64,000 nt of DNA, taken from positions 1 through 64,000 of the forward strand of contig SVFC01000012.1 in the NCBI GenBank assembly GCA_015057035.1. Direction: 5' to 3'. The first letter of the stretch is position 1; every line of letters starts with the position of its first letter. Origin of the DNA: Lachnospiraceae bacterium (GTDB lineage: Bacteria; Bacillota; Clostridia; Lachnospirales; Lachnospiraceae). The translations under genes and the position numbers were made by a program. The notes below the pieces were generated by a model. That model was not told where the DNA came from. It searched no databases and saw nothing but the letters and a program-made list of their open reading frames with translations. This document shows positions 1 through 64,000 of this stretch, piece after piece.

Positions 1-116
1 CACGGGTGTCCGACATTCAAAAGACATCGAATCATAGACAACATCAAAAAGCGATTCTTAGAAATTCATTCTTCTAGCCACGGAGTTGTGTTATGGGCTG
101 TGTCTGGGGGCATAGA
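1..116. other. edge segment with no confident gene
   Basis: The left edge has short open stretches on the plus strand: frame 3 is open to a TAG at 75-77 and frame 1 to a TGA at 133-135. Either could be the tail of a gene that begins outside the window, because a strong terminator follows at once. No family is recognisable in about 24 or 44 residues, so no call is made. Confidence 0.3.
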
Positions 117-167
117 AAGAGGGCTGTTGCAGTGATACCGATTGTGGTATTTTGCAACAGCCCTCTT
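117..167. terminator. bidirectional rho-independent terminator
   Basis: A perfect 15-bp inverted repeat (117-131 with 153-167) has a 21-nt loop that itself contains a 5-bp stem (135-139 with 146-150). It is followed by a T-run on the plus strand and a shorter one on the minus strand. It lies five bases beyond the stop codon of the minus-strand hydrolase, so it should end the truA-recJ operon and any plus-strand gene arriving from the left. Confidence 0.85.
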
Positions 168-171
168 ATTT

Positions 172-1113
172 TTATGTATCAATTCTCACATTCATCCAAG
201 CCAGCAAGTCTTCAAATACCACCTGCTTGTCGGTTTCATTTAAGATTTCATGTCTGTCATTCTCATAGAGTTTGTAGGTCAAATCCTGCACTCCTGCGTT
301 CTGGTAGAGATAATATGCATCTTTTACGCCCTTGCCAAGTCCACCAACTGGATCCTGATCTCCGGAAACGATGAATAATGGTAACTTCTTAGGAATCAGT
401 TTCGCATTTTCCGCATCACAACTGAAGTTTACTGCTTCGAATAATCCCTGATATCCATTGACTGTAAACATAAAAGTGCATTCTGGAGTCTGATAATACT
501 TTCGAACAATGTCCACGTCCTTGGTGAGCCAACTGTTCTCTGGATGCTCTCCTGTCATATCGAAGCCCTTATAATCAGCTCCAAAAGCAAGTCCCTGAAT
601 GAATTTGCTGCGATGTTTTAAGCCACGGATTTTACCGATTAGTTTTGTTAATCCAAGAGCAAGACTTGTTACATTGCCAGGGATAAAACCAGTTCCCATA
701 ATGATAGCACCGCGCAGGTTGTCATTGTGCAGGCACAAATACTTACGAAGCATAAAGGAACCCATACTATGCCCCAGCATAAAATAAGGTGTATTAGGAT
801 TTTCTTCCTGAATCAGTGTGCGAAGCTTATGCATATCTGCCACTACTGTATCGCTTGGCGTACCTTCATAGAAAAATCCCCAGTCTTCCTTAGATGCTAC
901 AGACTGGCCATGTCCAAGATGGTCATGTCCTACTACCATATAACCCTTTGAAGTTAAAAACTCTGCAAATGGTGCATATCTTTCAATATATTCCACCATC
1001 CCGTGGGTAATCTGCAAAATGGCACTATATTCGCCTGAATCTGGCAACCATTTCACCGCATGAATCGCTGTCTTTCCGTCATTTGATAAAAAAGTAAAAT
1101 TGTTTGTAACCAT
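172..1113 (-). CDS. alpha/beta hydrolase, lysophospholipase/monoacylglycerol-lipase-like
   Basis: A 313-residue cytoplasmic serine hydrolase of the Hydrolase_4 (monoacylglycerol lipase/lysophospholipase) type. The nucleophile elbow GHSMGS is at about residues 114-119 (Ser116). The acid is in SGDQDP (about Asp254) and the catalytic His is in the NDRHE segment (about His288). An early HG and the GHDHLGHG motif at about 62-69 are typical of the family. There is no signal peptide or membrane segment. It is the last gene of a minus-strand operon, 24 bp after an MCP-like gene, with an AAGGAGAAAGG-type ribosome site before the ATG. The natural substrate, a lipid ester or other small ester, cannot be told from sequence. 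Confidence 0.85.
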   Translation of the reverse strand: MVTNNFTFLSNDGKTAIHAVKWLPDSGEYSAILQITHGMVEYIERYAPFAEFLTSKGYMVVGHDHLGHGQSVASKEDWGFFYEGTPSDTVVADMHKLRTLIQEENPNTPYFMLGHSMGSFMLRKYLCLHNDNLRGAIIMGTGFIPGNVTSLALGLTKLIGKIRGLKHRSKFIQGLAFGADYKGFDMTGEHPENSWLTKDVDIVRKYYQTPECTFMFTVNGYQGLFEAVNFSCDAENAKLIPKKLPLFIVSGDQDPVGGLGKGVKDAYYLYQNAGVQDLTYKLYENDRHEILNETDKQVVFEDLLAWMNVRIDT

Positions 1114-1137
1114 ACCTTTCTCCTTCCTTGTATGTCA

Positions 1138-2061
1138 CTAAAGGGACTGTTCTTCAATCATATCCAGCATATACGAAATGTCGCTTTCCAGTTCAGCCAA
1201 CTGCTTCTTCTGGTTCGCCACATCCTCCTGGACATCGCTTAACTGAATCTTGTCCCGCTCCCCACATTTTGCAATTTCTTCGTCCAGATTGCGAAGTCCC
1301 ACAATCTTATCTCGAAGTTCAATCATATCATTGGAAAAATCTCTCATTCCAGAATTCGCTACTGCCTGACTAATCTCCTGATTCTTCTTAAGCAATCGGG
1401 TAACTCCCATATTACTATCCTTTGTCAGAGATAGCAAACGTGCGATTACTTCCTCTAACTCTGCAATACGTCCGTTAGCCTCAGCCAATTCTTCTCGCAT
1501 AGTCGCAGCCTTTTTCTCAAAGGACAATGCAGTCTGGCGAATCTCTTCTGCCGCAGATACAAACTGTTTTGACGTCTCACCCATTCTTCCTGCTTCAATC
1601 GCAGCGTTTAAGGCTAAGACTCCCATCTTGCGTCCATCCTCTTCCATTTCTTCCAGACGTTTCTGATAAGATTCCGCTTCTGCCTTCATACTAGCCGGTG
1701 TTTCCTGCAAGTATTTCGCTGGAGTGGTAACATGTTTATTTTCTTCAACAAGCCCCATGGTAGTCTCCATCTGCTTCTCCAACAAGATACGCAAAGCCTC
1801 GTAATTATCCACTGCATTTTTCAGGTCTTTGGCAAAATCATCAATGTAGAACATCAGCTTGGATTCTTCTTCAATATTCACCATAGCATGTTCTACTAGA
1901 TGCTCTGAATTCTCCATTACCTGACACAAATCTGTATGTATACGTTTTCCTGTTTCTTCCAGTTCTGTTACGCCAGTCTCAAAAGATTCCCTTTTTTCCG
2001 ACAACTGTGCCAACAGATTTCTATTCTGTTCTTCTAAAATCTTCTTTTTATTCCCAAACAT
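1138..2061 (-). CDS. soluble methyl-accepting-chemotaxis-like coiled-coil protein
   Basis: A 307-residue protein, almost entirely predicted coiled coil, with no membrane segment and no recognisable sensor domain. Around residues 145-180 it carries a degenerate form of the MCP signalling hairpin: ALNAAIEAGRMG, then SAAEEIR in place of the usual VADEIR. This suggests descent from a chemoreceptor signalling domain. The tip residues that normally bind CheA/CheW are poorly conserved, so signalling is uncertain and a structural or scaffold role is possible. It lies 27 bp after recJ and 24 bp before the hydrolase, apparently in the same operon. The N-terminus (MFGNKKK) is basic. Confidence 0.65.
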   Translation of the reverse strand: MFGNKKKILEEQNRNLLAQLSEKRESFETGVTELEETGKRIHTDLCQVMENSEHLVEHAMVNIEEESKLMFYIDDFAKDLKNAVDNYEALRILLEKQMETTMGLVEENKHVTTPAKYLQETPASMKAEAESYQKRLEEMEEDGRKMGVLALNAAIEAGRMGETSKQFVSAAEEIRQTALSFEKKAATMREELAEANGRIAELEEVIARLLSLTKDSNMGVTRLLKKNQEISQAVANSGMRDFSNDMIELRDKIVGLRNLDEEIAKCGERDKIQLSDVQEDVANQKKQLAELESDISYMLDMIEEQSL

Positions 2062-2088
2062 CGAAATGCCTCCAATACATATATTATA

Positions 2089-3849
2089 TTACTGATAGTG
2101 CTGTATTTCAAATTGTATTTCGTCTACACCGCGAAAACTGTTGATTTTTGGATAATACACCATAGATAATTGTATTGCATTCGACATTCCTCGCATGGCT
2201 GCGTCTACTTCTGTCTGTCCAAACTTTTCTTTTAGGTAGTTCAAAAATCCTTCCACATCCCCAAAATAAATTCCTGTAGCAGGAAGCCCCCCTGCTGTCA
2301 TAAGGGAAATTTTCAGTACATTTCGATTTTTTCCCATAATCATAATGCGTTTTACAGAAATATTCTTGTCTGCAAACACTGGCTTCGCATTATCCTTCCC
2401 AAAAGGTGCCAGAATAGAAAGTTCCCGAATCAAATCCATAGACACGTAGTCTAATGGCATTGGCACATCAATTCGAACCTTTGGCGTTAATTCTTCATCC
2501 GTTAATGTGGCAAGCTCATTGATTTTCTGTCGAAAAGCGTCGATGTTTTCAATTGGAAGAGATAAGCCTGCTGCCATAGGATGTCCACCAAACTTAGTAA
2601 AAAGTTCCTGACATTTGCACATCTCTTCGTACATAGAGTATTCTTCAATGGAGCGACCAGAGCCTTTGGCTCCATCTTCCCCCTTTGTAAGCACAAAAAC
2701 CGGTTTGTAGTATTTCTCACGGATTCTTCCTGCGATAATTCCAGCAATGCTTTCGTGTACCTCTGGCAGGTAGATTACCAGAACCTTGTCTTTTTCACAG
2801 TGATTTTCTTCATAAAACCGAATGGCTGCATCCACGCCTTCCTGGGTCAAATCTTTACGTTCCATATTAAGAACCACTAGCTCATTCGCCATAACTGTTG
2901 CAGTCGCCTCGTCCGTCTGAAAAAACAATTCAATGGCGCGTTTTGCCGTATCTAATCTGCCACTGGCATTGATGCAAGGACCTAATACAAATCCAAAATG
3001 AAACGCATCTATCTGTTCTTTTTCTAGACCACATTGCGCAATCAAAGCTCGCATACCAACGTTAGTGGTTTTACGAATACGTTTTAGCCCTTCCTTTACC
3101 AGAATACGATTCTCTCCAGTCAGCGGCATAATGTCTCCCACTGTTGCAAAAGCCACATTCTCCAGCAAAGTCTCAGCCTCAGCAAAATCAATATTCATTG
3201 CCTCATACAACAAACAAACCACTTTCCATGCAACTGCTGCTCCACACAGATATTTATAAGGATAGGCACACTCTATCTGATGTGGGTTTACAATTGCATC
3301 TGCTGTGCTTTGTTTGTACTGTCTGACACCATCTACATCTTCGTATGGAATCTCGTGATGATCCGTTACAAGAACCGTCATTCCCAACTCCTTGGCATGT
3401 GCAATCTCTGCAAGGGCTGCAATACCATTATCGCAGGTTAAAATGGTATCCACACCATCTTCATAGGCCTTGTCAACCAGATTCACATTGAGTCCATATC
3501 CATCATGAATACGGTCTGGAATCTGAATGCTGACAATCGCCCCCGCTCTTTTTAAGGCGGTCTTTAAAATATATGTAGACATGACTCCATCAATGTCATA
3601 ATCTCCAATAATTCTTATAGATTTCTTACTCTGGATTTTTTCCACCAGAATAGCAACCAGTTTATCTCCATCTTTCAAAAAATGTGGGTTATGTAAGTCC
3701 CTGATATCCCCCTGCAAAAAGATACGGATATCTTCATCTTCCACCACATCTCGGTTTCGAATAATTCTGGCGGTTACCTGATCAATATGATATTTTTCCC
3801 CAATTGCCTTAAAATCGGCTTTTTTATTAATTACTAACCACTGCTGCAT
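2089..3849 (-). CDS. recJ: single-stranded-DNA-specific exonuclease RecJ
   Basis: A 586-residue DHH-family 5'-3' exonuclease that resects DNA in recombination, mismatch and base-excision repair. Metal-binding motifs are visible: GDYDIDG at about 82-88, a TCDNG motif near 138-142, and the DHH signature in VTDHHE (Asp163-His165). The DHHA1 half carries the GGHPMAAG motif typical of RecJ. The length fits the family core (about 560-580) without the longer Bacillus C-terminal extension. The first 23 bp of the gene overlap the end of truA, implying translational coupling. Cytoplasmic; confident call. Confidence 0.95.
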   Translation of the reverse strand: MQQWLVINKKADFKAIGEKYHIDQVTARIIRNRDVVEDEDIRIFLQGDIRDLHNPHFLKDGDKLVAILVEKIQSKKSIRIIGDYDIDGVMSTYILKTALKRAGAIVSIQIPDRIHDGYGLNVNLVDKAYEDGVDTILTCDNGIAALAEIAHAKELGMTVLVTDHHEIPYEDVDGVRQYKQSTADAIVNPHQIECAYPYKYLCGAAVAWKVVCLLYEAMNIDFAEAETLLENVAFATVGDIMPLTGENRILVKEGLKRIRKTTNVGMRALIAQCGLEKEQIDAFHFGFVLGPCINASGRLDTAKRAIELFFQTDEATATVMANELVVLNMERKDLTQEGVDAAIRFYEENHCEKDKVLVIYLPEVHESIAGIIAGRIREKYYKPVFVLTKGEDGAKGSGRSIEEYSMYEEMCKCQELFTKFGGHPMAAGLSLPIENIDAFRQKINELATLTDEELTPKVRIDVPMPLDYVSMDLIRELSILAPFGKDNAKPVFADKNISVKRIMIMGKNRNVLKISLMTAGGLPATGIYFGDVEGFLNYLKEKFGQTEVDAAMRGMSNAIQLSMVYYPKINSFRGVDEIQFEIQHYQ

Positions 3850-4582
3850 AATCTACCTGCTTTAACATTAGTCCTTCTGGCGGTACTGTAAATCCCGCTA
3901 ATTCTCTGTTTTTCCCTTCCAAAATCTCTGGAATCTCAGATGCCTGTTTCGTGCCATTTCCCACTTCAATGAGGGTTCCCGTCATAATACGAATCATATT
4001 TTGAAGAAATCCATCCCCAGTATAAGAAATGATAATTTCATCCTGTTTCTCTGTAATATCAATGGCAAACACGGTACGAACTGTGGATTTTTTCATCCTC
4101 TTATTTCCACAAAACGCCATAAAATCATGAGTTCCTATCAAATATGAAGCGGCTTTTTTCATGACCTCCACATTAAGAGGCGTCGTATATGTGTACGCAT
4201 ACTTTCTCTCAAATACATTCGAAATGTTACTTGTATGAATACGGTATATATAGGTCTTTGATGTGGCAGCAAATCTAGCATGGAATCGCTCTTCCACTTC
4301 TTCAATCTCTGTCACCGCAATATCCATTGGAAGATAATGATTCAGATATTCCAGAATCTCTTCCTTGGAAAAATCCCCATCCATATGAAAATTCGCCACC
4401 TGACCACTGGCATGTACCCCGGCATCCGTTCTTCCAGAACCAATCACTTCTACGGGACATCCCGCCAGTTCCGTCAGCACATTCTGCAGTTTGCCCTGAA
4501 TGGTCATATCTGTGGAATTCTGCACCTGCCATCCCTTGTATCTGGTTCCATCATATTGTATCAAAATCTTATAATTCGCCAT
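3827..4582 (-). CDS. truA: tRNA pseudouridine(38-40) synthase TruA
   Basis: A 251-residue enzyme that isomerises uridines 38-40 in the anticodon stem-loop of many tRNAs. The catalytic aspartate is in GSGRTDAGVHA (Asp53). The N-terminal YDGTRYKGWQ and C-terminal FLQNMIRIMTGTL motifs are those of TruA. It is the first gene of a four-gene minus-strand operon and overlaps recJ. The start is set by GGAG seven bases before the ATG. This ribosome site lies inside one arm of a long palindrome (4588-4630). Confidence 0.96.
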   Translation of the reverse strand: MANYKILIQYDGTRYKGWQVQNSTDMTIQGKLQNVLTELAGCPVEVIGSGRTDAGVHASGQVANFHMDGDFSKEEILEYLNHYLPMDIAVTEIEEVEERFHARFAATSKTYIYRIHTSNISNVFERKYAYTYTTPLNVEVMKKAASYLIGTHDFMAFCGNKRMKKSTVRTVFAIDITEKQDEIIISYTGDGFLQNMIRIMTGTLIEVGNGTKQASEIPEILEGKNRELAGFTVPPEGLMLKQVDYAAVVSN

Positions 4583-4587
4583 CTTTC

Positions 4588-4630
4588 ATCTCCATAAGTG
4601 GGTGTGAACTTTACACCCATATATGGAGAT
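4588..4630 (-). promoter_or_regulatory. nested palindrome over the truA ribosome-binding site
   Basis: A two-tier inverted repeat: outer 9-bp arms (4588-4596 with 4622-4630) and inner 6-bp arms GGGTGT/ACACCC (4600-4605 with 4613-4618). The GGAG ribosome site of truA (4590-4593 on the plus strand) is in one outer arm, while the other arm abuts the -10 box. If transcription starts near 4624 much of the outer arm is not in the RNA, so it may be a DNA operator rather than an RNA hairpin. Confidence 0.5.
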
Positions 4631-4639
4631 ATTATATCA
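4631..4639 (-). promoter_or_regulatory. extended -10 promoter of truA operon
   Basis: Read on the minus strand, the sequence TGATATAAT is a perfect -10 box with the extended TGn element. No good -35 is found at 16-18 bp, only a T-rich stretch. It lies about 50 bp upstream of the truA start codon. Confidence 0.5.
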
Positions 4640-4688
4640 TACTTTTTCTGTGGAAAAAATGGCAAATTCTACCTATGTCATTGCAGTA

Positions 4689-5981
4689 TTAACGAAGTTC
4701 CGCAATACGGGTTACTGCCACATAAATATTAGAGATTTCATACCATGTGTTATAGTCCACAACCCCCGTTTGTGGCAATCCAAACACCTGCTGAAACGTT
4801 CTTACTGCCTGCTGAGTAGAAGGTCCATATACTCCGTCTACTCTGACTGTAGGAATCGCTGTATAGGTCTTAGAAATACGGGCTAACTGCTGCTGCAACT
4901 GACGCACCTTGTCTCCTGTCGCACCTAGTCCCAGATTGTATCCTGGCCAGGATGCAGGAATTCCTGAGATTCCCTCTGCCACATTAATAAACATATCGTT
5001 GCCATAAAAATATCTTAAGATTTCAATGGCAGAATACCCCTGATCTCCCAGATATTTGCTACCCCACTGAGTCATCCAGTTTGGACAGGACACCTTATCC
5101 CCATCACAATACTGGGTTAAAATTGGCTGGGTAATATTAGGTCTAGACAAATAGTTTTCGAACTGTTCATCTACAATTCGTGAAATACTCTGATAGTAGT
5201 TTCTTCCCGGAATAAACTTATGGTCGTACGCCGTAGAAGAAGTAATGGTAAACTGATAACCTTTTCCTCTATACCACTCCGTATATACACGATTCAATGT
5301 AAAAGACATAATTGCCAGCACATTTGCACGAATGGTCGCATCTGGCCAGGTGGCATAGATTTCACTGGAAGCTACGTTTTTAATGTAATCACGATATCTG
5401 ACATAATAATTTCTGGCCGTGTTATCGCCTGGTGTTCCATCATGTACCACCACGTACTCTGGAATCACCACCCTGCTAAGTACGATTTCTCCTGTATCTG
5501 TTACCGTTTTTACCTCTTCCTCCGGAATCTTAGGTGGATAATTTCCATACAACGTATGAGCTCCAATTACCAGATTGTTTTCTGCTGGAACTGCCGCATC
5601 TAATGCCTCCATTCGTACTTGTTGTTCTGAAATCTGCTGAGACATTAACTCGATTCCAGAGATTTCAATCTCTCGGTATCCTTCAGCCTGAACAATAATG
5701 GAATATTCTGCATAAGGCTGTCTATCCTGGGGTTGCATAGAATATTCCAGTGGTGGCGTACGAAGTGTAACTACAGGTGCATTACCTGAGATATCCGTCG
5801 TTAGTTCTTCAATTGTATCTTGTGGACCTCCAGTATAAGTAATAGTGATTCTGGCATTCTCAACTGGTCTGCCATCTGACTGGGATGCCACACGAATCCG
5901 AAGTTGTCCCTCGTCAATGTTATCCTGTCGAGGTGTCACATCCTGTAGAGCCTGTAAATCCTTTTCTGTATATTGATTCAT
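4689..5981 (-). CDS. SpoIID-like domain protein with C-terminal peptidoglycan-binding domain
   Basis: A 430-residue protein in three parts. Residues 20-130 form a carboxypeptidase-regulatory/Cna-B-like beta domain. Residues about 190-340 resemble the SpoIID/LytB fold (an NVLAIMSFTLNRVY helix like the AQAVAARTY segment of SpoIID, then a TSSTAYDHKFIPGR stretch). Residues about 350-425 are a PG_binding_1 repeat (GDKVRQLQQQL, then DGVYGPSTQQAVRTFQ). SpoIID proteins are lytic enzymes acting on denuded glycan strands at engulfment, which suggests a cell-wall or spore-related job here. No classical signal peptide is seen, so how it reaches the wall is unclear. A GGAG site lies five bases before the ATG. 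It is monocistronic or paired with the tiny ORF just upstream. Confidence 0.65.
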   Translation of the reverse strand: MNQYTEKDLQALQDVTPRQDNIDEGQLRIRVASQSDGRPVENARITITYTGGPQDTIEELTTDISGNAPVVTLRTPPLEYSMQPQDRQPYAEYSIIVQAEGYREIEISGIELMSQQISEQQVRMEALDAAVPAENNLVIGAHTLYGNYPPKIPEEEVKTVTDTGEIVLSRVVIPEYVVVHDGTPGDNTARNYYVRYRDYIKNVASSEIYATWPDATIRANVLAIMSFTLNRVYTEWYRGKGYQFTITSSTAYDHKFIPGRNYYQSISRIVDEQFENYLSRPNITQPILTQYCDGDKVSCPNWMTQWGSKYLGDQGYSAIEILRYFYGNDMFINVAEGISGIPASWPGYNLGLGATGDKVRQLQQQLARISKTYTAIPTVRVDGVYGPSTQQAVRTFQQVFGLPQTGVVDYNTWYEISNIYVAVTRIAELR

Positions 5982-5996
5982 ACAATCTCCAACTAT

Positions 5997-6083
5997 TTAT
6001 TCTCCCAATATTTTATGCATCAAGTTCTTAATCCGTGCTACCATATTTACTTTTTCTTTGTAATTCACTTCTTGTAATTGCAT
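5997..6083 (-). CDS. possible 28-residue basic small protein
   Basis: An ATG-started frame of 28 codons ending 15 bp before the SpoIID-like gene on the same strand. The product is short, basic and likely helical, ending in HKILGE. No convincing ribosome site precedes the ATG, and its start overlaps the -35 box of the divergent flavin reductase promoter. It may be chance or a start from an internal Met14. Listed because it fills the only gap in front of the gene. Confidence 0.25.
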   Translation of the reverse strand: MQLQEVNYKEKVNMVARIKNLMHKILGE

Positions 6084-6107
6084 AATCTAATCTATGTTTG
6101 ATATAAT
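6078..6107 (+). promoter_or_regulatory. SigA-type promoter of flavin reductase gene
   Basis: TTGCAT at 6078-6083 and TATAAT at 6102-6107 are separated by 18 bp, about 20 bp before the GGAGGG ribosome site at 6127-6132. Confidence 0.7.
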
Positions 6108-6138
6108 ATAAAAAATGTTTATCTACGGAGGGATTGTT

Positions 6139-6645
6139 ATGCATACATTTCAACCATATCCAATTGAATTATTAGAACTAAATCCATTTACGAAAATCGG
6201 AAAAGAATGGGCTCTTGTTACAGCAGGTAACAAACAGAAATGCAACACTATGACTGTAAGCTGGGGCGGCTTAGGTGTCATCTGGGGAAAAAATGTGGTT
6301 TACATCTTTGTTAGAGATTCTAGATATACCAAAGAATTTATTGATGATGGAGACTTTTTCTCCTTGTCTTTCTTCGATAAAGATTACAAAGAAGCCTTGT
6401 CTTACTGTGGTGTAAACTCTGGGCGCAACGAAGATAAATGGGAAAAATCAGACCTTACACCTGCGTTCCGTCACAGCATTCCATATCCAGATGAAGCAAA
6501 TCTTGTTTTCCTCTGCAAAAAGATGGCAGCTGTTCCAATGCCAGAAGAAACTTTTACCGACAACTCCGTAATGGGCACTTGGTATAAGGATAATGATATG
6601 CACACCATGTATGTTGGTGAGATTATAGAAGTAATGGCTCGTTAG
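6139..6645 (+). CDS. flavin reductase family protein (FMN-binding split barrel)
   Basis: A 168-residue flavoprotein of the flavin reductase-like family. These proteins bind FMN in a split-barrel and reduce flavin or act on small redox substrates. Visible family features are CNTMTVSWGGLGVIWGK near residue 35 (the MTVSWG motif), then VRDSRYTKEFI, then FSLSFF. The ATG at 6139 is chosen over one eight codons upstream because GGAGGG sits six bases before it. It is a single plus-strand gene with its own promoter and terminator, divergent from the SpoIID-like gene. The physiological substrate is unknown. Confidence 0.85.
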   Translation: MHTFQPYPIELLELNPFTKIGKEWALVTAGNKQKCNTMTVSWGGLGVIWGKNVVYIFVRDSRYTKEFIDDGDFFSLSFFDKDYKEALSYCGVNSGRNEDKWEKSDLTPAFRHSIPYPDEANLVFLCKKMAAVPMPEETFTDNSVMGTWYKDNDMHTMYVGEIIEVMAR

Positions 6646-6678
6646 TATATAGTCGTAAAACAAATCTCGTAAACAAAA

Positions 6679-6733
6679 AAGCCGTATAAAAACCAACTTG
6701 TTGACCTAAATGTCAAAGGTTTTTATACGGCTT
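6679..6733. terminator. bidirectional terminator between flavin reductase and ilvN
   Basis: A 16-bp perfect stem (6679-6694 with 6718-6733) is flanked by T-runs in both directions. It separates two convergent genes. Confidence 0.9.
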
Positions 6734-6747
6734 AGTTTTATCAAGCA

Positions 6748-7251
6748 CTATCGATTTTTTGTACTGATAGATTCAATGGCAACTGCCCCACCACGCACAA
6801 TGTTGATATTTTTGAATCTATTTTTCAACAATGCAATTAACTCATTGTTTTTACGTTCAATCATCTTGCACTCAAGTAGTGCACTATCAACACCAATATC
6901 TACCACATCTACTGCAAAGACCTGTGCAATCTGAAACACTTCAGCCTTTTCCTCTGGTGAAATGTGGTTAATCTTCACATAGAGAAGTTCCTTCATATGG
7001 GTTGGTGTATCTGTCAAATCCATTACCTTAATCACTTCTACCATACGGTTCAATTGCTTCTTCACCTGTTCAAAAGTAATATCATCACTGGTTACACCAA
7101 TGGTCATACGAGAAATCGTCTCATCCTCTGTGGTTCCAACTGTAAGTGAATGTAAGTTGTAGGATTTTCCTGCAAAAAGCCCTGCAACCTTAGCAAGTAC
7201 ACCGACTTCATTTTCTACATACATAGCAATCCATCTATTTTTCATTGTCAT
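6748..7251 (-). CDS. ilvN: acetolactate synthase small (regulatory) subunit
   Basis: A 167-residue regulatory subunit of acetohydroxyacid synthase, the first common step of valine, leucine and isoleucine synthesis. The N-terminal ACT domain (about 5-80) begins RWIAMYVENEVGVLAKVAGL and contains the SLTVGTTED segment. The second half is the ALS_ss_C domain (DVVDIG, LRGGAVAIE-like ending). The subunit confers valine feedback inhibition. It starts 12 bp after ilvB and closes the thyA-folA-ilvBN gene string. The length is normal for the long form. Confidence 0.94.
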   Translation of the reverse strand: MTMKNRWIAMYVENEVGVLAKVAGLFAGKSYNLHSLTVGTTEDETISRMTIGVTSDDITFEQVKKQLNRMVEVIKVMDLTDTPTHMKELLYVKINHISPEEKAEVFQIAQVFAVDVVDIGVDSALLECKMIERKNNELIALLKNRFKNINIVRGGAVAIESISTKNR

Positions 7252-7263
7252 GGCTCTTTCCTC

Positions 7264-8985
7264 CTACTTTAAAATCATTTCGCTCATAGGGTTTCCACCC
7301 TTAACCATTGGAAGCACAATCTCATCTGTAGAGATCATAAACTCAATAATGGTTGGAGCATCTTTGTGTTTCTTCGCTTCCGCAAATGCTGCATCGATAT
7401 CTTCTTCTCTTTCTACGCGGATTCCATAAGCACCGTAGCTTTCTGCCAATTTTACAAAATCAGGTGTATATGGCGGACATGCCGGATTTGGACCTTTGCA
7501 GTCGCTTGGGCAGGTTATACGACGTCTCAGGCAAGTTGCGCTATAACGTTTACCATAAAACAACTGCTGCATCTGACGAACCATTCCCAAATAATAATTA
7601 TTTAAAATACATACCGTTACCGCAGCCCCCTGTGTTACAGCCGTTGCCATTTCCTGAATATTCATCTGCATTCCACCATCTCCGGAAATGCAAACAACGT
7701 CTGTGTCTGGATTGGCAATTTTAGCTCCAATAGACGCAGGGAAACCAAATCCCATGGTTCCTAAACCACCAGAAGTAATCATCTTGTTCTTTGGCCCCAT
7801 TTCCAGATACTGGGTAGCCCACATCTGATGCTGACCTACGTCAGTAACATAAATACCATCTGGATAATTGGCATTAATATGCTCCATAATCATCTGTGGA
7901 GTCATTCCTTTATCACGACGCATTTCCAGTGGATTTTCTGCTTCCCAGGCAGCGATTTCTTCCATCCAGTGTTTGGTCTTCTTAGATTCCGCCCACTCTG
8001 TCAATTTCTCCAAAGCAAGTCTTGCATCAGAAACCACTGGTACGTCTACTACAACGTTACGTGAAATCGACGCTGTATCGATATCAATATGAATAATCTG
8101 AGCCTTTGGTGCAAACTCATTCAAATCCCCTGTAATTCTATCATTAAAACGGGTTCCGATGGAAAACAATACATCACATTCACTAACAGCTTTGTTTGCA
8201 GCATATTTTCCATGCATACCGCAGTTACCAATATATAATTCATGAGTCGTTGGGATTGCGCCCTTGCCCATAATAGTAGTAACTACAGGAACATTCATCC
8301 TCTCTGCAAATGTCTGTAATACGTCATTGGCTTTGGCAATGTTAATGCCACCACCTGCTAAAATCAGAGGTTTCTTTGCGCCCTTTAATAGTTTAAAGGC
8401 TTTTTTCAACTGACCAATATGTACACTGGCATTTGGTTTGTAGCCACGAATATCCACATGAGCTGGATAAACTGAGGATCCAAGTTCTGTCTGGATATCC
8501 TTTGGAATATCAATAAGTACTGGTCCTGGTTTGCCTGTGCTTGCAATCTGGAACGCCATCTTGATAATTCTACCAAGGTCTTCGCGACGACGCACGGTAA
8601 CACCATACTTGGTAATGCTTCGAGTCATTCCAACAATGTCTACTTCCTGGAAGGCATCATTACCAATCAGATTCAAAGGAACCTGACCCGTAAAGCACAC
8701 TAGCGGAATATTGTCATAATGAGCATCTGCAAGCCCTGTCATAATATTGGTGGCACCCGGGCCGCTTGTTACAAGGCAAACACCAACTTTACCAGTTGAC
8801 TTTGCATAGCCTTCGGCTTCATGAATTAATCCCTGTTCATGACGCGGCAACACCACTCGAATTGAATCCTGCTTATACAATTCATCAAATAAATCTGTAA
8901 CTGTTCCCCCAGGATACCCAAATATGGTATCAACACCTTCCTCTTCCAAGGCTTTTACAAATAACTTTCTGCCTGTAATATCCAT
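7264..8985 (-). CDS. ilvB: acetolactate synthase large (catalytic) subunit, with Cys-rich insert
   Basis: The thiamine-diphosphate enzyme that condenses pyruvate with pyruvate or 2-oxobutyrate. Motifs: catalytic-glutamate region RHEQGLIHEAEGYA near 48-61, and the ThDP/Mg motif GDGGMQMNIQE through LNNYYLGM. The start at 8985 (574 residues) is preferred: it gives the usual N-terminus MDITGRKLFVKALEEEGVDT, with GAGGTG upstream. A TTG 15 codons earlier is possible. Unusually, after YGKRYS near residue 495 there is a short insert with four cysteines (in TCLRRRITC, PSDC and PNPAC) not found in typical enzymes. No T-box or leader peptide fits in the 60-bp gap after folA. Confidence 0.95.
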   Translation of the reverse strand: MDITGRKLFVKALEEEGVDTIFGYPGGTVTDLFDELYKQDSIRVVLPRHEQGLIHEAEGYAKSTGKVGVCLVTSGPGATNIMTGLADAHYDNIPLVCFTGQVPLNLIGNDAFQEVDIVGMTRSITKYGVTVRRREDLGRIIKMAFQIASTGKPGPVLIDIPKDIQTELGSSVYPAHVDIRGYKPNASVHIGQLKKAFKLLKGAKKPLILAGGGINIAKANDVLQTFAERMNVPVVTTIMGKGAIPTTHELYIGNCGMHGKYAANKAVSECDVLFSIGTRFNDRITGDLNEFAPKAQIIHIDIDTASISRNVVVDVPVVSDARLALEKLTEWAESKKTKHWMEEIAAWEAENPLEMRRDKGMTPQMIMEHINANYPDGIYVTDVGQHQMWATQYLEMGPKNKMITSGGLGTMGFGFPASIGAKIANPDTDVVCISGDGGMQMNIQEMATAVTQGAAVTVCILNNYYLGMVRQMQQLFYGKRYSATCLRRRITCPSDCKGPNPACPPYTPDFVKLAESYGAYGIRVEREEDIDAAFAEAKKHKDAPTIIEFMISTDEIVLPMVKGGNPMSEMILK

Positions 8986-9043
8986 ACCTAACACCTCATT
9001 TTTCCATAACACTTCATCGATAGGAGTCAATCTCCCCCTTGGA

Positions 9044-9535
9044 TTATTTCACCTTCTCGTATTTATAGAAGTAAAATTCCAAATCAAAATAAGTCTGTTC
9101 TTCACTATCTGCAACAATTCTCCACTCTGGTTTCTCATCCAGGTTTGGGAAATATGCATCTGCATCATAAGCGTAATCAATCTTGGTAATATGAGCCACA
9201 TCACATTCATCCACAAGGGCTTTATAAATCTGTTCTCCGCCAATGATATATATGTCTTCGCTATTATACTTTTTCAATTCTTCATGGAGTTCTTCCATCG
9301 AATGCACAATAATAGCATCATTCACTTTATAATTCTTATTACGGGTCAATACAATATTCGTACGATTTTTTAATGGAAGACCATTTGGAAAACTCTCTAA
9401 TGTTTTTCTTCCCATTACTACTACTTTTCCTGTAGTCGTTTCTCTGAAAAATTTCTGATCCATTGGAATTCGTACCAGCAACTGGTTATTTTTCCCAATG
9501 GCCCAATTCTTATCTACTGCTGCAATTAAATTCAT
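9044..9535 (-). CDS. folA: dihydrofolate reductase
   Basis: A 163-residue enzyme reducing dihydrofolate with NADPH to keep thymidylate, purine and methionine synthesis running. Typical features: MNLIAAVDKNWAIGKNNQL with the WAIGK loop, the active-site acid in IPMDQKFF (Asp26), GKVVVMGRKTLESFP, and the YIIGGEQIY motif. It follows thyA by 68 bp and has GAGGAAG before its ATG. The pairing is functional, because ThyA produces the dihydrofolate that this enzyme recycles. Confidence 0.96.
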   Translation of the reverse strand: MNLIAAVDKNWAIGKNNQLLVRIPMDQKFFRETTTGKVVVMGRKTLESFPNGLPLKNRTNIVLTRNKNYKVNDAIIVHSMEELHEELKKYNSEDIYIIGGEQIYKALVDECDVAHITKIDYAYDADAYFPNLDEKPEWRIVADSEEQTYFDLEFYFYKYEKVK

Positions 9536-9603
9536 ACTTACTTCCTCGTCTCCACACTATTTCGTGTTTTTATACAACAATTATCTATCTTCCAGAACTA
9601 CTC

Positions 9604-10452
9604 TTACACTGCGATTGGAATATTCTTAATCTGTTCGCCTGTCACATAATCGATGAGTTTGATGTCATCTGGCGTAAAATCATAAAAATCCTTAATCTCT
9701 GGGTTTATCCAGAATTTTGGAGCAGGATGCTGTTCTCTCTCAATCAACTCTTTAATAATAGGAATGTGTCTATCATAAATATGAGCATCTGCAATTACAT
9801 GCACAAATTCGCCCACCTGCATATCACATACCTGCGCCAGCATGTGTACTAAAACCGCATATTGACATACATTCCAGTTATTTGCAGCCAAAACGTCATT
9901 AGAACGCTGGTTTAAAATAGCATTCAGAACCAATTTCTCTTCTCCAGGTTTCTGTGTAACGTTGAATGTCATACTGTATGCACATGGATATAAATGCATT
10001 TCATGTAAATCCTGATGCACATAAATATTTGTCATAATACGACGGCTAAATGGATTATTCTTAAGGTCATAGATTACTCTGTCAACCTGATCCATCATAC
10101 CTTCTTTGTATTGGTGCTTCACGCCCATCTGGTATCCATATGCCTTGCCAATCGATCCTGTTTCGTCAGCCCATTCATCCCAAATATGTCCCTTTAATTC
10201 ATTAATATTGTTAGACTTCTTCTGCCAAATCCAAAGAAGCTCATCCACACATGTCTTAATCGCAGTTTTACGAAGGGTAAGTGCCGGAAACTCTTTAGAC
10301 AAATCATAACGATTCACCACACCGAATTTCTTCATAGTATATGCGCTGGTTCCATCTTCCCATACCGGACGCACCTTTTCTCCTTCTGTACTTGTTCCAT
10401 TTTCTAAAATATCTTTACACATTTCCACAAAAACTTTATCTGCGTAACTCAT
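9604..10452 (-). CDS. thyA: thymidylate synthase, Bacillus ThyA type
   Basis: A 282-residue enzyme methylating dUMP to dTMP with methylene-tetrahydrofolate. It belongs to the diverged Bacillus subtilis/phi3T ThyA branch: ELLWIWQKKSN, HIWDEW, the nucleophile in LYPCAYSM (instead of the common PCH), RSND, and the C-terminal INPEIKDFYDFTPDD stretch. It ends in IPIAV, matching the invariant C-terminal A-V. It begins a minus-strand run into folA and ilvBN. GGGGGAA precedes the ATG. Confidence 0.95.
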   Translation of the reverse strand: MSYADKVFVEMCKDILENGTSTEGEKVRPVWEDGTSAYTMKKFGVVNRYDLSKEFPALTLRKTAIKTCVDELLWIWQKKSNNINELKGHIWDEWADETGSIGKAYGYQMGVKHQYKEGMMDQVDRVIYDLKNNPFSRRIMTNIYVHQDLHEMHLYPCAYSMTFNVTQKPGEEKLVLNAILNQRSNDVLAANNWNVCQYAVLVHMLAQVCDMQVGEFVHVIADAHIYDRHIPIIKELIEREQHPAPKFWINPEIKDFYDFTPDDIKLIDYVTGEQIKNIPIAV

Positions 10453-10587
10453 ATCGTTCCCCCGACTTAACTATATTTTTTCGCCATTGTATACTATGAC
10501 TATCTTAACTATTAATTGTACTGAAAAACGGGGGTAAAATCAAGGCTAATACGCAGAATGTTTTATAGAAAAAAGTTATAAGATATA

Positions 10588-10624
10588 TAAAAAATCAGGG
10601 AGAAAGGAACTCCTCTCTCCCTGA
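10588..10624 (-). terminator. terminator of hydrolase/membrane protein gene
   Basis: A 9-bp stem TCAGGGAGA/TCTCCCTGA (10595-10603 with 10616-10624) is followed on the minus strand by six or more T. It lies nine bases beyond the stop codon at 10633. The rest of the gap up to thyA holds only the AT-rich thyA promoter region. Confidence 0.85.
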
Positions 10625-10632
10625 GCATTTTT

Positions 10633-12498
10633 CTAATATGGAAAACTAAATGAAGTGTTTGCTACAGTAATCATTGTAATCAATAATGCATTTACCAAAC
10701 CACCAAGCCAGATGTTTCCTGTTAACTTCTGTAACTTAATGCTTAAGTATGCTGCAATTCCCAGCATAGGCACAATTGGAATCACCAGAATTGGAATCAA
10801 TGCTCCAATTGCAACTAACATTCCCGGCAATCCACCAAAGATTGTCATCTTTGTAAAGATTACAGGAACATATGTAACTAACAGGAATAAGGTTGGAGCT
10901 AAAATGTTAAATCCAACTGCAACCAAAGTCTGCTTCCTCTCACTCCATCCTTCAATACAATGGCGATTAACGCTAATACTATTAATCACGTAAAATACTG
11001 CAAAGAATGGTAAATATTTTAACGCCACAATCATCTTAGAGAAATCGAATACACGAATATCCAATGTCCAGATTCTAAAGTCTGTCATAAATACATAGTC
11101 AGCAATAAACACCAACATAAATACTGCTGCTACAACACTAAGTGCTAACAAAATAGTACGACGTCTAGTACCCTTTTCAAAGGCATATCCAAATTCTGCA
11201 CCTCTTCCTTTTAACTTGCCATTACCAACACGAAGCATAATCCATGCGACCAGACCACAACCCACACTCCAAAAAGCAATTCCACCAGTAGTATCCTGTG
11301 GAAGAAGCGGATTCAATAATGCCACATAACCTATAAGCAATAATGGAAGAAGTAAAATGGAGCAGATAAGTCCGCTAATGATGTTACTTCTAAGATATTT
11401 TCCTTTTTCCTTCTTGTCTGCAAATGCTGGAACTACTAAGGTCTTCTCCTTCTTGAGTGGGGCAAAATATGGCAGCTTAAGCATTAATGCCGCCATAGGT
11501 ACAATCGCACCAAAGAAACCAATCAGCCCAATAAAGTTAAAGGCTTCTTTTATCCACCAAGTTTGATTGGTACTTACAATTGGAATTGGCGCTCCGAGGG
11601 TCTTCTCAAAGAAGTTTACCACATGTCCTACTGTAACAGTAGAAAAATGATTCATAGCATGAAATTCTGCTGGATTATACAATGCCAACTGATATCCGTT
11701 ACTTTCATTCACGTAGAATTTTCCTTCTTCTGCAGCACCATCTAATTTCACACCCGTCTGAACAGCAACTAATTTGTTTGTGTTCTCACTAGTTAAAAGT
11801 TCATATCCATAGTATCCTGACATACCAGTATAAAACTCGTCAAACTGTCCCGCGATAATACCTAAATCACACAGATATCCACTATTACCTGTCTGGTCTT
11901 CTACTGCAGATAAGGCTAATGGATAATTACCTACGATTAAGCATGCAGCAACCTTATTTAATGCTTTTGCCTCTTCTGCAGTCGCACCATTCTTTAACGC
12001 TTCTCTTTCCAGATTACTATAATACGCTGCTGTTGCATTGGAATACCCACCACCCATAGAATGTCCGGTAACACCAATACGTTCCTGATCAACAAAATCG
12101 AGGGTATAGAGATATTCTACTGCATCTACCATACCAGCCGTTGAATGCTGTACCTCACTACCCACACCATCCTGAAGGACACCTGAATTGCCATGATTAT
12201 ACGCATCTTGTGCAAAAACTACGTATCCTCTGCGTGCTAATTCCACATAGTTCAAATCCTGCATTTCACGGTTATTCAAATATCCATGACTTGTTACAAT
12301 GGCAGGAGCAGGATGTTCTGCTGTAGCATTCTCAGGCACAAACAAATATCCTGTGTACTCTCCCGCGCTGGTTCGAATCACAACATCTGTGATTTCTACT
12401 TTGCCAAAGTTAGACTGGATTACAGAAGCTCCCATAGCTCCTACCAGACATAGTACTAAAGCAATTACAAGAAGTTTTCCCCAATTCTTGTTCTTCAT
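10633..12498 (-). CDS. alpha/beta hydrolase fused to polytopic membrane domain
   Basis: A 621-residue protein. An N-terminal hydrophobic segment (about 7-24) anchors or exports an alpha/beta hydrolase domain (about 40-310), with VTSHGYLNNREMQ and the nucleophile elbow GHSMGGG. This is followed by about eight membrane segments from residue 330 to the end. The topology puts the hydrolase outside the cell. The ATG at 12498 is set by AAGGAGGGG seven to eight bases upstream; an upstream in-frame ATG lacks a site. It has its own promoter and terminator. The substrate is unknown; an esterase or peptidase acting at the membrane surface is an inference. Confidence 0.75.
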   Translation of the reverse strand: MKNKNWGKLLVIALVLCLVGAMGASVIQSNFGKVEITDVVIRTSAGEYTGYLFVPENATAEHPAPAIVTSHGYLNNREMQDLNYVELARRGYVVFAQDAYNHGNSGVLQDGVGSEVQHSTAGMVDAVEYLYTLDFVDQERIGVTGHSMGGGYSNATAAYYSNLEREALKNGATAEEAKALNKVAACLIVGNYPLALSAVEDQTGNSGYLCDLGIIAGQFDEFYTGMSGYYGYELLTSENTNKLVAVQTGVKLDGAAEEGKFYVNESNGYQLALYNPAEFHAMNHFSTVTVGHVVNFFEKTLGAPIPIVSTNQTWWIKEAFNFIGLIGFFGAIVPMAALMLKLPYFAPLKKEKTLVVPAFADKKEKGKYLRSNIISGLICSILLLPLLLIGYVALLNPLLPQDTTGGIAFWSVGCGLVAWIMLRVGNGKLKGRGAEFGYAFEKGTRRRTILLALSVVAAVFMLVFIADYVFMTDFRIWTLDIRVFDFSKMIVALKYLPFFAVFYVINSISVNRHCIEGWSERKQTLVAVGFNILAPTLFLLVTYVPVIFTKMTIFGGLPGMLVAIGALIPILVIPIVPMLGIAAYLSIKLQKLTGNIWLGGLVNALLITMITVANTSFSFPY

Positions 12499-12536
12499 AA
12501 AAAGCCCCTCCTTATGAACTTTATTTTGGTAATTCA

Positions 12537-12565
12537 ATTGTATCAAATATATTAGTTCCTGTGAA
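12537..12565 (-). promoter_or_regulatory. promoter of the membrane hydrolase gene
   Basis: On the minus strand, TTCACA (12560-12565) and TACAAT (12537-12542) are 17 bp apart. The -10 is preceded by TGA, an extended -10 element. It is about 40 bp upstream of the start codon. Confidence 0.55.
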
Positions 12566-12604
12566 GATGTATATCGCAAAAATCGAACCTTCGAAGTCCG
12601 AATC

Positions 12605-12652
12605 CACTCCTAAAAATAAATGAGGCATCTACAAGATGCCTCATTTATTTTT
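12605..12652 (-). terminator. terminator of the tRNA-Gly pair
   Basis: An 18-bp perfect stem (12612-12629 with 12635-12652) with a 5-nt loop ends in T-runs on both strands. It lies four bases after the second tRNA gene. Confidence 0.9.
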
Positions 12653-12655
12653 AAG

Positions 12656-12728
12656 AGCGATAGACGGGGCTCGAACCCGCGGTCTCGACCTTGGCAAGGT
12701 CGCGCGTTACCAACTACGCCACTATCGC
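12656..12728 (-). tRNA. tRNA-Gly (anticodon GCC), second copy
   Basis: A 73-nt cloverleaf: acceptor stem GCGATAG/CTATCGC, D arm GCGT/ACGC, anticodon stem CGACC/GGTCG with loop TTGCCAA (anticodon GCC), a 5-nt variable loop, and a T arm with TTCGAGC. The discriminator is T and CCA is not encoded. Identical over its whole length to the copy at 12765-12837. Confidence 0.95.
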
Positions 12729-12764
12729 ATATATGAAATTGTTCATAGATTCTAAATCTATAAG

Positions 12765-12837
12765 AGCGATAGACGGGGCTCGAACCCGCGGTCTCGACCT
12801 TGGCAAGGTCGCGCGTTACCAACTACGCCACTATCGC
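12765..12837 (-). tRNA. tRNA-Gly (anticodon GCC), first copy
   Basis: The same 73-nt cloverleaf as the copy 36 bp downstream. It is the promoter-proximal gene of a two-gene tRNA operon. A small 7-bp hairpin CTGTTCC/GGAACAG (12842-12863) lies just upstream in the likely leader and could mark precursor processing. Confidence 0.95.
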
Positions 12838-12868
12838 ATATCTGTTCCATTTGGTCGGAACAGATTAT

Positions 12869-12897
12869 ATATTACCTCATGGGTCAACGAATGTCAA
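12869..12897 (-). promoter_or_regulatory. promoter of tRNA-Gly operon
   Basis: On the minus strand, a perfect TTGACA (12892-12897) and TAATAT (12869-12874) are 17 bp apart. It is about 30 bp upstream of the first tRNA. Confidence 0.6.
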
Positions 12898-12997
12898 CAA
12901 CTTTTTTCACTTTTTTTGATTATTTTTTCCTTTCCAATATTCGCACATATCTCTCACTCTATTGCATATGATATAGAAAAGGAATTGAGGTGATTTT

Positions 12998-13147
12998 ATG
13001 GGATCAAAGACAAAAATCGTTGTAATCAAATTAAAAGATATTCTGTTCTATGCAACGGTGGTTGCACTATGTATTATCGTATTATTACTTCTCTACATAT
13101 TGTTTCAACCAGCCGCTGTTACAACTGGAGCAATCATAAATGTTTAA
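12998..13147 (+). CDS. 49-residue single-pass membrane protein
   Basis: A small plus-strand gene with GAGGTG six bases before the ATG. The product starts MGSKTKIVVIKLKDILF, then has one membrane segment (about 17-38) and a short hydrophobic tail. It has no recognised function. The basic N-terminus and single helix suggest an inner-membrane small protein with N-in topology. Codon use and the good ribosome site support translation. It is the only plus-strand gene in this stretch. Confidence 0.55.
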   Translation: MGSKTKIVVIKLKDILFYATVVALCIIVLLLLYILFQPAAVTTGAIINV

Positions 13148-13153
13148 ATGCAA

Positions 13154-13184
13154 AGCAAAAAAAGGGACCGTCTGTGGACGATCC
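13154..13184 (-). terminator. terminator of 95-residue membrane protein gene
   Basis: On the minus strand, a stem AGGGATCGTC/GACGGTCCCT (one G-U pair) with a 4-nt loop is followed by seven T. It starts about 10 bases past the stop at 13196. Confidence 0.8.
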
Positions 13185-13195
13185 CTTCCATAGCA

Positions 13196-13483
13196 TTATT
13201 TTGTTTCTTCTTTTGAATCTTCTTTGTCTGTTGATTCTTCTGTTTCATCTTCGTAAAGTTCATTCAAATAGTCATCAAGATCAGCTGTTGTAACATAAAT
13301 CTTGTCAACTGGGCGGCTATTATAAACTGCTACACCAGCACTCACACCAATCCACGCAACAAGTGCAATACCAATTACGCTTCCAACGATTTTAATGAGC
13401 ATTTTCTGGCGTTTTTCTTTTGCCATAATCTCTTTACGATTTGCTTTCTCTGCTTTATACTTATCAACTTTTGCCTGACTCAT
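13196..13483 (-). CDS. small single-pass membrane protein, basic N-terminus and acidic C-terminus
   Basis: A 95-residue protein of unknown function. Residues 1-30 are strongly basic (many Lys/Arg), 31-53 form one membrane helix, and the last 20 residues are mostly Glu, Asp, Ser and Lys. The charge pattern predicts the N-terminus inside and the acidic tail outside. AAGGAGAG precedes the ATG. It follows proC by 77 bp on the same strand, so it could be read from the argJ promoter or its own. No catalytic motif is visible. Confidence 0.7.
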   Translation of the reverse strand: MSQAKVDKYKAEKANRKEIMAKEKRQKMLIKIVGSVIGIALVAWIGVSAGVAVYNSRPVDKIYVTTADLDDYLNELYEDETEESTDKEDSKEETK

Positions 13484-13560
13484 CCTATATCTCTCCTTAG
13501 TACTTAAATACTCAACGGATATATTTTATATGATTTTGCTGAAAAAAGCAAGGACTATTA

Positions 13561-14355
13561 TTACATATTACGAGATTTATCAATACAAACTTTCATGGCA
13601 TCCATTACTGCTGCTCTCATTCCCTGCTCTTCTAGCACTCTGACCGCCTGAATTGTAGTTCCTCCTGGTGAACAAACCATATCTTTTAATTCCCCTGGAT
13701 GTTTTCCAGTCTCTAATACCATCTTGGCACTTCCCATAACAGCCTGGGCCGCAAATGTATAAGCCTGCTGGCGCGGCATTCCGCCTTCTACTGCTGCATC
13801 TGCCATGGCTTCAATAAACATAAATACATAAGCCGGCGAACTACCACTAACAGCAGTTACCACATCCATAAGATTTTCTGATACAATTTCCGTCTTAGAA
13901 AATCCATTACATAGCTCACAAATACTTCTAAGTTCTGTGGCTGTCACTCTTGTATTACCACAGATTCCCATCATACCTTCTTTTACAAGAGATGGGGTGT
14001 TTGGCATCGTTCTAACGAATTTACAAGGCTTAGCAATCTTTTCTTCTAACCACGCAAAGGTTTTTCCCGGCGCAATAGATACTAAGATTTTTTGCTCTGT
14101 AACAGCATCACGGATTTCTCTTAGTACTTCCTCATAAAACTGAGGTTTTACTGCCAAAAAGATAATGTCTGCATTTTTTACTACTTCTGTGTTATTAGAA
14201 GCAATGCCTACCATATAATCTTTTGCAATCTGCTCTTTGGTACTCTGTGTTTTTGCAGAAACAAAAACATTACTCTCCGAAACAACACCAGCATCTAACA
14301 TCCCTGCCAACATTGCTCGTCCCATATTTCCACATCCAATAAAACCGACTTTCAT
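13561..14355 (-). CDS. proC: pyrroline-5-carboxylate reductase
   Basis: A 264-residue NAD(P)H enzyme catalysing the last step of proline synthesis. The N-terminal Rossmann motif is GFIGCGNMG (residues 4-12). The C-terminal dimerisation domain has SGSSPAYVFMFIEA and the signature LKDMVCSPGGTTIQAV. It follows argJ by 30 bp, placing the proline and ornithine/arginine branches from glutamate in one transcript. Normal length. Confidence 0.95.
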   Translation of the reverse strand: MKVGFIGCGNMGRAMLAGMLDAGVVSESNVFVSAKTQSTKEQIAKDYMVGIASNNTEVVKNADIIFLAVKPQFYEEVLREIRDAVTEQKILVSIAPGKTFAWLEEKIAKPCKFVRTMPNTPSLVKEGMMGICGNTRVTATELRSICELCNGFSKTEIVSENLMDVVTAVSGSSPAYVFMFIEAMADAAVEGGMPRQQAYTFAAQAVMGSAKMVLETGKHPGELKDMVCSPGGTTIQAVRVLEEQGMRAAVMDAMKVCIDKSRNM

Positions 14356-14385
14356 AGCCTTTCCTTCCTTTTTCCCGTAAAAACT

Positions 14386-15639
14386 TTATGATCGATAATC
14401 ACCATTAATCTTGACATATTCATAAGTTAAATCGCATCCCCAAGCTTTTGCTTCTTGGTTACCCTGATTAAGATTAATATGAATGTAAATCTCATCTGCA
14501 CCTAATACTTCTTTTGCAAATTCTTCGGAAAACTCTACGCCAGAGCCATTTCTACAAACTGGTATCGTACCTTTATCCGATGCTAAATCCACATCCACCT
14601 TATCAATATCAAATTCTGCTTCCGCATAACCAATGGCACATAAGATTCTACCCCAGTTTGCATCTTCTCCAAACATCGCACATTTGAAAAGTGGAGAACG
14701 GATAACGCTTTTGGCTACAATAATAGCTGTATCCAAATCTGGCGCTCCTGCACAGGTGCATTCCAGCATCTTGCTTGCACCTTCCCCATCTTTGGCTAAC
14801 ATCTTGGTGAGGTTCATAAGAATCTCATAAAGTGCAGCCTTAAATATCTCATAATCTTCGTTTTCTGTTTCAATCTTGTGATTTCCTGCAAGACCATTTG
14901 CCATTACTGTCAATGTGTCATTGGTGGAAGTATCCCCATCTACACTTAAGCAATTGTAGGTTACTTTTACGATTTCAGACAAAGCCTTCTGCAAAAGCCC
15001 TGCATCAATAGCAGCGTCTGTCGTTACAAAATTCAACGTCGTTGCCATGTTAGGATGTATCATACCACTCCCCTTGGCCATTCCGCCCATAGTACACTCC
15101 ACTCCACCAAGAGTAAATCTTACTGCATACTGCTTAGGCACTGTATCCGTAGTCATGATGGCATTCGTTGCTCGGTCATTACCATCATAACTCAACCCTG
15201 CTACAAGCGCAGACATACTATTGGCAATTGGCTCCATTGGAAGAATCTGGCCAATCACTCCGGTAGATGCCACTATTACTTCTTCTTGTTTCACATCATA
15301 ACCAGCCTTTGACAATTCGTCCGACGCCATTTGACACATTTTTTGTGCTTTCTCCACACCATCAAAGTTACAAGTGTTTGCATTTTTACTATTTACGATA
15401 ATGGCTTTGGATTTCTGCCCGGACTTCTCCAAATTAGCTTTCGTCACAAGGATTGGAGCACCTTTGACCTTGTTCGTAGTATATACTGCCGCAGTATCAC
15501 AAGCCACTTCTGATACCACCAATCCCAAATCATTCTTTTCTTTATTTGGATTTAGTCCACAGTTAAGCCCGTTCGCTTTAAATCCTTTTGCAGCACATAC
15601 TCCGCCATCTATTTTCTTCCAATTGTAATTTTTCGTCAT
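14386..15639 (-). CDS. argJ: bifunctional ornithine acetyltransferase / N-acetylglutamate synthase
   Basis: A 417-residue Ntn-hydrolase that moves acetyl from N-acetylornithine to glutamate, the cyclic arginine pathway. The autoprocessing site is in GMIHPNMATTL: the chain is cut between Ala199 and Thr200, and the Thr becomes the nucleophile. Other family motifs are DTAAVYTTN near 48-56 and the MFGEDANWGR segment. Whether it also makes acetylglutamate from acetyl-CoA (bifunctional form) cannot be read from sequence. It is first in an argJ-proC operon. Confidence 0.95.
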   Translation of the reverse strand: MTKNYNWKKIDGGVCAAKGFKANGLNCGLNPNKEKNDLGLVVSEVACDTAAVYTTNKVKGAPILVTKANLEKSGQKSKAIIVNSKNANTCNFDGVEKAQKMCQMASDELSKAGYDVKQEEVIVASTGVIGQILPMEPIANSMSALVAGLSYDGNDRATNAIMTTDTVPKQYAVRFTLGGVECTMGGMAKGSGMIHPNMATTLNFVTTDAAIDAGLLQKALSEIVKVTYNCLSVDGDTSTNDTLTVMANGLAGNHKIETENEDYEIFKAALYEILMNLTKMLAKDGEGASKMLECTCAGAPDLDTAIIVAKSVIRSPLFKCAMFGEDANWGRILCAIGYAEAEFDIDKVDVDLASDKGTIPVCRNGSGVEFSEEFAKEVLGADEIYIHINLNQGNQEAKAWGCDLTYEYVKINGDYRS

Positions 15640-15693
15640 TTTTAAAGTTCTCCTTCAGTCCCATGTGATAAACACCACAAAATATATAGTCCT

Positions 15694-15722
15694 ATTGTAA
15701 ACGTATTATCCCCAGAAATCAA
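15694..15722 (-). promoter_or_regulatory. promoter of argJ-proC
   Basis: On the minus strand, TTGATT (15717-15722) and TACAAT (15694-15699) are 17 bp apart, with a leader of about 48 nt. No obvious ARG box was identified by eye. Confidence 0.55.
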
Positions 15723-15726
15723 GAAC

Positions 15727-15755
15727 GCCCCGTATTCCATTTTAGAAAACGGGGC
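15727..15755 (-). terminator. probable terminator of the MCP gene
   Basis: A 7-bp GC-rich stem GCCCCGT/ACGGGGC (15727-15733 with 15749-15755), extended by a few bases after one mismatch. The T-tract is weak. It lies 21 bp beyond the MCP stop. Confidence 0.6.
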
Positions 15756-15776
15756 ATAACCTTATGTAATAATAGT

Positions 15777-17294
15777 TTACTGAATGTATTTATCCAACTG
15801 ATGAGACACATTAAGAATATTGTTCAACTCTGTTCTAGCGCTTTCTGCATTATCTAAGTTTTCGATCGTCATATCCGACGCCTGTGCAGATGAAGCTGTA
15901 ACTTCCTGTGTGGTCGCAGAAAGATATGTAATGTTGTCTACAATCTGGTTGTTTGCTTCTGAAAGGCTAGCAAGCATATTGTCAATACCTTCGATATCTG
16001 CAATTAAACCATTTACATTCTTGCTCATTTCTTCGAAACTCATTGATACCTGTTCAATCATTTCATCCTGAACATTTGCCGCTTCTACAGAACGTTCCAC
16101 CGCATTGGCTGCTTCAGCAGCATTTCTTGTAAGTTCATCCAAAATACGAGCAATATTCTCTGTTTCTTGTTTCGTCTTTTCAGCCAGCTGTCTGATCTCA
16201 TCGGCAACTACCGCAAATCCACGTCCTGCTTCTCCTGCACGAGCGCTTTCGATGGATGCATTTAAAGCAAGCAGATTGGTCTGACTAGAAATAGACATAA
16301 TCGTATCTACAATTCCCTTAACAGCCTTGGTACAATCCTGAAGTGCTTTCATAGAGTTCGCAACATCTCCATTTGTTTCAGCAATTACTTCTGACTGCTG
16401 TTTCAATGAACCCATAAGCTGTAAGTTCTGCTGGTTAAGTTCATTAGACTGCTGAGCTACACGAACCATATTCTCAGAATTCTGTAAGGTCTCATTGATA
16501 GAATCCTGAATACTCTGTGTCATCTCAGTCTGTGTCTGGATACTGTCTGCTGTGGTCTGGGTACTGCTTGAGATATCTCCCATTGCACCATTTACAACTT
16601 CTGAAGATTCATTTAGACGATTAATAATCTCCATAGCATTCTCTGTTCCTTTGCGAACTTCTTCCGCTACAGAAATCACATCATTCATAATCTCTTTTTG
16701 ACGTTCCTGTTCTGCTGCTGCCGCACCTACAGAATGGTCATTAAACTCCTTGGCAACACTCGTTGTCAAAGCAACAATCATCACAAGTAATACAACTCCA
16801 CTAATAACAAAGAAGAAGTCTACAGGCATCATATCTCCGAGGTTCTCTTTTGAAATAAGTTTATATGCCGTAGCCAGCAACATACTAACTACATAGCAAG
16901 CACCTGAGATAAAGATGTATTTTTTATCAAAATACAATACGCCGCCTATGATAACAAAAGAGCCAATCATCATAGCAAAATCCTGACTAAAAGCAAAACT
17001 GATAATCCAACTAATTGCGCATAAGCCACCAATTACCACATAACGTAATCTTTTGCTCTTATTGTTACGTTTGAATATAAACCAAGTTAATCCCAATGCT
17101 ACTACAACCATAAAAGCAATATATCCTGCAAATCCCAAAGAGCGAATCTGAAGAATAACAGAAATCACCAAAAGAGCCATAACATACAAATAATATGATG
17201 TAGACGCTAACGTCATAAATCTGTTTGCTCTAATCAGCTGCTGCTCCTTGTCAGCATAGATAAATGCATTTTCTCTTTTTGTACCGTTACCCAT
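15777..17294 (-). CDS. methyl-accepting chemotaxis protein with multi-span membrane N-terminus
   Basis: A 505-residue receptor. Residues about 25-190 hold roughly six closely spaced membrane helices with no large external loop, so the sensor is the membrane domain itself or small ligands near it. Residues about 200-505 form the cytoplasmic signalling coiled coil, with the canonical hairpin tip: [29 protein letters not shown] (the core here is [20 protein letters not shown]). That tip should couple to CheA/CheW. AGGAGG precedes the ATG. Apparently monocistronic. No other chemotaxis gene is in the window, but type IV pili are encoded nearby. Confidence 0.9.
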
Positions 17295-17336
17295 AATTAT
17301 TATTTTCCTCCTAAGTAAAATCCTTTTTACTGAAAT

Positions 17337-17345
17337 ATTATATCA
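17337..17345 (-). promoter_or_regulatory. extended -10 promoter of the MCP gene
   Basis: Minus-strand TGATATAAT, about 40 bp before the start codon, with no good -35. A short imperfect inverted repeat (GCGCAA/TTGTGC) sits just upstream. Confidence 0.45.
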
Positions 17346-17372
17346 TGCACAATTTAGTTGCGCATTATATTT

Positions 17373-18707
17373 TTAATCCACCTCTTCCATAACACTCTTA
17401 TATGCAGGACGAATGATTTTGTTCATACCAATCATTTCTTCAATTCGATGAGCACTCCATCCTACTATACGTGCAATGGCAAACAGCGGTGTATATAGTT
17501 CCTGTGGAATATCCAGCATCTCATATACGAATCCACTGTAAAAGTCCACGTTAGGACTAACACCTTTAAAGATATTACGTTTTTCCGCAATCAGTTCTGG
17601 TGCTACTTCTTCAATCATATTATATAGCCCCATCTGTTTTTCCTGATGTTTCGCTACCGCTAAATCCTCTACATAGGAACGGAAAACTCGTTCACGAGGG
17701 TCTGACAAAGAATATACCGCGTGCCCCATACCATAGATGAGTCCTTTTTTGTCAAAGGCTTCTCCATTCAGGATTTTTCCTAAATAAGCCTTGACTTCAT
17801 CTCTGTCATCCCAATGTTTAACATTAGCGCGAATATCTGCCATCATTTCCATAACCTTAATATTAGCACCACCATGCTTTGGTCCTTTCAGAGAAGACAT
17901 AGCTGCAGCAATTGCCGAATAAGTATCTGTTCCAGCAGAAGTAACCACACGAGTTGTAAAAGTTGAGTTGTTACCACCACCATGCTCCATATGAAGCATC
18001 AAGGCAACGTCTAATACTTTCGCTTCCAGTTCTGTATACTTCTTGTCTGGGCGAAGCATCATAAGGAAATTCTCTGCCGTTGACAGATTGTGATCTGGTC
18101 TGTGAATGTACATACTTGAATCATTCTCATAATGATTGTATGCATGATATCCATATACCGCCAACATTGGGAAATTTGCAATTAGTTGCAAACACTGACG
18201 TAAGCTGTTCTCTACCGTTAAATCCGCGGTCATTGGATCATAAGAAGCCAATGTTAAAATACTTCTTGTCATGGAGTTCATGATGTCTTTTGAAGGAGCC
18301 TTCATAATTACATCGCGAGTAAAGTTTGTTGGAAGTTTTCTTCCATTCTTTAACATGGTTGTAAATTCCACTAACTGTTCTTTTGTTGGAATCTCTCCAA
18401 ACAATAAAAGATAGGCAGTCTTTTCAAAACCAAACTCGTCTGGTTTTAAATCATCAATCAAATTCTCAACGCGGTATCCTCTGTACCAGAGTTCCCCTTC
18501 ACATGGGGTTTTTACTCCGTCCACTTTTTTAAACGAAACCACCTTGGAAATGTTGGTAAGACCTGTCAAAACGCCCTTACCGTTTAAATCTCGAAGTCCA
18601 CGATTAACACCGAACTTCTTGAACAATTCTTCAGGAATAGTGTCATACTGCACACACATGTCCTTTTTTTGTTCTGCATAAAGTACTAAATCCTTGTTTA
18701 ATGTCAT
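17373..18707 (-). CDS. gltA: citrate synthase (citrate/2-methylcitrate synthase family)
   Basis: A 444-residue Si-type citrate synthase-fold enzyme condensing oxaloacetate with an acyl-CoA. Family motifs: an active-site His region LMLHMEHGGGNNSTFT, GPKHGGAN, and GMGHAVYSLSDPRERVF; the Asp is in VDFYSGFVYEML. The ATG at 18707 (GGAG upstream) is chosen over a TTG 11 codons earlier. It follows the cyclic-nucleotide-binding-domain gene by 50 bp, probably in the same transcript. No aconitase or isocitrate dehydrogenase gene is nearby. Citrate versus methylcitrate activity cannot be told apart by eye. Confidence 0.92.
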   Translation of the reverse strand: MTLNKDLVLYAEQKKDMCVQYDTIPEELFKKFGVNRGLRDLNGKGVLTGLTNISKVVSFKKVDGVKTPCEGELWYRGYRVENLIDDLKPDEFGFEKTAYLLLFGEIPTKEQLVEFTTMLKNGRKLPTNFTRDVIMKAPSKDIMNSMTRSILTLASYDPMTADLTVENSLRQCLQLIANFPMLAVYGYHAYNHYENDSSMYIHRPDHNLSTAENFLMMLRPDKKYTELEAKVLDVALMLHMEHGGGNNSTFTTRVVTSAGTDTYSAIAAAMSSLKGPKHGGANIKVMEMMADIRANVKHWDDRDEVKAYLGKILNGEAFDKKGLIYGMGHAVYSLSDPRERVFRSYVEDLAVAKHQEKQMGLYNMIEEVAPELIAEKRNIFKGVSPNVDFYSGFVYEMLDIPQELYTPLFAIARIVGWSAHRIEEMIGMNKIIRPAYKSVMEEVD

Positions 18708-18757
18708 AATACTACTCCAATTCCTAACTTTGTCCCACAATTACTGGGGCAAGACTC

Positions 18758-21094
18758 CTACATAGAATAGAAGTCCATATGTGCCTGCAACTCTGCAGTC
18801 ATTACGCCGCCATTTGATGTATAGCGGTCAAATAATACTCTTTCTTTTTCTCGCTTTCTACCCATAATGATATTGCTCTTGGTAAACAACTCCTTGAACA
18901 TTGGGTTGTCCGATAATTTCTTGCGAACTTCTGATTTGAATGGAATGTAGTCAGAGATAATACGTCTAGAAACCTTATTGAGACGGAAACTTCCCTGTGA
19001 TTCATACTTCATCCAATCCACATAATCTGCAACGAATACTTCACGATAATTGTTCTTTGCATGAAGCAAGTCTGCTTTTACTTTTTCTTTTGCCTGCTGG
19101 CTCAAATCACGGTTCTTACGATAGAACTGAACATAATCGTAGAATTCAGAAGTCAAAGACTTCTCACGAATATCATTCCATCTTACACCGAGAATCTTAC
19201 GGCAGATTTCCCAACGGTAACGTCCCGCTGTCTCTAACATCATCTGTGACAAATCTCCAATGGTCATAATTGGGAAAATGAAACGAGCCGGTGTATCTCT
19301 CTTCACGCCGGAAGTCTCCTGCCACATCATAGCACGGCTACCGATATTTGGCATAAGAATTACTTCTGGAAGTACTTCCTTCATAATCTCTGTTCTCTCA
19401 ATGCCATGCTCTGGTGCCATAAAATATACTTCACGATAGAAGCAAGAATAATCCAGTTCGCGAACCTCATCCACTGCTGCATTAATCTTATCCAATGTCA
19501 GCATCATAGAGTCTACACTTCTAGTGAAATCTTTTTCGTGAAGCACTGGACAGAAAGAGGTAATACGTCCATATGTAATACGGTTATTTGTAGTAAACAT
19601 GTTACGAATCTCGAACTGTACCTTTTTAAGCTGGTCGTGTTTTAATTCGTTTTCCTGAGCTCTGGTAATCAGATTGCTCTTACGCTGTTCCAACAAATCT
19701 CCTGCGTAATCCACGTCAAATTCGTTCTTGGAAGGTTCTCTCTCCCCTTTATAAACCATGCATAACCACTGGAATGCAGTAAACACTTTGGTAAATGCTT
19801 CGCCTGCCGCTAAGCGTTCCTTCTGAACCTTTTGCTGCTCATGAATAGAATCCACAGCCGCCAACAACTCATCAATATGCTCTTCTCCAGCCATCTTCAG
19901 GTCTAAGATACCAAACTGGAAGAAAAGTTCCATAACAGTAGAAATACTTCTTGCTTTGGAAGCGCGTAAGAATGCCTTTTCATAAATATCATAGAACAGA
20001 TTGGTAAGTTCCTTTCTAACTCTCTGGCAAGCAGATGTGGTGTTATCCTGTGCCACTGCAACCACCGCATAAGACTTCAGAAGTTCTTTGCATTTTGCAA
20101 TATCTTCTGCCTCAAATCCGGCATATTCCATAATATATGCAGGGAAGTCTGTTTTCAGAACATCCGCCTTAGTCATAGTTTCTGCTACTTCACCCAGTTC
20201 TTCTTCTGCCTTCTGCTCTTCTACAGAGTGCATCAGAACATAATTCTTGAAGTCCATAGCCGTATAGTACTTAATTCTGGCATTTACTTCTTCCTGACTA
20301 TAGAAACCAACCTTACTAAGGAAATCCTGAATCTCATATATCTTCACCTGTGCCATCATGGTAGCATCCCCACGACGTGCAAGTTTCATAGAATAATCGT
20401 ACCATAATTCAACCAAGTCTTCCTCTTCACATATGAGAGCTTCTTTGGCTTTTGCCAGATATTCTTTCAGTTCATCCACGTTAGCCAACATACGGCTAAT
20501 CATTTCCGCCACGTTGAGAATCTCACCAATACAAAGAGACTGATGATCATTGTAGAAGAATCTCAGAGTCTTCTCTGGCTGATCCATCAATTCCTTAAAA
20601 TAACCAATCTCCCAACTACGAATTGGTTCTGGAAGATTAATCTGCTGTAATTCCGCAACGGCAACTTCCTTCGTTTCAAAACCTGACTGTGAACAATCCA
20701 ACTCATATTCACTACACTGCTTTGTTACGAAATCCGAAATGCTCTTAGCACATTTTTCCACCTCTGAATAATGCTCATAAATGGTCTGGCATTGTGTCAC
20801 CGCAGCATGTAAAAAAGCATAGCTGTACTTCGGCTGTTCCTGGAAAATTCCGACGAAATCTTCTGGGGTTTCATACTTATAGGACGCAACCAGAGAATCC
20901 TCTGTAGCAACATAATCACATACATAGGAATTCGCATCTCCTGCAACAAGTCCCAATACACTTCCTGACCCCAATGAAATCTCACTGTATTCGGTTCGCA
21001 AACTTACAGAACCTCTCAAAACGATAAAAATCGCTTTCATTGGTTCCCCCTTATGAACCAGATATTCACCTTGTTTCAACTGAATAGCTGTCAT
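18758..21094 (-). CDS. large protein with N-terminal cyclic-nucleotide-binding domain, function unknown
   Basis: A 778-residue cytoplasmic protein. Residues about 1-110 look like a Crp-type cNMP-binding fold: LKQGEYLVHKGEPMKAIFIVLRGSV, then GSVLGLVAG. The remaining about 660 residues are helical, rich in Glu and Lys, and match no family I recognise. They include no helix-turn-helix, kinase or transporter motif. The ATG at 21094 removes a 60-residue extension that would overlap the upstream subtilase gene. It lies 50 bp upstream of gltA. A nucleotide- or ligand-controlled regulator or scaffold is a guess from the first domain only. Confidence 0.7.
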   Translation of the reverse strand: MTAIQLKQGEYLVHKGEPMKAIFIVLRGSVSLRTEYSEISLGSGSVLGLVAGDANSYVCDYVATEDSLVASYKYETPEDFVGIFQEQPKYSYAFLHAAVTQCQTIYEHYSEVEKCAKSISDFVTKQCSEYELDCSQSGFETKEVAVAELQQINLPEPIRSWEIGYFKELMDQPEKTLRFFYNDHQSLCIGEILNVAEMISRMLANVDELKEYLAKAKEALICEEEDLVELWYDYSMKLARRGDATMMAQVKIYEIQDFLSKVGFYSQEEVNARIKYYTAMDFKNYVLMHSVEEQKAEEELGEVAETMTKADVLKTDFPAYIMEYAGFEAEDIAKCKELLKSYAVVAVAQDNTTSACQRVRKELTNLFYDIYEKAFLRASKARSISTVMELFFQFGILDLKMAGEEHIDELLAAVDSIHEQQKVQKERLAAGEAFTKVFTAFQWLCMVYKGEREPSKNEFDVDYAGDLLEQRKSNLITRAQENELKHDQLKKVQFEIRNMFTTNNRITYGRITSFCPVLHEKDFTRSVDSMMLTLDKINAAVDEVRELDYSCFYREVYFMAPEHGIERTEIMKEVLPEVILMPNIGSRAMMWQETSGVKRDTPARFIFPIMTIGDLSQMMLETAGRYRWEICRKILGVRWNDIREKSLTSEFYDYVQFYRKNRDLSQQAKEKVKADLLHAKNNYREVFVADYVDWMKYESQGSFRLNKVSRRIISDYIPFKSEVRKKLSDNPMFKELFTKSNIIMGRKREKERVLFDRYTSNGGVMTAELQAHMDFYSM

Positions 21095-21227
21095 GTCATT
21101 TACCTTCTTCCTTGGTTTTCTTTCGAAATGGTTAATCTTCCCCACCTTGGCATATATTTTACCATAAATATCTATTGTCTGCCTACTATTTTCTACGAAT
21201 TTATATAAAAAAAAATATATTGACAGA

Positions 21228-22898
21228 TTATTTTCGTAGTATTTCAAAGGCATTAAAAACATCCATCTGTCCATATCCCCACTCTGGATTAGGATATGTC
21301 AAATTATCATCTCTTCTACATCCTCTAATTAATAGATTCTTAATTTCCAGGGAATTCATAGTTCTAGCATTTCCTCTTACAATTCCCCATTCCATCACCT
21401 GGGCTGCTGCCCCCGTTACGATTGCTGCCGCCACACTGGTTCCTGTATTCTCCACATAGTCTCCTCTTAGTCCTGCTCCTGATACAGCCACCGCAGGAGC
21501 ACAAAGGTCCGGTTTCACTCGTCCAGTTGCATCAAAGCCTCTCCCCGATTCAATATATCTAGCTCCCGAAAAAGCATCATAACCTCCCACTGTAATAGGA
21601 ATGTTCGCCATCCCCGGTGTTGTTATCGTAGTATTTGGGTCAGGCTGTAAAAAAACAACGCCCCCATTCGCTGGCAACCAAATATGAAACTCTCCCGTAA
21701 TCGTCTGTTGCGGGTACACAAGAATTCTCCAGATTCCTGCCGCTGGTGTTGTAAATCGCATAAATACAAGCAAATCTCTTCTGGTTCTTCCTGGCATACG
21801 ATAATCCATTGTTAATGTGGTATTCTCAAAAATATAATTGGTGGTCTGTGTATCTTCCATAATAGGAAAATCACTACCACTTCTCTGACCTGTTGGAGAC
21901 TGCACTACCACTCTCACCAATTCTGGCGCATAGGACCATAATTCAACACAAAAACCTTGTACATTCTCTTCCACATTCATCTCCACAGTCACCGGCGTCA
22001 GTAGCGATGTTGTTTTTCCATAAAAATGATGTTGGGTCGCCGCCTGATTCCCCGCCGCCACCACTACTGCATATCCCGTTTTTACTCCGAATAAATCTAA
22101 TGTACTAGATAGTGGACCAGTTCCTACATGACTCCCTTCATTGCTTCCAACACCAATCAATATAACAAGAGGTTTATCTTCCTGCTCTGCCACCTTCTCC
22201 AAATAAGAAACGCCTGCCATAATATCGTTTTCCTGAAAAAGTGGTACATCCTGTGGAAAAAAATAGAAATCCCTTAAATAGGACTTGGCTTCCTTTAGTT
22301 TTACCACAACTAGTTCACTGTCTGGCGCTGCTCCTACAAAGTCATTCTCTCGGTCTCTTCCCCCTGCTGCAAGGCTGGCAAGATATGTTCCATGTCCGTT
22401 AGTATCCATCTGTGGAACGATGTCCAACGGAATATCCTGCTCCAATGCCTGATTGATAAGCTCTCTATGATATTCTGTCCCATATAAAAAACCATCTGGT
22501 GCCACCCCTGTCGTTGCACTTTGATCCCAAATACTACGGATTCTTGTCTGTCCTGTTTCATTCAAAAACAAAGGATTGGTATAGTCGATTCCCGTGTCAA
22601 TGATTCCCACAAGAACACCCTTGCCTGTTAACGCCAATCCTGGCTGATTCTGTACCGCAAGGATTCCGCTAACATCCATAGCGTTACTGTCCATTAAGAA
22701 AAAACATTTCGGAATGGACGTATATGAATACTCCCGAATGGAAAGGGGAGGCAACGTAGAACTATTATAATAGGCTATTGAATACACTTCGTTGATGGGC
22801 TGTATCGCCAAAGGTTCTATCAGAATATCATCTATTTCTTCTCTTGTTACAATAAAATCATAAGTATTGTTGGATTGAATATCAGCTGAAATGGGCAT
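21228..22898 (-). CDS. S8 family subtilase, Csp (spore germination protease)-like
   Basis: A 556-residue subtilase with a complete triad: Asp101 in IIDTGID, His169 in TNGHGT, Ser488 in GTSVAAA. The first about 90 residues, including LSIREYSYTSIPKCFFLMD, match the prodomain/linker style of clostridial CspB/CspC proteins, which activate the cortex hydrolase SleC during germination. A jelly-roll-like insertion (about 300-420) is also typical of Csp proteases. No signal peptide. GGAG eight bases before the ATG lies inside the terminator hairpin of the pilus operon. An active protease rather than a CspC-type pseudoprotease is expected. Confidence 0.85.
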   Translation of the reverse strand: MPISADIQSNNTYDFIVTREEIDDILIEPLAIQPINEVYSIAYYNSSTLPPLSIREYSYTSIPKCFFLMDSNAMDVSGILAVQNQPGLALTGKGVLVGIIDTGIDYTNPLFLNETGQTRIRSIWDQSATTGVAPDGFLYGTEYHRELINQALEQDIPLDIVPQMDTNGHGTYLASLAAGGRDRENDFVGAAPDSELVVVKLKEAKSYLRDFYFFPQDVPLFQENDIMAGVSYLEKVAEQEDKPLVILIGVGSNEGSHVGTGPLSSTLDLFGVKTGYAVVVAAGNQAATQHHFYGKTTSLLTPVTVEMNVEENVQGFCVELWSYAPELVRVVVQSPTGQRSGSDFPIMEDTQTTNYIFENTTLTMDYRMPGRTRRDLLVFMRFTTPAAGIWRILVYPQQTITGEFHIWLPANGGVVFLQPDPNTTITTPGMANIPITVGGYDAFSGARYIESGRGFDATGRVKPDLCAPAVAVSGAGLRGDYVENTGTSVAAAIVTGAAAQVMEWGIVRGNARTMNSLEIKNLLIRGCRRDDNLTYPNPEWGYGQMDVFNAFEILRK

Positions 22899-22940
22899 AA
22901 AAATACTCCAGCATATATTTGATTTAATATATGCTGGAGT
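22899..22940 (-). terminator. terminator of pilus operon, overlapping the subtilase ribosome site
   Basis: A perfect 13-bp stem (22905-22917 with 22928-22940) is followed on the minus strand by ATTTTT and then directly by the ATG of the subtilase gene. The 3' arm carries that gene's GGAG. The hairpin begins 12 bp beyond the pilO stop codon. Confidence 0.8.
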
Positions 22941-22951
22941 TGTTTGTTTTG

Positions 22952-23485
22952 TTATTCTTTGTATTCGAAGTAGGTGATGTCTACATCAGCATGATATAAT
23001 CCTGAGTTTTGTGAAATATCAAGGTCCTTGATTACACAACGATATTCCCCGTAATTTACCTGTGTCAAAATACTCTTAACCACATTATAAGAATCTGTTT
23101 TAAAGAAAATACGAACATTTCTACGTACAATGTTGCTATCTTGATCCTCTTCGATTTTACCAAATTCCACTTCGTACTCCATCGTAAGCCCCAGAATGTC
23201 ATTTAATTCATTCATAATCATACGGCTATTATCATACATCGGAAGTGGAGATACTGTAGTTTCACCATTTTTAATTGCTTCAAGTTCTTTTTCCATCTGG
23301 TTAAACTTTCCAGTTTGGATTTGAACCGCCAAAATCTGGTCTTCTATTGCAACATTATCTTTTTTATATTTCTCCGTATCTTCAATGGTTGGAATATAGA
23401 ACACATAATAATACAACGCTCCAATTACCAATACTCCAAGGATAGCAAGCAATACTTTCTCGCGTACTGTAAAACCTTTTTTCAT
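22952..23485 (-). CDS. pilO: type IV pilus inner-membrane protein PilO-like
   Basis: A 177-residue bitopic membrane protein: a short cytoplasmic N-terminus, one membrane helix (about 11-30), a coiled coil (about 33-70), then a ferredoxin-like periplasmic-side domain. This is the PilO layout. With PilM and PilN it forms the alignment complex linking the cytoplasmic motor to the pilus base. Its ATG overlaps the pilN stop by one base (TAATG). Last gene of the pilus operon. Confidence 0.8.
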   Translation of the reverse strand: MKKGFTVREKVLLAILGVLVIGALYYYVFYIPTIEDTEKYKKDNVAIEDQILAVQIQTGKFNQMEKELEAIKNGETTVSPLPMYDNSRMIMNELNDILGLTMEYEVEFGKIEEDQDSNIVRRNVRIFFKTDSYNVVKSILTQVNYGEYRCVIKDLDISQNSGLYHADVDITYFEYKE

Positions 23486-24066
23486 TACTGCTTACCTCCT
23501 TCCACTGATTTAAAATATATGTCCATAACAACAGAATAGGTTCCTGTTTTAGAAGAAAGCGAAGCACTAACAATGGAGACTGACTTTACATTGTCATAAG
23601 CCTCGATTTTTGTGGCTAATATGGAGGTCTGTTCCAGATTGACTCCTTCAAAAGTAACTTCAACGCCATTTGCATGAATATTAATTCTTTCAATCCTAGC
23701 TTCTTTACGAATCGTTTGGTCAATTACATTTAGAATATCCATTCTGTCACAATATTTTTCATCTGCTTTCAAATAATCAAAAGTATACTTGTTATACTCT
23801 TCCTTGAGCGCTCCAAATCCAGATAATTTTCCCATATATCCTTGTAACAATTTCTCGTTCTGGGCATATATCTTCTTTTCTTCTTCTAACTCTGCCCAAA
23901 TATCATATACAAATAGTTTTGCACTTGCCAAAAGCACTACCAAGGCAAATAGGCAATACAACATAATCGTAGATGGTTTTGAGGTTTTATCATCCTTAAA
24001 ATACAGATTCAACGTCTTCTTAGAAGGATATGCGTCTTTTTTCTTTTTATTATTTTCTTTTGCCAT
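23485..24066 (-). CDS. pilN: type IV pilus assembly protein PilN-like
   Basis: A 193-residue bitopic membrane protein with a Lys-rich cytoplasmic head, one membrane helix (about 35-55), then a coiled coil and an alpha/beta extracytoplasmic domain resembling PilN (Fimbrial assembly family). The ATG at 24066, with GAAAGGAGG upstream, replaces a 24-codon longer frame that would overlap pilM. Expected to bind PilM through its N-terminus and to heterodimerise with PilO. Confidence 0.8.
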   Translation of the reverse strand: MAKENNKKKKDAYPSKKTLNLYFKDDKTSKPSTIMLYCLFALVVLLASAKLFVYDIWAELEEEKKIYAQNEKLLQGYMGKLSGFGALKEEYNKYTFDYLKADEKYCDRMDILNVIDQTIRKEARIERINIHANGVEVTFEGVNLEQTSILATKIEAYDNVKSVSIVSASLSSKTGTYSVVMDIYFKSVEGGKQ

Positions 24067-24079
24067 ATTATCCTCCTTT

Positions 24080-25087
24080 CTATTGAAGAAGAACGCCCAT
24101 TGCACATACTGCGCTGAGGTCCATATTCTTATCTGCATTTATCGGTAATAATCTGTTAATTGGCTGATGGTCTAACCCATTCACTGCTGCGATATGGTCA
24201 CATAACTGTAATATATTACTTCCACCACCACAAAAATAGATATCCTCTAGATTGGATTCTCTATTGTTAAATTTGTAAAAGTTAATCACTTTCATGATTT
24301 CTACCGCAATTTTCCCAAAAGCTTCCTTGCAATATTCTGACTCTAATACATCATTATAGTTGGTATTTTTATGTGTTCTTGCAAGATACTCATCTATAAT
24401 TTCATGTTCTGCAATGGCTTTGTCAATAGACTCCCCACCAATATAAATCTTACGAAGAACCACTAATGTTTCTCCTCTGAAAATATATACCTGTGTCGCT
24501 CTATGTCCAAGGTTAACCAGACAAAACTCCTGGTCAGGATCAATTCTATTATTCGCTACTGCCTCCTTAATGATATTGGTAAGGGCAATCTCCTGTGGAA
24601 TCAATGTACGAAGTTTAAATCCTGCCGTTCTAAACATATCCACATAATTGGTTACAGCATCCTTGCTCATAACAGCACCCGTCAGAACCATCTCCTTTGG
24701 CTTTCCGCTTTCATCTTCAATAATCTGCTCCATGGCATAATCATACACATAGCGGGTTGGTTTACCAGAGATAAAGTCACTAAATTCAAATGGAAGATTT
24801 ACCTCTAACTGCTTTTCTGTCATTGCTGGAAGCGTCAGCTTTCTACAAACCACTTCTTCGTCTGGTACAACAATTCCACATTCCGCCTTTGGAAGCTTAT
24901 ATTCTTTTCTAATATCTTTTAAAAATTCCTCCAACATATGTGGAAGCTGTACGATGCCATCTTTTACCAAATCCTCTGGCATCTGCTTACAAATAATACG
25001 AATCCTGTCTTTTTCCTGTTTTGCTATCTTAATATATGTATCGCCGATATCAAAAGCAAGTACTGTTTTACCCATAACGTCCTCCAT
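24080..25087 (-). CDS. pilM: type IV pilus assembly protein PilM (actin-like ATPase fold)
   Basis: A 335-residue cytoplasmic actin/FtsA-fold protein: FDIGDTYIKIAK at about 9-20 is the phosphate-1 motif, LVNLGHRATQVYIF the phosphate-2 region, and IYFCGGGSNILQL the adenosine motif. PilM forms a cytoplasmic ring that ties PilN to the PilB/PilT motors and PilC. Here it follows pilD by 44 bp, an unusual order compared with pilMNOPQ of Gram-negatives. No PilP or PilQ is present, as expected for a cell without an outer membrane. Confidence 0.9.
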   Translation of the reverse strand: MEDVMGKTVLAFDIGDTYIKIAKQEKDRIRIICKQMPEDLVKDGIVQLPHMLEEFLKDIRKEYKLPKAECGIVVPDEEVVCRKLTLPAMTEKQLEVNLPFEFSDFISGKPTRYVYDYAMEQIIEDESGKPKEMVLTGAVMSKDAVTNYVDMFRTAGFKLRTLIPQEIALTNIIKEAVANNRIDPDQEFCLVNLGHRATQVYIFRGETLVVLRKIYIGGESIDKAIAEHEIIDEYLARTHKNTNYNDVLESEYCKEAFGKIAVEIMKVINFYKFNNRESNLEDIYFCGGGSNILQLCDHIAAVNGLDHQPINRLLPINADKNMDLSAVCAMGVLLQ

Positions 25088-25131
25088 TTGTAAAAATGTT
25101 TTCTATTTCAAAGTGATATTCACCATATTTT

Positions 25132-25926
25132 TCAATAAAACAAAGATAAATACCATGTGATTATCTGCTCTCCTACAAGCATAGATATCACACTACCAAT
25201 GGCAAGGGATGGACCGAATGGAATCGGTACACTCTCTCCCTCTTTTTGTGCCTGCATGTAAGCGAATACAACACCTATCATACAAGCAAATAACAGCATC
25301 AGCATATTCTGCTGCCATCCAAGATACATACCTGTTACAAAAACAAGTTTGATATCTCCGCCTCCCATAGCTTCTTTCTTAAGGATTTTCTCCATGATTA
25401 AAACCAATATTAACATTGGAAGGCTTAAAGCTAATCCATTGCCAACAAGTCCCAGTAGGGTTTCCCATTGGAAGGATTCAAACACAAAATAGTATATGAA
25501 TCGAACCACGATTGCCACCAGTATGCAACTGTTTGGAATAATCTGTTCGTATAAATCTGTCAGTGTAATTAGATACAAAATGCATACGAAAAACAGCATC
25601 AAAATCAATTTTACACTAATATCAAATCGCATCGTCGTAAGGACAAATAATATCGCCAATACCAGTTCTCCAATGAGACTGGATACTGGAATTCGCTCCT
25701 TACAATAGGCACAACGGCCTTTTCTTGCAACATAACTTATAATGGGAATCAGGTCACGTACCCCAAGGGTGTGACCACATGTGTCACAGTGTGAGCGTCC
25801 TTTCATGACGGATTCTCCCCTGCTCATTCGCCAACCCATGCAGCCTAAAAAGCTTGCAAACACGGCACCTAATACAAATGCCAAACTTAAACAATATACT
25901 GTTATCACAGGAGATAAATACAACAT
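25132..25926 (-). CDS. pilD: prepilin peptidase / N-methyltransferase
   Basis: A 264-residue polytopic membrane aspartyl protease. It cleaves prepilins after the short leader and methylates the new N-terminus. Visible: the N-terminal cytoplasmic domain with two CxxC pairs (CDTCGHT and CAYCKE) and the two catalytic Asp motifs, TDLYEQIIPN and GGGDIKL. About seven or eight membrane helices. It serves the pilin and four minor prepilins encoded around it. Confidence 0.93.
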   Translation of the reverse strand: MLYLSPVITVYCLSLAFVLGAVFASFLGCMGWRMSRGESVMKGRSHCDTCGHTLGVRDLIPIISYVARKGRCAYCKERIPVSSLIGELVLAILFVLTTMRFDISVKLILMLFFVCILYLITLTDLYEQIIPNSCILVAIVVRFIYYFVFESFQWETLLGLVGNGLALSLPMLILVLIMEKILKKEAMGGGDIKLVFVTGMYLGWQQNMLMLLFACMIGVVFAYMQAQKEGESVPIPFGPSLAIGSVISMLVGEQIITWYLSLFY

Positions 25927-25956
25927 AACCGGACTCCCTTTTATAAATTATTAGTT

Positions 25957-25984
25957 GAACAGCCCGCAACCCTACGGGCTGTTC
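25957..25984 (-). terminator. intra-operon hairpin between pilA and pilD
   Basis: A perfect 10-bp GC-containing stem GAACAGCCCG/CGGGCTGTTC with an 8-nt loop, 12 bp after the pilA stop. No T-tract follows on the minus strand, so it is more likely a 3' stabiliser or partial attenuator that leaves pilA mRNA more abundant than its neighbours. Confidence 0.55.
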
Positions 25985-25996
25985 TTAATAACATAA

Positions 25997-26392
25997 TTAG
26001 TTGTTTTCTGAGCCTGATTCTTCCTCAGCAGCTCCAGCTTCAACCCAAGTAGCTGTTACAACACCATTATTATCAATAGTGATTTTGATAATGTTTCCAT
26101 CTTCATCACCTTTTCCGTATGCAGTAATGCCATTGTAGCTTTCGTCAACTGTTCCATCAACAGCATCAAAATAAAGTGTTTTGCCTGCATATTTTGATGT
26201 GTCTGCAAGATAAGTAGCTGCAGCCTGAGCTTTTGCAGCTCTCATATTAGCATCATTTGCTGCAGAATTTGCCTTACTTAACTGGCTTGTAAATGTTGGT
26301 ACAGCAATTGCTACTAAGATAACGATAATCGCGATAACGATTAACATTTCCATAAGTGTAAAACCTTTTTTGTTCTTCATTAACTTTTTCAT
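25997..26392 (-). CDS. pilA: major type IV pilin (PilA-like)
   Basis: A 131-residue prepilin with a short leader ending KNKKG, then FTLMEMLIVIAIIVILVAIAV. The cleavage is G/F, Glu5 is present, and the long hydrophobic helix forms the pilus core. The globular part is small (about 95 residues) and ends in an acidic SGSEN-type tail. The start at 26392 is chosen because AAAGGA lies ten bases upstream, giving the leader MKKLMKNKKG; an ORF ten codons longer exists. Its position in mid-operon with a hairpin after it suggests it is the abundant subunit. Confidence 0.9.
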   Translation of the reverse strand: MKKLMKNKKGFTLMEMLIVIAIIVILVAIAVPTFTSQLSKANSAANDANMRAAKAQAAATYLADTSKYAGKTLYFDAVDGTVDESYNGITAYGKGDEDGNIIKITIDNNGVVTATWVEAGAAEEESGSENN

Positions 26393-26478
26393 TGGTTTCA
26401 TTTCCTTTCTTATTATATCCATGGATTTTTATATATGTAACAAACGGGGTGGGTTGGTTCCTCGTGAGTTGCCTATGT

Positions 26479-27672
26479 TTAGCCGTACATTGAAAACATT
26501 GGTAAATATACGGACAATAAGATAATAACTACCATTACCGCCAATAGGCAGATAATAGCTGGTTCCAATACGGACAACGCTCTTGTGGTATGCACGTCCA
26601 CTTCATTGTCATAGAAATCACCTACCGCTGATAGGGTCTTTTCCATAGTTCCTGTTTGTTCACCCATAGAAACCATTTCAATCAGCATTGGAGGTAAATA
26701 TTTGCTCTGTGCCAGACAAGAGCCCATACTCTTTCCTTCTTCTACGTCTACTGCAGATTTCAAAATATCTCGGCGAATAATGTAATTGCTTACACTCTTG
26801 CCAGCAATATCGATACAATTGATAATTGGCATACCCGAAGATAATAACATCGCCATGGTATGTGCAAACTGACTGGCGCTGGATAACTGAATAATCTTTC
26901 CAACAATTGGAAGGCCAAGAATGATAGCTGAAAATGTTTCTGCTCCCTTGTCTGTTCTACTGTATAATCGAAGTCCAATCACAATTCCCACAATAATCGC
27001 TAACACAAAAATTCCGTAATGCACAAAGAAATTCGATACTGCAATAACCGCCACAGTAATAAATGGCATTTCCGCACCAGACTGCGCAAAGGACCTTGAG
27101 AAGGATGGCACACCATATACCATAATGATTACAAGTACCACGATAGCTACTACAATGGTAAATGCCGGATATGTCAATGCACTGATTACCTTTTGCTTAA
27201 TCTTGCTAGTTTTGTCATAATACTTGCTCAATCTATCAAAAGCATTGACCAAATCCCCTGATTCTTCACCAGAACGTACACTTTCTAAAAAGGTCACTGG
27301 GAATACTCCTTTTCTGGACTTAAAACTGGAGTATAAGCTTTTTCCCATAGCTACGTCTTTCGCAATGTCTTTTAAAGTGTAACTTAAATACTTATCCTCA
27401 ATCTGAGTTGCCAGCATCTCTACGGATTTTACGATTGGAAGTCCTACCGCCAGAAGCATAGAAAAACGATTACACATAAGCGCAAGGGTTTTTGCGTCAA
27501 TCTTCTTCATATTGACCTTGGCATTGGCCACGGCTCCTACTTCCTCAATTTCCACAATAATTGGACAATTCTGTTTTATCTTGGCAACTGCTTCAAACTG
27601 TTCTGCGGCTTCTACTACACCTTTTACGGTTTCACCACTGACAGACAGTGCCGTGTATTTAAAATTTGCCAT
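26479..27672 (-). CDS. pilC: type IV pilus inner-membrane platform protein PilC
   Basis: A 397-residue GspF/PilC family protein: a short N-terminal domain, then two T2SSF repeats (about 65-190 and 270-395), each with a GEESGDL/GEQTGTM-type motif, and about three membrane helices. It is the rotor on which PilB and PilT act to add or remove pilin. It begins 18 bp after pilT. Normal length for the family. Confidence 0.93.
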   Translation of the reverse strand: MANFKYTALSVSGETVKGVVEAAEQFEAVAKIKQNCPIIVEIEEVGAVANAKVNMKKIDAKTLALMCNRFSMLLAVGLPIVKSVEMLATQIEDKYLSYTLKDIAKDVAMGKSLYSSFKSRKGVFPVTFLESVRSGEESGDLVNAFDRLSKYYDKTSKIKQKVISALTYPAFTIVVAIVVLVIIMVYGVPSFSRSFAQSGAEMPFITVAVIAVSNFFVHYGIFVLAIIVGIVIGLRLYSRTDKGAETFSAIILGLPIVGKIIQLSSASQFAHTMAMLLSSGMPIINCIDIAGKSVSNYIIRRDILKSAVDVEEGKSMGSCLAQSKYLPPMLIEMVSMGEQTGTMEKTLSAVGDFYDNEVDVHTTRALSVLEPAIICLLAVMVVIILLSVYLPMFSMYG

Positions 27673-27690
27673 ATCTAATCTCCTTTTAGT

Positions 27691-28791
27691 CTAGATTCTA
27701 GGTCTGTTCATCTGTGGTTCTTCATATCCCATCATCATAGACATATTAGATAAACTTGGATTAGAAGCACTTGGATCAATATTGCCTCCCGCTTCTATTG
27801 CCGTTTCTTTTGTAATCTGCCCCTGACGGAACAGGTTTTCTACTGCTTTTGCCATAGTGATATTTCCACTGGCTGCAGTGGTTTGTAATGTATTCTGAAT
27901 CTGTGGAGTTTTTGCTTCACGGATTAAGTTTGCAATAGCATAATCTACAATCATAATTTCACAAGCAGCAACTCTTCCGCCACCTATCTTGCGAAGTAAC
28001 TGCTGAGATACGACTGCTTTTAAACACATAGATAACTGCAAACGAATCTGTTTCTGTCTTCCCTCTGGGAAAACATCCACAATACGGTCCACCGCGTCAG
28101 ATGCAGAGTTGGTATGGATGGTTCCAAATACCAGGTGACCCGTTTCTGCTGCGGTTAAAGCCGTTTCAATGGTATCTAGGTCTCGCATCTCTCCTACCAG
28201 AATTACATCTGGGTCTTCGCGGAGTGCCGCACGCAAACCATTGGAAAAGCTCTGGGTATCTCTGCCGATTTCACGCTGGTTAATCACACATTTGTTAGCA
28301 GTATATACATATTCAATTGGATCTTCTAATGTAATAATGTGTTTTGGTGCCGAATTGTTAATCTCATTCAGCAAGGCTGCCAATGTGGTTGATTTGCCCG
28401 AACCAGTCTCCCCTGTTACTAGAATTAACCCATTCCTGTACTTTGGAAACGTAGAAACAATTTCAGGCAACTTTAGGTCTCTAAGCTGTGGAATCTTGTC
28501 ATTCAGCAGACGAATCGCCAATGAGAATTTCTCCTGCTGCTTAAAAATATTCACACGAAGACGGCGTCCACAGACGGTTTCAGCCAAGTCTGCCTCACCT
28601 ACTTCTTCTGTGATTTTTACAGCTTCATTACCAAATTCCTTGGCATACATAGCACACTCTTCTGCTGTTACGATGTGGCTGTCCATATCCTGAAGTTGTC
28701 CATCTACACGAAGACGTACCGGAATACCGCACACAATATGTATATCGGACGCTTTTTTCTCTGCTGCAGTTGTAATTATGCGTTCTATCAT
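27691..28791 (-). CDS. pilT: type IV pilus retraction ATPase PilT
   Basis: A 366-residue secretion ATPase. Walker A GETGSGKST at about 127-135, Asp box and Walker B (PDVILVGEMRDLDT), His box (TGHLVFGTIHTNSA), and the PilT hallmark AIRLL-region through LRDLKLP are visible. The ATG at 28791 has GGGGGAA upstream; an in-frame TTG four codons earlier was discarded. PilT powers retraction, so these pili should be dynamic (twitching, DNA uptake or adhesion under force). Confidence 0.93.
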   Translation of the reverse strand: MIERIITTAAEKKASDIHIVCGIPVRLRVDGQLQDMDSHIVTAEECAMYAKEFGNEAVKITEEVGEADLAETVCGRRLRVNIFKQQEKFSLAIRLLNDKIPQLRDLKLPEIVSTFPKYRNGLILVTGETGSGKSTTLAALLNEINNSAPKHIITLEDPIEYVYTANKCVINQREIGRDTQSFSNGLRAALREDPDVILVGEMRDLDTIETALTAAETGHLVFGTIHTNSASDAVDRIVDVFPEGRQKQIRLQLSMCLKAVVSQQLLRKIGGGRVAACEIMIVDYAIANLIREAKTPQIQNTLQTTAASGNITMAKAVENLFRQGQITKETAIEAGGNIDPSASNPSLSNMSMMMGYEEPQMNRPRI

Positions 28792-28803
28792 AATTTCCCC
28801 CAA

Positions 28804-30504
28804 TTAATAGTCTGTTCTGCTTACTGCTCTTGCTACTTCCTTGACTGTTGTAATACCTTCCTGTACTAATTCACAACAGTTCTCAAGAATTGGTCTAAAT
28901 CCTGAATTTGCAATAGCTTTGTCCAATTCTACACCATCATTGTTCAGGATTGCACGTTTGATGTCACCATTGAATAACAGAATCTCAAACACCGCCTGAC
29001 GTCCTCTGTAACCTGTATAGAAACAGTCTGGACATCCATTTCCTTTGTAAAAAGTATAGTTTTTATTCTTTGGCAGACGAAGTGTCTCTAATTCCTGCTC
29101 ATCTGGGGTATAAGAAGTCTTACAATGTGGACAAATCTTTCTTACCAAACGCTGACTGATAATACCCTTTACAGAACCTGAAATCAGATAAGGTTCTACT
29201 CCAATACCAAGGAGACGATCCACAGAGGAACGAGCATCATTGGTATGAATGGTTGATAATACCAAGTGACCTGTCATCGCTGCACGAAGAGCAATTTCTG
29301 CTGTTTCGCTGTCACGGATTTCTCCGACACCAATGATATCAGGGTCCTGACGAAGTACTGCACGAAGAGTATTGGCAAAAGTCAAACCTGCCTTCTCATT
29401 AATCTGTACCTGGTTTACACCGTCAATATTATATTCTACTGGATCTTCCAGAGTAATCATATTAACTTCTTCTGTATTTAAGTCTTTTACCATGGTGTAC
29501 ATCGTGGAAGACTTACCAGAACCAGTTGGTCCTACGATTAAGATTACCCCTTCACTGTTGTTGTGAATCAGTTTCTGGAAAATCTCCATATTCTCTCCAC
29601 GAAGTCCAATACCTTCCATGCTAAGAAGTCCTTCGGTCTTTTTCAAAAGACGAAGTACAATCTTTTCACCATAAATCGTTGGCAAAGTAGAAATACGAAG
29701 GTCCACATCCTGCTGACGAACACGTACATTACAACGGCCATCCTGTGGAATACGATGTTGTGAAATATCCATATTGCCCATGATTTTCATACGACTGATA
29801 ACAGAGCCCTGTAAATCCTTTGGCACAGTAAATACGTTACGCATCATACCATCAATACGCATACGAACCATTACTTCATTTTCATGCGGCTCCACATGAA
29901 TATCGCTGGCTTGCTCTGTTACTGCACGCTCAATGATGGAGTTTACCAGACGAATGGTTGGTGCTGAGTTGGCATCATCCTCTAACAATGCCACGGAATC
30001 TGTTGCCTGCTCTATTGTTGATGCTCCAATATTATCCTTCTGCATTTCGTCAATGGCACGGGCTGCACCTTCATTGCTATACAGGTTCATTACCGCACGT
30101 TCCATGGCTGCTGTTGTAGCAATGACTGGAACAACCTTTTTATGGGTTGCAGCCTGAACCTCTTCAATGGTGATGTAGTTCAATGGGTCTACCATTGCCA
30201 GATACAATTCATCTCGTACCACACGAACTGGAATAACCATATGTTTTTTTGCAATATTTCTAGGAAGTACAGAAGCCATCTCATGTGGAATTGCAGTATT
30301 GTTCAAATCGATAAATTCCACACCCAACTGCATCTGAAGAGTTTCAATCAGCTGACTTTCTGTGATAATTCCATGTTCAATTAATACTGTTCCCAGACGC
30401 TTTCCATTGCCTTCATTTCTCTGAAGTGAAAGAGCCTGTTCTAACTGTACTTCTGTGATTACTCCACTGGAAACCAGTAAGTCTCCTAAACGCCAGTATT
30501 TCAT
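28804..30504 (-). CDS. pilB: type IV pilus extension ATPase PilB
   Basis: A 566-residue GspE/PilB motor: an N-terminal GspEII/MshEN domain (about 1-145), then the ATPase core with Walker A GPTGSGKSS (about 325-333), Walker B (DPDIIGVGEIRD) and His box. A four-cysteine zinc site is formed by CPHC and CPDC. The ATG at 30504 has GGGAG upstream. It directly precedes pilT with 12 bp between. Confidence 0.94.
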   Translation of the reverse strand: MKYWRLGDLLVSSGVITEVQLEQALSLQRNEGNGKRLGTVLIEHGIITESQLIETLQMQLGVEFIDLNNTAIPHEMASVLPRNIAKKHMVIPVRVVRDELYLAMVDPLNYITIEEVQAATHKKVVPVIATTAAMERAVMNLYSNEGAARAIDEMQKDNIGASTIEQATDSVALLEDDANSAPTIRLVNSIIERAVTEQASDIHVEPHENEVMVRMRIDGMMRNVFTVPKDLQGSVISRMKIMGNMDISQHRIPQDGRCNVRVRQQDVDLRISTLPTIYGEKIVLRLLKKTEGLLSMEGIGLRGENMEIFQKLIHNNSEGVILIVGPTGSGKSSTMYTMVKDLNTEEVNMITLEDPVEYNIDGVNQVQINEKAGLTFANTLRAVLRQDPDIIGVGEIRDSETAEIALRAAMTGHLVLSTIHTNDARSSVDRLLGIGVEPYLISGSVKGIISQRLVRKICPHCKTSYTPDEQELETLRLPKNKNYTFYKGNGCPDCFYTGYRGRQAVFEILLFNGDIKRAILNNDGVELDKAIANSGFRPILENCCELVQEGITTVKEVARAVSRTDY

Positions 30505-30522
30505 AGTTTTATCTCCCATCTA

Positions 30523-31029
30523 TTAATTATTCCAATAAATTCTGCGATAAGAAAATGTACATTCTTTGCTCGCATTTTGAACTGTATTACTCTTAATGGT
30601 ATATGTCCCTGAGAAGACACCTGTTGCTGCATCGTAAGTCAATGTAAAATTGTCTACATATAAGTTGTTCAAATATGTTGCTTCATTCACCATATGTACT
30701 GCAGGATCCTCTGCATTTTTCACAATGTAAAATACGCCATCTTCTACAGTAATCGCTCCATTATAAATCTGATAAGAACTATTGGTAATCCCTGTAACTG
30801 CGCCGTCTGCCTCAGTCACACTTGTGGTATGTCTCAAGATATCTCCCAAATGCATATTAAGTGTTGCCTCTAGCATCTGACTATCCGATTCAAAAACCTG
30901 CTGATTATAATTGTCCAGTGCAAGATTCATGCCTGTTCCACTAACCAGTGCTACCAACAATAGAATGACTACACAAGCCATCATCTCCACAAAGGTATAT
31001 CCCCTATTATTCTTCAACTTTTTCATCAT
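30523..31029 (-). CDS. minor prepilin (PilW/PulJ-like)
   Basis: A 168-residue prepilin with leader MMKKLKNNRG and mature N-terminus YTFVEMMACVVILLLVALV; Glu5 is conserved. The C-terminal part is beta-rich, containing two cysteines or fewer. It overlaps the previous gene by ATGA. Likely part of the priming or tip complex of the pilus. Confidence 0.8.
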   Translation of the reverse strand: MMKKLKNNRGYTFVEMMACVVILLLVALVSGTGMNLALDNYNQQVFESDSQMLEATLNMHLGDILRHTTSVTEADGAVTGITNSSYQIYNGAITVEDGVFYIVKNAEDPAVHMVNEATYLNNLYVDNFTLTYDAATGVFSGTYTIKSNTVQNASKECTFSYRRIYWNN

Positions 31030-31367
31030 TCATCCCCCTCCGTCGTGTGGGTATATGATGCAAAAGCGCCATCTTCGCCTCCATAACGGATGACATCAAG
31101 TGTTTTATCGTCTACCGTCTGGAAAATGATATTAATCTGTATTTCTTCGCTTTCGTACCCTTCTTGTGAAATAAGCGTCTCTGCGATCTGAAGTTCCTTA
31201 TAGAACTTGGCGTCCGCTTCCTTGTTCGCCTGATTAATATGTGCCGCAGTCATAATACTGGTGAACAGCAATCCAATGGCAATTGTGGAAATCAATAGAG
31301 ATACCAATACTTCTACCAGGGTTTCACCTGACTGCGAATTTATCTTATCTTTGATTTTTCTCATCAT
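31026..31367 (-). CDS. minor prepilin (PilV/GspI-like)
   Basis: A 113-residue prepilin: basic leader ending NSQSG, then ETLVEVLVSLLISTIAIGLLF, with Glu at mature position 5. The short globular domain is acidic. Overlaps both neighbours by 4 bp (ATGA), showing tight translational coupling in the minor-pilin block. Confidence 0.8.
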   Translation of the reverse strand: MMRKIKDKINSQSGETLVEVLVSLLISTIAIGLLFTSIMTAAHINQANKEADAKFYKELQIAETLISQEGYESEEIQINIIFQTVDDKTLDVIRYGGEDGAFASYTHTTEGDE

Positions 31368-32188
31368 TCCATGGTACCTCCTTTCACAATGGTAGGAGGA
31401 TTCCAGCTAATTGTTTGTGTAATTGCCTTCACGTCTCCAGTACAAATCAAAGTTCCTACACCATCTCCATAAGAACCATTCCACTGAAGTTTTCGATAAT
31501 ATACCGTATGGTTATGGGTTTCCTGTCCAACATTATCTTCCCTTGAAACAACAGCAGCTTTGGTCATTACTACGGTAATGGTATATGCACTGATATCTGT
31601 CGTTAACTCAATTCTGACATTGTAGTCGGTATCCATTTTGAAAACACCCTTTACTTCTGGTAGTCTTTCATCTGCCACTACCGGTGCTATAGTGAATTCT
31701 TCCGTATAAGCAGCGTCCATCTGATAGATGTACTCTGTTGCTTTCACAAGCAATTCTGCCAATGCTCCAAAAACCCCTGAACCATCCACAACTGTAGTAA
31801 CAGGTGAAGTATGATGTGGATCCTGAATCAGCGGTGTTAAAGCTCCATATTCATTGAAAATGCCATCTGGCAACATGTATCCGCTAATCACAGAACCACC
31901 ATATTCAATTTCTCCTTGTGTCATATAATCTTTACAAGGATAACTCGCGGTACTTTGATTGGCTACAACAGCACCGACACCTTCCAGCTCCTCAGCCAGA
32001 AGATTGGCTGCAGAACTTACTGCCAGATACCCTCTCTGCTGGCTTGTTCTGTCCACATTTCGGCTTGCACCACTTGTGGCATTTACGACAATGATAGAGG
32101 CCACCGTAGTACACAGCAGGCATAATGCCAATGCCAGAATCATAGATGCACCACGGGTGCTCTTTAACTTGCTATTCTTTTTTTGCAT
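31364..32188 (-). CDS. PilX/GspK-like minor pilus component
   Basis: A 274-residue protein with a leader ending KSTRG, then ASMILALALCLLCTTVASIIV as the hydrophobic helix. It lacks the Glu5 of ordinary pilins, as GspK/PilX-type tip subunits often do. The rest is a beta-rich domain. GAAAGGAGG precedes its ATG. It lies between the giant GLUG prepilin and two short minor prepilins, a typical place for a tip-complex subunit. Confidence 0.7.
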   Translation of the reverse strand: MQKKNSKLKSTRGASMILALALCLLCTTVASIIVVNATSGASRNVDRTSQQRGYLAVSSAANLLAEELEGVGAVVANQSTASYPCKDYMTQGEIEYGGSVISGYMLPDGIFNEYGALTPLIQDPHHTSPVTTVVDGSGVFGALAELLVKATEYIYQMDAAYTEEFTIAPVVADERLPEVKGVFKMDTDYNVRIELTTDISAYTITVVMTKAAVVSREDNVGQETHNHTVYYRKLQWNGSYGDGVGTLICTGDVKAITQTISWNPPTIVKGGTME

Positions 32189-32233
32189 ACGGTTCCTCCT
32201 TTCTCTTTTGTATGGCTCATACCAAAACGACGG

Positions 32234-35200
32234 TTATGGACGAGCGTTTGCGACTTCATTTGATTCAATAGTTACAGTATATGTTTTAGAATTCCAGAAT
32301 GAAGTGGAATACTTAAGATATAATGTATAGTCAGTAGTTCCGCCTCCAACTGACACCTTACGGAAATCATATTCCGATAGATTGTCATCTTCAATATTCA
32401 TTGCTGTTCCATACTCATCAATATCTGTATAATTCCTACTATTACGTCTTGTTGATACACCCCAGTAATTGGACGTCTTATAGAACACTCCGTATCCTCG
32501 CTCCTGTACACTCTCTGACGTCGCGCCAAGGGTATTCATCAACTCAATAGCATTACCGTCAGTAGACAATCCACTGTGGTAACCTTCTGCATAGATGCCA
32601 TAAGTTCCATCTTCGTAAAGTTCATAATAGAACACACCAACGTAATTGTTATTACCTAAATCTGGATGATAATAATCACTACGTTCTGGTTCTTCCGGTT
32701 CTACAGGTTCTTCCGTACCACCTGGTTCTTCGGTACCACCTGGTTCTTCGGTACTACCAGGTTCTTCAGTGGCGCCACCTTCTTCAACACCTTCTGCTGA
32801 CCAATCACCATAATGCACAAACTCACCCTCTGCATTTTTCACAAAGGCTGGGAATGGATATGCCGTTCCAATCAATTCCGTGTTCACTGGGAACGAATTG
32901 GTTGCATGGGCTTTTCCACTGTTTGCAAAGGTAAGGTTTGCAAGTTCCTCTACCGTAAGAGCATCTTCACTCTCATCCTTGGAATGAATGGTTTTTCCTT
33001 CGAAACCATCTGTCACGTAGTAACAGTTATCCATACTAAAAATAGCTGCATTCACATGGCTACTCTTATCTGTATAACTATCCGCAATCGCCAGCGCTCC
33101 TACACTTCCTATTAGATAATCATAATGGCTTGCAGATGCAAGAATTGTAGTATAGCTATAAAGGTTTTTGTATGTACCCTTCAAGTCACTATTGGTAAAA
33201 TAATCTCCAGTCAGTTCTGCTTCATCAGTTTCCTTGGACTTAAACCATGTATAAAAATATCCTGGACATACACCACCAATAGCTACTTTATTACCTAAAT
33301 TGTAGTTGCCACTGTTGCTAATGTTGATTGTTCCGCCTGCATAACTGTCAGACAAGGTTCCAAAGAAAGAACTTCCTGCCAAACCACCCATAAATACTGG
33401 CTGGGTTGTCTGGAATCCTGCAGTTACTTTCAATACCACATCATTTTCCGCAGAACAATTGGTAATGTCACTCATGTTAAAGCCCACAAGACCACCCATG
33501 GCAACACCCCAGAACTGCTTGTTATTATTTGCACTGGATAACTCGAATGCAACTGTATATCCAGATACGGTACAGTTTTCTACTGTATTCTGATTCATAT
33601 AAGATAATCCAATCAGACCTCCAACACCAGCCTTCAGACCTTCAGAACCAGTTTTAAAATTACAGATAATCTGACCTTTTCCTTCTTCGGATACAGTCAT
33701 ATGAATATTCTTGATAGTTGCTGTTTCAATTTCTCCAAAGAGTCCCACAAACTGATTGCTACTCTTTACACAGAAGTCAATAATCTGATTGCCCTGACCA
33801 TCATAACTATGACGGAACTGGGACGCAGAGTTCACGTTTGCAGGTTCTCCAATTGGTACATTGCGATAGGAAGCATTCATATCCATAAGGTCAAAGTTCT
33901 GACCGCAATATGTCTTATTGTATGTACCAAAGTTAATGTTAATTTCCTGTACATAATTCAAGGCTCCAAGATATCCGCCTCGTTTGTTCCAGTAATAATT
34001 ATTTCGCCCCAAAGCATTCAAGTGTCTTGCAGAACGAACATATACATAGGATGGATTTTTCAGAGTAACATTTGTCGCATCTCCATCCCCTTCGTTCTCA
34101 TCCACATCAATGTTAGGATTTACCGCTGTTTTCGCAAAATGTGGGCAATAGAAGAAGGAAACACCATCCTCTACCGTACTTCCACCTACTACTGGCGTTG
34201 TTCCAACACCTGTACTGGTTTTTGGAAGGCCGTTGTAAACCACAAATCTATCGTAGAAATTATCTACATTGGAACGTTCTGTACACTGCAAACCATATGG
34301 CAACTGGTACAAATACATACCATCTGCTACAAAATAGTCCGTTGGTGTCATTCCGTCATAATTCTCTCTCTGTTCAGAATAGCCATTGAAAACAAGAGCC
34401 CCCTGCTGACGCAGACGCACTGCCTCTTTTTCATAATTGGTACTATAAGCATCCACCACATTCAAGGTAACTCCAGTATGTTCCGCATCCGGTGTAGCTA
34501 CTGAGCCAATGTAGAGATTGTACTTAAAGCTTGCAAGGTTATACATACTAAGAAGAGCATAGCCGTCTTCTACACATTCCATATCCTTGAGCGTATCCAA
34601 TACCCAAATGGTATTGTCTCCTTCTGCCGCTTCATCAGTTAATGTTGTTACACAGTAATATCCGTAGGTACCATCTTTGTAAACTTCGTAATATACCAAT
34701 GAAGTATTAATACGATATTGGGATGGCCAGTTGCCATAATGACTTCCCGTTACAGACTGGAATGGGAATGCGCTATAGATCAGGGATGCCGCATAAGAAT
34801 GTGTCATACCTGTTGATATCTTGTCATCACCCGAAGCAAGGAATGGTGTATATCCCTGTTTGATAATGGTTGCGGGATTACTTAGTCCACTGTCGTTATA
34901 AGACTCCTGCTGCAAATATTTGCAGTCTGTAAACACATCATTGCTATATGAGTTGCTAACAAATCCACCACCCTGCAATGAAACACCTGTACCATCTAAA
35001 TTTAAAATCTCTCCATATACGTTACAGTTCGTATACTGACTATTAGATGATTTTCCAACAAATCCACCAGCTGACGCAGCTACGTACAGATTGCCTGTGG
35101 TGTAACAATTGGTAGCTGTAATATTGTCTGCCTGACCAATCATACCTCCACCGGTATTTGTTCCCGCATACACATCTCCTGATGCATAACAGTTTGTAAA

Positions 35201-36850
35201 TGTGGTATTGTCTGCTTTGCCAGCAAAACCACCTACATTACTAGTTCCATCCACTTTTACTGCGGCAAAACTATTTGTTACTGTAGAGTTAGAAATAGTA
35301 CCTGCAATACCACCTATATATTCGCCACCCATGACGCATAACTGGTCATATCGGCGTTCCATTTCATTGTTATAATTGTTGTCCTCTATGCTTGTCAAAG
35401 CATAATGCTTAGAACCATCTGTCGTACTCAGATATATGCCACAATTGCTGATGGAACATGTCGTTGCTTTACCAACAAGTCCACCAACCACATGTCTGTC
35501 TCCACCATCTACTTTAATATCTTCCACGAACAAATTCGTAAAAGAAACGTTCTGTGCTTCTGAAAACAATCCTACGGTTCCATCTGTACCAATGATTACC
35601 AGATTCTTAAGTTTATGGTTTAGACCATCAATAATAGTAGAATCCGTACCACCTGTATTCACAAAAAGATTTGTGTTTTTCATTGGCGCAAGGGATGCAA
35701 CCGGGCTCTCCGTGGAGCCTTTGCCCACATATACACCAGCAGCCCAAGCATATTCTTTTTCCTTAAAATCTATATTCTCTACAAGTTTAATGGCGTACGA
35801 CTGTCTGCTGTCTGCCTGAAAATATGTATCATTAAGGTTTCTCAAATGACGAATTGCACTAATTTGAACAACCTTTTGTGATTGGGCATCGCTTACGTTT
35901 GCGAACAAACTATTGGTATGCATTACTGCAGAATCTTCTACACAATCGTCTGAGCCATGTTTAAAATGGCTTGCAACCTGAATGGATAAATTATCCCCTT
36001 CATTCAGCACACCACCCGTAATCTCTTTGAAACTATATCCTGCTTCCATACTGTCTAGTAACAGATAGAAGTCAAATCTCTCTCCATGATTAATAACAAA
36101 ATCATCTTCTGTAAAGGTAACTGTTGTTCCCTGCTCATCTGTAATCGTACATGTAATGCTAAGTGCTTCTCCATAATATCTGGATAAACGTGGAGAATCC
36201 TCGTAGCTAACCTTCACATAAAGTTCTTCCTCATTAATCACAGACACCTGCTGATTCAGCGCAAATACCGTGGAAACAGATGTATCTGCATCACCGCCAA
36301 AATATCCAAGCATATCTGACATACGTTCCGCTCTGCTTCTGTTAAGCAAATTTGAAATCTGGTTCGCATAACTAATCTGAACCTCTGATTCCCAATAAAA
36401 AACGCCGTATATGTCACCAGTTTGTGGATTTAATTCAATCAAATAGTTTCCTGGTATGGTGGAAATGTTCGCATTTTTATCGAACATTTCATCCAGAATT
36501 GGATCTCCCTTTACCAGGTAACATAACTGTTGCCAGCCATCCCCTTTTTCATCCACGTTATAGTCCTGAGGCATTGCCGTCAGGAAACGATGGCTGTAAT
36601 CCGCCCGCATTTTTTCATAGAACTGTGTCAAGTCACCTTCAATGCCTTTGGCAGATAACTGATACTGCGCTTCCAGATAGATAATCTTGGAATACTTATC
36701 TACCTCTGTCATCTTAAGACTCTTGTTCCAGTTCGAAATAGACAAAAAGGAGACAGCAAACAAAATAACCGTAATAGCCATAGCTATTAAGATTTCCTGC
36801 AAAGTAAATGCACGATTATCTCTTAACTTGCATCGAATATGATTACGCAT
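32234..36850 (-). CDS. giant prepilin-like GLUG-repeat protein, candidate pilus-tip adhesin
   Basis: A 1538-residue protein. It begins with a prepilin leader and hydrophobic helix (residues about 13-37: NRAFTLQEILIAMAITVI), with Ala in place of Gly before the cut site. A mixed beta domain follows (to about 330). A first block of GLUG-type repeats with the pattern GGFxG...NCY is at about 440-640 and a second at about 1090-1240. A Thr/Glu/Pro/Gly hexapeptide linker lies at about 1358-1382. It ends in a C-terminal domain of about 150 residues. GLUG repeats form beta-solenoids in surface adhesins. As the first gene of the pilus cluster it is probably the exposed tip subunit. The ligand is unknown. 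Confidence 0.75.
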   Translation of the reverse strand: MRNHIRCKLRDNRAFTLQEILIAMAITVILFAVSFLSISNWNKSLKMTEVDKYSKIIYLEAQYQLSAKGIEGDLTQFYEKMRADYSHRFLTAMPQDYNVDEKGDGWQQLCYLVKGDPILDEMFDKNANISTIPGNYLIELNPQTGDIYGVFYWESEVQISYANQISNLLNRSRAERMSDMLGYFGGDADTSVSTVFALNQQVSVINEEELYVKVSYEDSPRLSRYYGEALSITCTITDEQGTTVTFTEDDFVINHGERFDFYLLLDSMEAGYSFKEITGGVLNEGDNLSIQVASHFKHGSDDCVEDSAVMHTNSLFANVSDAQSQKVVQISAIRHLRNLNDTYFQADSRQSYAIKLVENIDFKEKEYAWAAGVYVGKGSTESPVASLAPMKNTNLFVNTGGTDSTIIDGLNHKLKNLVIIGTDGTVGLFSEAQNVSFTNLFVEDIKVDGGDRHVVGGLVGKATTCSISNCGIYLSTTDGSKHYALTSIEDNNYNNEMERRYDQLCVMGGEYIGGIAGTISNSTVTNSFAAVKVDGTSNVGGFAGKADNTTFTNCYASGDVYAGTNTGGGMIGQADNITATNCYTTGNLYVAASAGGFVGKSSNSQYTNCNVYGEILNLDGTGVSLQGGGFVSNSYSNDVFTDCKYLQQESYNDSGLSNPATIIKQGYTPFLASGDDKISTGMTHSYAASLIYSAFPFQSVTGSHYGNWPSQYRINTSLVYYEVYKDGTYGYYCVTTLTDEAAEGDNTIWVLDTLKDMECVEDGYALLSMYNLASFKYNLYIGSVATPDAEHTGVTLNVVDAYSTNYEKEAVRLRQQGALVFNGYSEQRENYDGMTPTDYFVADGMYLYQLPYGLQCTERSNVDNFYDRFVVYNGLPKTSTGVGTTPVVGGSTVEDGVSFFYCPHFAKTAVNPNIDVDENEGDGDATNVTLKNPSYVYVRSARHLNALGRNNYYWNKRGGYLGALNYVQEININFGTYNKTYCGQNFDLMDMNASYRNVPIGEPANVNSASQFRHSYDGQGNQIIDFCVKSSNQFVGLFGEIETATIKNIHMTVSEEGKGQIICNFKTGSEGLKAGVGGLIGLSYMNQNTVENCTVSGYTVAFELSSANNNKQFWGVAMGGLVGFNMSDITNCSAENDVVLKVTAGFQTTQPVFMGGLAGSSFFGTLSDSYAGGTINISNSGNYNLGNKVAIGGVCPGYFYTWFKSKETDEAELTGDYFTNSDLKGTYKNLYSYTTILASASHYDYLIGSVGALAIADSYTDKSSHVNAAIFSMDNCYYVTDGFEGKTIHSKDESEDALTVEELANLTFANSGKAHATNSFPVNTELIGTAYPFPAFVKNAEGEFVHYGDWSAEGVEEGGATEEPGSTEEPGGTEEPGGTEEPVEPEEPERSDYYHPDLGNNNYVGVFYYELYEDGTYGIYAEGYHSGLSTDGNAIELMNTLGATSESVQERGYGVFYKTSNYWGVSTRRNSRNYTDIDEYGTAMNIEDDNLSEYDFRKVSVGGGTTDYTLYLKYSTSFWNSKTYTVTIESNEVANARP
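32706..32777 (-). repeat. four 18-bp tandem repeats in the GLUG prepilin
   Basis: Four head-to-tail 18-bp units (32706-32723, -32741, -32759, -32777) differ by a few bases and encode the hexapeptide (A/S/G)TEEPG. The reading frame is kept, so changes in copy number would only lengthen or shorten the stalk between the solenoid and the C-terminal domain. Confidence 0.85.
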
Positions 36851-36885
36851 GCTTTTCTCCTTTCTGTAAAAATCATAATTAATAT

Positions 36886-39282
36886 CTAGTGTACTGGACT
36901 TCTGCTATCGTGACAGGTAAAGTAAATCACCTGATATTCTTCCGATACGGATAAAAGCAACTGATTACCACAATCTACTTTTTCCTGGTCCAAATTCACG
37001 AATGGGTCATCTAAAATGAGGAATGGTTTTTCCTCTGTATACATGGCATCTACTAATGCAAGACGCATACAGACACCGATTAAGTCCTGATATCCAGCAG
37101 ATAACCATTTGGTTTCTCGCAGTTCTCCATATTCGCGAACCTTGAGATTGATATTGGCATCAATCATCCATTCCCCTCTGTCATCTCCTGTCAGCATCTG
37201 ATAATACTTGGAGAATCCCTTGGCAATTGGTTCCATATAGCGAGCTGTCAGTTGCTCTTTTGCTTTCTGAAGGAAATCATGAGTCACACTTACAAGATTA
37301 TATGTACGAATATCTCTCTCCTGGTTCTCACGCATCTCAGCCAATTCCTGAAGTTTCTCATCACGCAGATCCAACTGCTCCTGCAGATCCTCTAACTGTT
37401 TGCCATACTGTGCGCGGGTGACTTTTAATTCTTCTATACTCTTATCGGCTTCTTCGATCATATGATTGAGTTCCATTACGGAATATGGACAACGAATCTC
37501 TCTCGTCCAAAAACTCTTATCCTGTCTCTGTTCAAAAGCCTCTTTTCTCTTAACGCTTTCTGTATATGCCTGCTCCGCCATCTTGCACTCTGTAGCTTTA
37601 TTTGTAAGCATTGCAAGAGTAGATGCTATATCCCCATCCATAGCAAGCTGATATTCCTTCGCAAATGTCATAATCGCAGTTTGTAGACGATTGGTGTTAC
37701 CCTCTTCAGCCATAAGACTATTCTGTCTTGTCTCTAAACGTTCAAATTCACGCACTTGACTCTTAAGCTCATACAATCGAGACTGGTAGTCTTTTACTTC
37801 ACAGTAAACATGGTAATTTCCAAGGAATTCACCGATTGTAGCATTCACCTGGCGAACATTTTCTTTCATTTCCTTAATGGCAGACGCAAGACTTGTGAAT
37901 TGATTTTCCAATTCATCTCTTTCTGCTTCAGTGATTTCTATCCACTGACGTTTTGCATTTTTCTTCTTAATCGCAAGAACTACTCCAATAATCAGGAATA
38001 ATACCCCAAGCCCTGCCGTACCGCCGGCAGCAATGGTAATCATTGTAGCTGATATCCCTGCAATCCATTTGAAATAATATGCTGCATATACACCAGCACC
38101 AGCCAGAATCAGTCCAATGCTAAGGGCAATGAACACCTTGTGCCCGGAGCCAAATTTAGGCATTTCTACTTCTCTATCCAGTTCTACGTCATACATGGAC
38201 AGCGTCGCCTCCTGGCGGGCAATCTCTTCCTTCTGCTTATCCACCTCAGTCAACATAGAAATAGCAGCGTCTATGCGTTCATCTGAAGGTTTATCTTCTG
38301 CAAACATGTCTTTTAATGCATTCCAGGATTCCTGTTCTGCTGAAGTAAAACTCTGGTTGCGAATTGCAATCCTTGCCTCTTCCAATAAACGAGCATTCTG
38401 AGTTTGTTCTTCCAATTCCTGCTTGCTTGGGACGGTAGTTGGAAAAACAGACTTAAAGCTCTCTACCACCTGTTCCTTTGCTTCCACATCCTGAACCAAA
38501 GCATCATACTGAGCATATAATTCCTTACGACGTGCATCATCGCTGGCGATTACAAGAGCCGCAGCATAGTCTTTACGAATATTTTGCATCTCCTGAATTC
38601 GTTCCTGGGTTTTCGCTTCCATAGCTTTAACCCCCTGCAAGCCTTCCTCCGCTGAATCAAAGGTGCGGATTTCCTGCTCCATTTGAGTGATTAAGCCTTT
38701 TCTTTTTTTGATACTTCCCGTTACACGGTCTGGCGTTAACTGAAGAAGCAGTGCTTTCATACGACTGCTGGTTGCTTCAAAATTATTGATATCATCTGTG
38801 TTTTCAGCCAAATTGCCAAGCTTCGCATTAATGCTATCGGAAGCGGCACTGGCACAGTCATTTTGCGCGATATAGATACTTCTCTTAAAAGAAGCACTGT
38901 CTAATTCAAACAGTTCTACACCAATCTCTTCGGTATAATCTTCACATTCCAAATTGGTGCTCAAGTCGTACAGATGGAATTCATCCTGTTTCTCAGTACG
39001 TCCGAAACTACGGCTGATACGGTAGATTCGTCCTTCCACTTCAAAATCAAGTTCTCCACCGAAGGCCCCACCTTGCCATGGGCGATAGATATTTCTCTCT
39101 TTGTCAAAAGCCTTAGGATCTTTCTTCGCATCCAGACCATAAAACATAGCCTTAAGAAATGCCGCAAGTGTACTTTTACCCCAGGCATTAGATTCATTAA
39201 TTACATTAATTCCTTCCGAGAATTCTACGGAAAGGTTGGAAAGCTTACCGAAATTCTCAATATGACACGCAATTAATCTCAT
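36886..39282 (-). CDS. SbcC/YhaN-like ATPase with membrane hairpin in the coiled coil
   Basis: A 798-residue SMC/Rad50-like ATPase: Walker A in NAWGKST (about 33-39), long coiled coils either side of two adjacent membrane helices (about 380-435), then the signature WLSAGYQDL and Walker B/D-loop LILDDPFVNLD. The membrane hairpin replacing the zinc hook is the hallmark of YhaN-type proteins rather than true SbcC. With its partner phosphoesterase it probably processes DNA ends at the membrane. It overlaps that partner by 4 bp and ends 35 bp before the pilus cluster. Confidence 0.85.
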   Translation of the reverse strand: MRLIACHIENFGKLSNLSVEFSEGINVINESNAWGKSTLAAFLKAMFYGLDAKKDPKAFDKERNIYRPWQGGAFGGELDFEVEGRIYRISRSFGRTEKQDEFHLYDLSTNLECEDYTEEIGVELFELDSASFKRSIYIAQNDCASAASDSINAKLGNLAENTDDINNFEATSSRMKALLLQLTPDRVTGSIKKRKGLITQMEQEIRTFDSAEEGLQGVKAMEAKTQERIQEMQNIRKDYAAALVIASDDARRKELYAQYDALVQDVEAKEQVVESFKSVFPTTVPSKQELEEQTQNARLLEEARIAIRNQSFTSAEQESWNALKDMFAEDKPSDERIDAAISMLTEVDKQKEEIARQEATLSMYDVELDREVEMPKFGSGHKVFIALSIGLILAGAGVYAAYYFKWIAGISATMITIAAGGTAGLGVLFLIIGVVLAIKKKNAKRQWIEITEAERDELENQFTSLASAIKEMKENVRQVNATIGEFLGNYHVYCEVKDYQSRLYELKSQVREFERLETRQNSLMAEEGNTNRLQTAIMTFAKEYQLAMDGDIASTLAMLTNKATECKMAEQAYTESVKRKEAFEQRQDKSFWTREIRCPYSVMELNHMIEEADKSIEELKVTRAQYGKQLEDLQEQLDLRDEKLQELAEMRENQERDIRTYNLVSVTHDFLQKAKEQLTARYMEPIAKGFSKYYQMLTGDDRGEWMIDANINLKVREYGELRETKWLSAGYQDLIGVCMRLALVDAMYTEEKPFLILDDPFVNLDQEKVDCGNQLLLSVSEEYQVIYFTCHDSRSPVH

Positions 39283-40373
39283 AAGCTAATCTCCTCTCCC
39301 TGTAACGCCAGAATTCCTGTACGAATCACCAGCGACTTCTCCTCTTCTGACAGATCTGAAGCCTGTACCAGACGGATAAATTCTCCCTTAAGAGAAATAT
39401 CATTGGCATAATCTGTATAATTAATGAGCAATTTTGTTTCATCATAGATCTTGATGAAATAAAAATATTCTGCAAACTGTTCTGCCAAAAACTCCGTATT
39501 AATCTCGCTCTCCACATCCACTTCTCCCTGAAGCAAAAGTTTCACAAGACTTGTGGATGGAATGCCCGTCTGAGCAATGGTCTGTTCAATTCGCTCAGCA
39601 ACATCCTGTGTGGTATGTACACCAGTTACATCTACTGGCAGGGTATATAAGGTGCGAGCCGCTACAGAAACAAACTCTGTGGTTGCAGTGCGAGTACGTG
39701 TATCAATGTCCAAAACAACGAAACCTTTTGGTCCACATTCATCAAATCCACGACCTTCCAAACAACCTGGATAACAATATACGCCACGATTATCCAGTTG
39801 TTCCATCTGGAACGAATGCACATGTCCTAATGCAAGATAATCAATGTTTTTGTTTTTTAAATCATCCAGACTAATGACTTCTGCATTGTCCTTACTCTTG
39901 TACCCCGCAATCTGTCCATGCATGGTTACAATGTTAAACTTCTCTCCATCTAAAACCAAAGAGTTATATGCAGTTAAGGCGTTCTCTGCATTTAATTCAA
40001 TGCCAGAGATAGCAACCTGGTCATAAGTGTAGGTCACCCAGTTCTCCTGGAACACACAGAGGTTTTCTGGTCTTTCCTCCATTTGACTAAGGAAATTGTT
40101 TGTGTCGTGATTCCCCCTTAAATACAGGAAATCAATCTCAGGATTCTTCCAAATCAAATCTGTAACCAAATTACGTGCTGTAACCGATACATTTCTTGTA
40201 TCAAACATATCTCCTGCAATAATAATGGCTGTCACATGATTGTTTTTGGCATATTCAATCATCTTAGCAAAAGTTCGTAAAATTTCACCTTTACGCTCTC
40301 TCGCCTGATCTTTGGATAGATTCGCAGTCATTTTGGAATCCAAATGCATATCTGCACAATGTATAATCTTCAT
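39279..40373 (-). CDS. SbcD/YhaO-like DNA-repair metallophosphoesterase
   Basis: A 364-residue calcineurin-like nuclease: metal motifs HCADMHLD (about 5-12), AGDMFD, RGNHD, a VTMHGQ motif and LGHVHSF. It is the Mre11-type partner of the following ATPase. Its GAGG ribosome site lies in the loop of a 9-bp AT-rich inverted repeat (40377-40398). It is 28 bp after clpX with no visible terminator between, so a shared transcript is likely. Confidence 0.9.
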   Translation of the reverse strand: MKIIHCADMHLDSKMTANLSKDQARERKGEILRTFAKMIEYAKNNHVTAIIIAGDMFDTRNVSVTARNLVTDLIWKNPEIDFLYLRGNHDTNNFLSQMEERPENLCVFQENWVTYTYDQVAISGIELNAENALTAYNSLVLDGEKFNIVTMHGQIAGYKSKDNAEVISLDDLKNKNIDYLALGHVHSFQMEQLDNRGVYCYPGCLEGRGFDECGPKGFVVLDIDTRTRTATTEFVSVAARTLYTLPVDVTGVHTTQDVAERIEQTIAQTGIPSTSLVKLLLQGEVDVESEINTEFLAEQFAEYFYFIKIYDETKLLINYTDYANDISLKGEFIRLVQASDLSEEEKSLVIRTGILALQGEEISL

Positions 40374-40401
40374 ATTTTATTAAATCCTCATTTAATAATT
40401 G

Positions 40402-41922
40402 TTATTTGCTTTTATCTTCAAGTTCCAGGCAACCTCTCATTTGAATCATTGGTCCACCTTTTTTCTCGATGTAGTCTTTGGTAATGGTTACCATACCGAT
40501 GTTATCATCCTTTGGAATCTCATACATGATATCCAGCATGAATTCTTCGATAATGGCACGAAGAGCACGGGCTCCAACCTTTTTCTCCTTGGCACGCTGC
40601 GCAATGGTGTGAAGCGCTTCCGGTTCAAATTCCAGTCTTACTTCATCCATTGCAAGAAGTTTCTGGTACTGCTTAATAATTGCATTCTTAGGCTCTGTTA
40701 AAATGGATACCAGCATATCTTCTGTTAATGCCTCTAACGAGAATAACATTGGAAGTCGTCCAATAAATTCTGGGATCATACCGAACTTGCGAACATCTTC
40801 TACCGTAACCTGTGTGAGGAGGTTCTCCTCTTTGTCATATTTGTCTTTCAAGTCCGCTTTGAATCCGATAGATGCTGCCTTGTTCAAACGTTCTTTGATG
40901 ATATCCTCCAATCCTGGGAAAGCGCCACCACAGATAAAGAGAATGTTCTTGGTGTTAACCATCGTCATAGGAACCATAGCATTCTTACTGCTTGCACCTA
41001 CTGGCACTTCAATCTCAGCACCTTCTAATAATTTCAGCATCCCCTGCTGTACGGACTCACCGCTAACATCGCGCTGGTTGGTGTTTTTCTTCTTGGCAAT
41101 TTTGTCAATTTCATCGATAAAAATAATGCCGTGTTCTGCACGTTCCACATCATTGTCAGCTGCAGCAAGAAGTTTACTAACAACACTTTCAATGTCATCG
41201 CCAATATATCCAGCTTCTGTCAGTGTGGTTGCATCTGTAATCGCAAGTGGCACATCGAGAAGTCTCGCCAGAGTCTTAACCAAATAAGTCTTACCGGAAC
41301 CTGTAGGTCCAATCATAAGCATATTGGTCTTTTCGATTTCCACGCCATCATCTTCCACTTTGGACATAACACGTTTATAGTGATTGTAAACAGCCACAGA
41401 CATTACCTTCTTGGCATGATCCTGTCCAACCACATATTCATCTAACATTGCTTTGATCTTATGTGGGGCTGGGATAGAATTAATATCCAGCGCTGGTTTT
41501 TCCTTTTTTTCTTCTTTCTTTTTCTTCTTCAAACGCTGACTGTTTGGAATGCCACCTGTCATTCCATCCATGTTCATATTGCCTGTTGGCATACCTCCGA
41601 AGAATCCTGACAAGTCAGACAAATCAATCATGCTGATGTTTGGCATTTTGCCACCACTCATCATATCATTCATATTGAAGTTGCTCATGGAATCGAATGT
41701 ACGCTGCATACAGTCGCTACAAATACAGATTCCCCCCTGCATATGAATCATCTTGCCAGCAGTATGTTCCGGACGGCGACAGATATAACAGATATCTTCA
41801 TAATCCTTGTCATTATTCTTGTCTTCAGTAGCATCTGTATTATTCTGTCCTACAGTAGTTGCGTCTATATTTTCTCCCTGTTCAAGGTTTTCTGATGTCA
41901 TTAAATCATCTCTTTCTTCCAT
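40402..41922 (-). CDS. clpX: ClpX, ATPase of the ClpXP protease, with long inter-domain insert
   Basis: A 506-residue unfoldase, about 80 longer than most ClpX. An acidic N-terminal tail (1-42) precedes the zinc-binding domain (Cys45, Cys48, Cys68, Cys71). An unusual linker (about 75-145), rich in Met, Gly and Asn, is followed by a Lys-rich run. The AAA core has Walker A GPTGSGKT (205-212), Walker B GIIFIDEID, the ClpP-docking IGF loop (in AASIGFKAD) and a C-terminal sensor-2 domain. All parts needed for ClpP partnership are present. It has a strong SigA promoter. No clpP is in the window. Confidence 0.93.
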   Translation of the reverse strand: MEERDDLMTSENLEQGENIDATTVGQNNTDATEDKNNDKDYEDICYICRRPEHTAGKMIHMQGGICICSDCMQRTFDSMSNFNMNDMMSGGKMPNISMIDLSDLSGFFGGMPTGNMNMDGMTGGIPNSQRLKKKKKEEKKEKPALDINSIPAPHKIKAMLDEYVVGQDHAKKVMSVAVYNHYKRVMSKVEDDGVEIEKTNMLMIGPTGSGKTYLVKTLARLLDVPLAITDATTLTEAGYIGDDIESVVSKLLAAADNDVERAEHGIIFIDEIDKIAKKKNTNQRDVSGESVQQGMLKLLEGAEIEVPVGASSKNAMVPMTMVNTKNILFICGGAFPGLEDIIKERLNKAASIGFKADLKDKYDKEENLLTQVTVEDVRKFGMIPEFIGRLPMLFSLEALTEDMLVSILTEPKNAIIKQYQKLLAMDEVRLEFEPEALHTIAQRAKEKKVGARALRAIIEEFMLDIMYEIPKDDNIGMVTITKDYIEKKGGPMIQMRGCLELEDKSK

Positions 41923-41962
41923 AATTTTCTTGTACCTCTCTAAAATTGCATATACATAGTTT

Positions 41963-41991
41963 ATTATAGCATTTTATTGTTGTAATCTCAA
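41963..41991 (-). promoter_or_regulatory. SigA promoter of clpX
   Basis: On the minus strand, TTGAGA (41986-41991) and a perfect TATAAT (41963-41968) are separated by 17 bp and preceded by TGC. It may also feed the sbcD/sbcC-like genes and the pilus cluster, because no terminator is seen before 22940. Confidence 0.8.
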
Positions 41992-42007
41992 TGTTTTCAC
42001 TTGTATA

Positions 42008-42037
42008 CACGCAAAAAAATACCACTTTTTTTGCGTG
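42008..42037. terminator. AT-rich hairpin between GH27 gene and clpX promoter
   Basis: A 12-bp perfect stem (42008-42019 with 42026-42037) with a 6-nt loop and T-runs on the plus side. It probably acts as a second barrier after the GH27 terminator. Confidence 0.6.
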
Positions 42038-42055
42038 TTTTTTCGTTATTTTTGC

Positions 42056-42089
42056 AAAAAGTAAGAAGCCCTATCACTAGGGCTTCTTA
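42056..42089 (-). terminator. terminator of GH43-GH27 operon
   Basis: An 11-bp stem (42062-42072 with 42079-42089) with a 6-nt loop, followed on the minus strand by CTTTTT. It lies 23 bp beyond the GH27 stop. Confidence 0.85.
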
Positions 42090-42111
42090 GGGGAGAGAGT
42101 ATAAAAAGAAA

Positions 42112-43428
42112 TTAAAAGCGTCGAATTAATTTCACACCATGAGGTGGAAGTTCGCTTTTAAACGAATTAGCATTAGAATCATAGGTTTCATTACTCCAAA
42201 TTTCCACTGCCTCTTTGCAGTTTACTGGAAAAACGCCATCCTGGTACATAGAAGCACATTCCTCTACAGATACTTCTACTTCCTGTGTCTCATTCATGAG
42301 ATTAAAAATAGCCACATAACTTTCCTGAGTCTTAGAATTTACAGAACACCATGCACATTTTTTCTTATCACGGTATACCTGTTTAGAAATAAAATCTCCA
42401 TTTAATAAATTAAGCAGTTGCTCATTTCTAAGCAATGACACTGTCCAGTCATCCATTTGGGTCATTTCTGCCCCTAACATAAGTGGCGAGCCAAAGATAC
42501 ACCACAGACTCATCATGGTCTTCTGCTCTTCTCTGGTAAAGAGACAATCTCTTTCTGCGCCGAAATGTTTTCCGACTTTTCCAAGTGGTAACATATCGCA
42601 ATCTGGATAACAGCCGCAGGATACATGGTTCTGCCATTTTTCGCAGCGGTCGAACATATAGTTTAAGGTGTCCCAGTTATCCCAGAAATCATCGGTAATA
42701 CGCCACATATTAGCATATTTTTCGTAGTGCCATGCTTCTTCAATCAATGCTGGTCCTGGTGAAAGGCTAAGCACAATTGGTCTGCCACATTTTACGATAG
42801 CTTTGTGAAGCATTTCGATTTCATGGCGAGCGGAATACTGGCGTTCTCTATATAGATTTGTATTACAAATATCATCACATTTAATGTAATCCACACCCCA
42901 GGAAGCATACAATTCCAGAATGGAATCATAATATTTCTGTCCTGCTTCGCAATCTCTCACACCATACATATCTGGATTCCAACCACAGATGGAAGAAGGA
43001 TCTGCAACCATATCTGCAGTCACATCACTTCCTAAAATCGGAAGGTGTTTCTCTGCTGCACTTCTTGGAATACCACGCATAATGTGAATACCAAATTTTA
43101 ATCCCATATCATGAATTTTATCTGCTAATGGCTTAAATCCCGCGCCATTTGCAGAGGATGGAAATTTATCCAGGCATGGAAGAAGTCTTCCATATTCATC
43201 CATTTCGTTTTTTCCAAACGGAATGTACTGGAATCTATCTCTCATGGTCGCAGTATTATATGCATACCACTGAATATCTACTACGATATATTCCCAACCA
43301 TACTGCTTCAGGTTCTTCGCCATATATTCTGCATTGGCCAGAACATCCTTCTCTGTTACGTTGGTATCATAATAATCGTAACTGTTCCACCCCATCGGTG
43401 GACGTGTTGCAAAACCGTTTTTGTTCAT
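42112..43428 (-). CDS. GH27 family glycoside hydrolase (alpha-galactosidase / beta-L-arabinopyranosidase-like)
   Basis: A 438-residue cytoplasmic enzyme with a (beta/alpha)8 barrel and a C-terminal beta domain. Family marks: PPMGWNSYDYY at 10-20, the nucleophile in YIKCDD (Asp185) and the acid/base in RITDDFWDNW (about Asp247). The usual sugar-binding DDCW motif is changed to DIQW (51-54), losing one of two Asp residues that grip galactose. This could favour a pentopyranose such as L-arabinopyranose. It follows the GH43 gene by 40 bp and shares its regulator, which fits arabinan or arabinogalactan use. No signal peptide, so it would act on imported oligosaccharides. Confidence 0.85.
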   Translation of the reverse strand: MNKNGFATRPPMGWNSYDYYDTNVTEKDVLANAEYMAKNLKQYGWEYIVVDIQWYAYNTATMRDRFQYIPFGKNEMDEYGRLLPCLDKFPSSANGAGFKPLADKIHDMGLKFGIHIMRGIPRSAAEKHLPILGSDVTADMVADPSSICGWNPDMYGVRDCEAGQKYYDSILELYASWGVDYIKCDDICNTNLYRERQYSARHEIEMLHKAIVKCGRPIVLSLSPGPALIEEAWHYEKYANMWRITDDFWDNWDTLNYMFDRCEKWQNHVSCGCYPDCDMLPLGKVGKHFGAERDCLFTREEQKTMMSLWCIFGSPLMLGAEMTQMDDWTVSLLRNEQLLNLLNGDFISKQVYRDKKKCAWCSVNSKTQESYVAIFNLMNETQEVEVSVEECASMYQDGVFPVNCKEAVEIWSNETYDSNANSFKSELPPHGVKLIRRF

Positions 43429-43468
43429 AATTTTTTATATCCCCCTTTTCTCTGTCGAACTTTGCGCA

Positions 43469-44926
43469 TTATTCGCCTTGGTAGCGAACAGCCCATACGC
43501 TCTGATTGTCGCCAACGCCTGTGATACACATGGTTGGATTACCAACTTCATCGTTTAGCTGAACAATCACCCCATCATAAACAATCGAGTCTGTTGAAAT
43601 AATAATTCTACTATCATTTTCCAGCTTATAGGTCCCCACCAATTTGCTAGAAAGTGTCAAATCCGTGCTTTCTGCATTCTGATTCTTATATTTCACAATT
43701 CGACCATCTCTGGTAAATTCCACTTTGACTGGATGATGAATCTCATTTGAGATGTCCAACCCATGTTCAATCATGTAATAGGTGCCACACACCTCTGCTT
43801 CATGGTAATTCTTAGGGCAAAGCATCTCTCCTTCTGTAGCAAAAGGGCATACCGTAAGCCATCCATTAGCGGTTCTAAATAACTGATGGACACGAGGCTC
43901 ATGCATTTCCGAAGGAATATCAAAACGCTGATGGTATACAATGTACATTTTTCCATCTGCATCTTTCAGAACTGAGTTATGGCCTGGCGATTTGTAACCA
44001 TATTCCATACTTGGGAACACATAGTTTCCAAGTAATTTTAATCCGTATGGATCATGATGATTTACTCTGCGGAAAGTCTTGCCATACATATCCACATACG
44101 GACCATCCACCTTCTTGGAACGGAACATACGAATCTGGTATCCACCATCTCTTGCTAACCATCCAAAGGATACAAACAGATAATAATAATCTGCAACTTC
44201 ATCATATAAAATAAATGGACCTTCAATGGATTTGTGTCCACCACCTAATAACTTCTTGCCAAAATATGGGTCCACCTGGTTTTTCTTATCTTCTTCCGGA
44301 TGAATTGGAAGGCCAGTTTTTTCATCGATTTCCAACAGGAAAATACCACCCGACCAGGAGCCATAAACCATCCAGAGTCTTCCGTCTCTGTCTCTCACAA
44401 GGTTAGGATCAATACAGTTTGGCCAGCTTAAGTTATTATAGTGGCCATTTTTCTTAAGATATCGGGTGATGTCTGCGTCTTTTCCAATGACATCATATAG
44501 GTTTGTCTGATCTGCTGTGTCCGCATCAAATCCAGAACTAAGGATAGTTTTCACATAAGTATATGGGCCCTTTGCGTCGTCCGCCACTGCCATACAGATG
44601 CTGGACTTAATATAAGAGCCTGAAGTGCAAAAATACATTACGTATTTTTCTAAATATGGATTGTAAGACACGTCTGGTGCCCAAACCGCATAAGCTTTGC
44701 CGTTAAACTTGCCACAAAAAGCAAAAGCCTCCATTTTATCATCAAATAAATTAGAGAATAATGGATTCTCTGGTTTCACACCATCCGCAAACATCTCCCA
44801 GTAACGTAAGTCCTTGGAGGTCGCTGCTGTCATATGCGTTCCAAATATGTAATAACTTCCATCCTTATCCACAAACACTGCCGGATCGTGCACCGGAGTC
44901 AGACTGTGGAATCCACCCTTTTTCAT
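43469..44926 (-). CDS. GH43 family glycoside hydrolase, arabinan endo-1,5-alpha-L-arabinosidase-like
   Basis: A 485-residue five-bladed beta-propeller enzyme. The three catalytic acids are visible: Asp14 in VHDPAVF, Asp173 in CIDPNLV and Glu235 in SIEGPF. WAPDV at about 82-86 and YGSWSGGIFLLEI support the arabinanase-like branch. A C-terminal beta domain (about 340-485) follows. No signal peptide is seen, so it probably trims short arabino-oligosaccharides inside the cell. First gene of a two-gene operon, divergent from its likely regulator. Confidence 0.85.
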   Translation of the reverse strand: MKKGGFHSLTPVHDPAVFVDKDGSYYIFGTHMTAATSKDLRYWEMFADGVKPENPLFSNLFDDKMEAFAFCGKFNGKAYAVWAPDVSYNPYLEKYVMYFCTSGSYIKSSICMAVADDAKGPYTYVKTILSSGFDADTADQTNLYDVIGKDADITRYLKKNGHYNNLSWPNCIDPNLVRDRDGRLWMVYGSWSGGIFLLEIDEKTGLPIHPEEDKKNQVDPYFGKKLLGGGHKSIEGPFILYDEVADYYYLFVSFGWLARDGGYQIRMFRSKKVDGPYVDMYGKTFRRVNHHDPYGLKLLGNYVFPSMEYGYKSPGHNSVLKDADGKMYIVYHQRFDIPSEMHEPRVHQLFRTANGWLTVCPFATEGEMLCPKNYHEAEVCGTYYMIEHGLDISNEIHHPVKVEFTRDGRIVKYKNQNAESTDLTLSSKLVGTYKLENDSRIIISTDSIVYDGVIVQLNDEVGNPTMCITGVGDNQSVWAVRYQGE

Positions 44927-44962
44927 AATGTAACCCCTTTTTTCTTGTTAGAAATTTATCTT

Positions 44963-44973
44963 TTTATAAACTA
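44963..44973 (-). promoter_or_regulatory. candidate operator in GH43 leader
   Basis: The 11-bp sequence TTTATAAACTA (plus strand) lies at about +11 to +21 of the GH43 transcript. It is identical to the right half of the palindrome at the regulator's own start site. Position after the start point suggests repression. Confidence 0.55.
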
Positions 44974-44989
44974 TTTTAACTTTTATTAA

Positions 44990-45018
44990 ATTATACCCCC
45001 ACTTTGTTAATAATGCAA
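44990..45018 (-). promoter_or_regulatory. SigA promoter of GH43-GH27 operon
   Basis: On the minus strand, TTGCAT (45013-45018) and a perfect TATAAT (44990-44995) are 17 bp apart, about 65 bp before the GH43 ATG. Confidence 0.8.
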
Positions 45019-45083
45019 CAACTTTTGTCAGAAAATTGCCGATTTTTAAAGAAATATTTCCATTTTTAATTTGTTTAGATTTA

Positions 45084-45112
45084 TTGACTATCTACAAATT
45101 ATTTTCTATAAT
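45084..45112 (+). promoter_or_regulatory. SigA promoter of the ArsR-type regulator
   Basis: TTGACT (45084-45089) and a perfect TATAAT (45107-45112) with a 17-bp spacer, about 50 bp before the ATG. It is arranged back to back with the GH43 promoter. Confidence 0.85.
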
Positions 45113-45118
45113 GTTAAG

Positions 45119-45140
45119 TAGTTTAATTGTTTATAAACTA
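45119..45140 (+). promoter_or_regulatory. candidate autoregulatory operator, TAGTTTA-N8-TAAACTA
   Basis: A perfect 7-bp inverted repeat spans about +1 to +22 of the regulator transcript. Its right half, TTTATAAACTA, recurs in the GH43 leader. Confidence 0.6.
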
Positions 45141-45161
45141 AATTAAGGGGGAATCGACAAA

Positions 45162-46088
45162 ATGTTACACATTACGTCTCTTGCAGAGGGACTTGAGATA
45201 TTCAAAGCGTTAGGTTCTGAAGTTCGAATTGAAATCATCAACATCCTTTTGGAAAACAACAATATTAGTATGAATGAACTGGCTTCTCGCCTGAATATTA
45301 CCAATGGCGCGCTTACCAGTCATATCAAGAAATTAGAAAGCAGCGGTCTTATTACTACTTCCAGTGAATCTGCCGGACACGGCAACCAGAAAATCTGCTC
45401 TGTTCACTTAGACAAGATTTTGATTGACTTGGAAAAAGAAGAAGGCTACGCAAACGTATATAATACAGAGCTGGCAGTTGGTCACTATTCTAACTACAAC
45501 ATCTGCCCTACCTGCGGTCTTGCTTCTGCAAAACACTTAATCGGTGAAGTAGACGATGCTCGTTACTTCGAGCATCCAGATCGTTATAACGCAGAAATCC
45601 TTTGGTTCACCAAAGGTTATGTAGAATATGCGATTCCAAACTTTATTCCAGCTTCTCAGAAGATTACACAGATTACCATCTCTGCTGAGTTAAGTTCTGA
45701 AGCGCCAGGAATCAACAACGTATGGCCATCCGATATCAGTTTTTACATCAACGATACCTGTATCGGTGTTTGGACCTCTCCTGGAGACTTCGGCGACGTA
45801 AAAGGTCTCTTTACTCCAGACTGGTGGTATCCAAACTGGAATCAGTACGGATTGTTAAAACTTCTCGTTATTAACCAGAAGGGAACCTTCATCGATGGTC
45901 TTAAGATTTCAGACGTAACCATCGATAGCTTCCACTTAGACTTCCGCAGTGCTATCCGCTTCAAGATGGCAGTTGATGACGATGCAGCACATGTTGGTGG
46001 ACTTACAATCTTCGGTAAATCCTTCGGTAACTACGGACAGGATATCAAGGTAAGCATCAACTATGCACCTATTGATGAAGTAAATTAA
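45162..46088 (+). CDS. ArsR-type transcriptional regulator with large C-terminal sensor domain
   Basis: A 308-residue regulator, about three times the usual ArsR length. Residues about 8-90 form a winged helix (LGSEVRIEIINILL, then MNELASRLNITNGALTSHIKKLESSGLI). A short CPTCG motif follows near 119-123. Residues about 145-305 are a beta-rich domain (many Trp, Tyr and Asp) that looks like a carbohydrate-binding jelly roll, though that is inference. It is divergent from the GH43-GH27 operon and has a palindrome over its own start site, so it is probably a sugar-responsive repressor of that operon. AGGGGG precedes the ATG. Confidence 0.8.
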   Translation: MLHITSLAEGLEIFKALGSEVRIEIINILLENNNISMNELASRLNITNGALTSHIKKLESSGLITTSSESAGHGNQKICSVHLDKILIDLEKEEGYANVYNTELAVGHYSNYNICPTCGLASAKHLIGEVDDARYFEHPDRYNAEILWFTKGYVEYAIPNFIPASQKITQITISAELSSEAPGINNVWPSDISFYINDTCIGVWTSPGDFGDVKGLFTPDWWYPNWNQYGLLKLLVINQKGTFIDGLKISDVTIDSFHLDFRSAIRFKMAVDDDAAHVGGLTIFGKSFGNYGQDIKVSINYAPIDEVN

Positions 46089-46191
46089 TTTTTATTCATA
46101 TACTACGAAATAAGGTCTTATATATGTTATGTTTGCACACGCTCTCGCTCCTCAGCGAACGTAGCAGACACTAAATTCAAAGAAGCAAAAC

Positions 46192-46227
46192 AAAACACAC
46201 TCGTGCATGAATGCCGAGTGTGTTTTT
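46192..46227 (+). terminator. terminator of the ArsR-type regulator gene
   Basis: A 12-bp stem (46192-46203 with 46215-46226) and a T-run. It lies about 100 bp after the stop codon. The stretch 46089-46191 holds nothing recognisable. Confidence 0.85.
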
Positions 46228-46274
46228 CATTTCATATTGGTCGATTTTCTCTGACCAATTGTCTTTTCTTTCAT

Positions 46275-46525
46275 TTTCCTGGTATATATATAGACTTATT
46301 TCTATACACCCTAAAATTTTGTGTTTTCACAGCATTTCTGGCGCATAAATTTGTAAATGGGGGTATATATAAACCATCCATTACATACACCCGCACCTTT
46401 AAGAAAACAGTGGGTGTATACCATTTTTCCTCCTGCTCCACCCGCACTAGATCGAAAACAGTGTGAAAATGGGTTAATTCATAAATTTTTCCGGGTATAT
46501 ACACATTTTCATCCCCTTACACCCT
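46275..46525. repeat. intergenic repeat region with GGGTGTATA/TATATACCC motifs
   Basis: About 250 bp containing eight or so variants of TATACACCC and its complement in both orientations. It also has two exact copies of CACCCGCAC-N6-GAAAACAGTG whose starts (46388 and 46439) are 51 bp apart. A minus-strand frame (46271-46504, GTG start, AAGGGG nine bases upstream) spans it and would give a 77-residue protein with YIPGK at both ends. I regard the DNA repeats as better supported than the protein, but coding is not excluded. Confidence 0.5.
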
Positions 46526-46532
46526 ATCTCAA

Positions 46533-46585
46533 CAAAAAGAGCCTTGCAACATCCTGTGCACAAACACAAAATGCCACAAAGCTCT
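46533..46585 (-). terminator. terminator of the protease-Opp operon
   Basis: On the minus strand, a 9-bp stem AGAGCTTTG/CAAGGCTCT (one G-U pair) with a 30-nt loop is followed by TTTTTG. It starts 11 bp beyond the last gene. Confidence 0.65.
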
Positions 46586-46595
46586 CCACATCTGT

Positions 46596-46850
46596 TTACA
46601 TAATCAAAAATGCTAATGCTGCAATCCCGAATATCACACATAGGAATCCGATTACTACCAGCATTGGTTTGAACATCATCTTAACGGCTGACCAGTAGGT
46701 TTCCCAGATATCCTTGAAGGATGAGGTGGTTCCTGGTCCAAATTTTCCGAAGCCGCCTGATACGTTAGACATATCAGCGAAGCTTCTGCCGTCATCGATG
46801 TATGTAATCTTTTCTTTTTTCTTTTTGTCTTTCTTTTCTTCTGTTGCCAT
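46596..46850 (-). CDS. small membrane protein at the end of the Opp operon
   Basis: An 84-residue protein: a Lys/Glu-rich head (1-15), a Gly/Ser/Phe-rich middle (residues 25-50, including SGGFGKFGPG), then one or two membrane helices (about 58-83). The ATG at 46850 has GGAGG five bases upstream; two earlier ATGs overlap that site. Function unknown. Its place after oppF, on the same strand and before the terminator, suggests a role with the importer, perhaps as an accessory membrane subunit. Confidence 0.65.
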   Translation of the reverse strand: MATEEKKDKKKKEKITYIDDGRSFADMSNVSGGFGKFGPGTTSSFKDIWETYWSAVKMMFKPMLVVIGFLCVIFGIAALAFLIM

Positions 46851-46862
46851 CATTACCTCCAT

Positions 46863-46992
46863 GGACAGAAAATAAACTTCTCATCATAGAATTTCGCTTT
46901 GCGAAATTCTCCGCCTGCGACGAGTCGCTGAAAGCGACATATTTCCTTACCGGCGCAGTGCGATATATGTCATTGTCATTTATTGGTGGAGT
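46863..46992 (-). repeat. hairpin-dense intergenic segment between oppF and the small membrane gene
   Basis: Within 130 bp there is a 10-bp perfect hairpin with a 3-nt loop (46888-46897 with 46901-46910) and a 6-bp hairpin GTCGCT/AGCGAC (46924-46938). A GACATAT/ATATGTC pair encloses a G+C-richer loop up to about 46979. It resembles a REP-type intergenic element or a stabiliser/attenuator for the upstream transporter mRNA. Confidence 0.5.
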
Positions 46993-48003
46993 TTACTCTT
47001 CCAATAAGTGACATGCAGCGCAATGTCCATTGCCATAATCCTTATACTCTGGTGTTACTTCCTTACAGATGTCCTTAGCATATGGACAACGTGTGTGGAA
47101 ACGGCAACCCTTAGGTGGGTTGGCTGGTGAAGGAATATCGCCATTTAATACGATACGATTCATCTTCACATCTGGGTCTGGATATGGAATCGCAGAGAAT
47201 AATGCCTTTGTATATGGATGAAGTGGATTATCGAAGATCTCCTTCTTGTCACCAAATTCCACCATAGAACCTAAGTACATAACGCCAATCTTATCAGAGA
47301 TGAATTTAACTACTGATAAGTCATGGGAAATGAATACATAGGTAAGGTTCATTTCCTGCTGTAATCTCTTAAGCAAGTTGATAATCTGCGCCTGAATTGA
47401 TACGTCCAAAGCGGAGACTGGTTCGTCACAGATAACAAGCTTAGGATTTACAGATAATGCTCTTGCGATACAGATACGCTGTCTCTGTCCACCAGAGAAT
47501 TCGTGTGGGTATCTTTCGAAATAGTAATCACGAAGGCCACACTTATCCATCAGATCTAATACATAATCCTTCACTTCTGCCTTAGGTACAATGTTGTGTA
47601 CTTCTACTGGCTCTGAAAGGATTCCACCAACTGTATCTCTAGGTGGTAAGGATGAATATGGATCCTGGAAAATGATCTGCATCTGCTTACGAATGTCACG
47701 CATCTGGTTTGATTTCAGGTTTGTGATGTCCTGACCGTCAAAAATAATCTGACCGCCAGTTGGTTCGTGAAGTTTTAAGATGGTTCTACCAAGAGTCGTT
47801 TTGCCACATCCAGATTCTCCTACGATACCGAGAGTTTCACCTGGTTTTAATTTAAAGGATACATTATCTACTGCTACTAACTCCGAGGTAACTTTACCAG
47901 TAATTGTTTTCTTTAATGGGAAACATTTACGGATATTGCGAACCTCAAGAATTGCTTCTGGGTCAAATGGTGTGTCTTTTGAAATTATCTGTTCATTAGC
48001 CAT
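46993..48003 (-). CDS. oppF: oligopeptide ABC transporter ATP-binding protein OppF
   Basis: A 336-residue ATPase: Walker A GESGCGKTT, signature SGGQRQRI, Walker B VICDEPVSALD, and the C-terminal OppF/DppF region with cysteines (CRFHTRCPYAKDIC) that in this family can hold an iron-sulphur cluster. With OppD it drives peptide import. The start overlaps the oppD stop (TAATG). Confidence 0.95.
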   Translation of the reverse strand: MANEQIISKDTPFDPEAILEVRNIRKCFPLKKTITGKVTSELVAVDNVSFKLKPGETLGIVGESGCGKTTLGRTILKLHEPTGGQIIFDGQDITNLKSNQMRDIRKQMQIIFQDPYSSLPPRDTVGGILSEPVEVHNIVPKAEVKDYVLDLMDKCGLRDYYFERYPHEFSGGQRQRICIARALSVNPKLVICDEPVSALDVSIQAQIINLLKRLQQEMNLTYVFISHDLSVVKFISDKIGVMYLGSMVEFGDKKEIFDNPLHPYTKALFSAIPYPDPDVKMNRIVLNGDIPSPANPPKGCRFHTRCPYAKDICKEVTPEYKDYGNGHCAACHLLEE

Positions 48004-49151
48004 TATTTAAGACCCTCTTCGTACAAGTGACAGGATACAAAATGTGTTGGGCTTACCTGAATCATTTCAGGATAATCTCCAGAACATTTCGCTGTGCACT
48101 TTGCACATCTTTCTTTGAAATAACAGTAGTTTGGCATGTTGATAGGGTTTGGAACGTTACCAGGAATGTTGTAAAGTTCCTCACTATCAGAATCTAAAGT
48201 AGGTTTAGATTTCTGCAAGCCGATGGTGTATGGATGTAATGGATTGTGGAAAATCTCATCAACAGTACCTTTTTCAATCACACGACCAGCATACATTACT
48301 ACTACATAATCTGCCATCTCAGCGATGATTCCAAGGTCATGGGTAATCAACATGATAGAACCGTCAATCTTGTCCTTTAAGTCACGGAGCAGGTCAAGAA
48401 TCTGCGCCTGAATAGTAACGTCAAGGGCTGTTGTTGGTTCGTCTGCGATAATAAGTCTTGGGTCGCTGGCAAGAGCCATAGCGATCATAACACGCTGACG
48501 CATACCACCAGATAATTCGTGTGGGTAAGCACCATATACACGCTCTGGCATTGCAATACCTACGAGATTTAACATCTCGATAGATTTTGCTTTTGCTTCT
48601 TCTTTTGTTGCTTTTTCATTATTGATAAAGGTTACTTCATCCAACTGTTCCCCGATAGTGAAAATAGGATTTAAAGAAGTCATTGGCTCCTGGAAAATCA
48701 TAGCGATTTCACTACCACGGATTTTATGAATGTCACGCATTGGCATCTTAGCGATGTCAAAGGTCTTTTCTTTTGCTTTAAAACGAATTTCACCTGAGTA
48801 AATCTGTCCTGCAGGTCCCTGGATGAGACGCATAACAGACATACTGGTTACGGATTTGCCACAGCCAGATTCTCCTACGATTCCAACTGTCGCATGTTTT
48901 GGAATATCCATGGAAACGCCGTTTACCGCTTTTACAACACCCTGTTCTGTGAAGAAATAGGTGTGAAGATTATCAATCTCAAGGATGTTATCTTCGCTGT
49001 GCATCTCAGTCAGATATTCTGACTCATCAGCTTTACGGTTTTTGTAGGCTTCCAAACGTTTCATTACCTTAGCATTTTCCTTAGCAATGGCACGTATTTC
49101 TTTTCCAGACAGATAATTCCTACCGGATTTTTTCTTATCAAATAAACTCAT
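48003..49151 (-). CDS. oppD: oligopeptide ABC transporter ATP-binding protein OppD
   Basis: A 382-residue ATPase with an N-terminal basic extension of about 50 residues before the ABC domain. Walker A GESGCGKSV, signature LSGGMRQRV, Walker B LIIADEPTTALD, and a C-terminal cysteine-containing oligo_HPY region (CYFKERCAKCTAKC). Second ATPase of the Opp complex. Confidence 0.95.
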   Translation of the reverse strand: MSLFDKKKSGRNYLSGKEIRAIAKENAKVMKRLEAYKNRKADESEYLTEMHSEDNILEIDNLHTYFFTEQGVVKAVNGVSMDIPKHATVGIVGESGCGKSVTSMSVMRLIQGPAGQIYSGEIRFKAKEKTFDIAKMPMRDIHKIRGSEIAMIFQEPMTSLNPIFTIGEQLDEVTFINNEKATKEEAKAKSIEMLNLVGIAMPERVYGAYPHELSGGMRQRVMIAMALASDPRLIIADEPTTALDVTIQAQILDLLRDLKDKIDGSIMLITHDLGIIAEMADYVVVMYAGRVIEKGTVDEIFHNPLHPYTIGLQKSKPTLDSDSEELYNIPGNVPNPINMPNYCYFKERCAKCTAKCSGDYPEMIQVSPTHFVSCHLYEEGLK

Positions 49152-49154
49152 TGC

Positions 49155-50231
49155 TTATCTCCTTGCTTTCGGGTCAAGAGCATCTCGTAAACCATCACCA
49201 ATAAAGTTGAAGCCAAGTACCGCGATTACGATACATACACCAGCTGGAACCCATACGTTTAAGTGGTTCTGTAAAATGTCTTGATTTGTGGAAATAATGT
49301 TAATCATAGTTCCCCATGCAGCGTATGGTGCCTTAACACCAAGGTTTAAGTAAGAAAGGGTTGCTTCGTAAATAATCATACTACCTAAACTCAAACTCAT
49401 CTGCACGATTAACTGTGGCATAACATTAGGTACTAAGTGTTTGAAAATCTTTCTTGATGTGGAATATCCCATCGCTTCTGCCGCTACCATGTATTCCTGC
49501 TCACGAAGAGAAAGAATCTGTCCACGTACAAGACGTGCAGTACCAGGCCATGAGATGAAGGTCAGGTAAATCATCATCAAGTAAATACGATATTTTGCAT
49601 CAATATCTGATGCATCCAAAATAGTACTGATAATAAGCAGAATTGGAATACCTGGCAGACAGATAAGCACGTCACAAAGACGCATGATTACGTTATCAAT
49701 CCAGCCTCCGAAGTATCCTGCAATACCACCAAGGATTACACCAAAAATGGTAATTAAGAATACCGCCAAAAAGCTTACAATCAGTGAAATTCTACCACCA
49801 TACATAAGTCTTACGAAAATGTCGTAACCTTCGTTGTCCGTTCCCAAAATATGTTCTGCGGAAGGTGGTGCCAGGAAATTATCCTTTAAGGTTTTTTCTG
49901 TAGTCTGTCTTACGGTGTAAGTTACGCCGTTGACAGTGTATGTAGTCTCTGCGGTAGCATATTCTGTTTTGCCACTTTCGTCCAACTCGATTTCGCCCCA
50001 CTGGGTATATACCAGTGGTCCTACGAAACTGAACAGGAACAAACCGATTACCATGATAAGTCCAACGATACTCAGTTTAGAACGGAAAAATCTACGAACT
50101 ACCATCATAGTAGGAGACATTAAGCGTACATTTTTATCAAGAGGCACTTCTGTATCTTCTACAGTTTCCACAGCCGCTTCTGCTGTTTCTTCTACTACTT
50201 CAGAGCCAACTTTGTTTGTATTTTCTTCCAT
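49155..50231 (-). CDS. oppC: oligopeptide ABC transporter permease OppC
   Basis: A 358-residue permease with six membrane helices, an acidic cytoplasmic N-terminus (about 35 residues, Glu-rich) and an external loop insert (about 80-130) after the first helix. The EAA motif AAEAMGYSTSRKIFKHLVPN contacts the ATPases. It lies 3 bp before oppD and 11 bp after oppB. Confidence 0.94.
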   Translation of the reverse strand: MEENTNKVGSEVVEETAEAAVETVEDTEVPLDKNVRLMSPTMMVVRRFFRSKLSIVGLIMVIGLFLFSFVGPLVYTQWGEIELDESGKTEYATAETTYTVNGVTYTVRQTTEKTLKDNFLAPPSAEHILGTDNEGYDIFVRLMYGGRISLIVSFLAVFLITIFGVILGGIAGYFGGWIDNVIMRLCDVLICLPGIPILLIISTILDASDIDAKYRIYLMMIYLTFISWPGTARLVRGQILSLREQEYMVAAEAMGYSTSRKIFKHLVPNVMPQLIVQMSLSLGSMIIYEATLSYLNLGVKAPYAAWGTMINIISTNQDILQNHLNVWVPAGVCIVIAVLGFNFIGDGLRDALDPKARR

Positions 50232-50242
50232 AGCGCGCCTCC

Positions 50243-51235
50243 TTACTCTAATTTTACTCTAGGGTCTACGATACCGTACATAAGGTCGGCAAGAAGAACA
50301 CCTAATACACTAAGCAGAGCCAGGAACATGTTGTATCCCATGATAAATGGAATATCACCACGGTTCATTGCGTCCAAAGCGATATTACCGATACCAGGTA
50401 AGTCGAATACCTGCTCTGTGATGATTGCACCAGAGAACAGGGATGGAAGCAAGCCTGCCAATGAGGTTACTAATGGAATCAATGTATTACGGAAAGCGTG
50501 TTTGTTAATAACTACACTCTCCTTGCATCCCTTAGCACGAGCAGTACGAATATAGTCGGAGTTCATAACTTCCAGCATATTTGTTCTGGTCATTCTCATA
50601 CGAGCACCGATACTTAAAATAACGATGGTGAGAATTGGGATGAATACGTGTCTTGCATAGTCTGCAAGAAGTGCCATTCCAGATAATGATGTTGTAGCAT
50701 CTATGAGGCCTGAGGCTGGGAACCATCCCAGCTTCAGAGCCAAAAAGTCTTTTAACATGTTACCAAAGAAGAATGAAGGCAATGATAAACCAATCATAAC
50801 GAAAATGGTAACAATATAATCACGTAAACTGTACTGATGAGTTGCTGCAGTAATTCCAAGAGGAATTGCGATCATGAACTCAAAAATAGTTGCGATTAAG
50901 GAAATTGCAAAGGAAATTCCCATGTGCTGGAAAATAACATCTGCAACTGGAGCCGCATGTACAAAGCTGATACCTAAGTCAAAACGACAAAGAGCTAATA
51001 ACCAACTAACGTATCCAGATAAAATTCCAATAAAGCTATCATCGCCGAGTCCATACATCTTATACATGGCATCTACAGTTTCTTGACTAACTGTTGCCCC
51101 ACCCTGATTCATTGCATCGATTTTACTCTGAATAAAGTCAACCGGCATCAATCGGATAAGGAAATATATGATCATTGAAACACCCATCAGGATGAACAAC
51201 GACATTGCCAATCTTTTTAAAATATACTTAAACAT
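50243..51235 (-). CDS. oppB: oligopeptide ABC transporter permease OppB
   Basis: A 330-residue permease: N-terminal signature YILKRLAMSLFILMGVSMIIY, six membrane helices, and the EAA motif TARAKGCKESVVINKHAFRN. Pairs with OppC. Starts 15 bp after oppA. Confidence 0.94.
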   Translation of the reverse strand: MFKYILKRLAMSLFILMGVSMIIYFLIRLMPVDFIQSKIDAMNQGGATVSQETVDAMYKMYGLGDDSFIGILSGYVSWLLALCRFDLGISFVHAAPVADVIFQHMGISFAISLIATIFEFMIAIPLGITAATHQYSLRDYIVTIFVMIGLSLPSFFFGNMLKDFLALKLGWFPASGLIDATTSLSGMALLADYARHVFIPILTIVILSIGARMRMTRTNMLEVMNSDYIRTARAKGCKESVVINKHAFRNTLIPLVTSLAGLLPSLFSGAIITEQVFDLPGIGNIALDAMNRGDIPFIMGYNMFLALLSVLGVLLADLMYGIVDPRVKLE

Positions 51236-51250
51236 AAGTCACTCCGCCTT

Positions 51251-53824
51251 TTATTTAGCAAACTCAATTTCCCAAATCTTATCAAGTGGTGAAGAATATG
51301 GATTTACTTCACTTGGAATTGTTGATGCATCAATTACCTTAGAGTTGTATGAATATAATACACTTCTCTGGTAAACTGGAAGTTCGATTGCAAGGTCAAG
51401 AATATATCCCATTGCTTCTTTGTAAAGCTCTGCACGAACTGCCTGGTCGTTAGTTTCACGGGCCTGATCGATTAAATCACTAAGTTCGTCTAAGATCTTT
51501 AATTCATCATCTGTTCCGTTTGTCTTTAAGTGGTTGTAGCCCCAAGCAAGTGTACTTGTTGCTGTAGAATCCTTGTGGTATACCTGGTAAAGGTCTGGGT
51601 CAAGTGCTGAAGACCAAGCAGCTGCCCATACTTCTAAGGAACCTGTGTTAATCTTGGTAAGTGCCTGTGTATCACAAACTACTTCTACATCCCAGCCAAG
51701 TTCATTTAAGAGCGCTGCTGCATCTCTAAATACTTTGTATGTAGGATGATCTGTAAGTGAAGAACCAGCGATTGTAAATGTTACTTTTAACTGGCTATCG
51801 CCTGCGGAAACGCCAGCTTCCTGCATATATTTTTCAATATTTGCAATAGCTGAATCTTTGTTCCATGTTCCAAGGCTTGGATAATCTTTACCGTTGTCTG
51901 TCTTGTCTGCTCCTGTTGGATGAGCCCAGCTTACAAGTGACATTGGCCAGTAAATCTGAGAAGCTGTACCAGCACGGTAGTAGTCAAGTGCTAAAGAAGT
52001 ATTCATAGCACACATAATTGCTTTACGAAGGTTAATATCTGTAATCTTAGAAGAGTTAACACCGATGTAACCATAACCTAACTGGTCTGTTGAAAGTGTA
52101 TTCATACCTTTTGCTTTTAACGCTTCTAATTTTTCATAGTTGTCTGTTGTAAGAGCAGGTGAGATATAATGTACTGCACCACTCTCTAACTGAGCAATTG
52201 CGTTCTGTGAGCTTACAATCTGGTAACGAATCTTTTCAATCTTAGCATTGTTGATACCAGCACCAACAGTTTCAAAATTGTTGTTTGCTTTGAAATAAAC
52301 AACGTTGTTTACATAGAAATCGTTCTGTCCTGGAGTATCGCTATTCTGAGAATCTGATACTTTGTAAGCACCAGCACCCATTGGTAACTTAATGTTTCTT
52401 GTTGACTGAATAACTGTTGTCATAAAGTCAAAGCTTGCAAATTCAACACCGAACTGGTTCTTTGCAATATCTACGCCAACCTTAGATCCTTCACCATAGT
52501 AGTGCTGTGGAGCAACTGTGATTGCGAAGTTCCAGATAGCTTTAGGGTCGATACCATCGATTGTAATCTGTAATACATCGTATTCGTCTGCATTTGTTAC
52601 AGTGCCATCTGCATTGTGACCAGATGCAACTTTGTAATCTGTTCCGTTAACTTTGATTGTTGTACCAGCAGCATCTGTATGTCCTAAAGAAACGATACCA
52701 GAGATGTTCTGCACTGCTAATGTACCATCAGAAGATACATTTTCATGAAGGATAACTTCTTTTGCTTTTGCTGTATACTCTGTAGTAAGTGTTGTACCAG
52801 TTGCCCAGTACTGAAGGATAACGTTTAACTCTCTGGCAATCTTGTCGTTATATACATAATCAATTGCCTGTTCTTTTGTTTTTACGGAATCAGGGTATCC
52901 TTTTGTCAACTTTTCAATGTTTGTACGGTCAATCTTGCCATCCACTTTAGCATATTCAACATCAACGTAACCTTCTGTGTACATAAAGCAGAAGATTTCA
53001 TCTTTGAATTCATCATGCTTATCATATGGTGCATCTACATAAGATTCCTGCGCACTTACATAGTCAGTTTCTAATTCTTCTTTGAACAGCTTTAATGCAT
53101 ATTCATAGTCGTTTAAAAGATTCTGGCTGTTGATTGTAGAAAGTTCACTTGGAACTGCCAATGCCTGTTTGTAACCATTGCTTACATTGTGAGCAATAAT
53201 TGCAGACTTCATTTCGTCATAGCTTACTTCTTTTGTGGAAGAAGCTTTTAATTTTGCATTAAAGAGGTTGATAAGTTCGTTCTTACGAGCTTCTGCTCTT
53301 GCAGCTGCAAGGTTTGAAATCTTATCATCTTCATCTCCACCACCAGATGTTACAGTCTGTGTTCTATATTCGTTCAGACCAAGAATATCTGTGGAATAAA
53401 GTGTGTTAGAACCAGTGTAAACTGGGTCAAGGTATACATAATAGTTAAATAATACGTCTTCCATTGTTAATGGATGTCCGTCAGAGAACTTGATACCATT
53501 CTTTAAAACGAATCTGTATGTTACAGTTCCGTCTGCATTTTCTGTAATATCATAATCTTTTGTTACTACTGCTTCATTGTCGCCATAAGCAACCTGAACC
53601 TTACCATTTTCATACTTAGAACCAAGCATACCAATCTGTGTCATAGACACGATAGTTCCGTCTGGTGCAGCGGTGTAGAAGAATGGATTAAACAGACCAT
53701 CTAACTGTTCTGTCATAATTACGAAAGCATCTTTCTTAGCGGAAGTATCTCCACAAGCTGTTAAAGATGCTACCATTGCAATGCTTAATACTAAGCAAAG
53801 AACTCTGGACCAAATCTTTTTCAT
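51251..53824 (-). CDS. oppA: oligopeptide-binding lipoprotein OppA, enlarged
   Basis: An 857-residue SBP_bac_5 substrate-binding protein, far above the usual about 550. A lipoprotein signal with lipobox LTAC (Cys24) anchors it outside. The family signature FVLKNGIKFSDGHPLT is near 108-123. An added helical segment (about 165-400) containing an Ala/Lys/Glu-rich region and a possible small beta insert splits the fold. A larger cleft or contact with the neighbouring protease is an inference. Located between the surface lipoprotein and oppB. Confidence 0.92.
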   Translation of the reverse strand: MKKIWSRVLCLVLSIAMVASLTACGDTSAKKDAFVIMTEQLDGLFNPFFYTAAPDGTIVSMTQIGMLGSKYENGKVQVAYGDNEAVVTKDYDITENADGTVTYRFVLKNGIKFSDGHPLTMEDVLFNYYVYLDPVYTGSNTLYSTDILGLNEYRTQTVTSGGGDEDDKISNLAAARAEARKNELINLFNAKLKASSTKEVSYDEMKSAIIAHNVSNGYKQALAVPSELSTINSQNLLNDYEYALKLFKEELETDYVSAQESYVDAPYDKHDEFKDEIFCFMYTEGYVDVEYAKVDGKIDRTNIEKLTKGYPDSVKTKEQAIDYVYNDKIARELNVILQYWATGTTLTTEYTAKAKEVILHENVSSDGTLAVQNISGIVSLGHTDAAGTTIKVNGTDYKVASGHNADGTVTNADEYDVLQITIDGIDPKAIWNFAITVAPQHYYGEGSKVGVDIAKNQFGVEFASFDFMTTVIQSTRNIKLPMGAGAYKVSDSQNSDTPGQNDFYVNNVVYFKANNNFETVGAGINNAKIEKIRYQIVSSQNAIAQLESGAVHYISPALTTDNYEKLEALKAKGMNTLSTDQLGYGYIGVNSSKITDINLRKAIMCAMNTSLALDYYRAGTASQIYWPMSLVSWAHPTGADKTDNGKDYPSLGTWNKDSAIANIEKYMQEAGVSAGDSQLKVTFTIAGSSLTDHPTYKVFRDAAALLNELGWDVEVVCDTQALTKINTGSLEVWAAAWSSALDPDLYQVYHKDSTATSTLAWGYNHLKTNGTDDELKILDELSDLIDQARETNDQAVRAELYKEAMGYILDLAIELPVYQRSVLYSYNSKVIDASTIPSEVNPYSSPLDKIWEIEFAK

Positions 53825-53860
53825 TGTCTTACTCCTTTTCTTTAAAAATAAATATTTATC

Positions 53861-55180
53861 CTATGGTGTAACGATTGTGGCTGTTACCTGATTGCCTGTT
53901 ACTTCAATCTGAACGTTTTCTGGGTTGTCGCCAGTTGCTTCGCAAGTGATCTCACTCTCTACCACAGCTGCATTACCCATACCACATACTAAACCGATGG
54001 TATAATCTGTAACGCCAAAATAACACTTAGAATCAATCTTTAAGGTACTGCTTAAGATTTTTACATTGCTAATCTGTGCAGCATCTGAAATAGTACCAGC
54101 AAATAATCCGTAACTTGTACCAGCTACACGAGTACCTGCCTGAATTGTAAAGTTGACATTTTCAAATGTCACATCTGAAATGCTTGCTTTCTCTGTTAAG
54201 TTACCAAATAAACCAGCATTTACTTTTGAATTATTTGTCTGTCTGAAGGTAATGTTCTTGAAAACATGCCCATTACCATTGATTTTGCCATTGAAGTTAC
54301 CATACATCAAGGAAGTAGGCCAAACTTCATCTGTAAAATCAAGGTCTGCGTGAATTTCATAATACCCATTCACACTTGCATTCTTGATAAACTGTTCTGC
54401 TGTATAGATGTGGAACCACTCTCCTTCTACGTAGTCTACGTAAAGCTTCATGGTCGAGTTCTTAGCCACACCATTGTTATAGTCAACAACACCAGTATGA
54501 ACAAGAGTCTCTGTTGTTACAGGATTCTTGCCTTCTGCGTCAAGATAAACACCTTCAAAGGTATATCCCTTTTTCTCTGGGAACTCAAACATCTCAATTG
54601 CACCTGTTTTTTCATCCCAGGTTGGAACCTTGATGTCTTCCACAAGAGTTGGGTCAAATACATATGTATTTAATAACTCTCCATCTGATAAAGAGTAAAA
54701 TTCGATTGTAAACATTGGAACCCATGCTGCATAAAGAGTCATAACTGGTTCCGAAGCTGAGTAGGTCTTGCTTGGATCTACTTCAACTACATCTTTTTCA
54801 AAATCCCATTTATTGCCATACACATAAGTTGCATTGCCATTTTCATCTAAGGTTTCTGTACGTTCTGCGTACCAACCTGCCAGGAAATAACCATTGCGAA
54901 TAGCAGTAAAGGCATCATTGCCTCTTAAGGAATTGTCTGGAGAAATCAATGCGATTTCAGCATTTCCCTCACTATTTGGAGTCATTCCTGTGATGTTAAA
55001 GGAATCCACAATCACAGAAGTATTTGTGGTGAAAACACCCCCGTTAGCGTCGTATTTCACGCTAACGGAGTAGTTTTCTGCATCATTTTTTTCGTATGGT
55101 GATGTTTCAGCTGCACATCCCGTCAGGAGGCTAACTGTTCCTAATGTCAATAAAGCGATTACAAGTGCTTTAATTTTCAT
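53861..55180 (-). CDS. surface lipoprotein with InlB-type B repeats and GLUG-like domain
   Basis: A 439-residue lipoprotein, lipobox LTGC (Cys22). Residues about 40-240 hold repeats of the Listeria InlB B-repeat/flg_new type (YDANGG, then GYFLAGWY; GYTFEGVY). Residues about 265-400 are a GLUG-like solenoid segment (NGKINGNGHVFKNITF, then AGLFG). The start lies 11 bp inside the end of the protease gene, with GAGGTGG in that gene's coding sequence, so the two are translationally coupled. It could be an adapter or substrate-binding partner of the protease; that is inferred from coupling only. Confidence 0.8.
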   Translation of the reverse strand: MKIKALVIALLTLGTVSLLTGCAAETSPYEKNDAENYSVSVKYDANGGVFTTNTSVIVDSFNITGMTPNSEGNAEIALISPDNSLRGNDAFTAIRNGYFLAGWYAERTETLDENGNATYVYGNKWDFEKDVVEVDPSKTYSASEPVMTLYAAWVPMFTIEFYSLSDGELLNTYVFDPTLVEDIKVPTWDEKTGAIEMFEFPEKKGYTFEGVYLDAEGKNPVTTETLVHTGVVDYNNGVAKNSTMKLYVDYVEGEWFHIYTAEQFIKNASVNGYYEIHADLDFTDEVWPTSLMYGNFNGKINGNGHVFKNITFRQTNNSKVNAGLFGNLTEKASISDVTFENVNFTIQAGTRVAGTSYGLFAGTISDAAQISNVKILSSTLKIDSKCYFGVTDYTIGLVCGMGNAAVVESEITCEATGDNPENVQIEVTGNQVTATIVTP

Positions 55181-58100
55181 CTTCTACCACCTCTTCGTTG
55201 TTTTCGATTTCATAGAATTCAACTTCTACTTCGTCTTCTTCAACTTCATCTACATTTTCAGTTACTTCTTCATTTTCCATCTCGTAGAATTCAACTTCTA
55301 CTTCTTCCTCTTCCTTCTTCTTTGAAGTAAGTTTTCCAAAAAGCGCCTTAATCTGTACGTTATATCTACTTACTACATATGCGCCACCGCAAAGAACTGC
55401 TGCCACAATTACAATAATCAGAAGTCCTACCCCGTCAAAACTAAATTCTGGCACTGCGTCTGCTGGCTCATCTACTACAGGAGTAAGAGCGATAATACGC
55501 TGTTCTGCTGTAATCAGGTCTGCATAGTTTGTAACCAAAGCCTGCTGTTCAGTTGTAGCAATCTTGCTGTAAGCAGCACGAGCCGCTTCTACTAACGCTT
55601 TGTCTGTATAAGCAACTCTCTCTGGAATTGCTTTAATTGCTTTAATCGCAGCCATTGTGATATCGTCTGGAGCTGTTGGTCCGTCAATCACAAGGTCAAA
55701 ATACTGGTTGGTAATGAAGGTATCATAATGTTCTCCGTTCACTGGGCGAACCATAATGAGTTTTTCATCTACATATCCTACATAATCTACGAATGTTGCA
55801 CCATAGTATACGTTAGAATACATTCCACCAGTTACGTTCCACATAAAGTATGGAACAAGGCCCATACCATTAATCTGTACTTCGTTTCCATCATAATCAG
55901 TATAGGTTCCATAGTCACCAGCACCTGGAACATGCTCGAAACTATCATAGTAGGTTGGATCAAATTCTTCTTCTAAAATTGGAGCATCGAAGCTGCCAAA
56001 TACTACGATTTCAAGGTTCTCGCAGTCAAAGAATGCTTTGTGTCCGATTGCACCTAAGGTATTAGGAAGTGTTACCATTGAGAGGCCGGCTCCTGCAAAT
56101 GCCATAGAAGTAATACGAACGGTATCTTCTGTTACCTTGGCATTTTCTGGATTTAATCCTGTATAAACGATAAGTTCCCAACCATATGGTACTTTTGAGT
56201 AAAGAGAACCATCTACAACTTTAACTGTTGGACTGATTTCGTAAGTTACGATCAATTTATCCACTTCGTGGTCATTGATTTCTTCTTTACCCATAATAGC
56301 AAAAGGTTTGATTGTACACATTGCAAATGGGTTGTCGCCCAGACTTTCAATGTTTTCACCTAATACTACGTTAAACTCTGTTAATTTTTCCTTTATGAAA
56401 GCCTGTGTACCAATGTACTTCGCACCTGAAAGGTCTGCAGAAACGATGGATGTATAAGCAAATGCCCAATCACCAATGGTTTCTGATTTGTTTAAATTTC
56501 CAACATTTGCAAGAGTCTCACAATATGTGAAAGCACCTTCATCAAGATTTGTTCCTTCTGGATTTAATGTAAGTTCAGTCAGATGTTTGTTATTAACAAA
56601 TGCGTATTTGCCAACTTCTTTTGCTGCAGATAAATCTGCTGCACGAACATCTGCTTCCATAAATGCGTAGTCACCAAAGGTAACAATCTTGCCAAGGTTG
56701 ATGTTCTTCAAAGATTCGCAACCTGCGAAGGTATATTCTGGAATCTCTGTAATTGCATCACCTAATTTTACGTTTACTAAATCTCTACAGTAAGAGAATG
56801 CATGAGCGCCAACTGTTGTTGCAGATGTAAGATCCACATTTTCAATTGCTGGAGCATGGTAAGTATACATGTATGTTCCCTGTTTGCTTACTGCAGCATA
56901 CTGCATATTGTCATCCAGGCAGATATTATATACGTCACCAGAGAATGCATATTCTCCGATGGATGTTACTTTAGATAAATCAATGTTCTTTAAACTCTGG
57001 CAGTTGTAGAATGCCTGTTTTTCAATAACAGCGTTTTCACCTAAAGTAACGGATTCAAGACTTGCTGCATATGCAAATGCATGCTCGCCAATCACTACGT
57101 TATTACCAATAGTTACGTTCTTAAGTGCTGTTGCGAAGTCATAATAGAAGTACTTCTCTCCGTCTTCGTTATAGTTCTTAACGGTGTAACATTCATCTTT
57201 GTTTGTTGCAAATGCAAAGTTACCAAGAATTACGTCATTGCCTACCACTACAGTCACTAACTTGTTACATTCTGCAAATACACCTTCTGCAACTACCATC
57301 TTGTCTGGAATCGTTACAGATGTTACCTGGCTGTATGCAAATGCATATTTGCCGATTTCTGTATCTACAGTGAAGTTTGGTAACACTGTAATTCCTGTTT
57401 CGAAGAATGCATATTCTCCGATTTTGTCAAGTTTTCCTAATGTAATAGAAGTTAAATACTTGTTAGATGCAAATGCATAAGAACCAACTTCTGTTACGTG
57501 ATCTAATACGATGGATGTAATCTTGGTGTTGTGTGAAAATGCACCATTGCCTACGGAAGATACTACAATTCCATCAATATCTTCAGCATCAAAATCTCCT
57601 GTTACCGTTGGAGCTACAGCAATGAGCTGTTTTCCATCGGCAGAAAGAATATAGTTTTTGCTCTGTACTTTGTATGTCTGGTTGCCTTCTGAGATAACAA
57701 AAGTATCAATTAAGGTATCTCTAAATGCGAACTCTCCAATGTCATTTACTGCTGCACCGATGGTAACTTTGGTTAAGTTATCACATTCGTAGAACATTCC
57801 TTCTGGAAGAACTGCGGAGTTTACATAGAACTCTGTTAGTGATTCACATCCAGTAAATGCGTAAGTGCCGTATTTTACTTTTTCTGCTGTAATGGTTACA
57901 GTAGAAAGGTTTTTACATGCTGCAAAAGCGTAAGAGCCGATAGAAATTAATGCATCACCTGTTGTAACGCCTTTTAACTTCTGGTTGCCTGCGAATGCAT
58001 AATCCGAAATTATACATACAGAAGACAAATCCAATGTTCCGCTTAATGCACAGTTTTCAAATGCACTCTGGTTAATAATCTTTAAGTTATTTTCTCCACT

Positions 58101-61100
58101 GAAGGTAATCTTCTCTAAAGATGTACATCCGTAGAATGCACCGTATTCAATCGCTTCCAAAGTAGAAGGTAATACAACCTCCTGTAACGCAGTTAAGTTG
58201 GCAAATGCATACGCACCAATCTTCTTCACGCCTTCTGGGATAACAACCTTTGTAATGGTGTTTTCACCGATGTACCATTGCTTTGTTGCTTCTGCATCGT
58301 CAAACTCTAATTCTTCTGGAGTCTTAGCTACATAGTCAAAGTTTGAAAAAGCAAAGTTGCCGATTTCTGTCAGGGACAGGTCAGCTGGAATTGTTACAAG
58401 ACCGCCGTTACCATAATAGTGAGTCAGGCTTGCACCTGTCTGGATATATGGATTCTTAACTTCTACAGAAACTGTTTCTGAGTAGTAAGTGCTCTTGCCA
58501 TCCATCATAACCTTAATGGTTACAGAGGCAAAACCTTCTGCTACTGCTGTTACTTTTCCTGTCTTGTCAATAGTAACAATGTTTTCGTTACTTGATTCAT
58601 ATTCCACAGTTGTGTCATTTGGGAAATATGCATCTAACGCATAATTTAAGTAAAGTGATTCAGATGGATACAGTGACAGGTTGTAATTACCTTCAAAGAA
58701 GTTCTTGCTTCCACTATCACCGATTTCTTTATCTTCACTATTTAAAATGTAGTAGGCTTTGACTGTATTAAAACCAATCAGTTTAAATACATCTGCTACT
58801 GGTTTATCGTATTTTCTGAATCCTTCGTCACCTTCTTTTAAGACGGTTACATTGAATGTAAAACTCTTGTTGGTCACTGGATCAGAAACTTTGATAATCG
58901 CTTTACCACTGGATACTGCTACTAATTTGTCGTTTACTACACGCACAACACCTGGTCTGGAAGAAGCAAATTCTAACAATTCGCCCCATTCTGTTACTGG
59001 GTTTACGATTGGCGCCAATGAGTAAACTTCGTTAGGACTAAGGGTAAGTCCTTCTTCAAGACCATCCATGTAGAATTCCTGGAAGTCATCTGGCAAACCA
59101 ATTTCGTAAGTCGCATAGTTCAATGCGTAGTCATAAAGGGTTACTACGAAGGAGTTACCATTCATGGCATTGTTTTTGATATCGTAAATGTAATCTGTTA
59201 ATTCGTATTTTACAGTGGTTACACCATTACGTTCTGAGTAAATTGGTGTCATATACTGTTCAAATAACTGAATCTCTGGAATTGCATTGCCTTCTTCATC
59301 TTCGCCCATTGTTACATAGCCAAGCTGTGAAGACATTGCATAATGGTTATCATATACTTTTACTTCTGCATAAAGACGATTCTTTTTCGCAGTTTTATCA
59401 TATTCATAATAGAAGTGTACGTCCTGAACTGTTGGCGCCTCAATGTCAATTGTCATTGGGAAGCTGAAGGTATTCTTCTCGTTCGAGATTTTACCACCAT
59501 CAGTACCATAATCTAAGGAACCTTCTAAGAGAACTTCTAATTCTGTATTATTTGCAAAATTGTAATCGATCGTATCGAATTCGATTTCAATGTTTGCTGG
59601 GTAGATGGAACCACCATCACCATAGGATTTACGCACATCGGTATCCGTTGTTTCAAAAACAACCTCACCTGTGGTTTTGTCCTTGATTGTAATATCAACC
59701 TTAGCTGCATTTCTAAGGAGACCTGCCCAAACATATCTTAAGGAATGAATGGTTCCTTCCTGGTTAGAAAGGGAAATGTGATCTCTGTTAGAAGGAATTA
59801 CCATATCCTTAGGATCCTGAAGGAAGTAGTAAGAACCAAGGTAGCTTACGTAGTCTTCACTTACTCCACCAACTGGACGGGTTGCATATGCATCTGGCAT
59901 AAGCTTATCTTCTACTGAGATGCCGTCGTCTAATTCATCTTTATTGGTATCGAAGTATTCTAAGTCGAATAATGGAGCAACTGTCCAATCGCCGTAGAAC
60001 GCAAGATATGGAACGCTTAAGTTCACTTTTGTTCCTTTTTCAGCAGTTAATGTAATGTAGCCTTCTACATACATACCATTTGCAAAGGATTCATTTAAAT
60101 ATGCTTTGTCAGCATCGCTTAATGTGATTGTCACTGTAACATCTGCTTTTTCACCAGGTTTTACAGTTACCTTTTCACCCTTTAATGTGCCACCAGATAC
60201 TGTGGTGATTTCAACTTTTGCTCCGTCAAGGATGTATCCCTGTTCAGTAACAGTTGTTTCACCAGCGTTTGTCTTGGTATCGCTAACGCCTTCTGTCATA
60301 ACATAAGCGCCAAGCTTATATGTTAACTCTGTTTCACCGAAGTTATTTACAGTGAAGTTTAATACATATACACCATTTTTTTCTGGGTCATCGCCAAGTT
60401 CAATCTTGGTTTTGTCCATTACGTTGCCGTTTTTATCTTTGGTTGTAATGTAACCTGTAGTTGCCAGTGCGCTCTCTAAGTTTGCAAGACCAGCACCCTG
60501 TTTACGAACTGCGTATGGTAAACCATTGGTGTTCAGCGCAATGTCTGCAGTTGACATCAAAAGCTGATATACCATTGCTGTTACTGCTACGTTGTCATTA
60601 GCAATCTCAGGGAATTTTTCTACAACATACTGTCTTAATAAAAGTACTAAACCTGCAAGGTTTGGACATGCCATGGAAGTACCAGATAAACGTTCGTAAG
60701 AACCACCTGTAACAGCAGAAAGAATGTTTCCACCGTGAGCAGTGATTTCTGGTTTGATTCCAAGGTCTGGTGTAGGTCCCCAAGAGGAGAAGTCGGAAAT
60801 GAATGGACCAGAGGTCTGGGAAACACTAATAGTGAACTTTCCACCGCCTGTTTCTGCTAACATCTCACCTTCATCCTGTGAGATAGAACATACTGCCAGA
60901 TTTGCATCACCAACGTTCATCTTAATATCACCAGATACGTTATTGTAAATGATGATACCTGCAGCGCCCTGCTTTTCAGCAATGATAGCTTTTTCCTCGA
61001 AGGTATTCTGACCACGACGTACAAGAACAATCTTGCCAGTTACATCTACACCTGTGTAGTCCGCGGTACGACCTACACCTGGGATTACTACGAATTCATA

Positions 61101-62507
61101 TTCCTTGGAGGTTTCATCGCCAAGCAAATCTTCGAAGAAATGCTTCTCTTCGCTGGCGTTGTTATTGGCCTCTGTGAAATAAATAATTTTTCCGTTATAA
61201 GTAAGGTATGGTGTCTTAGTTCCGCTGATAGAAGCTACTGACATGGTTCCTGCATATGTACCAGGTGAACCAACGGTACCAGTATCAGGGTTTGATGTAA
61301 GACCTAAGTTACCATTTGCTTCAGAACCATATGCTGAACTGTAACTGTTAGATGCAGCAACGATAACGCTGATACCAGCTTCTCTGATTCTGTCGTATAC
61401 ACCGTTTAACACTTCTTCGTCAGACTCACGGCTGAAGCCACAAGCTGTACCAAGGGACATATTGATTACGTCAACGCCAAGTACAACACAGTCTTCCAAA
61501 GCGGATAAAATCCAAGTTGCACGAGCAGTGTCCATAACGTCAGAGAAAATCTTCATTGCAACTAACTGTGCATTTGGAGCAACACCTGTGATAGTGTCAT
61601 CCTTACCTACGATAACACCAGATACGTGAGTACCATGGTTGTTATGTGTTGAATATGGATCAGAATCTCCGTCTGCATAGTCGAAACCGAATGGAACTTT
61701 GTTGTTGATAAATACATCATCAACGGTAAGACCATCTACAAGCTCACTTGCAACAGTATCTTTGATTACTGCTGCTACGTCCTGATATGTAAGACCAAGG
61801 TTTGTAGAAGTGAAGTTGTTTGGCGAGAATGCGGTGTGGTTTGAATCAAGACCAGTATCAAGAACTGCCACTACCATTCCGCTTCCGTCATATCCTGATG
61901 CAGAACTGTCAAAAATACCAGTTCCTTCGTAGATGCTAACTGCGTTTTCTACAAGTTTGGTTTCTGCTGCTTTGTACTCTTCACCGATAATTGCTGTTGC
62001 GCCTTTTCCAAGGGACTTGCAAGTATCTGTAAAATCACCAGCTTTGATTCGGATTTCAAAACCACTGATTACAGTGTTGTAATCCTCGCCGATGGTGTAC
62101 GCTACACCTTTTTTATCTAATTTTTCAAGAATCTGTGCTTTTCTCTCTGCAATCTCTGCTTTGATATCTGCAGCGTCATCACTGTAGAGTGCATAATCTT
62201 TAAAACTCATAGTTTTATTCGTTTTATCATATGCATCCATAATTGTGATGGTATCCAGAGAAATGATGACTGAGATTTCCTGATCATCCTTGATTCCTTC
62301 TGGAAGTCGGAACATTACATTGTTATCAAAAAACTTGGTAATGTCTCCAGTTGTAAGCACGTTTTCCAATCTCTCAACAAAGGAAGCTGTATGTTTTCCA
62401 TCAGAAGCCAATGTTAAATCCGCTGGAAGATACACGCCTAACATTCCAAAAATTAACAGAAATGCCAGAACTCTCTTTCCCATTTGAGCAAACATGTTTT
62501 TCTTCAT
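55170..62507 (-). CDS. giant membrane-anchored S8 protease with PA, Big2 and BspA-type LRR domains
   Basis: A 2445-residue surface enzyme of the C5a-peptidase/PrtP-like subtilases. A signal peptide (about 1-35) and prodomain (about 40-190) precede the catalytic domain: Asp217 (VLDTGLD), His291 (NNHGTH), oxyanion Asn387 and Ser611 (GTSMACP). A PA insert lies at about 430-560. Then Fn3-like domains, a Big2 domain (about 1360-1430) and a run of BspA-type LRR_5 repeats (about 1440-2180). Near the end are a helical FIVAR-like segment, one membrane helix (about 2375-2395), a basic stop, and a highly acidic tail with two copies of EVEVEFYE. There is no LPxTG motif; the tail should be cytoplasmic. 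First gene of the peptide-import operon. Confidence 0.9.
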   Translation of the reverse strand: MKKNMFAQMGKRVLAFLLIFGMLGVYLPADLTLASDGKHTASFVERLENVLTTGDITKFFDNNVMFRLPEGIKDDQEISVIISLDTITIMDAYDKTNKTMSFKDYALYSDDAADIKAEIAERKAQILEKLDKKGVAYTIGEDYNTVISGFEIRIKAGDFTDTCKSLGKGATAIIGEEYKAAETKLVENAVSIYEGTGIFDSSASGYDGSGMVVAVLDTGLDSNHTAFSPNNFTSTNLGLTYQDVAAVIKDTVASELVDGLTVDDVFINNKVPFGFDYADGDSDPYSTHNNHGTHVSGVIVGKDDTITGVAPNAQLVAMKIFSDVMDTARATWILSALEDCVVLGVDVINMSLGTACGFSRESDEEVLNGVYDRIREAGISVIVAASNSYSSAYGSEANGNLGLTSNPDTGTVGSPGTYAGTMSVASISGTKTPYLTYNGKIIYFTEANNNASEEKHFFEDLLGDETSKEYEFVVIPGVGRTADYTGVDVTGKIVLVRRGQNTFEEKAIIAEKQGAAGIIIYNNVSGDIKMNVGDANLAVCSISQDEGEMLAETGGGKFTISVSQTSGPFISDFSSWGPTPDLGIKPEITAHGGNILSAVTGGSYERLSGTSMACPNLAGLVLLLRQYVVEKFPEIANDNVAVTAMVYQLLMSTADIALNTNGLPYAVRKQGAGLANLESALATTGYITTKDKNGNVMDKTKIELGDDPEKNGVYVLNFTVNNFGETELTYKLGAYVMTEGVSDTKTNAGETTVTEQGYILDGAKVEITTVSGGTLKGEKVTVKPGEKADVTVTITLSDADKAYLNESFANGMYVEGYITLTAEKGTKVNLSVPYLAFYGDWTVAPLFDLEYFDTNKDELDDGISVEDKLMPDAYATRPVGGVSEDYVSYLGSYYFLQDPKDMVIPSNRDHISLSNQEGTIHSLRYVWAGLLRNAAKVDITIKDKTTGEVVFETTDTDVRKSYGDGGSIYPANIEIEFDTIDYNFANNTELEVLLEGSLDYGTDGGKISNEKNTFSFPMTIDIEAPTVQDVHFYYEYDKTAKKNRLYAEVKVYDNHYAMSSQLGYVTMGEDEEGNAIPEIQLFEQYMTPIYSERNGVTTVKYELTDYIYDIKNNAMNGNSFVVTLYDYALNYATYEIGLPDDFQEFYMDGLEEGLTLSPNEVYSLAPIVNPVTEWGELLEFASSRPGVVRVVNDKLVAVSSGKAIIKVSDPVTNKSFTFNVTVLKEGDEGFRKYDKPVADVFKLIGFNTVKAYYILNSEDKEIGDSGSKNFFEGNYNLSLYPSESLYLNYALDAYFPNDTTVEYESSNENIVTIDKTGKVTAVAEGFASVTIKVMMDGKSTYYSETVSVEVKNPYIQTGASLTHYYGNGGLVTIPADLSLTEIGNFAFSNFDYVAKTPEELEFDDAEATKQWYIGENTITKVVIPEGVKKIGAYAFANLTALQEVVLPSTLEAIEYGAFYGCTSLEKITFSGENNLKIINQSAFENCALSGTLDLSSVCIISDYAFAGNQKLKGVTTGDALISIGSYAFAACKNLSTVTITAEKVKYGTYAFTGCESLTEFYVNSAVLPEGMFYECDNLTKVTIGAAVNDIGEFAFRDTLIDTFVISEGNQTYKVQSKNYILSADGKQLIAVAPTVTGDFDAEDIDGIVVSSVGNGAFSHNTKITSIVLDHVTEVGSYAFASNKYLTSITLGKLDKIGEYAFFETGITVLPNFTVDTEIGKYAFAYSQVTSVTIPDKMVVAEGVFAECNKLVTVVVGNDVILGNFAFATNKDECYTVKNYNEDGEKYFYYDFATALKNVTIGNNVVIGEHAFAYAASLESVTLGENAVIEKQAFYNCQSLKNIDLSKVTSIGEYAFSGDVYNICLDDNMQYAAVSKQGTYMYTYHAPAIENVDLTSATTVGAHAFSYCRDLVNVKLGDAITEIPEYTFAGCESLKNINLGKIVTFGDYAFMEADVRAADLSAAKEVGKYAFVNNKHLTELTLNPEGTNLDEGAFTYCETLANVGNLNKSETIGDWAFAYTSIVSADLSGAKYIGTQAFIKEKLTEFNVVLGENIESLGDNPFAMCTIKPFAIMGKEEINDHEVDKLIVTYEISPTVKVVDGSLYSKVPYGWELIVYTGLNPENAKVTEDTVRITSMAFAGAGLSMVTLPNTLGAIGHKAFFDCENLEIVVFGSFDAPILEEEFDPTYYDSFEHVPGAGDYGTYTDYDGNEVQINGMGLVPYFMWNVTGGMYSNVYYGATFVDYVGYVDEKLIMVRPVNGEHYDTFITNQYFDLVIDGPTAPDDITMAAIKAIKAIPERVAYTDKALVEAARAAYSKIATTEQQALVTNYADLITAEQRIIALTPVVDEPADAVPEFSFDGVGLLIIVIVAAVLCGGAYVVSRYNVQIKALFGKLTSKKKEEEEVEVEFYEMENEEVTENVDEVEEDEVEVEFYEIENNEEVVEDEN

Positions 62508-62589
62508 TTTGTGTTACCTCTTTCTTTCAAAAGTACCTATTCCATTACACTAAAGGGCATAGTTCGACACTATGCACACAGTACACTAT

Positions 62590-62618
62590 ATCTTATCGCA
62601 TTTTGGTATAAATTGCAA
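62590..62618 (-). promoter_or_regulatory. promoter of the protease-Opp operon
   Basis: On the minus strand, TTGCAA (62613-62618) and TAAGAT (62590-62595) are 17 bp apart. The leader of about 75 nt contains a 7-bp hairpin GCATAGT/ACTATGC (around 62553-62571), which may be regulatory. Confidence 0.5.
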
Positions 62619-62668
62619 GCAATTCCATAATTTATGCATATATATTCCATAATTATTTTTTATAGTAT

Positions 62669-62697
62669 TTTACATTCATTTTTCCTTGTGTTATACT
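62669..62697 (+). promoter_or_regulatory. promoter of the membrane protein / polyferredoxin genes
   Basis: TTTACA (62669-62674) and TATACT (62692-62697) with a 17-bp spacer, about 35 bp before the ATG at 62732. Confidence 0.7.
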
Positions 62698-62731
62698 AAG
62701 GTGCAAACTAAATATTTTATGGAGGTTACAT

Positions 62732-63175
62732 ATGACAAATGAAACGAAAATGCGTATTCTTCGCATTTACAGTATTCTCCTTGGTGTCGTAATTGTAATT
62801 GCAGCCATCTGTCTTATGGCAGGCTGTCTTAGCATTTATAACTCCGGCGATCAGCCATATTCTCGTGAGATTGTGGCAGAGACGTTCTCCAAAATTGCCA
62901 TTCCTGTATTTTTATGCATTGGAATGATTGTTTTGGGATTTGTTCTAAACTTCCTCTTATCACCAGCAGATGAGAAAAAAGAAAAGAAAACCGTTTCCAT
63001 CAATAAAGAACTAAGCGAAGCAGATTTACTGGAAGCGAAAAGGATTCGCATTAGCAGATACTGCATCTTAGGTGTAGCGGTTCTCTTCTTAGTATACGGA
63101 TTAGCCACCGGTGGAATTGCTGATGTGCTTGCAAAAGCCATCAACATCTGTACCGAGTGCATCGGATTGGGGTGA
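62732..63175 (+). CDS. small polytopic membrane protein paired with polyferredoxin
   Basis: A 147-residue protein with three or four membrane helices (about 10-30, 48-70, 105-128, possibly the end) and a charged cytoplasmic loop (Glu/Lys-rich, about 75-100). GGAGG precedes the ATG. It ends five bases before the NapH-like gene, so they form an operon. It contains a late Cys pair (ICTEC) and no other known motif. Its role is unknown; a membrane partner of the electron-transfer protein is the simplest reading. Confidence 0.7.
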   Translation: MTNETKMRILRIYSILLGVVIVIAAICLMAGCLSIYNSGDQPYSREIVAETFSKIAIPVFLCIGMIVLGFVLNFLLSPADEKKEKKTVSINKELSEADLLEAKRIRISRYCILGVAVLFLVYGLATGGIADVLAKAINICTECIGLG

Positions 63176-63180
63176 TATAG

Positions 63181-64000
63181 ATGAAGAACTTTTTAGAAAA
63201 ATGCAAACGCCTCATTCCATCCAAGAGAAAAATCATCCAGTTGTACTGTGCGCTGCTTTTTAACGCAAACTTAAAAGGCTTTGTCCAGGGTAACATCTAC
63301 AAGGGCAACTCAAAGGCCATCTGTATGCCAGGATTAAACTGTTACTCCTGTCCAGGTGCCGTTACCGCTTGTCCACTTGGTTCCTTACAGGGTTCCTTTA
63401 GTGCAGACCGCAGCACCCTCTTCTATGTTGGAGGAATTCTCCTTCTATATTGCCTGATGTTCGGACGACTGATTTGTGGCTGGTTATGTCCATTCGGACT
63501 CATCCAGGAATTACTGTACAAGATTAAAACACCAAAGCTGAAAAAAGGACCTATTACAAGAATCCTTTCTTACCTGAAATACGTAATTCTTGTAGTATTC
63601 GTATTTATTATTCCAATCGCATATGCATTTAAAGACACTCCTCTTCCAGGATTCTGTAAATACATATGCCCAGCGGGAACCATCGAAGGTGGTCTTGGAC
63701 TTCTGTCAAATGCAGTAAACGAAAGTTACTTTGCAATGCTCGGTCCAATCTTCACCTGGAAATTCTTAGTAATGGTAAGCATCGTCGTGGCATGCATCTT
63801 TGCATTCCGTGCTTTCTGCAGATTCATCTGTCCACTTGGCGCTTTGTACGGATTATTCAATAAAATCTCTATCTTTGGAGTGAAGGTAGACAATTCAAAA
63901 TGTATTAACTGTGATAAATGTATCAGACATTGTAAGATGGACGTTCACCATGTGGGCGACCAGGAATGTATCAGTTGTGGCGAATGTATGGATGTATGTC
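63181..64000 (+). CDS. NapH/YccM-like membrane 4Fe-4S polyferredoxin (3' end missing)
   Basis: The first 273 codons of a gene that runs off the window. About four membrane helices alternate with cysteine motifs of the NapH/NosR C-terminal type: GLNCYSCPGAVTACPLG, CGWLCPFGLIQE, CKYICPAG and CRFICPLGALYG. Two classical ferredoxin motifs follow (CINCDKC with a distal Cys, and CISCGEC). Such proteins carry electrons across or along the membrane from quinols or flavins to extracytoplasmic acceptors. The acceptor, probably encoded just beyond the edge, is not visible. Confidence 0.88.
   Translation, partial: MKNFLEKCKRLIPSKRKIIQLYCALLFNANLKGFVQGNIYKGNSKAICMPGLNCYSCPGAVTACPLGSLQGSFSADRSTLFYVGGILLLYCLMFGRLICGWLCPFGLIQELLYKIKTPKLKKGPITRILSYLKYVILVVFVFIIPIAYAFKDTPLPGFCKYICPAGTIEGGLGLLSNAVNESYFAMLGPIFTWKFLVMVSIVVACIFAFRAFCRFICPLGALYGLFNKISIFGVKVDNSKCINCDKCIRHCKMDVHHVGDQECISCGECMDVC

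What the first reader, a model, noticed from the sequence alone, without database searches (positions are those of the whole stretch)
46596..62507. Self-contained protein-eating locus: giant surface protease directly coupled to a full Opp peptide importer
One minus-strand run encodes a 2445-residue cell-anchored subtilase, a translationally coupled surface lipoprotein, OppA-B-C-D-F and a small membrane protein. One promoter precedes it and one terminator follows. Lactococcal PrtP and Opp work the same way but are not normally one operon. This looks like the protein counterpart of a polysaccharide utilisation locus, with degradation, capture and import in a single unit.
Basis: partly seen in the sequence, partly recalled or inferred. 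Interest (0 to 1): 0.7.

Follow-up and report, generated by a model that had tools for sequence, protein, structure and literature searches.

The report
Reduce-cut-import locus for eating protein
Gut bacteria of grazing animals carry one gene block that appears to cut outside proteins with a giant surface protease, import the pieces, and, through companion genes, break the disulfide bonds that make proteins hard to digest.

Summary
In detail: an 8-gene minus-strand operon for an S8-LRR protease, a lipoprotein, OppA-B-C-D-F and a small membrane protein. A scan seeded only on OppA gave 42 loci, 31 of them labelled ruminant hindgut. All 29 that no contig end cuts keep the whole order; in 3 of these protease and lipoprotein are fused into one frame. 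A conserved promoter precedes the protease in 30 of 31 loci. Two further modules co-occur: a divergent pair (CXXC membrane protein; NapH-like 4Fe-4S protein fused to a TlpA thioredoxin) and a set of TlpA lipoproteins. The main TlpA lipoprotein is in 27 of 33 locus-bearing genomes (25 near full length) and 0 of 47 genomes without the locus. Fused NapH-TlpA is in the 3 locus-bearing species of the window's genus; none of the other 59 showed it. Best reading: a mobile 'reduce, cut, import' system for disulfide-bonded protein. Shown: gene order, co-occurrence, fusions, intact active-site residues. Inferred: substrate, electron flow, peptide uptake. None of the results listed by ten text searches describes it.

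The parts
55170..62507 (-). Giant S8A-type subtilase: signal peptide, PA insert, fn3_5, Big_2, BspA-type LRR_5 repeats, C-terminal TM helix (about residues 2361-2379) and acidic cytosolic tail; D217/H291/S611, oxyanion N387
   Evidence: these four residues invariant in 32 of 32
53861..55180 (-). Surface lipoprotein (lipobox LLTGC by eye), overlaps the protease end by 11 nt; fused to the protease in 3 relatives
51251..53824 (-). OppA-like lipoprotein, 857 aa; distant relatives align to residues 26-174 and 409-854, leaving an insertion of about 230 residues
   Evidence: best solved match AppA 1xoc
50243..51235 (-). oppB permease
49155..50231 (-). oppC permease
48003..49151 (-). oppD ATPase
46993..48003 (-). 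oppF ATPase
46596..46862 (-). Small membrane protein, basic N-terminus, single C-terminal TM; no family above cut-off; found after oppF in 36 of 42 loci (the other 6 are cut by contig ends before it)
62590..62618 (-). Conserved promoter-like site of the operon (TTGCAA, 17 nt, TAAGAT)
46539..46584 (-). Terminator-like hairpin after the operon
62669..62697 (+). Promoter-like site of the divergent redox pair (TTTACA, 17 nt, TATACT, TG extended)
62732..63175 (+). Redox pair gene 1: CD1871A-family CXXC membrane protein, C-terminus ICTECIGLG
   Evidence: NF040920, 39.9 bits, cut-off 32
63181..64000 (+). Redox pair gene 2: NapH-like 4Fe-4S membrane protein fused to a TlpA/ResA-type thioredoxin (486 aa; runs out of the window to contig position 64641)

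Best explanation
This is one arm of a surface system for using protein as food. The TM-anchored S8-LRR protease cuts extracellular protein. The lipoprotein and the enlarged OppA sit beside it, bind the fragments and pass them to OppBCDF for ATP-driven import (inferred from families). The divergent gene pair and the TlpA lipoproteins are the second arm: electrons from a cytosolic donor pass through the NapH-like 4Fe-4S membrane protein and its CXXC partner to an extracellular TlpA domain, and from there to lipoprotein thioredoxins, which reduce disulfide bonds in substrate proteins so that the protease can reach them. Shown: gene order, co-occurrence, fusions, intact S8 residues, CxxC motifs, a conserved promoter before the operon. 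Inferred: electron path, substrate, peptide specificity, benefit of reduction for cutting.
For: (1) OppA-seeded scan: 29 of 29 uncut loci keep all eight genes in order, 3 of them with protease and lipoprotein fused; the other 13 of 42 are cut by contig ends, and what they hold is in the same order. (2) Redox pair divergent from the protease, 0.6-1.2 kb away, in 24 of 30 relatives whose protease start is seen, downstream in L138; downstream genes outside the TlpA set form clusters of at most 4. (3) Full-length NapH-TlpA fusion in 3 of 3 locus-bearing genus members; 17 of the other 59 match over the NapH part only, 42 not at all. (4) The 957-residue TlpA lipoprotein: 27 of 33 locus-bearing genomes (25 near full length, 2 short), 0 of 47 without; 1 of 250 in the family of L111's genome, itself. 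(5) The set lies 29-61 nt behind the small gene, same strand, in 5 loci, and just upstream of the protease in L123. (6) A distant genome, G923, keeps TlpA protein, redox pair, opp genes and protease within about 24 kb. (7) CxxC in 29 of 29 NapH-TlpA and 25 of 25 TlpA lipoproteins; S8 residues in 32 of 32. (8) Related Opp clusters carry an M3 oligopeptidase gene 25-775 nt upstream in 10 of 37 loci, and OppF passes the cut-off of a dipeptide-transporter subfamily model (418 of 408 bits); both fit peptide import.
Against: No expression, biochemical or growth data. SBP_bac_5/Opp families also carry non-peptides, and OppA, OppB, OppC and OppD score below all NCBIfam cut-offs shown. 6 of 33 locus-bearing genomes lack the TlpA lipoprotein; 1 of 33 lacks NapH-TlpA and 2 match only its NapH part, though some MAGs are incomplete. 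The redox pair is not next to the protease in L112, L123, L140, L146, L147 and L149. Of the 25 genomes with a full-length TlpA lipoprotein, 15 have it on the operon's contig within about 20 kb, 9 on another contig, and G472 about 100 kb away. In the class sample G1047 has the protease but no NapH hit at the threshold. Unfused NapH-like genes, often with a TlpA gene beside them, are common without this locus. NapH-TlpA identities correlate no better with OppA (r 0.46) than with RpoB (r 0.60) over 14 genomes, so transfer of all modules as one block is not shown. The protease has 21 cysteines, so the thioredoxins may serve the cell's own surface proteins.
Confidence: 0.6

Rival explanations
1. 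Protein-utilisation operon only. Protease, lipoprotein and Opp cooperate, and the redox genes are a neighbouring system that keeps the cell's own exposed proteins (such as the Cys-containing LRR repeats) reduced.
For: Six of 33 locus-bearing genomes lack the TlpA lipoprotein; in six of 30 relatives the redox pair is not beside the protease; in 20 of 26 unfused NapH-like loci inspected a TlpA gene lies nearby without this locus; protease frames carry 15-31 Cys in 32 genomes.
Against: A general maintenance system would not be confined to locus-bearing genomes: fused NapH-TlpA not seen in 59 congeners, TlpA lipoprotein in 0 of 47. The TlpA set is found on either side of the protease operon.
Confidence: 0.25
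2. The protease is a colonisation or immune-modulating surface protein (like C5a peptidase or the chemokine proteases) and the transporter takes up a signal peptide or another ligand, so the locus is about host interaction rather than feeding.
For: The closest solved proteases are C5a peptidase and chemokine proteases; the LRR part weakly resembles the adhesin HupY/LrrG (120 bits, cut-off 1250).
Against: Those enzymes are LPXTG-anchored (recalled); here 0 of 32 frames end in LPxTG. A dedicated ABC importer and thioredoxins have no obvious place in that role. The locus is spread over many lineages and six ruminant hosts.
Confidence: 0.1
3. Gene order reflects a shared mobile or syntenic block with no joint function.
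For: The operon moved between some lineages: two groupings taken from the rpoB tree are rejected for it (p 9e-4 and 5.5e-42; chosen after both trees were seen).
Against: Downstream flanks are not conserved, yet the modules occur together in different arrangements; protease-lipoprotein fusion on three branches.
Confidence: 0.05

Closest known systems
Lactococcal PrtP + Opp proteolytic system
   Same: S8 cell-envelope proteinase and Opp importer for casein nitrogen; prtP and opp both plasmid-borne (PMC5372332, passages)
   Different: prtP is described there as monocistronic; PrtP is sortase-anchored and needs the PrtM foldase (both recalled); no fused lipoprotein or redox module known to me
Gram-positive polysaccharide utilisation locus (gpPUL)
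   Same: One locus with extracellular depolymerase, binding lipoprotein and ABC importer (recalled; gpPUL papers seen only in the listing)
   Different: Protease instead of glycoside hydrolases; no regulator seen among the conserved genes; a thiol-redox module
Staphylococcus aureus aureolysin + Opp3 growth on collagen
   Same: Extracellular protease and Opp jointly support growth on protein (PMC6495380, abstract and passages)
   Different: Different protease; no redox partner in the passages seen; that its gene is unlinked to opp3 is recalled
Keratin degradation by protease plus disulfide reductase
   Same: Reduction of disulfides opens the substrate for proteases (PMC8260994, passages)
   Different: Reductases are reported there as separate activities; no linked import operon in the passages seen
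CcdA/ResA/TlpA and NapH-type electron relays
   Same: Membrane carrier passing electrons to an extracytoplasmic thioredoxin (role recalled; families)
   Different: Here NapH-like part and TlpA are one protein with a CD1871A-type CXXC partner beside a protease locus; 0 papers of the library mention CD1871A

Membership tests
S8A cell-envelope proteinase (CEP: PrtP, C5a peptidase) | Subtilase triad with PA insert followed by fn3_5 | tested here: met
S8A cell-envelope proteinase (CEP: PrtP, C5a peptidase) | LPXTG sortase anchor | tested here: not met
   0 of 32 in the last 60 residues; C-terminal TM helix instead
S8A cell-envelope proteinase (CEP: PrtP, C5a peptidase) | NCBIfam SGO_0316 subfamily membership | tested here: not met
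   248 bits against cut-off 1400
Opp/Dpp peptide ABC importer | SBP family 5 lipoprotein, two permeases, two ATPases with oligo_HPY | tested here: met
Opp/Dpp peptide ABC importer | Match above an NCBIfam Opp/Dpp cut-off | tested here: inconclusive
   OppF passes a dipeptide-transporter subfamily model (417.6 of 408 bits); OppC 323 of 350 (Opp4C); OppA, OppB, OppD further below
Opp/Dpp peptide ABC importer | Peptide binding and transport | not testable with these tools
   needs binding or transport assay
gpPUL-like utilisation locus | Co-located depolymerase, binding lipoprotein and importer conserved in relatives | tested here: met
   29 of 29 uncut loci
gpPUL-like utilisation locus | Substrate-responsive regulator in the locus | tested here: inconclusive
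   none among the flank genes that cluster across loci; flank genes not shared between loci were not annotated
TlpA/ResA thiol-disulfide oxidoreductase | CxxC in an AhpC-TSA/Redoxin fold, exported | tested here: met
   CxxC in 29 of 29 and 25 of 25; domains by Pfam; ResA best solved relative
NapH | NapH/MauN model above NCBIfam cut-off | tested here: not met
   77 bits (L138) and 75 bits (part in the window) against 213; NapH-like only
CD1871A CXXC family | NF040920 domain above cut-off | tested here: met
   39.9 bits against 32

The most novel reading that the evidence does not exclude
A previously undescribed class of nutrient locus: bacteria couple cytosolic reducing power, through a fused NapH-TlpA membrane wire and lipoprotein thioredoxins, to reductive unfolding of extracellular disulfide-bonded protein (for example mucin, antibodies or plant protease inhibitors), genetically linked to a giant surface protease and a peptide importer, and exchange this kit between lineages in the herbivore hindgut.
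Probability: 0.4. Interest if true: 0.85.

Novelty: new variant of a known kind. Interest (0 to 1): 0.7.

Why it matters
How hindgut Clostridia obtain nitrogen from intact, disulfide-bonded protein is, to my knowledge, little studied. A conserved, movable locus joining extracellular reduction, cutting and import would give marker genes for that ability, suggest a role for an unstudied redox family (CD1871A with NapH-TlpA), and allow a direct test of whether anaerobes spend reducing power to unfold food proteins. All 31 relatives with a gut-segment label come from cecum, colon or rectum; how many genomes of other segments the collection holds is not known here.

Tried and rejected
Vertical descent only: rejected for parts of the tree (the two groupings were chosen after seeing both trees), but not for the Lachnospiraceae members. 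In the six-protein tree the window, L125 and L130 form one clade, against my first impression from OppA alone (there that clade was not rejected either, p 0.21). The split of Lachnospiraceae from the rest is likewise not rejected (p 0.08).

Protease linkage as a general property of this OppA family: rejected as far as seen. In 37 loci around more distant OppA genes none shows the protease directly upstream; several of the 37 are cut close to oppA. L048 has a cut S8 frame 6.6 kb away and L038 a weakly matching one about 5 kb away.

NapH-TlpA fusion as a common Clostridia gene: not found in the 26 other NapH-like loci inspected, that is 9 genus and 8 class loci and 9 long-frame or borderline class hits (the tenth region, G114, was fetched for its short TlpA match). 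The remaining hits and a second, 466-aa frame in G172 were not inspected.

RNA regulator: no Rfam family at gathering score in 40000-64000. The oppF-small spacer as a repeated element: one inverted repeat has no second copy in the window, the other no exact match in the 291 loci held. My first gap-and-promoter script misplaced protease starts; the promoter part was redone; three large negative oppD-oppF gaps are frame-assignment errors of the script. Structure prediction of lipoprotein and OppA never ran.
Full report
WHAT IS THERE. On the minus strand, 62507 down to 46596, eight frames follow each other closely. The first is a 2445-residue subtilase. Pfam finds Peptidase_S8 (208-673) with a PA insert (481-550), fn3_5 (714-835), Big_2 and several LRR_5 stretches. 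The chain ends in a TM helix and an acidic tail, with no LPXTG motif. The next frame starts 11 nt inside the protease's end and codes for a lipoprotein with no family above cut-off. Then come OppA (857 aa; distant relatives align on both sides of about 230 extra residues), OppB, OppC, OppD and OppF, and an 88-residue membrane protein. A long hairpin follows. Rfam shows nothing at gathering score in 40000-64000. The window lies in a 2.4-Mb genome of 40 contigs, 84.7% complete. Its genus contains the genomes of two loci labelled Agathobacter (G163 has a 66052-base contig as L125 does, G164 a 51934-base contig as L130 does), so it is Lachnospiraceae.

IS THE ORDER CONSERVED? A scan of genome contigs seeded with OppA alone, so that the protease was not part of the query, gave 42 loci. 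In 26 all eight genes are present as separate frames in the same order and strand. In three more (L112, L140, L141) the only difference is that protease and lipoprotein form one frame of 3016, 3038 and 2988 residues. The remaining 13 are cut by a contig end within the operon, and what they hold is in the same order; in L114 OppA is broken into two frames. In the fusions the lipobox region is replaced by a second TM helix: protease outside, TM, 112-175 residues inside, TM, lipoprotein domain outside (topology inferred from hydropathy). L140 keeps a lipobox-like stretch at the second helix, by eye. The fusion needs three changes on the OppA tree. Gaps are short: medians 38.5 nt protease to lipoprotein, 35.5 lipoprotein to oppA, and 18, 12 and 3 nt for oppA-B, B-C and C-D. 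A promoter-like site TTGC(A/T)(A/T), 17 nt, TA..AT with a partly conserved spacer (AAAATRCGG) precedes the protease in 30 of 31 loci, against a mean of 0.6 in shuffles. The oppF-small spacer is 130 nt in the window and 120 in its congener L125, unlike the other 35 relatives measured.

WHAT IS OLDER. In three Lachnospiraceae genomes (G024, G127, G315) a relative of the lipoprotein (28-32% identity over its best stretch) stands with oppABCDF without an adjacent giant protease; in G315 it lies behind oppF, and only G024 and G127 also show a small gene. So lipoprotein and Opp probably form the older unit and the protease was added. Around 37 loci with more distant OppA genes no protease is seen directly upstream; in 10 an M3 oligopeptidase gene lies 25-775 nt upstream, which fits peptide import. 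Several of the 37 are cut near oppA.

THE SECOND ARM. Upstream and divergent from the protease stand two genes. The first is a CXXC membrane protein of the CD1871A family. The second, which runs out of the window, is a 486-residue protein with a NapH-like 4Fe-4S membrane part fused to a TlpA/ResA-type thioredoxin. Of the 30 relatives whose protease start is seen, the pair is divergent-adjacent in 24, by contig coordinates of NapH-TlpA. In L112, L123 and L140 NapH-TlpA is elsewhere, and L146, L147 and L149 show none beside the protease. In L138 the pair lies downstream. Among 33 locus-bearing genomes searched, NapH-TlpA was found in 32: 29 full length, one split over contigs, two over the NapH part only. 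It was in none of G024, G127, G315. In the window's genus the full fusion is in the 3 locus-bearing genomes; of 59 others, 17 match over the NapH part only and 42 not at all.

THE THIRD ARM. Beyond the pair, the window's contig carries four further genes: a 957-residue and a 1040-residue lipoprotein with an AhpC-TSA/Redoxin domain, a 421-residue and a 146-residue lipoprotein (lipoboxes by eye). Relatives of these lie 29-61 nt behind the small gene, same strand, in L114, L120, L143, L145 and L151 (not all four are visible in each, because of locus ends), and part of the set lies directly upstream of the protease in L123. In 11 of the regions fetched, which were picked because one search put the genes there, the set sits beyond the redox pair as in the window. 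The 957-residue protein has matches in 27 of 33 locus-bearing genomes: 25 near full length (four of these with one in-frame stop in the aligned stretch) and two short. It has none in 47 genomes without the locus, namely 44 of 59 genus members plus G024, G127 and G315. Of the 25, 15 have it on the operon's contig within about 20 kb, 9 on another contig and one (G472) about 100 kb away (from coordinates). It is in 1 of 250 genomes of the family of L111's genome, that genome itself, at E 1e-60. In 149 Lachnospiraceae genomes it is in 2: the window's own, and G114 with a short match. A Fisher test on 27/33 against 0/47 gives 7e-16, but the genomes are related and the comparison genomes were chosen.

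CLASS-WIDE CHECK. Among 391 genomes of the class, the protease's middle region is in five: the window's genome and four of one other family. For NapH-TlpA, 68 of 391 match at E 1e-60. The three strongest after the window's own are G1082, G923 and G964, all protease-bearing; the fifth protease genome, G1047, is not among the 68. These three carry a fused form and the CTECIGLG partner. In 26 other NapH-like loci inspected none is fused, and 20 of the 26 have a separate TlpA-like gene within the stretch seen. G923 keeps a TlpA protein, the redox pair, opp genes and protease within about 24 kb although its proteins are far diverged; the frame at the lipoprotein's place there was not matched. G1047, G964 and G1082 carry the eight-gene operon; in G964 and G1082 the redox pair is on another contig.

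MOBILITY. For 17 genomes with usable rpoB, the operon's proteins are more alike than RpoB in 113 of 136 pairs. Between Lachnospiraceae and others the distance ratio operon/RpoB is 0.52-0.76 (about 1.0-1.1 for L146), but between the window and L125 of its own genus it is 5.1. Groupings supported by rpoB are rejected for the operon (L120+L123, p 9e-4; L134+L120+L123, p 5.5e-42; chosen after seeing both trees), while the split between Lachnospiraceae and the rest is not (p 0.08). The Lachnospiraceae operons form one clade in the six-protein tree. So transfer between some lineages is supported, but number and direction of events are not. NapH-TlpA and TlpA lipoprotein identities correlate with RpoB (r 0.60, 0.58) at least as well as with OppA (0.46, 0.44) over 14 genomes, so it is not shown that all modules moved together. 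Binning errors in MAGs could add noise (the genome of L140 shows two rpoB genes).

MECHANISM. The S8 triad and oxyanion residue are intact in 32 of 32 proteases. CxxC is present in 29 of 29 NapH-TlpA and 25 of 25 TlpA lipoproteins. By family knowledge (recalled), NapH-type proteins belong to membrane electron transfer and TlpA/ResA proteins reduce disulfides outside the cytoplasm. The simplest account is: reduce, cut, import. Electron flow, substrate and peptide uptake are not shown. The protease itself has 21 cysteines, so the thioredoxins could also serve the cell's own surface proteins.

LITERATURE. Ten full-text searches were run. Each lists at most 20 papers of sometimes very many hits; none of those listed looked like a description of such a locus. 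CD1871A, five phrases for a protein or peptide utilisation or degradation locus and one combination gave no papers. Passages were read in PMC8260994, PMC6495380 and PMC5372332, and the abstract and outline of PMC10535647. Subscription journals and preprints were not covered.

Noticed in passing
window 46863-46992: The spacer between oppF and the small gene is 130 nt with inverted repeats; the congener L125 has 120 nt, other relatives almost none. Looks like an insertion shared within the genus.
   Followed up: partly
L045:9034-10734 and similar in L042, L047, L048, L049, L051, L053, L054, L064, L102: Related Lachnospiraceae Opp clusters have an M3 oligopeptidase gene upstream of oppA; many also have an OppC frame of 510-600 residues.
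   Followed up: partly
window 21228-22898: A second, 556-residue S8 subtilase with a similar frame on contig C2 of the same genome.
   Followed up: no
window 32234-36850: A 1538-residue protein with GLUG repeats.
   Followed up: no
window 42112-46088: Beyond the terminator lie a melibiase-like and a GH43 gene and a winged-helix regulator on the other strand: an apparently unrelated carbohydrate locus.
   Followed up: no
L183:2834-5101: A 755-residue surface protein with a sorting-signal-like end (by eye) between the redox pair and the TlpA lipoproteins; no Pfam family.
   Followed up: no
L114:55-2628: OppA is broken into two frames in an otherwise intact part of the operon.
   Followed up: no
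L111-L152 (titles): All 31 relatives with a gut-segment label come from cecum, colon or rectum; the number of genomes per segment in the collection is unknown.
   Followed up: partly
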